From: Sorghum bicolor
Taxonomy: Eukaryota > Streptophyta > Magnoliopsida > Poales > Poaceae
Reading direction: 5' to 3'
DNA: 64,000 bases
NCBI RefSeq assembly: GCF_000003195.3
Contig: NC_012875.2
Coordinates: 17,616,398 to 17,680,397, forward strand
Part shown: piece after piece, positions 1 through 64,000 of the stretch
Numbering within the stretch: the first letter of the stretch is position 1
Layout: every line of letters begins with the position of its first letter
The notes under the pieces: generated by a model
What the model saw: only the letters and a program-made list of their open reading frames with translations
Told to the model about the DNA's origin: nothing
The model's database searches: none
Program-made: the position numbers and the translations under genes

Positions 1-654
1 AGGTGCAAACCTAGATGATAGGTAACGATACTCTCAACTTGTGCAAATTAAAAGAAGAAAGACTTATGTAGGTTATGATAGCGAAATACTGCGGTTTTGC
101 AAAATGGTTGTCAGCTACCCCACTATATAGCCTTCATGATCCTTGATGAGTCTTTATTTTAAGTTTATGACGGGTAAGTCTAGCTGAGTACCTTCTCGTA
201 CTCAGGGTTCTATTCCCATGTTGTTTTGCAGATGGTCAAATGTACTATAGTTATTGCATCCTCTGTCTGTACCCAGCCATGGGTGATGACTAGACCAAGG
301 GCGATGGTCACTCCGTCTCTTCTTTTGCTTTTGTGGGAATGACCAAACTATGGCACTGTATCAGACTAAGCGCGTGTGTTGTATTTTCGAACTATGAAGC
401 TTCCGCTACTTGAAGATCTTGGTTTGTAATAACTTTAAGTACTCCGATGTATTTTCTAAATGTTGTAATCTGGACGTATTTGTGGATGGCGACCGCTAAA
501 CTTATTACGATCTTGGCTGTTGTACGATGTGTGGTTTGAAATCCTTCGAGATTTCACGGACTACCGGGGTTATATGGGCTTAAGCCTGATGGTTTGACTA
601 TGCAAATGGTCGCTGTTGGGCTTAATCTCTTATAATTTGGTCGGTTCTGTTACA
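1..654 (+). mobile_element. Element A: 3' portion of the 5' LTR (Tekay/Del-type Ty3/gypsy)
   Basis: Aligns without a gap to 22597-23250, the end of the element's 3' LTR, with 7 mismatches by my reading (about 1.1%). It ends in TGTTACA, matching the TGTAACA start of the 3' LTR at 7335, and is followed by a primer binding site. The missing 5' part lies left of the window. At a commonly used grass LTR rate (1.3e-8 per site per year) the divergence suggests insertion roughly 0.4 million years ago; the rate is an assumption. Confidence 0.93.
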
Positions 655-656
655 GC

Positions 657-668
657 TGGCAACGGAGC
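657..668 (+). other. Element A primer binding site (initiator-Met tRNA type)
   Basis: TGGCAACGGAGC lies two bases after the LTR end and matches the plant iMet-tRNA 3' complement TGGTATCAGAGC at 9 of 12 positions. Element D has the closer form TGGCATCGGAGC at the same place. Minus-strand DNA synthesis would start here. Confidence 0.75.
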
Positions 669-1482
669 AAGGTTTAGCGGGTTACTGTTCATAAGTACGT
701 TCTAAACAAAAATCTAAACCGGATTAATAAAAGATTTTTCTTAATTAATCAATAATAATCAAGGTGTTAAGCTAAGTTTTGGAAAAATTATCTAGTGTGC
801 CATGGTCATATCCTTTATGCCCAGTTAAGGACTCTAAGGTGGCTAGTTAAGTACTGACTTGGGGGTTAATGCATCATATTTTTATTTCGTCACTCATACG
901 GCGTGTAATAGTATGAGTGCCATTCATTTGAGTGGTAATGTATGGATCAATCTTTCCTCCACGCCACGGTAAGTGGGAGCTGTGAGAGCAAGTTCGGATA
1001 CACTGCCGGTCTAGGGGAGTGTTGTTAGGTACTGTGTCATGCACACATGTTTGGTGTGTCTTGGGAACAGTACCACATGCTGGGAATTCCGTCCTGAGAG
1101 GCGATGCCGTCATTAGGGCGATGATGTGGGTAGTGGCACATAACATGCATGGACGGGTGTCTGAGTGTGTGAAGTGCATAGTTTTAAATTCTTGTTCTGC
1201 ACGATCATACTGTGGGTGGGCTGAAATGAGTTTTCTACAGGTACACTAACCACGTTCTCGCTTAGAACATTAGTTACGTTATGAGAGAGTGTTGTATGCC
1301 ACCGCATATACCGCTTAGTGTTAACCTTTGTTTTCTAAGTTTGTGAGATTGTAAGTTCGTGCATGCATCATGATCATTTCATATCATTGCTTACTTTCCC
1401 CCTTAATTTAATCTGTCCCAATTCTAAATAAAATAAATAAAGGTAATCCTTGCTCTTACCCACGGTATTCCATTTGCAGCAG
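669..1482 (+). other. Element A leader, with a candidate splice donor and acceptor
   Basis: About 0.8 kb of untranslated leader with no convincing gene. It contains the strong plant splice-donor consensus GTAAGT at 969-974. It ends in the tandem acceptor-like TTTGCAGCAG at 1473-1482, immediately before the next ATG. A similar acceptor-like TATGCAG ends at 2849, directly before the gag ATG. The homologous leader of element D (56158-56402) breaks off before the donor position. Splicing is inferred only. Confidence 0.5.
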
Positions 1483-2526
1483 ATGGCACGCACTAGGCTC
1501 ACCGCTCGCAAGTCCACTGGTGGGCGGGCCCCTCGCCATCCGTTGGCAGCTAGGAGCTCGCGACATAAGAGCAAGTTCCTGGAGGAGTTTGGGATGCCCA
1601 CTTTGCTTTGGAGAGTGCTCAGTTCGATGGGGTATCCCGAAGGAAGGGAGCCTCGCTATTATTGGGATAAGGAGCCGCTTGGTGACGAGACCCTGGTGGG
1701 GATCGAGGCAGTTGTCCCTACCAGTGGAGGAGACCCTGCTTGGGGCGGTTGGGTGTACGAGTCCCGAGGTGTCACGCCTTTCCACGGTGCCAGCAGGGCA
1801 GCTTTCGCAGTTCTGAGGGACCTCATGGAGAGGTTTCCACAGGAGCTGGCCCACGCCTTCGCTGGGGTGTTTCCCCGGGGTGACCCTTACACTTCGGTGT
1901 GGGATCAGTCCGAGGTGAATGCTCTAGAGAGGAGTGCGGATGAGGACCAGCACAGTGACGGTGCAGCTATGAGTGCTATGTACGTGTTGATGAAGACCTA
2001 TGGAGGCCTAGAGCGTTGTTTGGGTCGCTTGTCCGGGTCTCTTCTCACCGTCCAGGATGAGAAGCGTCAGTTGCGGCGTGAGTTTGACTCTGAGGTGGAG
2101 AGGCTACAGGTAGAGTTGGCCCGTGTATCTAGAGAGAGAGACCAGGCAGTTCAGAAGAACAGTGAGCTGAGTCAGGACCTGCTTGCAGTGCGTGAGCTGA
2201 GGGACAGGGTGACTACCGCTCACAGGAACTGCGAGCGCATGCTAGTCCATGTGCTTGGACAGAGGAATGAAGCCTGGCACGAGGAGGACACTTTGAGGGC
2301 CCGACAGCTGGAGCTAGAGCAGCAGCTAGCTAATGCTGAGGAGTACAATGAGAACTTGCATGAGGAGATCCACCAGCTGCATAACCAGCTCCACCCTCAC
2401 CACCTGCCTGGAGCAGCTGAGCTAGACTCTGAGGACGAGATGGACGCGGATCCCGAGATAGGAGCAGCTGCTAGTGGAGATGAGGATGAGGATGGCTCCG
2501 GCATGGACAGTGATCATAGCGACTAG
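1483..2526 (+). CDS. Extra gene upstream of gag: H3-tail-like N terminus, coiled coil, acidic C terminus
   Basis: A 347-residue intact frame between leader and gag. I chose the ATG at 1483, although the frame is open from 1450, because the protein then starts MARTRLTARKSTGGRAPR, close to the histone H3 tail. With the initiator Met removed, 17 of the first 26 positions match H3. K9 in ARKS is kept, as are T3, S10, T11, G12, G13, A15, P16 and R17. Positions 4, 14, 18, 23 and 27, all Lys in H3, are Arg or His. A folded-looking middle of unknown family follows (to about residue 150). Next is a Glu/Arg/Leu-rich coiled coil (about 190-310) and a strongly acidic tail (about 315-347). Extra genes before gag are known in plant Ty3/gypsy elements; I do not recognise this one. 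The role is unknown; chromatin mimicry is my inference. It has no internal stop, unlike gag-pol beside it. Confidence 0.8.
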   Translation: MARTRLTARKSTGGRAPRHPLAARSSRHKSKFLEEFGMPTLLWRVLSSMGYPEGREPRYYWDKEPLGDETLVGIEAVVPTSGGDPAWGGWVYESRGVTPFHGASRAAFAVLRDLMERFPQELAHAFAGVFPRGDPYTSVWDQSEVNALERSADEDQHSDGAAMSAMYVLMKTYGGLERCLGRLSGSLLTVQDEKRQLRREFDSEVERLQVELARVSRERDQAVQKNSELSQDLLAVRELRDRVTTAHRNCERMLVHVLGQRNEAWHEEDTLRARQLELEQQLANAEEYNENLHEEIHQLHNQLHPHHLPGAAELDSEDEMDADPEIGAAASGDEDEDGSGMDSDHSD

Positions 2527-2849
2527 ATGCTAGGGCTCTAGAGTTAGTCCTTCTTCTTTTGTGTTGTATGTTGCATGGCATGTCGTGTACTTATGGATCT
2601 GGGCTATGTAAGACTTTATGAGTTAATGCTGAAAGTCCAGTGTATGTATGCTGGCAAGTTGGATGTATGCAAACCTTGTTGCGTGAATGTTAAGTAATCT
2701 CTTAGTGATGTTGAGCGTGGATGATGAGTTGTTGTGCCTCTGTTTATTGTGAGAATTTATTCCCTCAGTAAATTCAGTACGGCATGATTCTACACATTTT
2801 CTACCGTTGATGGCAACTCCTAACGATTGCTTATCATTGGCGTATGCAG
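2527..2849 (+). other. Spacer between the extra gene and gag
   Basis: About 320 bases with no supported gene. It ends in the acceptor-like TATGCAG (2843-2849) abutting the gag ATG, the only notable feature. Confidence 0.5.
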
Positions 2850-5800
2850 ATGGTGCAAACACGTGGCGGGGGTAACAGCAATCCGGGTCTTGGAGCAGGT
2901 ACATCCGGAGGTGGGGCCCAATGGAATGAGGACCGAGCACCAACACCGCCCCCACCACCGCCTCCTCCGTAAACTGCGGACGTGTTTTTCGCGCAGTTTC
3001 TGGGGAGCCAACGCAACATGGAACAGATGCAGCGCAACATGGAAGAAGCTCTACGCAACATAGCTGACAACACCCGTCGTGGGGATAACCAGGGCGGCCG
3101 TGAAGTCAACCAGTACAGTTCGTTCAAGGACTTCATGGATACTAAGCCACCAATCTTCAAAGAGGCTTTGGAACCGCTCGAAGCAGATGAGTGGATCAAC
3201 ACCATGGAGCAGAAGTTTCGTCTTCTCCGAATGACAGAAGAACTCAAGGCTGAGTATGCGGCACATCAGTTACAAGGTCCCGCTGGGATTTGGTGGTCCC
3301 ATCACCGTACCACCTACCCAGAGGGGACCCCAATCACCTGGAACCGCTTCACCACCGCTTTCCGGGGAAATTATATTCCTCCGGGTGTGGTTGAAATGAA
3401 AGTTGGGGAGTTCATGAGGCTGTCTCAGGGGACGAAATCTGTGAAGGAGTATCTGCATGCTTTCAATAATCTCGCTCGCTATGCCCCTGAGTTTGTAAAC
3501 ACGGAGGCTAAGAAGATTGCTAGTTTCTAGAGGGGTTTGAATCCAAAGATGCTAAAGACCATGGGTACAGGGGCCAGGGCTACTTTCAATGCCTATATCA
3601 GTGACTGTCTGACCCAGGAGAACAATAACAACAACTACAGTGCATCCAAGTCTCGTAAGAGGGCTTTTGAAGCTGGATCATCCCAGTCCAGGGCACCAGT
3701 GGCAGGGCGACAGCCGTATCGTCCTCCTGCCCCAGGTGCTAGGTTCCGACCGCCGCAAAGGAGGAACACCGGACATCCAACACAGCAGAAGCCGTACAAG
3801 GTGGCGATAGCCCCTACCAAGCCAAAGGCAATTCAAGCCACAGCACCTGCCATCAACAATGCGCCCAAGGGTCCATGCTATAACTACCACAAGATGGGGC
3901 ACTTTGCTAAGGAATGTCCCTACCCCAAGAGGCAGCAGCCAACCTATCCAGCTCGTGTGCACCATACCTCGATCGAGGAAATCCCGGAAGGAGAACCGGT
4001 AACAGCTGGTATGTTCTCTGTCAACCAACATCTCGCAGTTGTTTTGTTTGATTCTAGATCATCGCATTCATTCATGAGCCAAGCATTTGCACAAAAGCAT
4101 GATCAGTCAGTTACAGAGTTAGGTTATGGCTATCGCATCAGCTCAGCTGGAGCCGATGTGTTGACGAATAAAACAGTAACAGGAGTTACTTTGGATATCA
4201 GTGGCCGGAGGTTTCGTGTAAACCTTGTGGTCATGCCAGGACTGGTTTTGGATGTCATCATTGGAATGAACAAGATGACTGACTGGGGCGCGGTTATAGA
4301 TGCCGGGAATAGAACTCTTTCCCTTAGAGACCCGCAAGGGAAGGGTGTGCTTCAGGTCAAGCTACCCAGACGGTTGGACTTCGCCAGTCTTTCGTGTGCA
4401 GTACATGTAGTTCCACTAGAACACATACCCGTGGTATGTGAGTTCCCTGATGTGTTTCCTGAGGATTTACCAGGACTTTCCCCAGATAGGGAAGTGGAGT
4501 TTGCAATCGAGTTGATACCGGATACAGCACCAATATCTAGGAGGCCGTATCGGATGCCCCCAAACGAACTCGCTGAGTTGAAGAATCAACTAAAAGAATT
4601 ACTGGATAAAGGGTTCATCCGACCAAGCTCGTCAGAATGGGGTTGTCCAGCGTTGTTTGTGAAAAAGAAGGATCAATCGTTGCGCATGTGCGTGGACTAT
4701 CGTCCACTCAATGCAGTAACAATCAAGAATAAGTATCCTTTGCCAAGGATTGATATCCTGTTTGATTAGTTGTCCAAGGCAAGAGTGTTTTCTAAGATAG
4801 ATTTGAGGTCTGGGTATCACCAATTCAAGATTCGTCCGCAAGATATCCCGAAGACTGCTTTTTCTACCAGATATGGGTTGTATGAGTATCTTGTCATGTC
4901 CTTTGGATTGACGAATGCTCCTGCATACTTTATGTATCTGATGAATTCAGTCTTTATGCCAGAATTGGATAAGTTTGTTGTGGTGTTTATTGATGATATT
5001 CTGGTTTATTCAGAAAATGAGCAAGACCACGCCGAACATCTAAGAATCGTGTTGACACGATTATGAGAGCATCAGTTATATGCCAAGTTCAGCAAGTGTG
5101 AGTTCTGGTTGAAGAAAGTTCCTTTCCTAGGGCACATTCTGTCTGAAGAAGGGATTGCTGTGGATCCATCAAAAGTGCAGGAAGTCATGGACTGGAAGGC
5201 ACCAACTTCTGTCTCGGAAGTTAGAAGTTTTCTTGGTCTGGCCGGGTATTATCGTCGGTTCATACCTGACTTCTCCAAGATTGCTAAACCAATGACAAGT
5301 TTGCTACAAAAGGATCACAAGTTTGTCTGGATGGAAGGGTGTGAGTTAGCCTTCCGCACCCTGCGAAAGTTGCTAACCACTGCTCCCGTTCTGGCACAAC
5401 CTAATATCGAGAAGCCTTTTGATGTGTTTTGCGACGCATCAAAGAGTGGCCTGGGGTGTGTGTTGATGCAAGATGGCAGAGTGATAGCTTATGCTTCCCG
5501 ATAGTTGAGAAAGCACGAGGTCAACTACCCAACGCACGACCTTGAGTTAGCAGCAGTGGTACATGCTTTGAAGATCTGGGGACATTATCTGCTGGGAAAT
5601 AAGTGTCACATTTATACCGATCATAAGAGTTTGAAGTACATCTTCACGTAGTCGGAGCTGAATATGAGGCAACGACGGTGGTTAGAGTTAATCAAGGACT
5701 ATGATCTGGAAGTTCACTATCATCCGGGCAAGGCTAATGTAGTAGCAGATGCTCTAAGTCGTAAACCACACTATCAAGTGGTTCAACCGTTGTTTGAAGA

Positions 5801-7322
5801 TGGGTTCAATCTCATGCATCTTGAGGTCTTATGTCACATACAACTCAGTTGTTCACTCGAGAGTCAAGTCATTGAAGAACAGAAAACAGATAAGGGTATC
5901 TTCCATATCAAATAAAAGATCAAAGATGACCCAAAGACTCAGTTTCGGGTTGATGAGAAAGGGGTATTGTGGTTTCAGCAGCGGTTAGTGGTCCCGAAAG
6001 ATCGGGAATTGAAGAATCGCATCATGGATGAAGCTCATCTCTCTAAGCTTTCTATTCATCCTGGCAGTAGTAAAATGTATCAAGATCTAAGACCCCACTT
6101 TTGGTGGACCAAGGTGAAGAAAGAGATAGCCACGTATGTAGCCTGTTGTGACACGTGTTGCAGAGTTAAGGCCATCCATATGAAGCCTGCAGGTCTGTTG
6201 CAACCGTTATCAGTTCCAGAGTGGAAATGGGAAGAGGTCAGCATGGATTTTATCACGGGTTTACCGACGACCAGGAAGGGGAATGACTCGATTTGGGTAA
6301 TCATAGATCGATTGACCAAATCGGCCCATTTCGTTCCTGTGAAGACTCGTTACCGACCTCCTGAATATGCCGATATATATATGGCTGAGATTGTCAAGTT
6401 GCATGGTATCCCCAAGACCATCATATCGGATCGGGGACCGCAGTTCACCGCTCACTTCTGGGAGCGCATGCATAAGAGCTTGGGGACCAGTCTGATAAGA
6501 AGCACGGCGTATCATCCCCAGACTTCAGGTCAAACTGAGAGGCTAAATCAAGTGTTAGAAGATATGCTGATGGCCTGTGTGCTATCATCCAAGGGATCGT
6601 GGGAATCATGGTTACCTTTGGCCGAGTTCTCATACAATAATAGTTATCAAGAGAGTATCAAGATGGCCCCGTTTGAAGCTTTGTATGGTCGAAGATGTAG
6701 AACTCCGTTAAACTGGGTTGAACCTGGTGAAAGAAGATACTATGGTATTGACTTTGTGAATGAAGCCGAGAAAAAGGTGCGGATCATACAGCAGCATATG
6801 CAAGCGGCACAATCACGACAAAAGAGTTACGCTGATAAGAGAAGGAGACCACTTGAATTCAACGTAGGTGACTATGTGTACCTCAAGGTTACGCCAATGA
6901 AGAAAGTTCAACGTTTTCGAGTTCGAAGCAAGCTTGCACCCAGATATGTGGGACCATACCAAGTGCTAGAGAGGAAAGGCCCAGTGGCCTATAAGATTCA
7001 GTTACCTGAAGAGATGAGCTCGATCTTTCCGGTCTTCCATGTGTCGCAACTGCGGAAATGTTTGAAGGTACCTGAACAAAGAATTGAACCTCGAGGAATC
7101 AAGATAAAAGCAGACCTAGAGTATAAAGAGCAGCCAGTGGGAATTGTGGATACCAAGGAGCGAGTAACCCAAAACAGAATTGTCAGAACATATAAGGTGG
7201 TGTGGAGTCATCATGACGATAGGGATGCCACCTGGGAAACAGAGGATTACTTAAAAACAGTTTATCCAAAATTTCATAAGAAATGGTTAGTAACCCAAAA
7301 TCTCGGGACGAGATTTCCCTAA
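2850..7322 (+). pseudogene. gag-pol: Element A gag-pol polyprotein, one frame with seven premature stops
   Basis: A single reading frame of about 1,490 codons with no frameshift. It is interrupted by stops at 2970, 3528, 4767, 5064, 5502, 5649 and 5913. Order: gag (retrotransposon-gag domain about 3130-3530), zinc knuckle (about 3876), aspartic protease (about 4050), reverse transcriptase (about 4500-5066; catalytic Asp pair at 4992-4997 intact), RNase H (about 5400-5650), integrase, chromodomain. Two active sites carry G-to-A type changes: the second Cys of the knuckle is Tyr (3885-3887), and the Gly of the protease DSG is Arg (4056-4058). The order with integrase last and a C-terminal chromodomain marks a chromovirus; the long LTR and iMet primer site fit Tekay/Del. 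It makes the virus-like particle and copies the element when intact; this copy cannot. Confidence 0.93.
5967..7322 (+). CDS. int: Element A integrase plus C-terminal chromodomain (longest unbroken piece)
   Basis: 451 codons without a stop, the 3' end of the polyprotein; the first codon is not a natural start. It has the HHCC zinc-binding region near residues 24-60 (ending CDTC). The DDE core has Asp in SMDFITGL, Asp in ISDRGPQF and Glu in GQTERLNQ, all intact. The last about 60 residues form a chromodomain containing DATWETEDYL. Integrase inserts the cDNA, and chromodomains of this group are thought to steer insertion toward H3K9-methylated chromatin. Ends 12 bases before the 3' LTR. The nearby H3-tail-like protein in the same element makes this chromodomain notable. 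Confidence 0.9.
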   Translation: MWFQQRLVVPKDRELKNRIMDEAHLSKLSIHPGSSKMYQDLRPHFWWTKVKKEIATYVACCDTCCRVKAIHMKPAGLLQPLSVPEWKWEEVSMDFITGLPTTRKGNDSIWVIIDRLTKSAHFVPVKTRYRPPEYADIYMAEIVKLHGIPKTIISDRGPQFTAHFWERMHKSLGTSLIRSTAYHPQTSGQTERLNQVLEDMLMACVLSSKGSWESWLPLAEFSYNNSYQESIKMAPFEALYGRRCRTPLNWVEPGERRYYGIDFVNEAEKKVRIIQQHMQAAQSRQKSYADKRRRPLEFNVGDYVYLKVTPMKKVQRFRVRSKLAPRYVGPYQVLERKGPVAYKIQLPEEMSSIFPVFHVSQLRKCLKVPEQRIEPRGIKIKADLEYKEQPVGIVDTKERVTQNRIVRTYKVVWSHHDDRDATWETEDYLKTVYPKFHKKWLVTQNLGTRFP

Positions 7323-7334
7323 GGGGGGAAGGGC
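7323..7334 (+). other. Element A polypurine tract
   Basis: The run GGGGGGAAGGG directly between the gag-pol stop codon and the LTR start TGTAACACC. It primes plus-strand synthesis. Confidence 0.85.
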
Positions 7335-9246
7335 TGTAACACCCTAGGTGTTAAGCATGCACTTAGTCTCATCAAAGTCATGCATAAGCATTCCCATCAA
7401 GCATAAGCATCATGAGCATGTCATTCTTTGCAAGTATGATTGTATGTGCTTCATTTCATGAGTTATAAATATGCTAAAAATATGATACTTGCTCCTAAAA
7501 TGGTGAAATATTCAAACTAGGTTGATTTAGGTGTAAGAAGAATTTAGAGTATTTTTGTGCAATTTTTGGAGCTATAGAAATTGAGAAATGGAATTTATAC
7601 AAAATTTCCAAATTGGATTTATTTAAAAACCTAGAACTAAGTTTTAATTTGTAGTTCAAATTCTATTGGGAATTTGATCTTGTTTATTAAAGCAAAGTTG
7701 TAGAGTTTTTATTTTGGGACAACTTTGTTTTTGGGAGCAAGAGGTGAAAATGATTGTAAAATAGCCCAAATGAATTTAGAAAAGAATTTGAGAAAAGAAT
7801 TTCAAAAAAAAGGGAAAGGGGCAGGCGCTGCTGGGCCAACCCCGCTTCCCTTTCGGCCCAGCGAGCGGCCCGGCCTGCCTCCCCCTTCTCCTCTCTCCCG
7901 CGCGCGGACGCGCCTCGCTCCACCCGGCGCCGGCCACGTGGCGTTTCTCTGCCTCCTTTCGCTCGTTCTTTGTCGCGCTAGGTCGGTAGGGTGGTGAGGA
8001 AGCTCGGAGAGCCGTTTGCGCACGCTCTACCGCGCCGGAGCGGCCTGGCCACGGCGAGCAGCGCCACCGTGCCGCCATGCATGCTCGTCGGAGGTGTTCC
8101 GGTCACCCTCTGGCCAATTCAAGGGTACCGTTGGGTGCGCCTCGCTGCGGGGAGCACGTTGGTGCTCACCCCGTGGCCGGAGACCTCACCGCCGGCGAGA
8201 TCTGCTCGTCGGAGGTGAGCTCCCTCTCGGTCTCGCTGACCGGTGGGGTCGGGGACCCACTATCAATCGCAGGGGTACCCCGGTGGGTGTAGATCTGGGT
8301 GTGCGTAGCCTTTTTCGTCGGTTTTCTTGAAAAAGTGTTTTCCAGAAATTGATTTAAAGTTTGTAAAATCTATATCTTGAGTTCTACAGCTCCAAATTGA
8401 ATGAAATAAATTTTGGTGTGCTCTATATTTCCAGATCTACAGTTTGATGTAATTGCATGTCATGTTTGAGTAACTTTTCTGTGTGAATATAATTAATCTA
8501 TGTTTTTGCTAAACTTAGAAAATACATAGTAAATAAAATATGGCTCAGAAAAATGTGAATCTTGATTTGTTGGCTTTGCATGTATGTTTACTCACTGAGA
8601 AAATATTGCTACATATTATTTGGTGTATAAATGAATTTATGGTAATTTAAATGCTTGCATGGCAGTGATTTATGATTTTTAATAATTAATTGGATCATGC
8701 AATAAATCTGGAAAATTTTGTGGGTGTTTCTTATGATATTATACGAATTGTAAAAATATGAAATCTGTTGTTTGACACTTGTATCCCAGTAGAGTGATTA
8801 TACTTGCCTTATTAATTAATCTTGTGATTTTTGTGACTCAAAATAAGTATCCAAAAATCATGAAAAAATTTACAGTAGACTTTATACTTAGTTGGTAGTC
8901 TCCTGTAATTTTTGTGGAATTTATTGATAAACAGAATTGCATGTAATTTTTATGGGCCTAGAAATAAATAAAGAAAATTATGAATGGTTGTATATATAGG
9001 TTGAATGGAATAAGTTGGGTTTGGGGGTATCTTTGAAGCATCATGTGGGTTGCTGGTTGCATTTGAAAAATAATTGTTGAAGAGAATGCAATAGATGTTT
9101 GATTCAATTGTTTATTCTTGGATGACGTTGACTACCTTGTAATAAGCATGACCAAGTGCATCACCTATGCATCATGTCATGACTCCTTTGGTACTTTCTC
9201 ATACAAGCATCCACTCGGGCATCTTGCATTCCACTCATGAGCATCC

Positions 9247-9462
9247 ATGCATCATACAGGCTCGTAGGAGAACGAAGTGGGACCCGAGGAGCCAGAGGAG
9301 ATTCAGGAGCAGGAACCTTCGGAAGCACAGGAACCCGGAGAGGAACTGCAGGAGTGTCCAGATCACCGACCCAGCACGTTTGAGAAAGGCAAGCCCCGGA
9401 GCATTCTAAGTCTTCCTATTCTCGCTAACTTATACGAAGCACTATACTTGTTCTACTGTATT
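9247..9462 (+). pseudogene. Acidic LTR reading frame, copy in element A (stop at codon 7, end cut by B)
   Basis: Same frame as the complete 75-codon ORF at 54498-54725 in the D LTR. Codon 7 is TAG here (9265-9267) and CAG in D, again a C-to-T change. After it the frame encodes a Glu/Pro/Gln-rich stretch followed by the conserved STFEKGKPRSILSLPILANL. Element B inserted just past this. From the EPGEEL segment to ANLY the A and D copies differ at seven bases, all synonymous third positions. Function unknown. Confidence 0.45.
9458..9462. repeat. Target site duplication of element B (left copy)
   Basis: GTATT immediately left of B; the same five bases lie immediately right of it at 21813-21817. 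Exact 5-bp duplication proves the B boundaries. Confidence 0.93.
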
Positions 9463-10149
9463 TGTTGACACCATTTTTGGGCACGTGTCTAGGATGGCGT
9501 GATAGGGTGGCAGTACGATGCGGGTTGCCGATGAGGATGATTGCCGATGAGGGAGAATTTGAATATGACTAAGTCCACAGGCAGTAATATGGTGCCGATG
9601 GCTGGATAAAAAGGTCTGCCGATGACTATGGCAAGGGGATTGCCGATGATGTGAAGGAGGAGTCCGGAAGCTGCCGGTTGTCATGTGGAGGAGTTTCGGT
9701 TTGTCACGAAGGATAGTTCTATTATTTCCTTAGTTATTTGCATCGTTTTGTATACGGATTCCGTGTAATTTGGAATTCGAATTCTAATCGTGTCTGGTTG
9801 TAGCTCTTTGAGCAGGGTATAAATATAAACCCTAGGACCTTGTAATCAATAACAATAAAAAATAAAACACCAGTTTTTACTCATATTCTAGCATCTACTA
9901 TTTCGACGACTTCGTCATACTTTTTCCTTTTTACTACGAGTTCTTAGGAATTCGTCGACTTAAGCTCGGCGTGTTCTCAAGTTCCGCGTGAATACCTCTT
10001 GGCCGTGACATCCGGGCGCATCGCTGTTGTCAGGACCAAAGTGTTCGAGTTACCACCTTTGCCGATAGTAAGGTCAAATCGGCTGGCACGCCTTAACGTT
10101 TGAATCGGGTATTAGCCCTTTGTGTTTGCAGATCAGTTTTGCATCAACA
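9463..10149 (+). mobile_element. Element B 5' LTR
   Basis: 687 bp, identical in length to 21126-21812. A TATA box lies at 9818-9825. A 3'-end-like A-rich stretch (AATAACAATAAAAAATAAAA) follows about 25 bases later. It contains six copies of GCCGAT, a hexamer strikingly frequent throughout this element. Confidence 0.95.
9818..9825 (+). promoter_or_regulatory. Element B LTR TATA box
   Basis: TATAAATA, preceded by GCAGGG, in the middle of the LTR where the U3/R boundary is expected. The identical box in the 3' LTR is at about 21481-21488. Confidence 0.75.
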
Positions 10150-10156
10150 CATCTTT

Positions 10157-10175
10157 TGGCACGCCCAGTGGGACC
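10157..10175 (+). other. Element B primer binding site
   Basis: TGGCACGCCCAGTGGGACC begins eight bases after the LTR end. The TGG start and position are right for a primer site. I cannot name the primer tRNA with confidence; Tat elements often use an Arg-type tRNA. Confidence 0.6.
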
Positions 10176-10195
10176 GATTCAAGATCAAGATCAAC

Positions 10196-13100
10196 ATGTC
10201 GATCTCTGACCTCGATCAAGAGAACGTCATCCCCGTGACGGAGGCCAACCTCAAGGATGAGCAAAAGCAAGCTATTGCCCAAGCCATGGAAGAGTTCAAG
10301 CAGCAATGCCTGAGGTCTTTCAGCATAAACAGGAGCGGCGAAGTGGTCCAGAAAGATGCACTGCCGGCACCACGGCAGGTCACCTTTGACGCCAATCCTG
10401 GCAAGCTTCAAGATATGGTTGACAATGCCATCAATCGAGCGTTGATCAACCAAGCTGGTGTACTGTCTAATACGGTTTTCAACGCCGTGGCAAGAACTTT
10501 CAAGGAAGGACAAATCCCGCCAAATTATGTGGGGCCCTCCCATCATCAGCCAACGGCACCAGAGGTCACGGCTCCATCGGCTGCCTTGACGAATGCAAGT
10601 GCACAGTCTGCCGTCCCTCCAAGTACATTGGGGACTACTGGTGCACTATCTATGCCGATGGCAACCAACCCACAAATTCCAGTTGGGCAGCATAAACTGA
10701 CAACAGATATGTTGGCATCGGCAATGTCAGGGTTAACTCTTCCTCCCAACTGGTGGGGTTATGGTATGCCTCCAGAGTTGACGCCGGGAACATCACAAAT
10801 AACTGACATGAGGGGCAAAACTCCTATGACATCGGCACCTCCCAATGCGCCGGTGAACCAGAGTCCTCGGTATACCACAACTACTACTGCAAGGCCTCAC
10901 ACTGGGAATCCTCAAGATTCAATGTTTCAGATGCCCAACGCATCGGCAGAGTCAATGCTGATGCAACAGAGGCCTATGGCCCAATCGGGGTATGTCAATT
11001 CAACGACGGTACCCAATTACCAATCATCGGCAGCACCTATGCCGATGAACGCTAATAATGGATGGCTTGGACAGCAAGCCTTTCCACAATCGCCCCAGCA
11101 GGGTTATCAGACTACAGGGTTCCAGCAAGGGCAGGTCTATCCCGGGTTCCAAGGTTAGGGGATTCCCAACCAGCCAATGAATTTTGGACAGCAACTCGGA
11201 GGACAGCCAATCGGTGGACAGCAGTTTGGTAGTCCGCAGATTGGAGGACAGGTGACCAATACAATGTTCCATGCAGGTCACGTCCCGAACAGACACGTGG
11301 AGGTTCGCCACCAAGTGCCAGATCCGCAGCCGCCTCATCGGCAAGATGCCGATGCATATTGGGCCGATAAGATTGCTGAAGTAATGAGGGAACAGTTTGG
11401 GATAAAACCCAAGGTCAACACTTATTCTTATCAGACACCGTATCCTCCCGCGTATGATTTGATCCCGCTTCCACATCGGTACAAGGTACCGGATTTTACA
11501 AAGTTTTCCGGACAGGACGACACGTCAACCATGGAGCATGTCAACAGGTTCATTATTCAATGTGGAGAGGCTGGTAACAGGGACGAATTGAGGGTTCGTC
11601 TATTTTCATCATCATTGTCTGGATCGGCCTTTACTTGGTTCATATCATTACCTCCCAACTCAGTAATTACTTGGGCCGATCTAGAGAAGCAATTCCACAA
11701 ATACTTCTTCTCGGGGGTTCATGAGAAGAAGATCACCGACTTGGTCAAGTTGAGGCAACGTAATGATGAGTCGGTTGAGGGATTTGTGCAGAGGATACGA
11801 GAGGTCAAGAATAAATGCTATAGCCTGGTTCTGGATGATCGGCAGCTAGCCGATTTGGCTTTCCAGGGTTTGTTGCCACATATCAGGGATAAGTATGCCT
11901 CTCAGGAGTTCGAAAGTTTAAGTCATTTGGTGTAGAAGATTTCTGATCAAGACATCAAGCCTTTCGAGCCTAAGAGGGCATGGAATAAGAAAGTGTCATT
12001 TGTTGATGAAGCAACAAGCTCAGATTCTGATGAAGAACCGGTAATCGGTTTGGCAGAGTGGGTAAAAAACAAGAAGCTGATGTCTTGTCCTTTTGGGCAG
12101 AAGGAACCGGAGAAGTTTGCTTTTGACACCGCTAAGGCTGATAGGATATTTGACTTTCTACTTCAGGAAGGTCAGATCAAACTGTCACCTAACCATGTGA
12201 TCCCATCGGCAGAAGAGTTGAAGAGGATGAGATATTGCAAGTGGCATAATGCAACTTCCCATGACACCAACGAGTGCAAAGTATTCAGACAGCAGCTGCA
12301 ATCGGCTATAGAGGCAGGGAGAATCAAGTTTGACAGTTCCAAAGCCCAGAAGCCGATGAAGATAGACCAACATCCTTTCCCGACAAACATGTTGGATGCT
12401 AAGGGGAAGGCTAAGGTCTTAACATCGGAGACAGCTGAGAGGAGTGCATCGGTAGATCCTCAGCATCAAGTTACTACTGCCGATGCAAGAAGTAAAGGCT
12501 TGGTCCAGGAAGGAACTAGCTCAGGAAGGCTTCCTCGATCCGGTATCGTCATAACTCATAGAAGGCCTCGAGAGAAATGGCAACAACGGGAAGATCGGTA
12601 TCGGCGCCAGCAGGAAGATTATCTACGGGAAGAAGAAAGACGCCGACAGGAGTGGAATCGGCACAGGGATCATTGGAATTGTCCATTCTTCATCCATTGT
12701 TGGGAGGAAAATATCAAGCTTCCTACTGTCAGAGACTGCCCTGAGTGCAACGGTTATGATCGGTACGATAGGATCGATCGGCATTATCATAATGATGAAC
12801 GGCGATTTAATGGGCCGATCAGAGGAAGGGTGTCAGTTCATGACCGGCTGGGGGGCAGATTTAGTGGGCACAACAGACTTAGTGACCGTGTCCAGTATTT
12901 TCCCAGGAACCAAGAAGAGCTCGGGGAAATGGCTGATGCGCGGGTTCCCGATGAATTCATATTTTGCAGGGATGCTAACACGCACCGTATGGAGTCAAGG
13001 GAGAACCGACGCCCGACGGCAAAGCAAAGACCACTTCCTCCATGGTGCCCTGGAGGATTAACCAAGACACAGAAAAGGAGATTGCAACGTGAGAGGCAAG

Positions 13101-13843
13101 AAGAGCTAAACAAGGGAGAGAACTCTGGAAGTCGGCAGCCGTCAGACACTAAGAGGGAAAGTCCATCGGCAGACGTCAACATGGTCTTCATGTTGCCGAT
13201 GGAGTTTCTTGCACCAGCCAGCGATGATGAGGTGGAATTTTCTGATCAAATAGCTCAGTTGGCTCTGGATCCGATGACGGCTATCTTTGAGAAACCTGCC
13301 GATGACGAGAGGCAGCATCTTAAAGCCCTGTTCCTCAAAGGAAGGGTTGATGGGCAGCCAATGACCAAGATCCTAGTTGATGGTGGAGCTGCTATTAATA
13401 TTATGCCGTATGCAGTATATCGGAAGCTTGGGAAAGGGGATCAAGATTTGACCAAGACCGATATGATGCTCAAAGACTTTGAAGGAAACGTGTCTCCAGT
13501 CAAGGGGGCGATATGTGCAGAATTGACCATCGGCAGTAAAACCTTGCCGACAACTTTTTTCGTGATCAGCGGAAAAGGTGCTTACAACTTATTATTGGGA
13601 AGAGATTGGATTCATGCCAATTGTTGTATCCCATCTACAATGCATCAGTGCTTGGTTCAGTGGGTAGGTGACAAGATTGAGATTGTCCCAGGAGATTCTT
13701 CTTATGTTATCGCATCGGCAGAAGCGGATACTTACGAAAGGACCAGGTGCATTTCAGGAGAAGTTTGGGAGAAAGATTTTCTCAAAGTTGCCGATTATGA
13801 GATTCCACCGATCCAAGCAGTCGGTTCTGATGACGGTTTCTAA
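10196..13843 (+). pseudogene. gag-pro: Element B gag-protease frame with two amber stops
   Basis: One frame from the ATG at 10196 to TAA at 13841-13843, interrupted only by TAG at 11156 and TAG at 11933. The N-terminal part is Pro/Gln/Ser/Thr-rich. A retrotransposon-gag domain spans about 11490-11935. Two Cys/His clusters follow (near 12240 and 12690-12755, the latter with CPFFIHC...CPEC). The aspartic protease has DGGA at about 13379-13390. Both stops sit where CAG would be a simple one-base ancestor; they could instead be read-through sites, since each is followed by open frame, but the gag core spans the gap. The stop TAA overlaps the pol ATG by one base (TAATG). Confidence 0.88.
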
Positions 13844-16800
13844 TGGATAGATTCGCCGATGATGGAAAATTAGGCCAGGGGTTCACATCGGCCGATGATT
13901 TGGTAGAAGTAGATATAGGTAGTGGTGATAAGCCTAGGCCTACTTTTATTAGTGCTAAATTAGATCCTGAGAGTAAGCGACAATTGACTAGTTTGTTAAA
14001 GGAATATAAAGATTGCTTTGCTTGGGATTATACAGAGATGCCTGGTTTAGACCGATCAATTGTTGAACATCGGTTACCCATCAAGTCTGGATTTCGGCCA
14101 CATCAGCAACCAGCCCGCCGATGTAATCCTAACATTCTACCTGATATTAAAGCCGAAATCACTAAACTTATTGAAGCTAAGTTTATTCGGCAGTGTCGGT
14201 ATGCCGAATGGATTTCCAATGTTGTTCCGGTTTACAAGAATAACGGGAAGCTTCGGGTGTGCATTGATTTCAGGAATCTCAATAAAGCTACGCCGATGGA
14301 TGGATACCCAATGCCTGTCGCCGATCTACTAGTTGACGCCGCGGCTGGTCATCGGGTCATCAGCTTCATGGATGGTAATGCAGGTTATAATCAAATATTC
14401 ATGGCGGAGGAGGATATTCCAAAAACCGCATTCAGATGTCCTGGTCATGTTGGGCTATTTGAATGGATAGTCATGACTTTTGGGTTGAAGAATGCTGGTG
14501 CTACTTATCAAAGGGCTATGAATTTTATATTTCATGAGTTCATCGGCAAGCTCGTAGAGATTTATATTGATGATGTGGTGGTTAAGTCTGGAGATTTCTC
14601 AAAGCATCTTGCCGATTTACAAAAAGTGTTAGAGTGCACAAAGAAGCATGGATTGAAGATGAATCCCAACAAGTGTGCATTTGGTGTATCGGCAGGGCAG
14701 TTTCTTGGTTTCATGGTACATCAGAGGGGTATTGAAATTAGTCGAAGATCTATTGATGCCATCAATAAAATAGTGGCCCCTACCAACAAAATCGAGCTCC
14801 AATCCTTGATCGGCAAGGTAAATTTTATCAGGAGATTTATATCGAATTTGTCTGGTAGGATTCGCGCTTTCAGTCCTCTTCTTAAATTGAAAGCCGATCA
14901 AGAGTTTATTTGGGGAGAAGAACAGCAGTTGGCTCTAGATGAAATCAAGAAGTATCTAGTAAATCCTCCAGTTCTAGTTCCACCTCAACAAGGGAAGCCC
15001 TTCAGATTGTATTTATCTACCGATGGATCGGTTATCGGTTCAGCCTTAGTTCAAGAATTTGAAGGGAAAGAAAGGGTAATTTATTATTTGAGTAGGAGGT
15101 TGATTGATGCTGAAACCAGGTATTCGGCCATTGAGAAATTATGCTTATGCTTATATTTTTCATGTGTCAAGCTGAGACATTACCTGTTATCGGCCGAATG
15201 CACTGTTATTTGCAAAGATGACGTGGTCCGATACATGCTATCTATGCCGATTATGAGTGGTAGGATCGGTAAATGGATTTTAGCGCTGTCGGAGTTCGAT
15301 TTGCGTTACGAATCGGCTAAGGCAGTCAAAGGGCAAATTATGGCCGATTTTGTGACTCAGCATTACGGTCTAGTGGAAACCTTGGAAATTGTACCCTGGA
15401 CGCTCTTCTTTGATGGATCTACCTGTGACCGGGGGGCAGGAATCGGCATTGTATTAGTTTCCCCTAAGGGGAGGAAGTATGAGTTCTCCTTGCCGATTGT
15501 TGCCACATCAACAAATAATCAGGCTGAGTATCAAGCTCTGATCAAGGGATTGGAGCTGTTAAGAGAAGTTCGTGCTGATGCTGTTGAAATATTCGGGGAT
15601 TCTATGTTGGTTATAAATCAATTGGCCGGAAGCTATGAATGCCGAAGTGAAGTTCTCATAACTTATTTCGAGAGAAGTATGCAACTGTTAAAGGAATTCA
15701 AGGATTTCCGATTGGAGCATGTCCCCCGATTGCATAATGAAGACGCTAATCGGTTAGCTCAGCATGCCTCGGGATATCAGCCAATGATTAATGCGACATC
15801 GGCAGTCGGTGCCGGTGATTGGAGGAAAGAAATTATTGATTATCTAAAAGATCCATCCAAAAAAGTTGAAAGACGGGTTCGATTTCAAGCAACCAAGTAT
15901 GTGCTCCTTGAAAATGAATTGTATTATCGAACTATCGACGGAATTCTTCTCCGATGCTTGGGTGATGATGAAGCTAGAAGTTTGATGGGGGAAATCCATG
16001 AAGGAGTGTGTGGAGCGCATCAGTCAGCTTTTAAGATGAAGTGGATGATTCGAAGGAATGGATATTTTTGGCCAACCATACTTGAAGATTGTTTTAAATA
16101 TTTCAAGGGATGTCAAGGTTGTCAGAAGTTTGGTAATATCCAGAGAGCGCCCGCATCGGCTATGAACCCTATAATAAAGCCTTGGCCGTTCCGGGGATGG
16201 GCCATCGATCTGATCGGCCAGATTTATCCACCATCTAGCAAAGGGCATAAGTTCATTCTAGTTGCCACTGACTATTTCACTAAGTGGGTTGAAGCTATTC
16301 CTTTGAAGAAAGTCACATCGGCCAATATGATTGATTTTGTGAAGGAGCATATTATTTACCGATTTGGGATTCCTCAAACGGTTACTACCGATCAGGGCAC
16401 CATGTTCACATCGGGGGAGTTCGATGGATTCGCAATCGGTATGGGAATTAAAGTACTGAATTCTTCTCCATATTATGCTCAAGCCAATGGGCAGGCCGAA
16501 GCGTCTAACAAAGGAATTATCAAGCTTATTAAACGAAAAATTGAAGAAAATCCTAAGCGGTGGCATACATTATTAAATGAAGCATTGTGGTCTTATCGGA
16601 TGGCTTGTCATGGATCAACCAAGGTATCACCCTATCAATTGGTGTATGGACATGATGCAGTGTTGCCTTGGGAAATTAAGGCTGGATCTAGGCGATTATC
16701 TTTTCAAGATCAATTAACTTCCGATGGTTATGCCACTTCGATGACCGATGAATTGGACGATCTAGCAGGGCATCGGTTAAAAGCTTTAATGAATATAGAA

Positions 16801-17076
16801 GAAAATAAGAAGAGAGTTGCTAGATGGTATGATAAGAAAGTAAAGGCTAAGGAGTTTGCCGATGGGGATTTAGTATGGAAGTTGATTTTGCCAGTTGGGA
16901 CTAAAAGTTCGAAGTTTGGGAATTGGTCTCCTAATTGGGAAGGTCCTTATCGGATAAGGCACTCGGCTCCTGGTAATGCCTATATTCTGGAAACTCTCGA
17001 AGGAGTTGAATTTCCCAGAGCATTAAATGGCAAATATTTAAAGAAGTATTACCCCAGCATATGGGTCGATGCATAA
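13843..17076 (+). CDS. pol: Element B pol: reverse transcriptase, two RNase H domains, integrase
   Basis: 1,077 codons, fully open. Reverse transcriptase spans about residues 100-290 with the catalytic box YIDDVVVKS. A first, degenerate retroviral-type RNase H follows (about 380-480). A second RNase H (about 505-640) keeps its four acidic residues in FFDGS, QAEYQ, GDSM and NEDAN. Integrase (about 690-960) has an HHCC finger ending CQGCQKF and DDE in IDLIGQ, TTDQGT and QAEASN, with no chromodomain. The second, archaeal-like RNase H defines the Tat clade. The ATG overlaps the gag-protease stop by one base and is in the -1 frame, suggesting termination-reinitiation or frameshifting. It converges with the antisense gene that ends at 17342. 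Confidence 0.95.
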   Translation: MDRFADDGKLGQGFTSADDLVEVDIGSGDKPRPTFISAKLDPESKRQLTSLLKEYKDCFAWDYTEMPGLDRSIVEHRLPIKSGFRPHQQPARRCNPNILPDIKAEITKLIEAKFIRQCRYAEWISNVVPVYKNNGKLRVCIDFRNLNKATPMDGYPMPVADLLVDAAAGHRVISFMDGNAGYNQIFMAEEDIPKTAFRCPGHVGLFEWIVMTFGLKNAGATYQRAMNFIFHEFIGKLVEIYIDDVVVKSGDFSKHLADLQKVLECTKKHGLKMNPNKCAFGVSAGQFLGFMVHQRGIEISRRSIDAINKIVAPTNKIELQSLIGKVNFIRRFISNLSGRIRAFSPLLKLKADQEFIWGEEQQLALDEIKKYLVNPPVLVPPQQGKPFRLYLSTDGSVIGSALVQEFEGKERVIYYLSRRLIDAETRYSAIEKLCLCLYFSCVKLRHYLLSAECTVICKDDVVRYMLSMPIMSGRIGKWILALSEFDLRYESAKAVKGQIMADFVTQHYGLVETLEIVPWTLFFDGSTCDRGAGIGIVLVSPKGRKYEFSLPIVATSTNNQAEYQALIKGLELLREVRADAVEIFGDSMLVINQLAGSYECRSEVLITYFERSMQLLKEFKDFRLEHVPRLHNEDANRLAQHASGYQPMINATSAVGAGDWRKEIIDYLKDPSKKVERRVRFQATKYVLLENELYYRTIDGILLRCLGDDEARSLMGEIHEGVCGAHQSAFKMKWMIRRNGYFWPTILEDCFKYFKGCQGCQKFGNIQRAPASAMNPIIKPWPFRGWAIDLIGQIYPPSSKGHKFILVATDYFTKWVEAIPLKKVTSANMIDFVKEHIIYRFGIPQTVTTDQGTMFTSGEFDGFAIGMGIKVLNSSPYYAQANGQAEASNKGIIKLIKRKIEENPKRWHTLLNEALWSYRMACHGSTKVSPYQLVYGHDAVLPWEIKAGSRRLSFQDQLTSDGYATSMTDELDDLAGHRLKALMNIEENKKRVARWYDKKVKAKEFADGDLVWKLILPVGTKSSKFGNWSPNWEGPYRIRHSAPGNAYILETLEGVEFPRALNGKYLKKYYPSIWVDA

Positions 17077-17341
17077 AAGTTTAGGTGCCGATAACACTCC
17101 TATCGGCTGGATTTAAATGTTTGGGGGCAGACTTAATGTTTCAAAAGATGCCGATAACAGTCTTATCGGCTAGACTAAAAGCTAAAAGCGGGGAAACAAA
17201 GGTGTATTGCCGATGAAAGCTTCAAATGTTCAGCAGCGCTTGGATTGCCGATATGGCGCGCAGCCGGATCTGATTGGCTGTCTCTATCTCTTTGATATCA
17301 TCATCGGCAGAACCTTCTATCGGCTTCAGCTTCCTCTTCAG
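17077..17341 (+). other. Element B convergent 3' region with two GCCGAT/ATCGGC dyads
   Basis: Lies between the pol stop and the stop of the antisense gene. Two near-identical blocks each contain GCCGAT, nine bases, ATCGGC: 17087-17107 and 17150-17170. Each can form a 6-bp stem. Between them is a purine run TTGGGGGCAGA resembling a second polypurine tract. Possibly a bidirectional 3'-end or plus-strand priming region. Confidence 0.5.
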
Positions 17342-20300
17342 CTACAGCGCTTTGCGAACGTGGACGTTTCGTTCTTGTTCAAGGTGCTTGATGGTCTCCG
17401 GCAGTTGACTCTCTTCTTGCTGAGCTTGGGACAGAGCATCCTCTACTTGCTTGAGTTCGGCCAATAGAGCTTCTCTTTTTGCCGACAGATCAGATACTTT
17501 CTGCTTCAGTACCTCACCCGAGGACTTTAAGGTGCCGATGTTCTTATGTTTTTCATCGGCTAAGAGTTTTTCTTTCATCGTCTCCTCAGAAAGCTGAATT
17601 TGAGCGGCTCTATCGGCAAGGCGTCGAGTGGCTCTCTGGTACTGTAGCTGGCGGCTTTCTAGGTGTGCAGCATGGAAGAGGGTTTCTTCAGCATCGGCAG
17701 GAATTTGGCCTCTAAGGGTTTTGAACAGGGCCTTGGCTGGGTCAGAATCGTTGACCAGTTGAGCTGTGTCTTGATGAAGTATGGCCGATAGCTCCTCCAG
17801 CTTAGCCCTGGTTTCTGCCGATACGGTCCCAATTGCCCGAGAGGAACTTGCTTCTTCACCTTCTTCTTCGAAGATATCAATGGCGAAGGAGAATAAGCTA
17901 TCGGGAGAATCTTGTTCCTGAAAATGAGAATGAAATAAGTCATTTTTATGGTCAAAGCTTCGGCAGACGATGCTGGTTGAAAAATCGGATGACTTACTTG
18001 TTTCAAAGCAATTTCTTGCCTTTGACTCAAGGATACCGATGGAACTACAGGCTGATCGGCAAATGTTGCCGATGGAACGATATCGCCTGAAAGAAGACAG
18101 GAAGGGTTATGAGACTAAATGAGAATAAGTTTATCGGCGGAAGTATTGTTGAGATATGTTACCCGGAGGAGGAACAACAGTTGTCTGAGTTGGGGAAACC
18201 GCCGATGATATAACTGGACCTGCCGGGCCAGTTGTTTGTTCACCCACGTCAGCTGATGTACCTTCTGTTTGAAGTTCTTCCTGCTGGGGTTCTTCCATCT
18301 GTGGTGTTTCCTGCATTGGTTGGGGAGATGGTGCTTGCTGTGTCTGAACTTCTGGAGAAGAAGGGGAAGATTCCACCGGGATTGGAGATACCGGAGGAGG
18401 AGGGGGAGTTGCCACTTTCTGGCGCTTTGTTCCAGCCTTAGCACCTTGGGTGCCCTTCCTCTTTGGCTGGCTAGACTTGGGGGCATCGGTACCTTGGCGT
18501 TTGGCTTTTGCCGATGCACCAGCTTGCTGCAACAACAAAAAGGAGTTTATGAGCACAGATAGCCGATACGAAGACAGTCAGCATAAATGAAAAGGGTTTG
18601 GCAAATTGCCTTGAAAGCTTGCGCCAGAGTGGAAGCAGCTACCGTTGGCGATGTTTGAGTTTTCCTGGTGGTAACTTTCTTGAGGCGCGCACCCCGATGC
18701 ACGATGGAAGCCAGAGTGGGAGCATTGTGGCCGATTGAGGAGATCGGACCTGATGGGAACAAGTCGATCGGCTTGCCACTCCTGCTAACCGATGGGGGGG
18801 TGTTGTCAACCTACAAAGGGAATACAGGGGTGAGTTACCGATGGAAATAGTATTGGAAAATGAGACATCGGTTTAAAATACATACAGTGTCGTCAGGGAC
18901 TTCGTATTCGGGGTCGATCATGCCGCGGTATGAGAGGGCCGATCTGCAGAATAGATTCTCTTTCCATTCTGCCCACCATAGCTTGTATGCCTGAGTGATA
19001 AAGGCAGCTGGAACCCATTCTGACAGATCTACGTCTGTATCGGCATTTGGTGGTAGCTGGGCTACTCGAATCCACTCGAGAAGGTTGGTGATGGGTTCTC
19101 TGGGCTTTATCACATCGGCATAAGGAAGCGCAATCGGCAACTGGCCGAAAGCTAGCTGGCGAGCTAATGCCGATGGATTGTAAAATTCATAGGTTTGGGG
19201 AGAGGTTTTTGTGCTACCAAAGAAATTCACTGGTATGGCTCTGGGAGTCACAATTGCCATCATCACCTCATTATCCCTGTCAAGAGCTTCATCAAATGGA
19301 TTGAAGGTTAGAGGGAGCATGCTGTCTGGGTCATCATAGGCCAGCCATGGTCGTTCATCTCTGGCCAATCCCTCATACAGAGTCTCGAAGAATCGGCCGA
19401 TCTGATCCGGATTGTTCCCTGAACCGGGTAAGACTATAACGGCTTCGCCAAAGTTTAAGGGGGCACGCGTTGCTGATTCCTCTTCACCCAACACATGATT
19501 TTCGGCTATATCTCTTGGGAAGTGCTGTGAGAACAAGTTGAAATCAAGGCGCTTATGCAGGTGCAGATTGAGCCACATATTAATAAACCACCAGGGGCCT
19601 CCCAAGTTGCCGATGGATTGGCCAAGCAGGAGTTTCTGGGCTACCTGATGAAGAAGGTGGTAAACAGCGCTGAGCAAATATCGGCCGAGAGGAAATTGGC
19701 CACCGCTAGCCAGTCTTTCTGCTACCGATAGATAGACAGAAGTTGGTCCTGCCGATCGACCACAGAATACAAACTTGTCCAGCCACATATTCAGAAAGGT
19801 GGTTTGCTCCTTTATGGTGACAGGCCCTCTCCCGCGGTACTTCTGGATGTACCCTGACCAACCGCCGATAGCGCGAGTCTCCACTTTGGCACTGGGGGCG
19901 GTATCAAAAAAGTGGGTGCTATCGACAGAAGATATATCTAGTCCAGTGAGCATGGCTACATCGGCAAGGGTAGGAGAAGCAGGGCCGTGGCCAAAAACAA
20001 AAGCATTGAGGGTATCTGACCAAAAATAAGACGCAGCTATCAACAGCGACTCGTTCTTGTGCATATCGGCAATGGATAGCCTGATGCATTGGACTAGCTT
20101 CCTTTCACCCCACTGGACTTCATTCGAATTACTGACTCTTAAGAACCAGTCTTTCCACCCTACAGTAGGGCTGGGCCAAGAGCGAAAGGTGTCTTTCCAC
20201 AGATCTAAAGAAAAGTTTTCGGCTCTAAAGGGAATCCTGTTGGTTTCTGCATTAATAAGGTCGGTTGGATCTGGATTCCCTAGAGGGCCGAGGCACTGAA

Positions 20301-20486
20301 GGTGTGGTTGATCGGTAGGGATGACAATTTTGTTGGACAACTCCTAGTGTTTTGGGGAATAAAATACAAAGAAAAAGAAAAAGGAAGATATTCAGTAAAA
20401 TGAATCGCAGATGAACAGAAATGCGAGAAAAGGTACAGGAGATGAGATGGAAATCTGACCTCAGGGACGACGAAGCCAATGGCCAT
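17342..20486 (-). CDS. Antisense six-exon gene inside element B: plant mobile domain protein with coiled-coil tail
   Basis: Minus-strand exons by my reading: 20486-20460, 20343-18886, 18810-18610, 18526-18163, 18086-17998, 17917-17342. They join to 905 codons ending TAG with no internal stop. Introns are 75-116 bp, GT-AG except intron 3 (GC-AG), and every junction preserves frame; the donor CAA/GTAAGT at 17997 is near-perfect. Exon 2 carries a plant mobile domain (about residues 60-330) with PTLADVAMLTGLDIS, a WLDKFVF block and GGPWWFINMWL. Exon 4 has a basic PKRKG...KRQK patch like a nuclear signal (about 583-599). Exon 6 is a Glu/Lys/Gln-rich coiled coil (about 730-890). Plant mobile domain proteins such as Arabidopsis MAIN and MAIL1 act in the nucleus in gene expression and transposon silencing. 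Introns can persist because the gene is antisense to the element's RNA. A TATA box lies 149 bp upstream. Antisense extra ORFs are known in Tat elements. Function here is inferred. Confidence 0.85.
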
Positions 20487-20634
20487 CTTGTCGTGAAGAG
20501 GACGTTGGAGGGCACCGGAGTTGATGAAGAGGAATGCTTGTCGGAGATCTTGAGGGTTGTAAATGGCGCCACCGCTAGAAAAGCAAAGTTGGATGGTAGA
20601 ATGGTGTAATGGGGGAGGAGTACCCAAGAAGGAA

Positions 20635-20644
20635 CTATTTATAG
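20635..20644 (-). promoter_or_regulatory. TATA box of the antisense gene
   Basis: CTATAAATAG on the minus strand. About 149 bases downstream is the first ATG (20486) in good context (A at -3, G at +4). No other ATG intervenes by my reading. Supports a dedicated antisense promoter separate from the LTR. Confidence 0.7.
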
Positions 20645-21111
20645 GACAAGATGGGCAAGGGCAAATCTGACTTATCTCTCTGCCGCATCCGAGAAGCCTG
20701 AGGGTACTCAGGTGGATATGGTAACTGTTCGCACGGTAATCCAGGGATTGTGCAGGTGATTTGACGGGAAGCGGTCATTATCTAAAGATATTTTACTGTG
20801 CGAGATCTCCTGGTCGGTCCATCGGCGATATTCTATAACGGTCATCTTGCCGATGGGCGGATAGAGCGGAGGTAACCGTTTTTGCAAGTATCCTGGTCAG
20901 AGCATCGGCAGATCTTTGTAACGGTATTGTTGCCGATGTACGACCAAGGAAGATGCCCGTTTAGGAAGTTGGGGATTTCGAGGAGTCTGCGGAGGATTAG
21001 GATCAGAGTTGTCCGGATTGAGGTTGTCGGTTGCCAGATTAGGAGCATTAATTACGGAGAAGGCATCATTACTGCAGAGAATTTCGGAGCATTAATAGTT
21101 TTATACTCCGA
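20645..21111. other. Element B region between antisense promoter and polypurine tract
   Basis: About 470 bp with no gene. It would contain the upstream control region of the antisense gene. GCCGAT/ATCGGC-type hexamers recur here too. Confidence 0.4.
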
Positions 21112-21125
21112 AACTGGGGGGCATG
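21112..21125 (+). other. Element B polypurine tract
   Basis: AACTGGGGGGCATG directly before the 3' LTR start TGTTGACA. Confidence 0.75.
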
Positions 21126-21812
21126 TGTTGACACCATTTTTGGGCACGTGTCTAGGATGGCGTGATAGGGTGGCAGTACGAAGCGGGTTGCCGATGAGGA
21201 TGATTGCCGATGAGGGAGAATTTGAATATGACTAAGTCCACAGACAGTAATATGGTGCCGATGGCTGGATAAAAAGGTCTGCCGATGACTATGGCAAGGG
21301 GATTGCCGATGATGTGAAGGAGGAGTCCGGAAGCTGCCGGTTGTCATGTGGAGGAGTTTCGGTTTGTCACGAAGGATAGTTCTATTATTTCCTTAGTTAT
21401 TTGCATCGTTTTGTATACGGATTCCGTGTAATTTGGAATTCGAATTCTAATCGTGTCTGGTTGTAGCTCTTTGAGCAGGGTATAAATATAAACCCTAGGA
21501 CCTTGTAATCAATAACAATAAAAAATAAAACACCAGTTTTTACTCATATTCTAGCATCTACTATTTCGACGACTTCGTCATACTTTTTCCTTTTTACTAC
21601 GAGCTCTTAGGAATTCGTCGACTTAAGCTCGGCGTGTTCTCAAGTTCCGCGTGAATACCTCTTGGCCGTGACATCCGGGCGCATCGCTGTTGTCAGGACC
21701 AAAGTGTTCGAGTTACCACCTTTGCCGATAGTAAGGTCAAATCGGCTGGCACGCCTTAACGTTTGAATCGGGTATTAGCCCTTTGTGTTTGCAGATCAGT
21801 TTTGCATCAACA
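21126..21812 (+). mobile_element. Element B 3' LTR
   Basis: 687 bp, differing from the 5' LTR at three sites by my reading, with no indel. Ends TGCATCAACA, followed by the GTATT duplication at 21813-21817. Confidence 0.95.
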
Positions 21813-21817
21813 GTATT
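21813..21817. repeat. Target site duplication of element B (right copy)
   Basis: GTATT, matching 9458-9462. Confidence 0.93.
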
Positions 21818-23250
21818 GCATTTAAGTGATAGGAATTGCTTGATACCATTGATGCATATGTACTCCTTGTTATCCCTACTTGTTCACCTACCTTGTCCTA
21901 TGTAGATAGGCACGGAGTCTATGCTTAGCTTGCTTAGTCCGGTAGAAGTCGGGTGATTTCCTGTCACCTGCGAGATATAGGTGGATACCTGCTTGTTTAA
22001 GCAGTAGTTGCTTGGGGAAAAGAATAACCAAGTGTGGAATGTATTTGGAGACCAGGCAGGGTCTTATGGTGGGTTGACCATAGTGCTCCTGCCTGTGTCG
22101 ATTAAGGACCGATCGTTGACGGCCCTCTTGTCATGTTGAACGCATGCCCCACATTTAGCTGGAAGGATAAGTCGTTCCGACCGCGAAGCCTGAGCACTAT
22201 CCGGGCCGGGAATCGGCCCGATGTACGCGCTGTATTGGTGATGGTTGAGGAGAACGACGAGGGCGCGGCGCGCAACCTTGGTATACCTTGGATACCTCGG
22301 TCGCCGGAACGGTCCTTGGGTACGGGTGGTGCCTGTCGAACCCGCGAATTGGTCCTGGATAGTGCAACACGGTGACCTGTAGCTCACTTGATCAGTGGGT
22401 GTGGTTTGTGTGGGGAATAAACTCGCCAGCTGGTTAGAAATCGATTCGAATCGCCATCGCTCCTGGATAGTGAGCACTTGACATGAGCCCTGTCCTCGTA
22501 GTAAGGACTATGGAACACTTGGGTTATAATGATGAATGGTTTAAGAAATGCTATGGTGAGTTACTATCATAGTCTTATACTTGCTTGTAATATTGCAGGT
22601 GCAAACCTAGATGATAGGTAACGATACTCTCAACTTGAGCAAATTAAAAGAAGAAAGACTTATGTAGGTTATGATAGCGAAATATTGCGGTTTTGCAAAA
22701 TGGTTGTCAGCTACCCCACTATATAGCCTTCATGATCCTTGATGAGTCTTTATTTTAAGTTTATGACGGGTAAGTCTAGCTGAGTACCTTCTCGTACTCA
22801 GGGTTCTATTCTCATGTTGTTTTGCAGATGGTCAAATGTACTACAGTTATTGCATCCTCTGTCTGTACCCAGCCATGGGTGATGACTAGACCAAGGGCGA
22901 TGGTCACTCCATCTCTTCTTTTGCTTTTGTGGGAATGACCAAACTATGGCACTGTATCAGACGAAGCGCGTGTGTTGTATTTTCGAACTATGAAGCTTCC
23001 GCTACTTGAAGATCTTGGTTTGTAATAACTTTAAGTACTCCGATGTATTTTCTAAATGTTGTAATCTGGACGTATTTGTGGATGGCGACCGCTAAACTTA
23101 TTACGATCTTGGCTGTTGTACGATGTGTGGTTTGAAATCCTTCGAGATTTCACGGACTACCGGGGTTATATGGGCTTAAGCCTGATGGTTTGACTATGCA
23201 AATGGTCGCTGTTGGGCTTAATCTCTTATAATTTGGTCGGTTATGTTACA
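21818..23250 (+). mobile_element. Element A 3' LTR, second part
   Basis: Continues the LTR broken at 9462. It is colinear with D (to 56143), and its last 654 bases match 1-654. It carries the palindrome CGATTCGAATCG at 22442-22453, also present in the D and F LTRs. Ends TGTTACA at 23250; the next bases belong to Athila copy C1, so A inserted into C1. Confidence 0.92.
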
Positions 23251-26200
23251 TAACCTTTTAATATAAAGTTTACGATGTCTGCGTACCATGGATATGCATG
23301 TGTTATCTTAAGCAAGGTGTCATCCCTTAGGTAGTCATTTATGGGAAGCTCATCATGTATTTCCTTATATTGAAGCCTAGACAAGTGGTCGGCTATAGAA
23401 TTCTCAACTCCCTTCCTATCTCAGGTTTCTATGTCAAAGTCTTAGAGTAGAAGAATCCATCGAATTAGACGAGGCTTAGCATCTTTCTTAGTGAGGAGGT
23501 ACTTGAGAGCAGCATGGTCTGAATAGATGATTATCTTTGCCCCCACTAAGTAAGATCTAAACTTGTCTATAGCAAAGACAACAGCCAAAAGCTCTTTTTC
23601 AGTTGTAGTGTAATTGAGCTGTGGTCCAGACAAGGTTTTGCTAGCGTAGGATATGGCATAATGCTTTTTATCCTTGGTTTGTCCTAAAACGGCACCAACC
23701 GCAAAATCTCTAACATCACACATGATCTCAAAGGAAGATTCCAATCAGGTGGTTGGATAATCGGGGCTGAGATGAGTGCTTTCTTAAGAGTTTGAAAAGA
23801 TTCATGACACTCATCAATAAAGATGAAAGGTGCATCCTTAGCTAGGAGACTAGTTAGGGTTCTAGCAATTTGAGAGAAGTTCTTGATAAAGCGTCTATAG
23901 AACCCTGCATGTCCCAAAAAGCTATGGATTCCATTCACATTCATGGGAGGTGGAAGTTCTTCAATAACTTCAATCTTTGCTTTGTCCACCTCTATACCAC
24001 GTTTGGACACCTTATGTCCTAGCACTATTCCTTCCTGGACCATAAAATGGCATTTCTCTTAGTTCAGGATTAAGTGCTTTTCTTCACATCGCTGCAAGAC
24101 TCTATCTAAATTCTCCAAACAATGATCGAAGGTTTTTCCATAGACGGTAAAATCATCCATGAAAACCTCCATGATTTTCTCAATCATGTTCGAGAAAATA
24201 GACATCATGCAGCGTTGGAAAGAAGCTAGAGCATTGCACAATCCGAACGACATTCGTCGGTATGCATAAGTTCCATACGGGCATGTAAAGGTAGTCTTCT
24301 CTTGGTCATCTGGGTGGATTGGGATTTGGTGATATCCAGAATAACCATCAAGGAAACAGAAGAAAGAGGGGTTTGCAAGCCGTTCCAACATTCCATCAAT
24401 GAAGGGTAACGGAAAGTGATCTTTCTTTGTAGCCTTGTTGAGTTTTTGATAGTCAATACACATACGCCTCCTAGTGACAATTCGTTGAGGGATGAGTTCA
24501 TTCTTCTCATTCCTTACGACCGTCATTCCTCCTTTCTTTGGCACTACTTGGACAGGGCTAACCCACTCACTATGTGGCACAGGATAAATAATCCCAGCAT
24601 GATAGAGTTTGAGGACCTCTTTCTTAACAACCTCTCGCATAGCATTGTTAAGTCTCTGTTGTGGTTCCCTTGAAGGTGTAAAATTGGGATCAATAGGGAT
24701 ACGATGAGTGTAGAGAATGGGACTAATGCCCGTGAGATCTTCGAGAGAGTAGCCAAATGCAAATCTATGCCTTTCAAGAACAGTGACAAGTTGTTGTGTT
24801 TCATAATCGGAAAGCTTGTCACTAATAATTACTGGAGTTTTTGTGTTGTTGTGCAAAAAGACATATCTAAGGCCAGAAGGAAGAGGTTTTAATTCTATCG
24901 AAGGAGGTGAAGGTTGTTCATTTTTGTCTAGCTCAACGGGTTCTACCAACTCTTCTTCTTCTCGAACAAAGTGTTCATGATTAAAGAATGGTTGGGCCAT
25001 CTTCTCTTGAGTCAGCATTAAGATCTCCTCAATAGGATCTGGTTTAAGTTTCAGTTCCACTATCATGTTAATTGATCTAGCAAGAGGAACAACAATAGTG
25101 GAATTCCCAACCTTGAAGTCTAAATGACCTCGTTGTGGTTGTTCTTGTAGAAGTTTCATGATTGGTCTACCAATCAAGAGAGGAATCTCCGGTATGTCAA
25201 AAATGTGAAAATCTAGGCATATTCCAGAGTCCTTGATTCTAACAGGAACTACCCTTAATACCCCATGGCTTTCTAGAATTAATCTAGATGGACTTTGTAA
25301 AAGTTTTTGAGATGGGGTTATGGACTCGTTGGGATAAAGAGTGTCAGCTAACTCTTTGGAAATAACATTTATGCCAACATATGGATTGTAGTGGACCTTC
25401 CTAGGGGACCCTCTAATTTGGCACAGAAGAATGGTTGAAGGAGTGATGATTCGGGCTACCTCAAGAGACAGCTCTACTTCTGTTAGCCATTCATAACTCA
25501 GAATAGCCGAAAGGCTTTTGATGTGTTCTATGTCAACAGATTCTACTCTTAGAATGGATTGAGTGGTCCCTGCTAGAGGTCGTGTTTGGATAGGAAAATT
25601 TGAGGTGTTTCCATAATCTTCAAAAAGATCTTCCTCAAATTTAGAGGGATGCTCTAAAGGTGGTGGTTCATCATCCCTCAGTTGGTTTTGCATTCCCTTA
25701 TCAGGAGGTTTCTCTACAACCAAATTAATAGATGGGTCAGGTGGAATTTCTAACTCGGTTGCAAGTTTCTCATCTTTTGGTTTAGGATTAGGCTCGACTT
25801 CTTTTTCTTCTTCAAGAAACTCATCATAAATGCCTATGTAAGGGGTATTTTCAAGATTTCTCTCTAGGATAGCTCTCCCCTCATCTGTGAGTTTGTGTGT
25901 GAATGAGCCTCGTGAAGCAACGTCGAGGTGAAGAGCAGCTTCCTTGTTTAGACCATGATAAAATTGGTAGTACAGTACATGGTCAGGAAGGAAAAGGTTT
26001 GGACCAGAATTGGTAAGGCTTGTGAACCTAGCCCAAGCTGCTCCTAAAGTTTCCTTCTCTCTTTGTTTGAATGTAAGAATTTCGATTCTAAGGTCAGCGA
26101 TTCGAAAAAGTGGGAAGAAAGCGAGACAAAAGTTGTCCCAAGTTCATCCCAATTTCCATTAACGCCTCCTACAGAATGAGCATACCACTTTTTTGCTCTT

Positions 26201-26584
26201 CTCAAAAGGCAAAACGGAAATAATTTCCATTTAAGGGTTTCTTGTGTCATGCCGGAAATAGATCGGCAAGAGCACAACTGCTCGAATTCTCTAAGGTGGT
26301 TGTATGGATCTTCATCTACTTGCCTAGAGAAGGGTTGCTCCTGAATAATGGCTATTAGATCAGGGCCGAAGACGTAGCCATCTGTAAGAATTGGATGTGA
26401 TGATGGTGGTGGCTCTAATAACTCACCCTTTGGAGCAAAGAATTTATAGATAGGAGTGAAATCCATGTGGTATGGTGAAAATGGTAAGGTGAGTGTGGTA
26501 AAAAGCGAAAAGAAAAAGGATACACGGACAACTTGGTTCGAAACTAGCACAGCTACCGTTCCCCGGCAATGGCGCCAGAAAGCT
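23251..26584 (-). pseudogene. gag-pol: Athila-type element C1: broken gag-pol, truncated by element A
   Basis: Read on the minus strand. The gag start is at about 26463 (MDFTPIYKFFAPKGE), with a gag frameshift near 26130. A gag-end/protease/reverse-transcriptase frame runs 25723-24059; the catalytic box FMDDFTVYG is intact. RNase H pieces lie at 24043-23442. A stop at about 24059-24061 replaces a Trp codon that copy C2 keeps (two G-to-A changes). A one-base deletion lies near 23730, and a TAA at 23442-23444 occurs at the same site in C2. The integrase end is missing because A inserted at 23250. Athila elements are Ty3/gypsy without a chromodomain. Confidence 0.9.
26560..26577 (-). other. C1 primer binding site (Asp-tRNA type)
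   Basis: Minus strand reads TGGCGCCATTGCCGGGGA, seven bases after the LTR end. It matches the TGGCGCC...GCCGGGG primer site typical of Athila. Confidence 0.85.
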
Positions 26585-27821
26585 TGTTGGGTATTTTAAA
26601 CGCAAACAGAAAAATCCGCAAGCGCACGGATACCGATGTAGCTTCCACCCAGGAGTATTCCAGAGTATCGATTTTCCACAGGGAACGTGAGTGTAATAAT
26701 TAAGATTCAAGATCGCCCAAGGATAACTATATAATTATTTTTGGTGGGAAGAGAGGAAGTTTCCTGAGAGTTCTCTAGTTGATCTAAGAATCAAGAATTA
26801 CTTCAAAGATTATTTATTTCGGGACATCAGAACACTGACCATAGAAAGGGGTGAGAAGGAGGCTTGGAAGCTCTGAATACGGTCCTACAAACACCGATCC
26901 AAGCGAGGTGGGATACGTCGACCGTTAGGGCTGTCACTACCCTAGGGCTACCACAACAATCCGTAGGATTGGGTGCAATTCTAGGTAATTGTAAGACTAA
27001 ACACCAAGTCTAATCTATTAATTACTACTCTAATGTTGCAAAGATTAGAGCACTTGATGCAAGCGGGAATCCAATAAATAACTTGAATGTAAATAAAAGT
27101 AATTAAAGAACTCAGGAATTATGAATAGAACCTGGAGAACGATGAAGAACGAACCAGTTGCTACAAAAGTACAATGTTGCGGAAGATCCAACAAATCCGG
27201 CTCCTCCTCCTCCGCTCTCCTCTTCTCTCTCCTTATTTTCTGGATTACAACTAGAACTAACTAGAACTAGAACTAAAGGAACTAGAACTAGAACTAGATG
27301 AACTAGAGGGATCCTCTCTACTTGGATGAAGAATTGAAACCCTAGCTTTGATTCTATAGAAGAGGTATGATCTCCAGGGGCTAGGGGGCCTGGCTTATAT
27401 AGTCTTTTCAGATGAATCTGGGCCGTCGGTTCAAACCGACATTAATCGCACAATTTTCCTTGATCCTTTAGGTCGGTGGAGCGTGATCCGCGAAACGTGT
27501 CCTGATTGGACTCTCGAAGTGGGCGGACGCCTAGGAGAGTAGGGCGGGCGCCCTACCTCCGAGCCCGATTGCCTTCCCGTTCATCCCCGTGGCTTCTGGA
27601 GCCTTCTAGATGGTAGAAAATTGCGCGTCACGTTAATCTCTATGTAATCCAGACATGTCGGCCTTTCTTCCATATTTCCTGATAACCCCCTTAAGAAATA
27701 GACAAACACCAAAACTCGTGGAGTTCTATCAGATAAAACCCTAAGTCTAGGTGTTGGTTGCATTTGGATCCTTTTCTATGATTATTTGACAGTTAAATGT
27801 GAGCATTAAGGACCGTCAACA
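26585..27821 (-). mobile_element. Athila LTR shared by C1 and C2
   Basis: 1,237 bp; minus strand runs TGTTGACGGTCC...ACCCAACA. Left of it (downstream on the minus strand) is a primer site and gag, as after a 5' LTR. Right of it is a polypurine tract, as before a 3' LTR. One LTR therefore serves two internal regions. The GC-box pair lies at 27521-27532 and 27542-27553, 21 bp apart, and a TATATAAG box near 27394-27403. Confidence 0.9.
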
Positions 27822-29075
27822 AGCTCCCCCAAGCTTAACCTTTGCTCGTCCCTAAGCAAAGCTAAAATCAGCAAGAAAACAGGGGTTACTTTTATGCCTC
27901 TTACTACAGGGTTTTTAAGTTATCACTAAGGTCTTAAGTGATTGAAAAACAGAACGATCAAGTCAAGCACTATGTCTCAAGTTCTTCTGTCTTACCTTTG
28001 TTCTGGAGTTGTTTGTAAGTTTCCAAAATAAAACTGAGGAATTTGGCTTCTTCTCGAAAGATATATAAGTAGAGCTTTAAAAGTTTTAGCATACTTACTT
28101 TGCATTTTTCTATGTCAAAGCTCGGAGCAAGGGAGAGGAATGTCATACTCCTAGATCAAGACCTTTGACCTTTTTGAAAAGTTTGTCATCTCTTATTGGC
28201 ATATTGCTTATTTAGAGGGACCATGGGCTATCATTTTTTTTCTTTCTTTTTTCAGTCTCTCTTTTCTTTTTTTCCAAGTGGGTACCAAGTACCCCTAATT
28301 CTACTATCGGACACGTGTCCATTTTTCTCACTCACATGGGTATCTTTGTACCCCTATTTCTACTTTGGACACTTGTCCATTTTTACCTCTCGTCTCACTC
28401 TTTTTTTCGAATCAAATTTTTGCATAGTCCCATGCCTCTAACGCAATAATACTTTGGAAGAGTGAATCTTTTATATTTTTAAACAAAAAGATCTTGATCT
28501 TTAGAACATGATAATTCTCTCAACCAAAACTACAAGAATTAACAATGGCTTGAACAAAGCAAGTGCCCACAGTTTTAATATTTATATCTTATAAGACTCT
28601 AGGTATTATGTCAAACAGGATCTCATTATTTTTTCTTTGAATTTTTAGATTTTCAAAAGATAAAATCTCCAGAACTCTAGCAAAACTTGGAACAAGTTAA
28701 ATAGTAGCTCAGACCTTCTCATATCATGTTTGTCAATTATCTAGACTTGGATCAAACTTTCTTTTATTTTATTTAAAACTTAGGATTACACAAAACTATT
28801 GTATATTACTCAAAAGGAAAACTTTGTTTGGTTTCATGGTTATGCTTTTTTTATTTCTGAATACTAGTAAATACAACCAAGAAAGAAAAGTAATACTTAT
28901 CTAGGTACACGTGGGGGTGCCTCGCCAAGCTGGATGTTGACATAGTCGTTCACTCTTGTGGCCTGCATGTTCGGTCTCACTCATCTTAAGCTTCAAAATC
29001 CTGCATAACCCAAATAGACAACAAAACTCGTGGAGCATGTTAAGGGTTAGGTAATTGTCTAGAGCTTATGAGAGC
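27822..29075 (-). other. Athila C2 3' untranslated region and polypurine tract
   Basis: Minus strand: after the pol stop there is about 1.25 kb without a gene, then the polypurine tract AAGCTTGGGGGAGCT (27822-27836) next to the LTR. It contains two diverged copies of a short block around GGACA(A/C)GTGTCC...AGGGGTAC near 28290-28400, also found in G at about 41560-41600. No env-position ORF is present, unlike element E. Confidence 0.7.
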
Positions 29076-32000
29076 TTAATATGAGAATTCTATGAACTCA
29101 ATCACATCAAGTTCCTCTACCAGGTTGTTTTGTGGCTCGAGATAGATTTTCAAGCGTTGACCATTTACCTTAAAAGTGTTACCTATGTCGTTTTGGATGG
29201 TAATGGCTCCATGAGTTGAAGTGTCAATAACCTTGTATGGTCCATCCCACTTACTTCGTAGCCTACCATGCCCAAAGAGCTTAACTCTTGAATTGAATAG
29301 TAGAACCTTATCTCCAGGCTTAAACTCCTTGTGCTTGATTCTCTTATCATGCCATCGTTTTGTTCTCTCTTTATAGATCCTTGAATTGTGGTAGGCTTTC
29401 TCTCTCCATTCTTCTAGCTCAGATAGCTGCATCAGACGATTCTCGCTAGCGAGGTGGAGATCCATGTTCCATTTCTTGAGTGCCCAATGAGCTTTAAACT
29501 CTACTTCCATAGGCAAATGACAAGTTTTTCCATATAGAAGTTGATAAGGTGACATGCCTATGGGTGTTTTGAATGCAGTTCTATAAGCCCAAAGTGCATC
29601 AGGAAGTTTGTCCTTCCACCCCTTACCCATCTCATCTACGGTCTTTTGTAAAATATTTTTGATTTGTTTGTTAGATGTTTCGGCTTGACCGCTAGTGTGA
29701 GGATGGTATGGTGTTGCGACGTTGTGTCAAACTCCATGATCGTCTAGGTACTTCTGGAAGATTTTGTCGATGAAGTGGGAACCTCCATCGCTTATAACTA
29801 TCCGGGGTATACCAAAGCGAGGAAAGATTACTTCATGGAACATTCTCTTGGCATGCTTTGAATCAGCTGATCGACAAGGTAGAGCTTCTACCCATTTGGA
29901 CACGTAGTCCACAGCTACTAAGATATACTCGCAATTCCCGGACATAGGGAATGGCCCCATGAAATCAATGCCCAATACATCGAAAAGTTCTACTTGAAGA
30001 TTATTTGTGAGAGGCATTTCATTTCGTGAGTTGATATTCCCATGTTTTTGACATTGGTGGCATCTCCTGACAAAGTCCTTTGTATCTTCATACATCATTG
30101 GCCAGAAAAAGCCACTTTGCCAAATTCTAGCATGTGTCCAGAATGCTCCATAGTGTCCTCCATATGGTGAGGCATGACATCTTTCCATAATTTGAGTAGC
30201 CTCAGCCATAGGAACACACCTTCTCAAGAGTCCATCAGCGTAGACTCGGAAAAGATATGGCTCATCCCAAAGGTGGAAACGACTATCGTGAAGCAACTTC
30301 CTTTTGTTTGTACCCGGTGGGACATAACCATTTACTATAAAGTTTATGATGTCTGCGTACCATGGATCTGCATGTGTTATCTTAAGCAAGGTGTCATCCC
30401 TTAGGTAGTCATTTATGGGAAGCTCATCATGTGTTTCCTTATATTGAAGCCTAGACAAGTGGTCGGCTACGGAATTCTCAACTCCCTTCCTATCTTGGAT
30501 TTCTATGTCAAAGTCTTAGAGTAGAAGAATCCATCGAATTAGACGAGGCTTAGCATCTTTCTTAGTGAGGAGGTACTTGAGAGCAGCATGGTCTGAATAG
30601 ATAATTATCTTTGCCCCCACTAAGTATGATCTAAACTAGTCTATAGCAAAGACAACAGCTAAAAGCTCTTTTTCAGTTGTAGTGTAATTGAGCTATGGTC
30701 CACACAAGGTTTTGCTAGCGTAGGATATGGCATAATGCTTTTTATCCTTGGTTTGTCCTAAAACGGCAGCAACCGCAAAATTGCTAACATCACACATGAT
30801 CTCAAAAGGAAGATTCCAATCAGGTGGTTGGATAATCAGGGCTGAGATGAGTGCTTTCTTAAGAGTTTGAAAAGATTTATGACACTCATCACTAAAGATG
30901 AAAGGTGCATCCTTAGCTAGGAGACTAGTTAGGGGTCTAGCAATTTGAGAGAAGTTCTTGATAAAGCGTCTATAGAACCCTGCATGTCCCAAAAAGCTAC
31001 GGATTCCTTTCACATTCGTGGGAGGTGGAAGTTTTTCAATAACTTCAATCTTTGCTTTGTCCACCTCTATACTACGTTCGAACACTTTATGTCCTAGTAC
31101 TATTCCTTCCTGGACCATAAAATGGCATTTCTCCCAGTTCAGGATTAAGTGCTTTTTTCACATCGCTGCAAGACTCTATCTAAATTCTCCAAACAATGAT
31201 CGAAGGTTTTGCCATAGACGGTAAAATCATCCATGAAAACCTCCATGATTTTCTCAATCATGTCCGAGAAAATAGACATCATGCAGCGTTGGAAAGAAGC
31301 TGGAGCATTGCACAATCCGAACGACATTCGTCGGTATGCAGAAGTTCCATACGGGCATGTAAAGGTAGTCTTTTCTTGGTCATTTGGGTGGATTGGGATT
31401 TGGTGATATCCAGAATAACCATCAAGGAAACAGAAGAAAGAGTGGTTTGCAAGACGTTCCAACATTTCATCAATGAAGGGTAACGGAAAGTGATCTTTCT
31501 TTGTAGCCTTATTGAGTTTTCGATAGTCAATACACATACGCCACCTAGTGACAATTCGTTGAGGGATGAGTTCATTCTTCTCATTCCTAACGACCGTCAT
31601 TCCTGCTCTCTTTGGCACTACTTGGACAGGGCTAACCCACTCACTATGTGGCACAGTATAAATAATCCCAGCATGATAGAGTTTGAGGACCTATTTCTTA
31701 ACAACCACTCGCATAGCATTGTTAAGTCTCCGTTGTGGTTCCCTTGAAGGTGTAAAATTGGGATCAATAGGGATACGATGAGTGCAGAGAATTGGACTAA
31801 TGCCCATGAGATCTTCAAGAGAGTAGCCAAATGTAGATCTATGCCTTCCAAGAACAGCGACAAGTTGTTGCGTTTCATAATCGGAAAGCTTGTCACTAAT
31901 AATTATTGGAGTTTTTGGGTTGTTGTGCAAAAAGACATATCTAAGGCCAGAAGGAAGAGGTTTTATTTCTATTGAAGGAGGTGAAGGTTGTTCATTTTTG

Positions 32001-33490
32001 TCTAGCTCAACGGGTTCTACCAACTCTTCTTCTTCTCGAACAAAGTGTTCATGATTAAAGAATGGTTGGGCCATCTCCTCTTGAGTCAGCATTAAGATCT
32101 CCTCAATAGGATCTGGTTTAAGTTTCGGTTCCACTATCGTGTTAATTGATCTATCAAGAGGAACAACAATAGTGGAATTCCCAACCTTGAAGTCTATATG
32201 ACCACGTTGTGGTTGTTCTTGTAGAAGTTTCATGATTGGTCTGCCAATCAAGAGAGGAATCTTCGGTATGTCAAAAATGTGAAAATCTAGACATTCCACA
32301 GTCCTTGATTCTAACAGGAACTGCCCTTAATACCCCATGGCTTTCTAGAATTAATCTAGATGGACTTTGTAAAAGTTTTTGAGATGGGGTTATGGACTCG
32401 TTGGGATAAAGCGTGTCAGCTAACTCCTTGGAAATAACATTTATCCCAACATATGGATTGTAGTGGACCTTCCTAGGGGACCCTCTAATTTGGCACAGAA
32501 GAATGGTTGAAGGAGTGATGATTCGAGCTACCTCAAGAGACAGCTCTGCTTCTGTTAGCCATTCATAACTCAGAATAGCCGAAAGGCTTTTGATGTGTTC
32601 TATGTCAACAGATTCTACTCTTAGAATGGATTGAGTGGTCCCTGCTAGAGTTCGTGTTTGGATACTCGAATTCAAAGGGATGCTCTAAAGGTGGTGGTTC
32701 ATCATCCCTTAGCTGGTTTTGCATTCCCTTATCAGGAGGTTTCTCTACAACCAAATTAATAGATGGGTCAGGTGGAATTTCTAACTCGGTTGCAAGTTTC
32801 TCATCTTTTGGTTTAGGATCAGGCTCGACTTCTTTTTCTTCTTCAGGAAACTCATCATAAATGCCTGTGTAAGGGGTATTTTCAAGATTTCTCTCTAGGA
32901 TAGCTCTCCCCTCATCTGTGAGTTTGTGTGTGAATGAGCCTCCTGAAGCAACGTCGAGGTGAAGAGCAGCTTCCTTGTTTAGACCACGAAAAAAGTGGTA
33001 GTACAGTACATGGTCAGGCAGGAAAAGGTTTGGACCGGAATTGGTAAGGCTTGTGAACCTAGCCCAAGCTTCTCCTAAAGTTTCCTTCTCTCTTTGTTTG
33101 AATGTAAGAATTTTGATTCTAAGGTCAGCGATTCCAAAAAGTGGGAAGAAAGCAAGACAAAAGTTGTCTCGAAGTTCATCCCAATTTCCATTAACGCCTC
33201 CTACAGAATGAGCATACCACTTTTTTGCTCTTCCCAAAAGGGAGAACGGAAATAATTTCCATTTAAGGGTTTCTTGTGTAATGTCGGAAATAGATCGGCA
33301 AGAGCACAACTGCTCGAATTCTCTAAGGTGGTTGTATGGATCTTCATCTACTTGCTCAGAGAAGGGTTGCTCCTGAATCATGGCTATTAGATCAGGGCCG
33401 AGGACGTAGCCATCTGTAAGAATTGGATGTGATGATGGTGGTGGCTCTAATAACTCGCCCTTTGAGCAAAGAATTTATAGATAGGAGTGA
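29076..33490 (-). pseudogene. gag-pol: Athila-type element C2: broken gag-pol with integrase
   Basis: Minus strand order: gag start near 33495 with a one-base deletion near 33465, then gag from 33381. A deletion of roughly 40 bp relative to C1 near 32660 breaks the frame between gag and protease. Protease and reverse transcriptase follow (32675-31145), then RNase H (31118-30693). The TAA at 30516-30518 is shared with C1. Integrase (30458-29727, then 29630-29076) has an HHCC finger and DDE residues, with a TGA near 29730. Ends with the GPYKVI...VNGQRLK tail and no chromodomain. Makes no functional polyprotein now. Confidence 0.9.
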
Positions 33491-33590
33491 AATTCATGTG
33501 GTATGGTGAAAATGGTAAGGTGAGTGTGGTAAAAAGGGAAAAGAAAAAGGATACACGGATGACTTGGTTCGAAACTAGCACAACTACCGT

Positions 33591-33608
33591 TCCCCGGCAA
33601 AGGCGCCA
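33591..33608 (-). other. C2 primer binding site
   Basis: Minus strand TGGCGCCTTTGCCGGGGA, one base from the C1 site, seven bases from the LTR. Confidence 0.85.
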
Positions 33609-33615
33609 GAAAGCT

Positions 33616-34853
33616 TGTTGGGTATTTTAAACGCAAACAGAAAAATCCGCAAGCGCATGGATACCGATGTAGCTTTCACCCGGGAGTATTCGAGAGTATC
33701 GATTTTCCACAAGGAACGTGAGTGTAATAATTAAGATTCAAGATTGCCTAAGGATAACTATATAATTATTTTTGGTGGGAAGAGAGGAAGTTTCCGGAGA
33801 GTTCTCTAGTTGATCTAAGAATCAAGAATTACTTCAAAGATTATTTATTTCGGGACATCAGAACACTAACCATAGAAAGGGGTGAGAAGGTGGCTAGGAA
33901 GCTCTAACTACGGTCCTACAAACACCGATCTGAACGAGGTGGGATACGTCGACCGTTAGGGCTGTCACTACGCTAGGGCAACCACAACAATCCGCAGGAT
34001 TGGGTGCAATTCCAGGTAATTGCAAGACTAAACACCACGTCTAATCTATTAATTACTACTCTAGCATTATAAAGACTAGAGCACTTGATGCAAGCGGGAA
34101 TCCAATAAATAACTTGAATGTAAATAAAAGTAATTAAAGAACTAAGGAATTATGAATTGAAGAACTTGGAGAACGATGAAGAACGAACCAGTTGCTGCAA
34201 AAGTACAATGTTGAGGAAGATCCGACAGATCCGGCTCCTCCACCACTCTCCTCTTCTCTCTCCCTATTTTCTAGATTCCGACTAGAACTAACAATAACTA
34301 GAACTAGATGAACTAGAACTAGAACTAGATGAACTAGAGGGATCCTCTCTACTTGGATGAATAATTGAAACCCTAGCTTTGATTCTGTAGAAGAGGTATG
34401 TTCTCCAGGGGCCAGGGGGCCTTCTTATATAGCCCTTCCAAATGAACGTGGGTCGTCGGATCAAACCGACCTTAATCGCACGGTTTTCCTTGATCCTCAA
34501 AGGCGGTGGAGCACGATCCGCGAGACTTGCCCTGATTGGTCACCACGACAGGGCGGGCGCCCAAGGGGGGAGGGTGGGCGCCCTGCCCCCGGGCCCGCTC
34601 GGCCTCCCGTTCGTTCCCGTGGCTTCTGGAGTCTTCTAGATGATATAAAATTGGCGCACACGTTAATATCTCTATGTAAACCCGACGTGTGGGCCTTTCC
34701 TCCATATTTCCTGATAACCCTCTGCAGAAATAGACAAACACCAAAACTCGTGGAATTCTGTCAGTTGAAACCCTAATGTTGGATGTTGGTTGCATATAGG
34801 TCCTTTTCCATGATTAGTTGACGGTTAAATGTGAGCATTAAGGACCGTGAACA
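33616..34853 (-). mobile_element. Athila C2 5' LTR
   Basis: 1,238 bp, colinear with 26585-27821. It differs by about 5% in the first 145 bases compared, so these LTRs are older than those of A, B and G. GC-box pair at 34551-34562 and 34572-34583; TATA near 34434-34443. Its outer end reads AGGACCGTGAACA, with one change from the usual GTCAACA. The flank to the right is frame K. Confidence 0.9.
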
Positions 34854-36138
34854 GCTGCATGTCATCTGTGCCATCGTCGGTGGACTGAGAAGGAGCTGTC
34901 TAACTCTCTGAATGTGCACGAGCTGGTGAAGCAGTCTGGGTTGGATTAGTGTGCTCTGTAGCTGTCTGTGTCGCTGCTCAGACAAAGCCACAGACGATGA
35001 CATACGCTCTTTAGTGGTGACTAGCAAGGTAAAAGCTGCAGGAGCCTGCTATGGAGAAGGAGTAGGCATGCCAGTTAGAGCACTATACAAAAACAACAAG
35101 TCCTGCCCCATTGAGGAGTCAAAAACCAACTGAGAAGCAGAGGCAGAATGTGGAGTGAAACCTGAGTGCAGAGGAGTGCACTGAGTTGTCTGCTCAAAGC
35201 CAGAAGAGATAGCACCCTGAGACACCTAGTGCTGTGGAGTGGTGAACGACTCGCTATGAGCAGGAAGATGGAGAGGAGGCTGTGACTGACTCTAAAGCCC
35301 ACTAGGCTGTACACCTAGAGTCGGTGGCCTAACTAGGGATGTGCCTAGAAGCTACACCTGTGGTAGAGTTATCCCTGTTGCTGCCATGAGGGTTGCCATC
35401 AGAGCTATCTCCTGGGCCTGGAACGCTAGATGCTACTCCTGTAAAGAGAGTAGCTGCCTCTGAAGCTCATCCTACTTGGCCTGCATGGCTGCATTGACAG
35501 CAGCCCACTCTCTATCACGTCGAGCCTGCTCCTCAGCTGCCCTTTGCTGGTCGGCTCTCATGCCCTCTAGAATAGCAAGCAAGGCTGGGTCAGTAGCAGA
35601 AGAGGAACCTCCAGCCTCATGGTCGTGCTGCCTTGGAGGAAGATCTGGGATGGGGAGCTGATAATCATCATCAGAGCTGTCTGTAGCTAGTGCCTGCCAG
35701 TGCGCAGTGAATGTAACTGTGATATGGTGCAATCCACACTAAAGCATAGAACTCCCTGACCCACTCCTCCATGTAGGTGCCTGGCAAGGCAAGGAGCCCA
35801 GCAAGCCCTGATAGGTAGCTCAGGTAGGGCCCGATGTCCTGTCCAACGACATTGCCCAACACCTCAAGGTCCAAAACCCTCTGCTCTCTAAAGTGAGCCT
35901 GAACATGGACATATGCCATGTACATGTCCTCTTGTACCACTGTGTAATACCTGGCATGTGCCCTCTGATCCCTGGTAGCTGGAAACCAAGAGGGGAACGA
36001 CACAAACCTCAGCTTCTGGATCTCACGAGTAGGTTCTCTGGTGTAGTCCTTGTGGATCTGGGCTGGTGCTGGAGCTGGAGCTGGTGTGGAGCGAGCAAGT
36101 GTAGAGAACTTCTGTTGTGTACCAGACCTAGAGGTAGC
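34854..36138 (-). pseudogene. Reading frame K, 3' part: decayed transposon-associated protein
   Basis: Minus strand, continuing from 43603 after element G is removed. Frames at 36003-35671 and 35732-35472 overlap in different phases, so there is a frameshift near 35700. The first contains SFPSWFPATRDQRAHARYY and VREFYALVW. The second is hydrophilic and Ala/Arg/Gln-rich (GMRADQQRAAEEQARRDREW). The WVREFYA style recalls the 'putative plant transposon protein' family found in many plant elements, but I am not certain. The rest, toward 34854, is Gln/Ser-rich with many stops. Probably the tail of a retrotransposon extra ORF; C2 is inserted in it at 34853. Confidence 0.5.
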
Positions 36139-36408
36139 TTTTGACGGTCCTTAATGCTCATATTTAACCATCAATTAATCATAGAAAAGGATCCAAATGC
36201 AACCAACACCTAGACTTAGGGTTTTATCTGACAGAATTCCACAAGTTTTGGTGTTTGTCTATTTCTGCAGGGGGTTATCAGGAAATACGGAAGAAAGGCC
36301 CACACGTCGGGTTTACATAGAGATATTAACGTGCCGCGCAATTTTCTATCATCTAGAAGACTCCAGAAGCCACGGGACCGAAGCGGAAGCCAAGAGGCCT
36401 CACGGACA

Positions 36409-36441
36409 GGGCGCCCGCCCTAGTCCTGAGGGCGCCCGCCC
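36409..36441 (+). promoter_or_regulatory. Paired GGGCGCCCGCCC box in the Athila U3, 21-bp spacing
   Basis: GGGCGCCCGCCC at 36409-36420 and again at 36430-36441, about 120-150 bp before the TATA box. The same pair at the same spacing occurs in the other Athila LTRs of the window (42593/42614, 56673/56694, and minus-strand pairs 27521/27542 and 34551/34572). Confidence 0.6.
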
Positions 36442-36560
36442 ACCTGTTCTGCCCAATCAGGGTACAACTCGGGGATCATGCTCCACCGACCTAATACTTC
36501 AAGGAAAACCACACGATCAATGTCGGTTTGATCCGACGGCCCAGATTCACTTGAAGGGAC

Positions 36561-36567
36561 TATAAAA
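36561..36567 (+). promoter_or_regulatory. Element G LTR TATA box
   Basis: TATAAAA; the 3' LTR copy is at 42745-42751. Element E has TATATAA at the equivalent place (56822). Confidence 0.7.
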
Positions 36568-36653
36568 CCAGACCCCCCTGGCCCCTGGAGATCATACCTC
36601 TTCTACAGAATCAAAGCTAGGGTTTTAATTCTTCATCCAAGTAGAGAGGATCC

Positions 36654-36766
36654 CTCTAGTTCTTCTAGTTCTACCTCTAGTTCATCTAGATGTAGTTTTA
36701 GTTCATCTAGTTCTAGTTCTAGTTCCTCTAGTTCTAGTTCTAGTTAGTTCTAGTTGTAATCTAGAA
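36654..36766 (+). repeat. CTAGTT-rich degenerate tandem repeat in the LTR transcript leader
   Basis: Roughly 110 bp built of CTAGTT, TCTAGTTC and TCATCTAG units, just after the TATA region. Repeated in the 3' LTR (about 42838-42950) and, shorter and on the opposite strand, in the C1 and C2 LTRs near 27250-27310 and 34275-34340. Confidence 0.7.
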
Positions 36767-37425
36767 AATAGGGAGAGAGAAGAGGATAGCGGAGGAGGAG
36801 CCGGATCTGTCGGATCTTCCTCAACATTATACTTTTGCAGCATCTGGTTCGTTCTTCATCATTCTCCAGGTTCTTCAATTCATAATTCCTGAGTTCTCTA
36901 ATTACTTTTATTTACATTCAAGTTATTTATTGGATTCCCGCTTGCATCAAGTGCTATAATCTTTGAAACATTAGAGTAGTAATTAATAGACTAGACGTGG
37001 TGTTTAGTCTTGCAATTACCTGGAATTGCACCCAATCCTGCGGATTGTTGTGGTAGCCTTAGGGTAGTGACAGCCCTAACGGTCGACGTATTCCACCACG
37101 TTCGGATCGGTGTTTGTAGGACCGTAGTCAGACCTTCCTAGCCCCCTTCTCATATCTTTCTGTGGTTAGTGCTCTGATGTCCCGATATAGATAATCTTGA
37201 AGTAATTCTTGATTCTTAGATCAACTAGAGAACTCTCAGGAAACTTCCTCTCTTCCCACTAAAAATAATTATATAGTTATCCTTGGGCGATCTTGGATCT
37301 TAATTAGTACACTCACGTTCCCTGTGGAAAATCGATACTCTGGAATACTCCCGGGTGAAGGCTACATCGGTATCCGTGCGCTTGCGGATTTTTCTGTTTG
37401 CGTTTAAAATACCCAACAAGCTTTC

Positions 37426-37443
37426 TGGCGCTGTTGCCGGGGA
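37426..37443 (+). other. Element G primer binding site
   Basis: TGGCGCTGTTGCCGGGGA, the Athila Asp-tRNA-type site with one change, seven bases after the LTR. Confidence 0.85.
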
Positions 37444-37537
37444 ACGGTAGCTGTGCTAGTTTCGAACCAAGTCGTCCATGTATCCTTTTTCTTTTCTTTT
37501 TTTTACCACACTCACCTTATCATTTTCACCATACCAC

Positions 37538-37750
37538 ATGGATTTCACTCTAAGCATTAATGAGCATGGAATTTATTTCATAGCCACTTCATTTACTCCA
37601 TGCTCATATGCAACATCTTCACACTCCATTGGTCTCTCCAACATCACCACATTCGAGATCTCCAACCCCCTCTTCCTTTCTATTTATAAAAACTTTAAAA
37701 GGGCGGTTGTCGATGCATATGTCTATATGAAATATTGCAGATCTCGTTGA
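37538..37750 (+). pseudogene. Element G gag remnant
   Basis: Begins MDFT at the same place and context as the gag of C1, then diverges entirely. The 70 codons have no gag domain. Probably a relic start codon followed by replaced or deleted sequence. Confidence 0.45.
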
Positions 37751-39199
37751 GTTGATCTTGATTTAGGTCAGCGTTGGAGGGGAAATCACTTCGCTGACAT
37801 AAATTAATGGTTTCCCAAGGACAAGCTTACTGTCCTAAAATAAGCACAGATCAGAGCGTAACATGAGCTTTTAATTATTTGCAACATTACCTTGTGTATT
37901 GAGCATATAAGGATAATTGTAAAAAAATTCCTTCGGGTATTCTTGTCACTAACCTTTCCAGGATTGGAGCAAGAAGATCAGATGAATGACAAGCACAAGG
38001 TATGTACAACCAATCATCATACAACATTGAATTAAATTCATCCAAACTTGAATTTTGCAAAATTCAAGCTTGGGGGAGTACTTTACATAAAAACATCCTT
38101 TGCCATGTTGCTATGTTGGTTGTCCCTACCTTTAAGACATGCTCAATTTTGTTAAATACTAATCACACTACTTCATCTCCACTTGAGTAGAACTCTATAA
38201 ATGCTTTCATGCTACCTTTATTTGCTTTAGTATATGTCTAGGTTTGGAGTAGTTTCATTTATCTCTTAATTAAGCATGGTGCTCAGTTTAGGAATGATGA
38301 TCTTACTTCCAAAGGATTTTAAATTAAGCATGATGCTTAGGTTAAAATGCCCTCCTAAATCAAATTAGACATGGTGTCTAGGTTGATCTTTGAGCCGATA
38401 GTATGCTATAGTAGATATTGGATATTTTGTTGTACTAACCCCTGCAGGAAAACTTTCAATATCGACCTGGGAAGTCCTGAGATAAACTCACATTGGAGAC
38501 AAAGAGAGAGGCAAATGAAGTTTAACAATTTACACAAGGAAGACATAGCTCACAAGAGATGATCCATGGAGGGTGCCACCAGCACGATGCACAACCGCTA
38601 AGAGAGGAAAGCTTCCACAAGGTGATACTGTACCATCACTCTTCAAGTAAGGTAACATCTTAAGGTACTTGACTATCACTTCTATAAGCTTCTCCTTGGT
38701 TCTGGCGTTCACATGAATAAAAGAGACAAACATGTATGATTTACAACTCTAGATTAACCAACCCAATCGATTCAACATGTTTATTCCTTCCACCTTTGTG
38801 ATTCCACACTCCTAATCATATTAGCTAAAATGTTGCACACTCAATCTTTGGAAGATATAAATAAAACATATATATAGATAGATTATCTTTCCATAAGGTT
38901 GAGCAATCTAATCTGACAAATGTTAAATACTACACTCATGATTTTATTATCCATCAACTTTGTCTTGCTCACTATGCTTAAGGTTAGAGAAGAACAAATA
39001 CACTTTTGGTTCTGTTGGTGTTTTCCACCAACAGGGCCCATGCACTTGATCTTTGCCTTGTCTCTATGAGCAGGTACACTTCGAGCAGCATATGAAGGAC
39101 TTTTACAACTCCCAGACTCCACCAAGTGAAGAACCTAGATCTACGAGCACAAACACACTGGAGATACTGGACACTCAGGCAATCACTGCCCTGAGATGC
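37751..39199 (+). other. Element G internal non-coding sequence
   Basis: About 1.4 kb without a supported gene. It includes a polypurine-like AAGCTTGGGGGAGTA at 38066-38080, the first of three such runs in G. Confidence 0.5.
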
Positions 39200-40123
39200 T
39201 TGAGGACGTAACTACTGGAGTAACCCCATTGTGGAAGTAATTACTGACCTTCTGCCGGTCAAGAGAGACAATCTAGGATGCCCCGTCATCCCAATCTCCA
39301 TCGGCATGGTGGACTTCCTAGAAGCACTCTGCGACTTTGGCTCCAGCATCAGCATTATACCTAGTGGAAGCCATTCCTGAACACCTCGGGAGCTGTCATC
39401 TACGCTAGTGTTGCCAAGATCAGTTTCTACATCATGGGAAGGACGGAGACGTTTTCCTTCAAGAACAAGACTACACAAATCTTAGAGCAATCCTGACATA
39501 AACCAAGGAAGAGGACCAACAGGAGGAAGAGGAACAAGCAAATGTGGACCGAGTCAGCTAAGATGGTCACTGCAGCTCAAGAAGGTCAAGATCGTCAACT
39601 CAAGTCGCCTTTCTTGATCAAGAAGGACGACCCTGGTGTTCCAAGCATCAATCACTTATCAGCTCCTGTATGGAACCATGCCCCTACAACCAACATACAT
39701 TCAGCTCCAGATGATTTTAAGGTTATTGACATGGGAGAAGACGAGTACGATCCACCCATCATCTTTGGGAGACAGTTCCTCAGCACCGTTAAAGCAATCA
39801 TCTACATTGGAACCGGAGGAGTCCACATGCATTTCCCCTCTGAGAAGGTACGCCGCTATTTTACTGACCCTAACTATATAGTTGAAGACTCTAAGCAGGT
39901 CAGGACAAGAAGAAGACGACGCAACCGTAACCAGAGGATGAAAATCATAAAGGACGGATGGGCAGACTACGAAGGAGAAGTGGTAATATCTGAAGACATA
40001 CTGCTTGACCAGAACTGTCCTGAGGAGACCGTAGCACCGAGTCAGGTGTGTAGAGAGAAGATAGTTATACATGAAGAAGAAGCGCCGCCGGAACCACCGA
40101 CTACGCCATCCAGCAAATCCTAG
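39200..40123 (+). pseudogene. Element G aspartic protease remnant
   Basis: Near 39333 a conceptual reading gives CDFGSSISIIP, which looks like a degenerate retroviral protease active-site loop. From 39542 to 40123 a 193-codon frame in another phase contains DPPIIFGRQFLSTVKAIIY, like the protease C-terminal region, and then a basic RTRRRRRNRNQR patch. The two parts are in different frames, so the gene is broken. No polymerase follows, so G retains only this part of the coding region. Confidence 0.55.
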
Positions 40124-42307
40124 GACGACTGAGAAAACGGAGAGTCCCGTTCGGAGGACTTAAAAACACCGAACGCCTTGCCAAGAGGTAAACTTGGTAG
40201 TTATTTTTTTCCTTTCAATTATTTTAGTTAATCAGGTTCATATCATCTCAAAAAGAAAATAAAAATGCTAAAAATAGTAAGCCCCATGTGAGTATGCTCA
40301 TGGATAAAACCCATAAGTACATTCACTATGGTGGCGTAAAAATAAAATAAATATATTCCTGTCCTATAAAAATGAAAATATAAAAATAAATTTATGATCC
40401 TACTAAAGAGAGTAACATTTATTGAGGAGGCTCAACATGATAAAGGCTAGATATTTATGCTAACACTTAACTAGTTCCACAAAGTTTTGTTGTCTATTTG
40501 AGCTCCACAGAATTCAAGGATCAAAGAAGACTACCAGACGGAGGACATCCTACTCACTGTCAAGGTGCTGCTGACATTCAAATACACCTCCGCCACCTGC
40601 TAGCTACATCACAAGGAATTACGTCAAAATCCAGCTTGGGGGAGAGCACCCCCATTTATCCAGCTAAGTATTCTACTCACGTTTATACTTTACTCTAATA
40701 ATAAAATGATGCATAATCATAGAAACCCCAATAAAGATTTTGTGCTTATATATATATATATATATCTTTGCTTAGTTTGCTAAATAAATAAATAAATAAA
40801 TAAAGTTTGCTATGAACCCTCATGATAAGCTCTCACATGGAAATGATGAATAGTTGCTCTGCCATGACTAGTTCTCAAAATTGAAATCTCTCTCAAGTTT
40901 AGGCATCACTGTTATGAATTAAGATTTGCTCTAAACCTGAACTTGTGGGGAGAGTACTTGATCTAAAGTCTAAGTCGTTAACGGATACGATATGGGAAGG
41001 TTGAGCTGCTGTTTATCTGTTCCTAGAGATGCTAGAATTCTGGAGAATTTTATCTTTGAAAATCTTTAAAATGTTGCATGATGAGTTCCTGTATGATGAG
41101 AGTTTAAATTCCTACCACAGCCATATATACATGCTTGCTAGACTTTGAGCCACACATTTACTTTTAACTGCTTATGAGCATTGAGTGTGGTCAAGCTGTG
41201 TAGACCCTTAGGAGCTTGTCATGTGGTTAAAATCAAGATTCACTTGCACATTCACTCATACATGCTGCTTCTACTCTGGAAGTACGCATCCACATACATC
41301 CACCCATTTCCATCTCCAGAACCACCCAAAAATATTCTACTCCTAATCCAGGAGAGAATAGCCAAAAACATTCTCCTATTTTTGTTTTTCCCTATGAAAT
41401 AAATGCTCAAGTTATCTTGGTTACTACCACTTGCTATATTATTTCAGGAGATGAGTGCTCTAAAAAAAAAGAAAGAAAAAAAAGAAAGAATACGAGGAAA
41501 TAAAAAGGGGCAAGTGCCCGGAACCTCGAAAGAAAAGAAAAAGTGAGACGAGAGGTAAAAATGGACAAGTGTCCGACAGTAGAACTAGGGGTACAAGATA
41601 CCCACCTGAGAGAAAAGAAAAAGAAAATATAGAGCATCTCATTCTCCCCAAAAGTTTCAAAAGAGCAAGAAAGGTATGTATCCCCTCAAAAGAGCATAAG
41701 TAGAATTAGACTTTCACCATTGTTATCACCATCATTACCATGCATCATTCATTCGCCACACATGCACATCTTGATTTGACTTATTGACTTGTTCTTCTGG
41801 ATCCATGGTTTGACTATGCAATAAATGTCTTGTAAGTATGTATTAGCTGTCTCTCACCTATGAGCTCCAGATATCAAAAGCCTTATTAGAGTAGGGTGAG
41901 AGAGAAGGCAATGTCATTATGCCTCATACCAATAATACCACATACTTTGAGAGAAGGCATACACCATTACTGCCTTGGTAAGGATCCAGAAATACCACAA
42001 AAGAGAGACTAGAGAGAGTCATACAAGTAATCTCTGAGTTTTATTTGAAAATCTGCAAAAACTCCAGAGCTATAGTTGATCAAGAACATGAGACATGGCG
42101 CTTGATTAGACCGTTCTATCTTTTAACTACTCAAGACAGAAGTGACGGTTACAAGTCCCATGGTGAAAGGTAAATGAGTAAGTTTTAAGTCTTAACAGTT
42201 TACTCTAACCAAAAATGAGATCTTGTTTAAACGCATGTGTATCTTTAAGTTATGAAACCACTGCAGAAACTCTTGAGATCATCTTTGCTCAGGGACGAGC
42301 AAAGGTT
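40124..42307 (+). other. Element G 3' non-coding region with microsatellites
   Basis: About 2.2 kb, no gene seen. It holds a TA repeat (40747-40765), an AAAT repeat (40781-40804) and an A/G-rich stretch (41461-41500). A second polypurine-like CAGCTTGGGGGAG lies at 40632-40644. The block near 41540-41600 matches the 3' region of C2 on the other strand. Confidence 0.55.
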
Positions 42308-42322
42308 AAGCTTGGGGGAGCT
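42308..42322 (+). other. Element G polypurine tract
   Basis: AAGCTTGGGGGAGCT immediately before the 3' LTR, identical to the tract of C2. Confidence 0.85.
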
Positions 42323-43602
42323 TGTTGACGGTCCTTAATGCTCATATTTAACCATCAATTAATCATAGAAAAGGATCCAAATGCAACCAACACCTAGACT
42401 TAGGGTTTTATCTGACAGAATTCCACAAGTTTTGGTGTTTGTCTATTTCTGCAGGGGGTTATCAGGAAATACGGAAGAAAGGCCCACACGTCGGGTTTAC
42501 ATAGAGATATTAACGTGCCGCGCAATTTTCTATCATCTAGAAGACTCTAGAAGCCACGGGACCGAAGCGGAAGCCGAGAGGCCTCAGGGACAGGGCGCCC
42601 GCTCTAGTCCTGAGGGCGCCCGCCCACCTGTTCTGCCCAATCAGGGTACAACTCGGGGATCATGCTCCACCGACCTAATACTTCAAGGAAAACCACACGA
42701 TCAATGTCGGTTTGATCCGACGGCCCAGATTCACTTGAAGGGACTATAAAACCAGACCCCCCTGGCCCCTGGAGATCATACCTCTTCTACAGAATCAAAG
42801 CTAGGGTTTCAATTCTTCATCCAAGTAGAGAGGATCCCTCTAGTTCTTCTAGTTCTACCTCTAGTTCATCTAGATCTAGTTCTAGTTCATCTAGTTCTAG
42901 TTCTAGTTCCTCTAGTTCTAGTTCTAGTTAGTTCTAGTTGTAATCTAGAAAATAGGGAGAGAGAAGAGGAGAGCGGAGGAGGAGCCGGATCTGTCGGATC
43001 TTCCTCAACATTATACTTTTGCAGCATCTGGTTCGTTCTTCATCGTTCTCCAGGTTCTTCAATTCATAATTCCTGAGTTCTCTAATTACTTTTATTTACA
43101 TTCAAGTTATTTATTGGATTCCCGCTTGCATCAAGTGCTCTAATCTTTGAAACATTAGAGTAGTAATTAATAGATTAGACGTGGTGTTTAGTCTTGCAAT
43201 TACCTGGAATTGCACCCAATCCTGCGGATTGTTGTGGTAGCCTTAGGGTAGTGACAGCCCTAACGGTCGACGTATTCCACCACGTTCGGATCGGTGTTTG
43301 TAGGACCGTAGTCAGACCTTCCTAGCCCCCTTCTCATCTCTTTCTGCGGTTAGTGCTCTGATGTCCCGATATAGATAATCTTGAGGTAATTCTTGATTCT
43401 TAGATCAACTAGAGAACTCTCAGGAAACTTCCTCTCTTCCCACTAAAAATAATTATATAGTTATCCTTGGGCGATCTTGGATCTTAATCAGTATACTCAC
43501 GTTCCCTGTGGAAAATCGATACTCTGGAATACTCCCGGGTGAAGGCTACATCGGTATCCGTGCGCTTGCGGATTTTTCTGTTTGCGTTTAAAATACCCAA
43601 CA
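42323..43602 (+). mobile_element. Element G 3' LTR
   Basis: 1,280 bp, colinear with 36139-37418, starting TGTTGACGG and ending ACCCAACA, followed by GTAGC. Confidence 0.93.
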
Positions 43603-43904
43603 GTAGCCTGGGTACGAGTACGAGTCAGCGTACGAAGGGGCTTCTCCTTCGGTTGTGCCTCTATCTCTGCCTGTGTCTCTGCCTCTACCTATCCCTCTGT
43701 CTCTGTCTTTGTCTCCTCCTAGCCTGGTTCTCTAACATCTATCTTGACCTAACGACCTCCAAGCATGATAGTGCCAGGTGGAGACCCATGCAGCTACTCT
43801 GCCTAAAGTACTGCATGCCTCTAGGTGGCCGTGAGCGCGGATCTAATCCGTAGTGAGCCCAAACGACCACCTGCCAAACCACCAATGTTCATGCAACGTG
43901 CCAT
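43603..43904 (-). pseudogene. Reading frame K, 5' part, cut from its 3' part by element G
   Basis: Minus-strand ATG at 43904 in context TTGCAATGGCACG. The frame reads MARCMNIGGLAGGRLGSLRI, then meets several TAG/TAA-type stops within about 60 codons. It then runs KTETEG...EIEAQPKEKPLRTL into the G insertion point and continues at 36138 in the same orientation. Most of the stops are TAG where CAG or TGG would fit, suggesting decay by transitions. Not recognised as a known family. Confidence 0.4.
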
Positions 43905-45339
43905 TGCAAGAGTCCCTCAAACACAAGCTAACACACTGCACAACGCTGGTGAACTAACACTCGAGAGGCTTGGCCTCAATCTATACTCTCTGCCCCGAGT
44001 TCGACTGTCACTGACAAATTGCTAAACGAGACTCACACGCTGTAAGAGATGGAATAGATAGGGTATATACAAGCAAACATAATAGCTAGAGGAGAGAAAA
44101 CCCTAAAGATCACAAGAAGTAGATATGTATGGACGAGAAAGACTTACAACATGTGACATGACATGTTCCAAAAGATAGGATGAGATTGGAAGCCACCGGA
44201 GAACATGAATCAACACTCTAGGGCACTGAAAGGATAGAACGAATGAAATCGTCATAAAAAACGACACTTAGATCTATTCAGGCATTAAAGTAAACACCTT
44301 GAGTGCAAGGGTTAGAGAACCATACCCAAACACTAACTGGTTGCAAGAAAACACCACCAGGACGCAAGGTGGAAGGAGGGACTTGTGGTGAGGGTCCTTG
44401 ACACCTGAGGGAGAGGAGAATTGCTGGAGGGAGAGAGTTCGCCAGTGACGCAGAGGTTCATGGTGGCTAGGGTTGGGTGCTGATCTCGGCGAGTTCACGT
44501 CCAGAGAGAAGGAGACTGTGAGAGAGAAGACATGGGACACGGGTTATATTCCGCATTCATAGGGGCATCGGACGCGCTTAAGTTGGCACCGGTCACGTCC
44601 GATGCCCACTGATCTCGTGCGCAGATAGTACCAAAAACTGCGCGCAACCACCGGACGCAGACCACCGGACGCTCGCCTAGCATCCGGTGCTACAAGGCAC
44701 GCACCAGTGAACCACCAGATGCACTACACTCGACGCGCTTAGGGCACTGTGCGTGGGTCTAGTGCGTGCTGTGCATGGGATACAGCACACCGGACGCACC
44801 AAGGGTGCGTCCGGTGCATCATCCGGTGCATAGTCAGCCAAATTTTCAACAAGGTTTTTCACCCGACTTTCACCCAACAAAGTTCCAACTTCAAGAAGAC
44901 ACAGATAAGCACCAATTAGAACTGGTATGAGTGACCTCTCTCAAATCCTCACATTTTCACAAATATTTAGCCATAGGGTTAGTAGTTTTTATGAAAATAA
45001 TCGAATGAAAACACCAAGGAGACATTGTGTGGCCATAAAGCTAGGGGTCTAAATCAAGATGACCTTTGAATGCTCCCCCTATCAATGGACGAACACAGCG
45101 GATGCTTAAAGCGTAACAAAAAAGAAACAACAAGGCAACACACATGCATAAGATATGCAATGCAATTGCTTGAAAGTAAACTGATGCTTGTCAAGTTTGA
45201 TCCAAGTTTAAGTTTTTTCACACACAAGGGGGTTATCTTAACCATGTTAGACAAGCCCTACAAACCATATTTTTGTATTTTTATTTTTGGTATGCATAAG
45301 ATGCAAAACAAAAGCTATTTACAAGAACAACATACAACC
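43905..45339 (-). other. LTR- or promoter-like region between copia pol J and frame K
   Basis: Minus strand, downstream of the copia frame. A polypurine-like GATAGGGGGAGCA lies near 45075-45090, then a U3-like stretch rich in TCCGGTG/CACCGGA (44560-44830), then a leader-like tract to the K start. A 13-bp inverted repeat around AAG occupies 44788-44816 (ACCGGACGCACC arms). I could not find a clean LTR end or primer site, so boundaries are not set. Probably the 3' LTR of J. Confidence 0.4.
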
Positions 45340-48300
45340 TCATTTTTTAGTGAAGTTAGAGAGATCAAGCACATTTAATTCTTTTCTCAACATACAAAAC
45401 CTAGCTTCATCTAGGGGTTTTGTGAAGATAACTGCTAATTGATTTTCCGTCCCCACATTCTCTAGAGATATATCACCTTTAGCAACATGATCCCTAAGGA
45501 AGTGACGGATGTCAATGTGCGTAGTGCGGGTCTGTTGAACTGGATTATTAGCAAGTTTTACGGCACTTTCATTGTCACACAACAAAGGTACTTTATCTAG
45601 AACTACTCCATAGTCTAGCAAAGTTTGTTTCATGTATAGAATATGTGCACAACAAGCACTGGCGGCAATGTATTCCACCTCGACTGTTGACAAAGCAACA
45701 CTATTTTGTTTCTTTGACATCCAAGAGACAAGTGATCTTTCTAGGAAGTGGCACCCTCTAGATGTGCTTTTTCTATCAATGCGGCACCCGGCGTAATCCA
45801 AATTGAAATAGCCTACAAGTTAGAATCTTGCACCTTTGGGATACCACAAGCCTAGATAGGGTGTGTATTTTAGATACCTAAGAATTCTCTTGACGGAAAT
45901 CAAGTGAGATTCCATAGGCATAGCTTGATATCTAGCACACATACACACACTAAACATGATATCAGTCCTAGATGCGGTGAGGTAAAGTAAACTTCCTATC
46001 ATGGAGCGATAGAGAGCTTTGTCAACTGGGTTACCTCCCTCATCCAAGTAGAGATGCCCATTTGATGCCATGGGAGTCTTGATTGGCTTGCAATCCATCA
46101 TCTTGAACCTCTTGAGAAGATCTTGAGTGTACTTCTCTTGAGAGATGAAGACCCCTTCCTTCATTTACTTGACTTGAAACCCAATGAAGAAAGATAGCTC
46201 ACTAATCATGGACATCTCAAACTCCTTGGACATCAAGTCACCAAATTCCTTGCAAAAATCTTCATTAGTGGAGCCAAAAATAATATCATCAACATAAACT
46301 TGGCAAATGAAGAATTCCCCATTCATTTTCTTGGTGAAGAGTGTTGTGTCAACTTTCCTAATCTTGAAGCCCTTCTCAATGAGGAGGTCCCTAAGCCTCT
46401 CATACTAAGCTCTAGGAGCTTACTTGAGACCATAGAGTGCCTTAGACAACCGGTAGACATGCTTGGGGTACCTAGGGTCTTCAAAACCGGGGGGTTGCTC
46501 AACTTGGACAAGCTCATTAATGTATCCATTTAAAAAGACACTTTTCACATCCATTTGAAACAACTTAATGTCATGACTAGAAGCATGTGCAAGTAGGATA
46601 CAGATAGCTTCAAGTCTTGCTACTGGTGCAAAGGTTTCACCGAAATAAAGACCCTCCACTTGTGAAAAGCCTTTTGCCACGAGCCTTGCCTTGTTGCGCA
46701 CCACCTTGCCTTGATCATCTTTCTTGTTCTGGAAGACCCACTTTATTCCAATCACTCTTGCATCTTTGGGTCGCTCTTCAAGTGTCCATACTTGATTGCA
46801 GGAGAAGTTGTTCAACTCCTCTTGCATGGCAATGATCCAATCCACATCCCAAAGAGCTTCCTCTATGGTTTTGGGTTCATCTTCAAGAGACACAAAAGCA
46901 TGATGTTCAATAAATAAAGCATGTCTAGAGCGTGTAGTGACAACATGTGATGGACTCCTGATGATGAGGTCTTGAGAGTGATCTTGGAGGAGATGTGATG
47001 ATCGTCTTGGCACCAATTGAGGGGTTGCTTGGGGAGCATCAACATCTTGAGCTTGTGCCATCGCTTGCTCATGAGTGACTTGGGTGTCTTCATGAGCATC
47101 TCTCACATCTTTGTCATCACCTTGAGGCATAAGAGAGGAGGATGGTGGGTCAATGACTTGCACATCATCATCCTCTTTTGGCTTGATGTCTCCCACCGGC
47201 ATGTTCTTCATGGCATCCCTCAATGGTTCACCACCTACATCATCAAGATTATCACTTGCTCCTTGGGAGCCATTAGTTCCATCAAATTCAACATCAAATG
47301 TTTCTTCAACCATGTTTGTGGCATGGTTAAAGACCATATAAGCCTTGGACTTTGATGAATAGCCAACCAAGTAGCCAATGTCACATCTTCTTTAGAACTT
47401 GCCCAAGTGTTGGCGCTTCTTGTAGATGTCGCACTTGCACTCAAACACTCTAAAGAATGAGACATCGGGCTTATTCCCATTGAGTAACTCATATGGTGTC
47501 TTCTCTAGGAACTTGTGAGGAAAGAGCCAGTCTGATGCATAGCATGCGGTGTTGATTGCCTCGACCCACATCTTCTCCGAAGTGTTGTACTCATTAAGCA
47601 TGTTCTTGCCAAGGTGATCAATGTCCGGTTCTTTCTTTCTACTACCCCATTTTGTTGTGGTGTATATGTTGAGGAGAACTCATGTTTGATTCCAACATCA
47701 TCACAATACTCTTCTATGTTGGTGTTGTCAAACTCTTTCGCATTGTCACTCCTTATTTTCTTGACCTTGACATCAAATTGATTTTGGACATTCTTTGCAA
47801 ACTTCTTGAATTGATGCAACTTCGGCCTTGTCTTGCAAGAAGAATGTCCAAGTGTACCTGGAGTAATCATCCACTATGACCAAGCAATACTTGTTGCCAC
47901 CAAGAGTAGCATATGTGGTTGGTCCAAACAAATCCATGTGTAATAGCTCAAGCACTCTTGAAGTAGAGAGATAGGCCTTGTTTTTATGAGTGTTTGCCAC
48001 TTGCTTGCCAGCTTGACATGTACTACATAATTTGTCCTTCTCAAATGTTACATCCTTCAAGCCTCTAATCCGTTCTTTCTTCATCAACTTCTTGAGTGTG
48101 CCCATTCCAACATGTGCTAACCTTCTATGCCATAACCACCCAAATGAAGTCTTGGTGAATAAGCATGTCTTGATGTCAACTTCATCAGAGGAGAAATCAA
48201 CTAGATATAAGTTGTTGTGCTGGAAGCCTTTGAATACCATCTCATTGTGATCCTCCTTGGTCACTATCACTTCTTTCTTGTTGAATATGCATTGAAAGCC

Positions 48301-49090
48301 AAGATCACAAAGTTGTCCAACCGAGATCAAGTTGAAGCCTAATGAAGACACATAGAGCACATTGGTGATTGCGTTGTCAATTGATATAGCAATCTTTCCT
48401 AGACCCTTGACATTGCCTTTTGAATTGTCACCAAATGTAATCTTCTCTTGATTGTCTACATCTTCATCAAGTGAGGTGAACATCCGGGGATCTTCGGTCA
48501 TATGTTGAGTGCAACCACTATCAATTACCCAATGTGATCCACCGGTCTTGTAGTTTACCTACACACAAGAGATCAAGCTTAAGTTTTGGGAACCCACATT
48601 TGCTTAGGGCCCTTAACCCTCTCAACTAGTTGTTTTGGCACCCAAATAACCTTTGGCCTTTGCTTGTTGGGCGGCCCCCTAAAGCTAACCTTGACCTTGC
48701 CACTTTTGTCTTGCCTTACAATGTAGTGAGCATTGAAAGCAAATTCTCTTGCATGCTTGGGCAAAGGAGGTGCTAGTGGTGCCTCACACACATGAGCAAA
48801 GTGACCCTCTTGTCCACACTCAAAGCATCTCTTTAGCTTGGGCTTGCTTGGTTGATCATGAGTTGCTAGTGACTTGATAAGCTTGCTTTGTTGAGCCTTG
48901 TAGCCAATTCCACTCTTATCCATCTTCATGATGGTGTTCATGAAAAGCTCACTTTGTAGATCCTTCTCTCTAGTGAACTTGGCTAACCCTTTGGTGAGGT
49001 GCTCCTTCTCTAGCTTGAGCTTGTTGTTCTCTTGAGTTAGTGATGTGACTATACCAAGGCAATCAACATTCAAGCATACACTCAAGGTGA
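45340..49090 (-). pseudogene. gag-pol: Element J: broken Ty1/copia gag-pol (SIRE/Maximus-like)
   Basis: Minus strand order gag, protease, integrase, reverse transcriptase, RNase H, which is the copia order. Gag end at 49090-48579 with intact zinc knuckle CFECGQEGHFAHVC. Protease motif DSGCTQHMTED is at about 48500-48530. Integrase (48501-47392) has HMDLFGP and VDDYSR, with frameshifts near 47800 and 47600. Reverse transcriptase (47370-45820) has KWVFQNKKDDQGKVVRNKAR and intact YVDDIIFG near 46290. Stops at about 46420, 46408 and 46165 interrupt it, and TAA near 45820 precedes RNase H (45801-45340; ending TKPLDEARFCMLRKELNV). The 5' end of gag and the 5' LTR are missing; another element abuts at about 49090. 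Confidence 0.88.
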
Positions 49091-49761
49091 AAGCTAAACA
49101 TAATTCCAAATCATTTAGCTTTCCACATTCAAGGCGACTACTTGGTTTATATGATTATAGATTCAAACACCTTGCTATCATGGAACAAGAAGATTGTGAT
49201 GTTATCACAACACTACAAACCGATGTCCTAGCACAACTCTTTGGATCAGAAGAGTTAGAGTCGAGGATGACTCCTTTTCAAGAAGGGGAGGATGATATGA
49301 CCAGGCTAGTAAGCAAGATGTCACAAGCTCCAAGTCGAGCTACAACCACTCAAGTTTTACCTACACCGACACCAGCCTAAGTCATCGATGGACCGGTTAC
49401 ACGTAGTCGTGCAAAGAAGCTACAACAAGAGGTCCACGCGCTACTTTGTGAGATTCATTTTAACATTAATGAGAATTATATACTAACTAAGTGTTCTACC
49501 ATGATTGTACTCAGGTATATAGAAGAAGAGAAGGATGAATCGGACCCTAAAGAACGAACCAGTGCAAGTCCTAAAAGACACGTCAAAAACGGACCAGTGG
49601 AAGTCAAAAACGGATTAGTGCAAAGAAATCTTCATAACTTTTTAATCACAAAAGCTATGAAGGCCCATGAGGACTTGTTGGAAATCTTGATGAGTCTACT
49701 TTCCAATGAATCTAGTGGCGACCAGTTTGGATACTCCATATTGCCTGCAGACCAGAATTAG
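49091..49761 (+). pseudogene. Element I: C-terminal tail of a Ty3/gypsy polyprotein
   Basis: Plus-strand frame to TAA at 49378, then a frame from 49383 onward (GPVTRSRAKKLQQEVHALL) to TAG at 49761. Such a TRSRAKKLQ tail followed by an LTR is typical of the end of some gypsy pol genes. No catalytic domain is present. It may partly overlap the LTR, as pol does in some centromeric chromoviruses. The junction with copia J is near 49090. Confidence 0.5.
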
Positions 49762-50483
49762 TACAGACTGCTCAGAAGGTCAATAGTCTGTCGTGACAGA
49801 AAGTTGGTACAAATTGCCGTGCAAAACTGTACCAATCTACAACGTTTCGTGGTGCATGGCATACATTGCTAGAAAGCTCTTGGAGTCTAGTTTTACACCC
49901 AAGAAACGGTTCGTCATTTGAACTTCCCAATAAAAAGTTATGGTCAGTTTAAACTGCTCTGGAGGCCAACAGTCATGCGAAGCCAGTTCGAGAATCCATT
50001 CCGAGGGGACCTTTCACATTGCCTTCCATTAGAAAATCTATTTCGTTTTCATACCTATCTAGGAGGGTTGTTCCTAGTATAAATATCCCCTACCTCTAAG
50101 CTATCAGCAACCTTTGATCATTTGATAAACTACATGATATTGCAGCCGCGCTGCTGAGTGCCTTACTCAACCTTTGTTCTTCCTTGTTCTTCTTGGATTT
50201 GTGAATTGAATCCGCTGGGTTCCCCTACTTCGTTGTCTACGGCTTCCGTTTGGCTGCACCGTATTGTGTGGATTAGTTCTGGATTGTGGTTCTGCGGTCG
50301 TTCGGAGATCGAGTCGAAGTCCTCGTGGTTTCGGTGCCTCTCTCCCCGTCGCTTGCTCGCATCCAACCTTTGTCAGGTATAAAGCTAGTTACCCGCTGTT
50401 CACAGCAAGTTATCCTTGTTCTTTTAATCTACTGTCATGAAGATTGGGCCACCCTCGTACCGATTCATATCGGTAACCTATCA
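49762..50483 (+). mobile_element. Element I LTR (5' limit uncertain)
   Basis: Contains TATAAATA at 50078-50085. It ends ...AACCTATCA at 50483, two bases before a clear iMet-tRNA primer site. The start could lie further left; I found no second copy in the window to fix it. Confidence 0.6.
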
Positions 50484-50485
50484 AC

Positions 50486-50497
50486 TGGTATCAAAGC
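50486..50497 (+). other. Element I primer binding site
   Basis: TGGTATCAAAGC, 11 of 12 bases of the iMet-tRNA complement TGGTATCAGAGC. Confidence 0.85.
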
Positions 50498-51148
50498 TTT
50501 CTTTGTCATGGTAGGTCTCAGAATCATCCACATATCTACCTTTAGTTTATCTATCGTTTGTTACTGATTTGTTCATCACCTATAGTCCACTGAAAAAGCC
50601 ACAAAAAAATCCTGAAGCCCTTTGTCGGTACTGTTATCTTGTGTTTTTGTGTTCGTCAAGTTGCTAATCACCCTCTTTACATATATTGTGTTGTGTTTCA
50701 TTTGTTATCCGCACCCCTGTTAGTATAAAAAAAGGGAGTTTAAAAAAAAATTAGTGAAAAAAAATTCAGAGAAAAGAAAAGAGAAAGAACAGAAAAAGTA
50801 GAAGAAGAGGAAAGGGGTTGTATTGCGGTTTGCTCACTGAAAAATTCAGTTTACACATTCAGATTCCTGGTGATTTATATACCAGCAATATTATATCTTT
50901 TGAGCACATCAAATCACTTGATTTTCAGTACCGTAGCCTCCCTTGTTTAGCCACCTATAGCTCCACCCAAAACTGAAACCAGGACATTCGACTCATAATC
51001 CTTGCGACCTCAGAAACACTTCTGTTGAGCTGCTACACTAGCACAATTCACTGTCCTTGACGACAGGAAAGAGCATTGGTAAGTAGGAGGTGAGATTGTG
51101 TGATTCCACAAATTTACCCATTCCATTATATCTTGCATAAGTGCTAAC
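50498..51148 (+). other. Element I leader
   Basis: About 650 bp between primer site and the gag-like ORF, AT-rich with A/G runs near 50730-50810. No gene seen. Confidence 0.5.
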
Positions 51149-51988
51149 ATGCCAGGATCCAATTCGAACGTTCGTGGTGGTCGATATGGAGAAAAAGAAA
51201 CATCAGTTTCGCGGGCTGAGTTACGCCAACTACAAAACTCACTAGTGGAGGCCATGGAGAAGATGTTTGATGAACATCTTCCTGTGGTGCGCGGTCGGGC
51301 TAAACAACATAGCTCAGCCAACTCTCGCCGTGTTCTCTTTGGCCACAGTGGACAACATGGTGGAGGTGTTGGGCATAGCATTCGCCCCCATGTGCTCATT
51401 GATGATGAAGATTACTACGTGTCCCCCAAAAGAAAAATTCAGCAAGAGTGCCACCAACCAAAATTGAGTGAGAGAAATCAAAAGGAAAAGATGAGACATT
51501 CCACCATACGTGAGAAAGAGTGGCACCAACCAAAATTCAGTGAGAGAGTTCAAAATAAGAAGATGAGAGATTCCACAATATTTGAGGAGAGCCACAAAAC
51601 TCTATGTGAGAGTGATCCACAAAAATTGAGAGAAAAAAGAGATGAATCATGTGAGCAATTATTTACTTCTAACATCATAATACCTTCTATTCTTGTTCCT
51701 TTTGCGATGCAGGTTCATGAAGAAAATGATGTTGTGAATTATGATCAGCCCCCAATCTTCGATGAGGAAGAACAAGTGATTGTCAGTGACAACGATACAC
51801 ATGCATATGTGGCTTCACAAGACGTTGAAGTAATTGTGCATCAAAACCTATGTGAGAATGAGAGCCACACTGCCAAAATGAGAGAGAGTGAAGACAAAGG
51901 AGAGTTGAGTGATTCCACCCACTATAAGGTTGAGAGTGTCAACAATGAGAGTGTGAGGGATACACCACAGAAAAATAGATATATATAG
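51149..51988 (+). CDS. Element I gag-like ORF with short internal repeats
   Basis: 279 codons from ATG to TAG. The start resembles other gypsy gag N termini, Arg/Gly-rich then a helix (SRAELRQLQNSLVEAMEKMF). The middle contains an imperfect repeat of about 26 residues, HQPKLSERNQKEKMRHSTI then HQPKFSERVQNKKMRDSTI. No gag core domain or zinc knuckle is present, so it is probably a degenerate or non-autonomous gag region. Sequence continues to 52217, where D inserted. Confidence 0.5.
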   Translation: MPGSNSNVRGGRYGEKETSVSRAELRQLQNSLVEAMEKMFDEHLPVVRGRAKQHSSANSRRVLFGHSGQHGGGVGHSIRPHVLIDDEDYYVSPKRKIQQECHQPKLSERNQKEKMRHSTIREKEWHQPKFSERVQNKKMRDSTIFEESHKTLCESDPQKLREKRDESCEQLFTSNIIIPSILVPFAMQVHEENDVVNYDQPPIFDEEEQVIVSDNDTHAYVASQDVEVIVHQNLCENESHTAKMRESEDKGELSDSTHYKVESVNNESVRDTPQKNRYI

Positions 51989-52217
51989 AATGCAGGCCAA
52001 GTGAGGATATCTTTGAAACTAACACTCTCATCTCTACTTCTAGTTTTGTCTTTCCAAATGTGCAAGTTGGTGATGAGAATAGGGAAGAGATGGATGCTCA
52101 AGACAACACCATACTTGTTGAGAGAAATCAGAAGGTAGCCATTCAACTAAACCCATTGTGTGTTGCCCAAAACCTGAACCATGACATGGATAACGGTAAG
52201 ATTTCAGAGGTGCAATC
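51989..52217 (+). other. Element I sequence continuing to the insertion site of D
   Basis: About 230 bp resembling the preceding ORF in composition, interrupted by stops. The last five bases CAATC are the candidate target duplication of D; its partner is not in the window. Confidence 0.45.
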
Positions 52218-55200
52218 TGTAACACCCTAGGTGTTAAGCATGCACTTAGCCTTACCAAAGCAATGCATGAGCATTCTCATCAAGCATAGCATCATGAGCA
52301 TGTCATTCATCCCAAAACATGATTTTATGTGCTTTATTTCATGTGCTTTAAATATGCTAAAAATATGATGCTTGCTTCTCAAATTGTGAAATATTCAAAT
52401 TAGGTTGATTTATGTGTAAGAAGATTTAAGAATATTTTTGTGCAAATTTTGGAGCAACAGAATTTGAGAAATGGAATTTATACAAAAATCCCCAAAATGA
52501 ATTTATTTGAAAACCTAGAACTAGTTTTGATCTATAATTCAAATTCTATTGAAAATTTGGTATTGCTTATTAAAACAAAGTTGTAGAGTTTTTGTTTTGG
52601 AACAACTTTGTTTTTGAGGGCAAAAGCTGGAAATGATTTTATAATGGTCCAAAGGAATTTAGAAAAGAATTGGAGAAAAGAAATTTAAAAAAAAAATGGA
52701 AAAGGGACAGGCGCTGCCGGGCCAACCCCTCCTCCCTTTCGGCCCAGACCGCGGCCCGGCCTGCTTCCCCCTCCCCCTCTCTCCCGCGCGCGGACGCCCG
52801 CCTCGTCCCAGCCAGCGTCGGCCCCGTGGCGGCCGTACGCCGGCGAGGAGCGCGCCGCGGCCGACCAGCTTCACCTGGTCGGGACGCCAGCCCGGGCTCC
52901 CAGGCCGCTCCATTCGTCCTGTCGCCCGCGCCCCTCTCCCTCCTCCCTCCACTCGCGAGCGCAACCGAAGCCGTAGGAGCTCCGCCGCAGCGCCATCGCC
53001 GGAGCAGCTCCGCTGCTCACCGCCGGACACTCTAGTGCCCCAATCTCGACGCCAAAACCACCAGCACACTCGCCGTCGTCTCGGTAAGCTTCTGCGAACG
53101 CTCTACCGAGGTGAGAACCCGTCGAACGCCGTGAATCGCTCGTCGGAGTTGCTCCGACCTCGCCGGAGAACTCCGCCGCGTCGAACCTCGCTTGTTTCTG
53201 CCTCGTTTCGCTTGCTTTTTGGCGTGTTAGATCCATAGTGCGATGGGGAAGCTCGGAGGAGCCTTTGCGCGTGTTCTACCGCACCGGAGCAGCCTGGCCA
53301 CGGCGAGCAGCGCCGCCGTGCCGCCATGCATGCTCGTCGGAGGTGCTCCGGCCATCCTCCAGCCAAACCGAGGGTACTGCTGGGTGCGCCTCGCTGCGGG
53401 GAGCATGATGGTGCTCACCCCGTGGCCGGAGACCTCACCGCCTGCGAGATCTGCTCGTCGGAGGTGTCCTCCCTCTCGGTCACGCTGACCAGTGGGGTCA
53501 GAGGCCCACTGTCAGTCGTAGGGGGGACCGTGTTGGGTGTAGATCTGGGTGTCTTTAGCGTTTTTTATTCCGATTTCGATTTGAGAAAATGATTTCCAGA
53601 AATCAATTTAAACATTGTAAAATCCATATCTTGAGTTCTACAGCTCCAAATTTGATGAGATAAATTTTGGTGTACTCCATAATTCCAGATCTATAGCATG
53701 GTGTAATTGCATGTCATGTTTGAACAATTTTTCTGGACAGAAATAATTAATCCATGCTTTTGCTAAACTTAGAAAATGCATAGTAATTAAAATATGGCTC
53801 AGAAAAATGTGAAACTTGATTTGTTGACTCTGCATGTAGGTTAACTCGCTGGGAAAATATTGCTACACATTATTTGGTGTATAAATGAATTTATAGTGAT
53901 TTAAATGCTTGCATGGCAGTGGTTTATGATTTTTAATAAAAATTTGGATCATGCAATTAATCTAGAAATTTTTGTGGATGTTTCTTATGATATTGGACAA
54001 ATTGTAAAAATATGAAATCTGCTGTTTGACACTTATACCACAGTAGAGTAATTATAATTGCCCTTATTAATTAATCTTGTGATTTTTGTAGCTTAAAATA
54101 AGTATCCAAAAATTATGAAAAATTTATAGTAGACTTTATGCTTGACTGGAAGTCTCCTGTAATTTTTGTGGGATTTATAGATGAACAGAACTGCATGCAA
54201 ATTTTGATGGGCCTAGAAATGAATAAAGAAAATTATGAATTGTTATATATTGGTTAAATAGAATAAAAAGGGGTTTGGTGTATTTTGAAGCATCATGTGG
54301 GTTGCTGGTTACACTTGAAAACAATTGGTAGAAGAGAATGCAATAGATGTTTAATTCAATTGTCTGTTCTTGCATGATGTTGACTACCTTCTAATGAGCA
54401 TGACCAAGTGAATCACCTATGCATCATGTCATGATCATTTGGTACCTTCTCATACAAGCATCCACTCAGACATCCCGCACTCCACTCATGAGCATACATG
54501 CATCATACAGGCTCGCAGGAGAACGAGGAGGGACCCGAGGGGCCAGAGGAGAGTCAGGAGCAGGAACCTCTGGAAGCATCAGAACCTGGAGAGGAGCTAC
54601 AGGAGTGTCCGGATCACCGGCCCAGCACGTTTGAGAAAGGCAAGCCCCGGAGCATTCTAAGCCTCCCTATTCTCGCTAACTTATATGTTATATTACGCTT
54701 GTTCGGTTATATTGCATGTAAGTAATAGGAGTTGATTGATACCGTTGATGCATTGATACTCCTTGATATCACCCCCTCGTTTATCTACCTTGTCCTATAT
54801 AGATAGGTGCGGAGTCTATACTTAGCTTGCTTAGTCCGGTAGAAGTCGGGTGATTTCCTGTCACTTGCGAGATATAGGTGGATACCTACTTAATGAAGCA
54901 GTGATTGCTTTGGGAAAAGAATAATCAAGTGTGGAATGGAATTGGAGACCGGGCAGGGTCTTATGGTGGGTTGACTGTAGTGCCCCTGCCTGTGTCAATT
55001 AAGGACCGATCGTTGATGGCCCTCTTGTCATGTTGAATGCATGCCCCACATTTAGCTGGAAGGATAAGTCGTTCCGACCGCGAAGCCTGAGCACTATCCG
55101 GGCTAGGAGTCGGCCCGATGTACGCGCTGTATTGGTGATGGTTGAGGAGAACGATGAGGGCGCGGCGCGCAACCTTGGTATACCTTGGATACCTCGGTCG

Positions 55201-56143
55201 CCGGAACGGTCCTCGGGTACGGGCGGTGCCTGTCGAACCCGCGAATTGGTCCTGGATAGTGCAATACGGTGATCTGTAGCTCACTTGATCAGTGAGTGTG
55301 GTTTGTGTGGGGAATACCTCGCCAGCTGGTCAGAAATCGATTCGAATCGCCATCGCTCCTGGATAGTGAGGACTTGACATGAGCCCTATCCTCGTAGTAA
55401 GGACTATGGAACACTTGGGTTATAACGATAAATGGTTTCATGAATGCTATGATGAGGTACCATCATATTGTACACTTGATTGTAATAGTGCAGGTGCAAA
55501 CCTAGATGATAGTTAATGATACTGTCAACTTGAGCAAATTAAAAGAGAAAGTTTTATGTAGGGCAGGTTAATAGCAGCTTGCCGTTATGCAAAAAGGTTG
55601 TCAGCTACCCCACTATATAGCCGTCATGATCCTTGAAGAGTCTTTATTTTAATTTATGACGGGTAAGTCTAGCTGAGTATATTCTCGTACTCAGGGTTCT
55701 ATTCCCATGTTGTTTTGCAGATGGTCACATGTACTATGGTTATTGCATCCTCTGTCTGTACCCAGCCATGGGTGATGACTAGACCAAGGGCGATGGTCAC
55801 TCCGTCTTCTCTTTTGCTTTTGTGGGAATGACCGAATTATGGCACTGTATCAGACTAAGTGTGTGTGTTGTATTTTCGAACTATGAAGCTTCCGCTACTT
55901 GTGAACTTGGTTTGTAATAACTTTAAGAACTCCGATGTATTTTATGAATGTTGTAATCTAGATGTATTTGTGGATGGCGACCGCTAAACTTATTACAATC
56001 TTGGCTGTGTGTACGATATGTGGTTTGAAATCCTTCGAGATTTCACGGACTACCGGGATTATATGGGCTTAAGCTCGATGGTTTGACTATGCAAATGGTC
56101 ACTATTAGGCTTAATCTCTTATAATTTGGTCGGTTCTGTTACA
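52218..56143 (+). mobile_element. Element D: 5' LTR (Tekay/Del type, same family as A)
   Basis: 3,926 bp from TGTAACACC to TGTTACA, colinear with the A LTR. It is longer mainly in the GC-rich block (52700-53240). The rest of D lies beyond E or outside the window. Carries CGATTCGAATCG at 55338-55349 and the complete acidic ORF at 54498. Confidence 0.92.
54498..54725 (+). CDS. Small acidic ORF within the Tekay LTR
   Basis: 75 codons, ATG to stop (MHHTGSQENEEGPEGPEESQ...). The N-terminal half is Glu/Pro/Gln-rich, and the C-terminal half contains STFEKGKPRSILSLPILANL. The homologous frame in the A LTR (9247 onward) is broken only by one TAG. From EPGEEL to ANLY the two copies differ at seven bases, all synonymous. 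This hints at coding constraint but is a small sample. The gene family is unknown. Confidence 0.4.
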   Translation: MHHTGSQENEEGPEGPEESQEQEPLEASEPGEELQECPDHRPSTFEKGKPRSILSLPILANLYVILRLFGYIACK

Positions 56144-56145
56144 GC

Positions 56146-56157
56146 TGGCATCGGAGC
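56146..56157 (+). other. Element D primer binding site
   Basis: TGGCATCGGAGC, 10 of 12 matches to the iMet complement, two bases after the LTR. Confidence 0.8.
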
Positions 56158-56402
56158 AAGGTTTAGCGAGTTACTGTTCATAAGTACGTTCTAAACAAAA
56201 TATAAACCAGTTTAATAAAAGATTTTATTAATTAATAATGATCAAGGTGTTAAACTAAGTTTTGGAAAACTATCTAGTGTGCCATGGTCATATCCTTTAT
56301 GCCCAGTTAAGGACTCTAAGGTGGCTAGCTAAGTACTGACTTGGGGGTTAATGCATCATATTTCTATTTCGTCGCTCATACGGCGTGCAATAGTATGAGT
56401 AC
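56158..56402 (+). other. Element D leader, cut by element E
   Basis: Colinear with 669-920 of element A with a few small gaps, then broken at 56402. The last five bases AGTAC are the candidate target duplication of E; the partner copy is not in the window. Confidence 0.85.
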
Positions 56403-57637
56403 TGTTGACGGTTCTTAAGTATCAATTTTAATTATCAAATAAACAAGAGAAAGGACCAATATGCAACCAACACCTAGAATTAGGGTTTGATCTGACAGAA
56501 TTCCACGAGTTTTGTTGTTTATCTGTTTCTGCAGGGGGTTATCAGGAAATAAGTGAGAAAGGCCCACATGTCGGGATTACATAGAGATATCAACGCACCG
56601 CGCAATTTTCTACCATCTAGAAGACTCCAGAAGCCACGAGACCGAAGCGGAGGCGAAACGGGGCCTGGCCCAGGGCGCCCGCCCTGAGGACCTGGGCGCC
56701 CGCCCCATGCTGGAGCCAGATCAGGGCTCTCTTCGCTCGGGATATTCCACCGACCTATTGGATCAAGAAAAACATAGTACCACCTCGGCTATCGACCCAA
56801 AAACGCATAGAAGGGTAGGACTATATAAGGAGACCCCCCTGGCCCCTGGAGAAGACATGAAGAAATTATCATAGAGACTGAGGGGTGCCCTCGAAGGAAA
56901 ACCTCTTCTCTAATTAATATTTCTTTTTAGGCTTAGCAATCAATGTAAGGTAGAAATAGATCTTCTAGTTTCTAGTAGATTGAGAGAGATAGAGTGGAGG
57001 TGTAGATTGGAGAAAGCCCGGCCTGTCGGTGTCTACTCCAAGCTTGTACCTGCGGGATCAAGTTCTCCTAACCCGAAGCTTGCTCCTAGGATTCTTCAGC
57101 AATTCGACTTCTAAATTCTAGTAAGTTCTTGTTTTATTGTTCTTATGGTTTATGAGTTTACTTTAATCTCTTCGCGTAGAGTTTAGAGTAATCATTGCTG
57201 GCGTAAACGTGGTGTTTAGGCTGGGGTACTCATAGATATTCCCTGACTAGCTGGACCGTGGTAGTAGTGAGGAACGTGACAATTCCGAGCTACCTTTGTA
57301 GATCACATCTCGTTAGCAGGAAGGATAGGGTTTATAGGTGCGGGTTGAACATCCTTTTGTGGTGTCTACATTGCGTTAGCCTCCCAATTAGAACAGTAGA
57401 TCATCCTTACCAAGGTTAGAAGGAGACTACGGTTGCAGTCTTCTCTATTTATCACTCACATCGAAAGACATTCTTTGTGCCTAAAGGTTAGTAGTAATAG
57501 ACCGGTTAGTCAGATGCACTCTTTCTCCTAGTGGTAAAAAAATAAATACGATACTCTGGATAACCGCCCGGGTGAAGTGCTCACCGATATCCATGCGCTT
57601 GCGGATCAATTCCTTATTGTGTTCCCAAATATCAACA
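56403..57637 (+). mobile_element. Element E 5' LTR
   Basis: 1,235 bp, TGTTGACGG...ATATCAACA. Similar to the G LTR at the start (ACCAACACCTAGA...) and around the TATA region (GACCCCCCTGGCCCCTGGAG), diverged elsewhere. Confidence 0.9.
56673..56705 (+). promoter_or_regulatory. Paired GGGCGCCCGCCC box, element E U3
   Basis: Exact copies at 56673-56684 and 56694-56705, again 21 bp apart and about 117-149 bp before TATATAA (56822). Confidence 0.6.
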
Positions 57638-57645
57638 AGCATTTC

Positions 57646-57663
57646 TGGCGCCGTTGCCGGGGA
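57646..57663 (+). other. Element E primer binding site
   Basis: TGGCGCCGTTGCCGGGGA, the Athila Asp-tRNA-type site. Confidence 0.88.
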
Positions 57664-57769
57664 GAAAGACGGTTGCTGAGATAACCTGAGTCTTGCTATT
57701 AGCTTGTATCTATACTTTTATCTTTTCTTATCTTTTATATTCTTTATTTATTTTCTTTATTCTTACCTT

Positions 57770-60700
57770 ATGGAAAACCAAAATTCTAAATCGATCCATG
57801 AGTCTGCAATCCCTTTAGCAACTGACCTTTTACCATGGGAATCATCACAGCCTATCCAAACATCCCACTATAAGTTAAGTTCTAGGTTGATTGCCATGAT
57901 TCAAAACCTATCTTTTTTGGGAAAGGAAGACGAAAACCCTTACCTTCATATTAGAGATTTTGAGCAAACATGTGATTGTCTTCGCATTGAAGGCATTTCT
58001 GATAAGACTTTACGTTGGAAGCTTTTTCCTTTTTCTCTAAGGGGAGAAGCTAGACAATGGTACAGTCAGAAGGTAAGTCAACAACAAGGTGAATGGGGAG
58101 TTTTACGAGCCAACTTTTGTCTAGATTTCTATTCCCTTGACCGTATAGCCGACCTTAGACTCGAAGTCCTATCTTTTAAACAAAAAGATAATGAAACTTT
58201 GGCAAAATCCTGGAAACGGTTTTCTGATCTTTTAGAATCTGGTCCAAACCTTAATCTTGAAGACCCTGTTCTTTTATTTCACTTTTTTCGAGGTCTTCAG
58301 AAAAATCACAAGCAAATGCTACACACAATGTCTAGAGGTTCTTTCTTTCGCATCCCTGCTGATGAAGCTAGAGTGATCCTAGATAGAATCCTAGAAGCTG
58401 AGATGGATAATGCCCTTCATGATGAAACCTACGAAGCCGAAGTAGACACTCTGCCAAATTCTTCATCTACTTTAGCTATCCCAAGTTCTGAGCCACTAGA
58501 GGAAGAAATTCCACCACCGGACTTCATGCTGGATATAGAATCCGATCTTTTTGCCGATTTTGGAAATATTTCAAACTACATTCTATTGACAAACCCCAAA
58601 ACGGTCAGTTTAGCATTTATTTGCCAAGTGAATATCAATTGAGAGAGCTTATCTCAGTAATGAGTAGGGAATGGTTGGAGGAATCAGAGCTTTCCTCTGA
58701 TGTGATCCGTTTGGACACACCCTCTATAACTATACGCTGTGCTTATAATTCTGATCGATTTAATGCTCTTTATAATCCTGTTGTGGGGATCAACATTATG
58801 TCTGAATCTTTTGCACTTAAACTATTTTAAAATCTTGTCTTAACCCCCACAACAAAGGTCATAAAGGAATCTTCGGGACGATTAGTGCCCAGTCTTGGAA
58901 TTATCAATGTCCTACCTCTTACGGTAGAAGGCTCCATGGTTCATTTGAACTTTTATATCTTTGATACATGGGACTTCGACCTGTTGATAGGACAACCTTT
59001 TAGAAGACTCCTTTATGAAGGTCATACTGGAAAGCTACACATTTCTTTTGGAAAAACTTTTAAATTCCCAATAATAATTTCACACTCCTTAAACAATAAG
59101 GCCGAGTCATATCTTTTGTCTGATCCTATGGAGGAAGTAAAGGCTGCATCTCTAGAGCTTTTAGATGAACCAGACTTAGAAGACGAAACTCCTTTCTTCA
59201 CAGAAGAAGAAGACGAACCTTCTGAGCCTGAACCCTCAGATGAGTTTGCAGAAACACCTAGACCCCCCATAGAACTTAAAACTTTACCACCCGGTCTTAC
59301 CTATGCTTTCCTAAACAATAATCCAGAGTTCCCTATGATCATTAGCGATAAACTCACTCAGGATCAAACTCTGCGATTAATGACCATTCTTGAAAAACAT
59401 CACTCAGTTTTTGGCTACTCACTTCAAGATCTTACAGGAATCAGTCCTATGATTTGTACCCATCGTATTCCAACAGATCCTTCTGTTACACCCTCTCGAG
59501 AACCCCAACGTAGACTTAACAACACTATGAGAGAGGTAGTTAAAAAGGAAGTTATAAAGTTGCTGCATGCAGGGATTATATATCCTGTGCCGCACAGTGA
59601 GTGGGTGAGCCCAGTACAAGTTGTGCCCAAAAAGGGAGGCATGACAGTTATTATGAATGAAAAGAATGAGCTAATTCCGCAACGCACCGTCACAGGATGG
59701 TGGATATGTATAGACTATAGAAAACTAAACAAAGCCACGAGAAAGGATCACTTTCCTTTACCTTTTATAGATGAGATGCTAGAGCGATTAGCGAACCATT
59801 CGTTCTTTTGCTTCTTAGATGGATATTCAGGGTATCATCAGATCCCGATCCATCCCGATGATCAAAGCAAAACCACTTTTACATGCCCGTATGGAACTTA
59901 TGATTACCGTAGAATGTCTTTTGGGTTATGTAATGCACCAGCTTCTTTTCAAAGATGCATGATGTCTATATTTTCTGATATGATTGAAGAGATTATGGAA
60001 GTTTTCATGTATGATTTCTCTGTTTATGGAAAAACTTTTGATAGTTGTCTTGAAAACTTAGACAAGGTTTTGTAAAGATGTGAAGAAAAGCACTTAATCC
60101 TTAATTGGGAAAAATGTCATTTTATGGTTAGGGAAGGAATAGTGCTGGGACACTTAGTGTCTGAAAGAGGTATTGAGGTAGACAAAGCTAAAATTGAAGT
60201 AATTGAACAACTACCTCCACCTGTGAATGTAAAAGGAATTCAAAGCTTTCTTGGCCATGCTGGTTTTTATCGTAGATTCATAAAAGATTTTTCATTTATT
60301 GCTAGACCACTTACTCTTTTGCTAGCCAAGGATGCTCCTTTCGAATTTGATGATGCATGTCTAACATCTTTCAATTTATTAAAGAAAGCACTCATCTCTG
60401 CACCAATCATCCAACCCCCTGATTGGTCGTTACCTTTTGAAATTATGTGTGATGCTAGTGATTATGCTGTAGGGGCAGTATTGGGACAAACTAAAGATAA
60501 GAAGCATCATGCAATCGGTTATGCCAGTAAAACTTTGACAGGAGCTCAACTTAATTATGCAACCACTGAAAAAGAGCTTCTAGCTATTGTCTTTGCCATA
60601 GATAAATTTAGATCTTATTTAGTTGGAGCTAAAATAATTGTTTACACTGATCATGCTGCATTAAAATATTTGCTCACTAAAAAAGATGCTAAACCTCGCC

Positions 60701-62163
60701 TGATTAGATGGATCTTATTACTCCAAGAATTTGACTTAGAAATAAAAGATAAAAAGGGAGTAGAAAATTCTGTTGCTGATCACTTGTCTAGAATGTATTT
60801 TAAGAGTCCACAGGAAACCCCCATCAATGATTCACTCCGGGACGACATGCTCTACGGGATTAACAGGTCTGACCCCTGGTATGCAGATATTGTTAATTTT
60901 ATGGTTTCAGGGTACGTACCACCAGGAGCAAACAAGAAGAAGCTTATTCAAGAAAGTCGTTCACATATATGGGATGACCCATACCTCCTCCGAGTATGCT
61001 CTGACGACTTACTCAGGAGATGTGTGACCACTGAGGAAGGATGGAAGATCATCGACAGATGTCATTCATCACCATATGGAGGTCACTATGGAGCATTCCG
61101 TACACATTCAAAGATCTAGCAGTGTGGATTCTATTGGCCTACAATGTATGAAGACATGAAGCAATATATCAGAAGATGTGGGCCATGTCAAAGACACGGA
61201 AACATAAATACAAGGGATGCAATGCCACTCACCAACAACCTTCAGATAGAGCTCTTTGATGTCTGGGGAATAGACTACATGGGTCCATTTCCTCCATCAA
61301 AGAAGTGTGAGTACATCTTGGTGGCAGTTGACTATGTCTCTAAGTGGGTAGAGGCATTACCTTGCAAACATGCCGACAACGTCAGTTCAAAGAGGATGTT
61401 TGAAGAAATTATATTTCCAAGATTTGGAGTTCCCAGAGTAGTGATAAGTGATGGAGGAGCACACTTCATCGACAAACGCTTCAAGCAATATCTATCAAGA
61501 CATGGAATCCCTCACAACGTCGCTACCCCCTATCATCCTCAGACATGTGGCCAAGCAGAGACTTCCAACAAACAAATCAAGAATATTCTTCAGAAGACAG
61601 TAAATGAAATGGGAACGGCGTGGAAAGACAAGTTACCCGATGCACTCTCGGCATACCGGACAGCATACAAGACCCCAATTGGGATGTCTCCATATCAATT
61701 GGTGTACGGGAAGACTTGCCATCTACCTGTTGAACTAGAGTTCAAAGCACACTGGGCCATAAAGAGATGGAATATAGACCTAGATGTTGCTGGAGATTAT
61801 AGAAGAATGCAACTATCAGAATTCGAAGAATGGCGAGAGAAGGCATATCACAATTCAAAGATCTACAAAGAAAGAGTCAAAAGGTGGCATGACAAGAGAA
61901 TCAAGAAGAAGGAGTTCACACCCGGAGATAAGGTATTACTTTTTAATTCCAGGGTGAAGCTTTTCGGGCATGGAAAACTCCGGAGCAAATGGGAAGGACC
62001 ATTCAAGGTAATCAATTCATCATCCCACGGAGCTATCACACTTCAAAATAGCGAAGGTACGTTATTCAAGGTAAATGGTCAACGTCTTAAATTATTTTTA
62101 GAGCCCAATGAGGAATTTGAAGAAATAGACGTAGTCCATTTTTACCTTCCCATAGAGAATTAG
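57770..62163 (+). pseudogene. gag-pol: Element E gag-pol, one frameshift and three stops
   Basis: Gag from ATG 57770 (MENQNSKS), with retrotransposon-gag domain about 57990-58310. The frame shifts by one near the CCCCAAAA run at 58594-58601. Then one frame to 62163 is broken by TAA at 58828, TAA at 60073 and TAG at 61117. Protease region about 58690-59010 (Athila protease motifs weak). Reverse transcriptase about 59520-60060 has FMYDF at 60004-60018 where FMDDF is expected, so the first catalytic Asp is Tyr. RNase H spans about 60420-60790. Integrase (61020-61700) has CGPCQRH and DDE residues in GIDYMG, SDGGAHF and AETSNK. No chromodomain. Similar in sequence to C1/C2 but a distinct lineage copy. 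Confidence 0.92.
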
Positions 62164-62546
62164 AGCCCGACCTTTTTAGTCTGATGGTTTTGGGTCATAT
62201 ATATATTTTTCTAAATAATTCCACATCTAGAAACACGCTCGGAGAAGTGGGCCCACAGAGGGGCCAGAGAGAGGGCGGGCGCCCAGCCCCTGTTCCCCCT
62301 CGGTCCCGACTTTCTCTGTTATGGAAAATGCACTTAGGGTGATCCGAATAATCCCTCAGATGGAAAGTTTCGCACGCACGTCGACGGGAGCAACCCGAAC
62401 AACCCATAGAGGCACCCTTTTGACCCCTATATAAACAGACCCCTGACCTCAGTTTTCAAACACCAAGCCACCAAGCTTTCTCTCCTTCAATTAGAGCTTG
62501 ATTAGCTCTCCTTCAATTAAAATTTTATTAGTTCCTTGTTGCTCCA
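62164..62546 (+). promoter_or_regulatory. Promoter-like region before the third ORF of element E
   Basis: About 380 bp without an ORF. It contains one GGGCGGGCGCCC box (62273-62284, inverted relative to the LTR pair) and TATATAAA at 62428-62435. ACCCCTATATAAACAGACCC resembles the LTR core promoter (TATATAAGGAGACCCCCC). The ATG of the third ORF is 112 bases after the TATA box. Suggests a separate transcript. Confidence 0.5.
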
Positions 62547-62845
62547 ATGGCCAAGAAGTACCACGATGATTGGGAAGTCGTCCCCTTCAACCTCAACATG
62601 GAGCCTGTGGAAGACCCCGATGCCCGTGCTCTCGTCCCGACCAACACAGAGCGTCAGCTAGAAGCCATGCCATTACGCCAACGCAGCTCCGCCCAATCTT
62701 ACCATGCTCAACCAGTTCTCACCGCACCACCACAACCCCTACTCCTCAAAGGATCATCATCCAAGATGAAGACCACTATCAAGGTGCCAACCGGCACAAG
62801 GATCCTTCCACCTAGACCCAATGAGAGGGTCGTTGGAGTCAAGAC
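62547..62845 (+). pseudogene. Element E third ORF (env position), truncated by element F
   Basis: Starts ATG 62547 (MAKKYHDDWEVVPFNLNMEP). Open for about 100 codons until F inserts at 62846; continuation into F is not real. Hydrophilic, rich in Pro, Arg and Gln, with no signal peptide or membrane segment in the visible part. Athila elements commonly have an ORF of unknown or env-like nature here; nothing visible proves an envelope role. Confidence 0.55.
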
Positions 62846-64000
62846 TGTCACAGAACCGACCAAATTATAAGGGTTCAAGTGCAGAAACGATCGCCAAGCA
62901 ATCATGTTTCCAAACTTGAGCCCATATAATCCCGGTAGTCAATTGAAATCACGAAGGACTTCATACCAACTCGCAACAAACCAGGATCGTAATAGTTCAA
63001 CATAAACACAGCGAATGTTACATAGTCATACACTGCCGTCGAAGCGGCACCACATCAGAGTATTAAGTTATTACAACACTTGTTCGAAGTAGCGGAAGCA
63101 AAATAGTTACACACACTTGTTCAAAGTTCAGTTCATAAGTTTAGGTTACTGCCAGAGTCTATGCCATCCTTCCAAAAGCATCAGGGACGAAATTGTTAGA
63201 GAACCGTGCCCAATGGTTAGTCCTCATCCCCAGCGGGATGGAGACAGGTCTTGCAGAAACCGTCATAGAAGATGTCATCTGCAACAGGTGGGAATAAACC
63301 CTGAGTACGAGAATGTACTCAGCTAGACTTACCCGTCTAGTAAAACATAAAAGACACCAAGGATCATGCAAGGCTAGATGTCAAGTGGAGCTGGTTGACT
63401 CACCTTTTTGCCAAAAGCTTAATTTACAACTAAATTACTTTGAGAGCATCATTTTTATTTATCATCAGCCTACCACTAGATTAGCACCTGTACTACAACA
63501 CATCACTTGATTATTTCAAACAATAATAACCATATCAAATTCATCATATGTTCCTCTTGCTATCATCATTATCATGAACCAAGTTCATTAATGAATGCTA
63601 CGTTTGCCGCTGCTATGTCAAGTTCTCACTAACCGGGAGAGACGGCGATTCGAATCGAATTCCTATCCAGCTGGAGGGTTATTCCTAGCACTCACCCAAG
63701 CATCCCCTACCGGAGAGCCAACGGGTCACCTTTGGTACAACTCAGGAATCGCGGCTCCGATCAGCGCCGCACTCCCAGGGCTACCACTCCGCCAGGGAGG
63801 TCAGGAATTTTAACTCACCTGCCTTTGGACTTACGCCAATGGTCCCCCGCACACCGCACTTCCTCCGGTAGTGCGCACTTTATACTTGCCGGTCTTCCGG
63901 CCTGAGTCATACTACTCGGCTTCGCGGTCGGAACGAGTTATCCGGCCAACTAAGTGTTAGGCATGCGTTCAACATGACAAGAGGATGTACAACGATCGGT
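62846..64000 (-). mobile_element. Element F: 3' end of a Tekay-like LTR, minus strand
   Basis: Minus strand ends ...CTTATAATTTGGTCGGTTCTGTGACA at 62846, the same end as the A and D LTRs. Further right it shares blocks such as GTTGAACGCATGCC, CGTTCCGACCGCGAAGCC and CGATTCGAATCG (63646-63657). It is otherwise much diverged, so it is a related subfamily. The LTR runs off the window. Candidate left target duplication AAGAC (62841-62845). Short ORFs here are not supported as genes. Confidence 0.85.

Follow-up and report, generated by a model that had tools for sequence, protein, structure and literature searches.

A histone H3-like tail at the start of an extra protein of a sorghum chromovirus, and its possible role as an anti-silencing decoy

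The protein encoded upstream of gag in a Ty3/gypsy chromovirus of Sorghum bicolor begins with what is, on sequence grounds, a well-supported mimic of the histone H3 tail. The N-terminus of this 347-residue extra open reading frame (ORF), MARTRLTARKSTGGRAPRHPLAARSSRHKS, is identical to H3 at 14 of 17 and 17 of 26 positions when aligned from residue 1 with Met removed, while anchored shuffles of the same residues (n=200,000) gave at most 12 H3 identities. A phmmer comparison of the whole extra ORF with PDB sequences returned histone H3 1-24 as best match, with both aligned from their first residue (E 5.8e-4), and a profile of its relatives again found H3 best, as 1-24/1-28 with most rows 1-28 (best E 8.4e-6). 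Both results bear out the H3-like start with 17 of 26 identities noticed in the initial annotation; the resemblance, as read from these alignments, is real and N-terminally anchored, and the tail has what defines an H3-tail mimic, a match beyond chance and a retained modifiable residue. Our leading explanation, held tentatively, is that the extra ORF acts as an anti-silencing decoy, offering H3K9-like tails to host writers and readers together with a protein-binding dsRBD aimed at DRB/DCL proteins.

The window, that is the whole 64,000-nucleotide stretch of DNA analysed, carries the element with the following features:

1..654, + strand: 3' end of the 5' LTR, which starts before the window; 98.93% identical to 22597-23250 over 654 bp
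655..1482, + strand: leader with 19 upstream ATGs, from sequence
969, + strand: candidate splice donor CACG|GTAAGT; 53 of 57 copy contexts have GGTAAGT in the 700 bp upstream
ending at 1479, + strand: candidate splice acceptor TTTGCAG, 3 nt before the ATG of the extra ORF; found in 54 of 57 copy contexts (counted from the listing)
1483..2526, + strand: extra ORF, 347 residues, upstream of gag and in a frame different from gag-pol (ORF list; 117 scored genome places)
1483..1572, + strand: H3-like tail, Met and 29 residues with K9 kept, by sequence match to H3
1573..1836, + strand: predicted dsRBD-fold domain, residues 31-118, alpha-beta-beta-beta-alpha, without the KKxAK motif (AF2, fold searches, alignment)
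1963..2391, + strand: predicted long coiled coil, residues 161-303 (AF2 helix)
2419..2523, + strand: acidic C-terminal end, residues 313-347 (sequence; low pLDDT)
2841..2850, + strand: candidate splice acceptor TATGCAG abutting the gag ATG (2850); in at least 51 of 57 copy contexts, among the 12 commonest forms
2850..5504, + strand: gag, protease, RT and RNase H in one frame, with stops in this copy (ORF list; Pfam Retrotrans_gag, RVP_2, RVT_1 and RT_RNaseH_2 on separate pieces)
5967..7322, + strand: integrase with C-terminal chromodomain at about 7143-7283 (Pfam; PDB sequence match)
7334..9459, + strand: first part of the 3' LTR, split by a nested element (LTR self-comparison)
21814..23250, + strand: second part of the 3' LTR (LTR self-comparison)

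Gag, protease, RT, RNase H, integrase and chromodomain therefore follow one another between LTRs in the order of a Ty3/gypsy chromovirus, with the chromodomain below the Pfam cut-off. The near-identity of the LTRs over the available 654 bp indicates a young insertion. In this copy the gag-pol frame is broken by stops and the extra ORF is open.

As a general rule the initiator Met is cleaved before Ala, so A1-R2-T3 of the mimic would be free, as in H3. The initial annotation also held that the other tail lysines are replaced. This is correct for K14 and K18, replaced in 26 and 27, respectively, of the 27 proteins that cover the start, and for K23 in the window ORF, but not for K4, which is Arg in sorghum and is kept in 23 of the 27. 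The claim that K27 is His stands in the ungapped alignment only, as a K-S pair occupies the K27-S28 place if one inserted residue is allowed.

Protein searches, the first two of which scored the ~8,000 candidates sharing most words, yielded 81 relatives, nearly all from short contigs that are presumably plant DNA in metagenomes, and compared at the protein level. With the window ORF they make 82 proteins, and the 27 covering the start are those with 9 or more H3 identities in 21 positions, a choice that biases conservation upward. The other 55 begin inside the protein, P0004 for instance at window residue 21, and the unaligned N-termini of P0043 and P0081 lie far downstream; none of the 55 reaches the start with a different sequence. 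No homologue with a different start or a varying K9, which had been proposed as a check, was found among the 82, and K9 is present in all 27, which supports the earlier view of a mimicry centred on K9. Met38 is the first residue of P0001, which shares 97% identity with the window ORF; since sorghum copies of the ORF continue upstream of this residue, such starts are probably choices of the gene caller. A search with residues 1-75 returned three proteins, all already in the set, scans of viral contigs with P0034 and P0020 gave no relative, and other families sought in the sorghum genome with P0011, P0034 and P0064 apparently came down to the same dominant family among the best-scoring candidates.

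Overall identity to the window ORF falls to 42-44% in the most diverged tail-bearing relatives (P0026, P0049, P0078), and some relatives are nearer H3 than the window ORF is, among them P0064, which begins MARTKQTARKSTGGRAPRRQLA, equivalent to H3 1-21 with only K14R and K18R. Across the 27 proteins the H3 residue is found in 27 at K9, P16 and L20, in 26 at A1, A7, S10 and G13, in 25 at T6 and G12, in 23 each at R2, T3, K4 and R8, in 21 at A15, 20 at R17, 12 at T11, 10 at Q19, 4 at Q5, 1 at K14 and 0 at K18. The places mostly kept are R2, a basic residue 4, T6-A7-R8-K9-S10, G12-G13, P16 and L20, with Q5, T11, K14 and K18 varying freely. Averaged over pairs of 11 diverged proteins with both tail and domain, the disordered tail is the best conserved part at an identity of 0.725, rising to 0.82 within residues 6-13, against 0.53 in the folded domain and 0.49 in the linker; the tail value may be raised by the selection for H3 likeness. 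Fifteen proteins (P0027-P0040 and P0042; 192-210 residues) are a short form that passes from the tail straight into coil and acidic end with no folded domain, and tail and domain are therefore separable. T3 and S10 of H3 are kinase sites (Haspin/Aurora), and mimicry of these sites, carrying the protein on mitotic chromosomes, would fit the retention of S10 in 26 and T3 in 23 proteins; K9 is more constant and T3 is lost in 4 of 27, making this reading very improbable.

An old capture of the 5' end of an H3 gene is plausible from codon comparison. In the intron-containing H3 exon L076, 8 of 16 codons agree with those of the mimic (P about 0.02, assuming uniform synonymous codons and as one of six H3 loci examined) and in the partial exon L075 5 of 13 do, while in four intron-less sorghum H3 genes 3-4 of about 16-17 shared-residue codons match, with 3.8 expected of 16. 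Capture from a particular gene is not supported, the L076 match being suggestive only and the intron-less genes at chance level.

Of 3266 first-look candidates in the 709-Mb sorghum genome (ten large contigs), the best 117 were scored; these places have 96-100% identity to the extra ORF and, counted from the listing, 99 lack an internal stop. From the best-scoring copies we took 70 rows, of which 65 were gapless and 5 were dropped (tail and K9 are still present in four of these, and one has no start), giving 52 distinct contexts for dN/dS. The extra ORF is maintained as a protein, as 43 of the 52 contexts have no internal stop and the overall dN/dS is 0.13. Conservation of K9, one half of the check that had been proposed, is complete in this set (52 of 52 contexts; AAG in 51, AAA in one). 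The other half gave no sign of extra constraint: tail dN is 0.019 and dS 0.032, a ratio of 0.60 (bootstrap range about 0.41-1.07, n=100; 0.47 when only the 43 copies without stops are used), above the other parts of the ORF (0.10-0.17, and 0.00 in the linker), which counts against a decoy. Tail dS is unusually low and a single H/R polymorphism at residue 18 (H in 36, R in 15, Y in 1 and Lys in no row) accounts for most of tail dN, so we regard within-sorghum dN/dS as uninformative on tail constraint. In these alignments constraint on the tail is visible between families and not inside the young sorghum family. Two observations concern individual copies: one (G000:C7:41976540-41976959) has a 1345-residue open frame, perhaps the extra ORF reading on into other sequence, and four lie on one small contig (G000:C14, near 41872, 51488, 61861 and 88256), three of them ~10 kb apart and perhaps a tandem array.

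The dN/dS result, together with the strongly basic character of the tail, would suit a plain basic segment, captured from or converged on H3 and now used to enter the nucleus, bind nucleic acid or pair with the acidic C-terminus. We consider this unlikely because the match is anchored exactly at residue 1 and because diverged proteins retain T-A-R-K-S-x-G-G, P16 and L20 better than they do the folded domain.

Behind the tail, the coiled coil and acidic end described earlier are confirmed, the former as an AF2 helix with pLDDT 78-98 over residues 171-300 and the latter modelled at low confidence. Between tail and coil lies a folded domain absent from the initial annotation, predicted to be a dsRBD nearest to DRB7.2 and DCL4 dsRBD2, proteins not known to carry a histone tail. 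The alpha-beta-beta-beta-alpha fold of a dsRBD is seen in the predicted models and in fold comparison, where Z differences below 1 among dsRBD matches are ties. Foldseek gave no match at E <0.001 (best 0.0036), and non-dsRBD proteins, e.g. ribosome-hibernation factors, occur among its lower rows. Pfam at E up to 1 listed no dsRBD family, either among all 6 families of one search or among the best 25 of 46 in the other. A KKxAK motif at the start of helix 2 is typical of RNA-binding dsRBDs; its place, judged by eye in 22 of 43 rows, is taken by PFHGA in the window ORF and by PKEGA, PWEGA, AKEAA and PVEGA in relatives, so the domain does not class with RNA-binding dsRBDs. Plant DRB7.2 and DCL4 dsRBD2 (PDB 8igd, 8z49, 9k9p) resemble the predicted fold and are among the best fold-comparison rows, but are host proteins with 13-16% identity to the domain in those rows. 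The domain favours a role in silencing suppression over one in integration targeting.

The anti-silencing decoy may work as follows. The extra ORF would present a copy of the H3 tail with its free N-terminus, T-A-R-K9-S-x-G-G core, P16 and L20. K14, K18 and K23 are acetylation/ubiquitination sites of H3, and their removal would strip the copied tail of these modifications. The coiled coil could display several tails together, as a multivalent decoy. Host H3K9 methyltransferases of the SUVH4/KYP type may act on these tails as pseudo-substrates or be diverted by them as decoys, and/or the tails, once methylated, may occupy K9me readers (ADCP1, the CMT chromodomain), the outcome being weaker silencing of active copies. 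The dsRBD-like domain, which lacks the canonical RNA-contact lysines and is closest in predicted fold to the DRB4-binding dsRBDs of DRB7.2 and DCL4, would engage DRB/DCL proteins and so act on the small-RNA arm, a partnership suggested by fold likeness only. What we observe is the sequence match, between-family conservation, domain order, predicted fold and abundance; the expression, methylation, oligomerisation, partners and effect that this model entails we infer. K9 writers usually need R8, and its replacement in 4 of 27 proteins (by H or C) and 3 of 52 sorghum contexts (by H) speaks against the decoy.

The plant K9me reader ADCP1 recognises R2-K4-K9me2, while HP1-type reading uses Q5-T6-A7-R8-K9-S10 (PMC6318295). 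The mimic mostly keeps R2, basic residue 4 and K9, and does not keep Q5. A K9-methylated tail with this ADCP1 motif might alternatively bind heterochromatin readers and bridge the particle or pre-integration complex to heterochromatin, aiding targeting rather than anti-silencing; the coiled coil could join tails, and a cage-poor chromodomain may need such a helper. However, the ORF is not part of gag-pol and has a frame of its own, no sign of packaging is seen in the sequence, and a dsRBD fold suits small-RNA biology better, so that a host-reader tether appears improbable, if a little less so than a plain basic segment.

The integrase does end in a chromodomain, as first annotated, by its match to PDB chromodomain 2m2l (E 4.1e-4) and to Pfam Chromo (E 0.0024, 18.2 bits against a cut-off of 25.1). 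Compared with Clr4, the cage retains the middle Trp and has His at the third place, keeping one of three cage residues. The first place is presumably Glu, as compared by eye, outside the computed alignment, with the Clr4 sequence. The three aromatic cage residues of methyl-lysine-reading group I chromodomains are thus not present, and by its residues the domain is of group II type. Such a cage is reported for plant group II chromodomains, which are described as having no partner found so far (PMC3350952, PMC6317226). This gap, and the presence of mimic and chromodomain in one element, lend some appeal to the earlier proposal that the methylated mimic is a ligand of the element's own chromodomain, for targeting or particle assembly. 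It is weakened by the cage, which makes canonical methyl-lysine reading unlikely, and by Q5 of the HP1-type Q5-to-S10 motif being present in only 4 of 27 proteins, and we rate it as doubtful, below either the tether or the plain basic segment.

Retrotransposons fill much of large grass genomes, and for their escape in plants from H3K9 methylation and small-RNA silencing a conserved element-encoded H3 tail joined to an RNAi-type domain offers a concrete candidate mechanism. If true, a retrotransposon would deploy a decoy against both silencing arms from many copies in a crop genome; the mimic family is also a natural experiment on which H3 tail residues matter. The known systems to compare include viral histone mimics, such as influenza NS1, and VANDAL elements, which are DNA transposons. 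As here, viral mimics place an H3-like modifiable motif in a parasite protein; a review of viral molecular mimicry that uses none of the words plant, retrotransposon and transposable describes ARKS in SARS-CoV-2 ORF8, and adenovirus protein VII (PMC10208167). The viral motifs are short, while the present match covers over 20 residues, starting at H3 residue 1, at the N-terminus of a plant retrotransposon protein. Geminivirus TrAP shares the proposed target, the plant H3K9 methyltransferase SUVH4/KYP, and the anti-silencing purpose, and its inhibition of this enzyme suggests that H3K9 methyltransferases are worthwhile targets for a parasite, but it binds and inhibits the catalytic domain, and its abstract describes no histone tail mimic (PMC4606454). 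VANC of VANDAL elements is likewise encoded by a transposable element and counters host silencing; it does so sequence-specifically and the openings of the abstracts mention no histone tail (PMC5735166, PMC10398659). Extra ORFs outside gag-pol, as here, are described in texts on plant LTR retrotransposons as heterogeneous, 21.4% having a known domain; 'histone' is absent from the first of these texts and occurs once in the second, on chromodomain ligands (PMC7264820, PMC6317226). We found no histone-tail mimic in a transposable element in open-licence literature, and earlier notice in subscription literature is possible. With less confidence than in the decoy as such, we suggest a dual suppressor, in which an H3K9 pseudo-substrate or decoy tail without K14/K18/K23 is fused to a DRB/DCL-capturing, protein-binding dsRBD, as perhaps the first case, as far as searched, of a transposable element encoding a histone-tail mimic.

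The donor at 969 and the two acceptors suggest alternative splicing that would feed either the extra ORF or gag. Thirteen of the 19 upstream ATGs fall inside the putative intron and six outside, and LLQ or QQ directly before Met in several relatives is what a translated CAG acceptor would give. Codons for H3-like residues 10-16 (window 1513-1533) show no variation in any of the 52 contexts, even at silent sites, which hints at a signal in the nucleotide sequence, e.g. a splicing enhancer.

No second copy of the extra ORF was found within the window. The element's LTR and ~260 bp of leader recur in pieces, 86-92% identical, at 52217-56400. Inside the 3' LTR sits a nested LTR element (9460-21812), very young as its own LTRs (9460-10149 and 21123-21812) are 99.42% identical. 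Two direct repeats of ~4.5 kb (23248-27825 and 30322-34856) share 92-96% identity and have partial inverted counterparts near 36133-37550 and 42316-43602.
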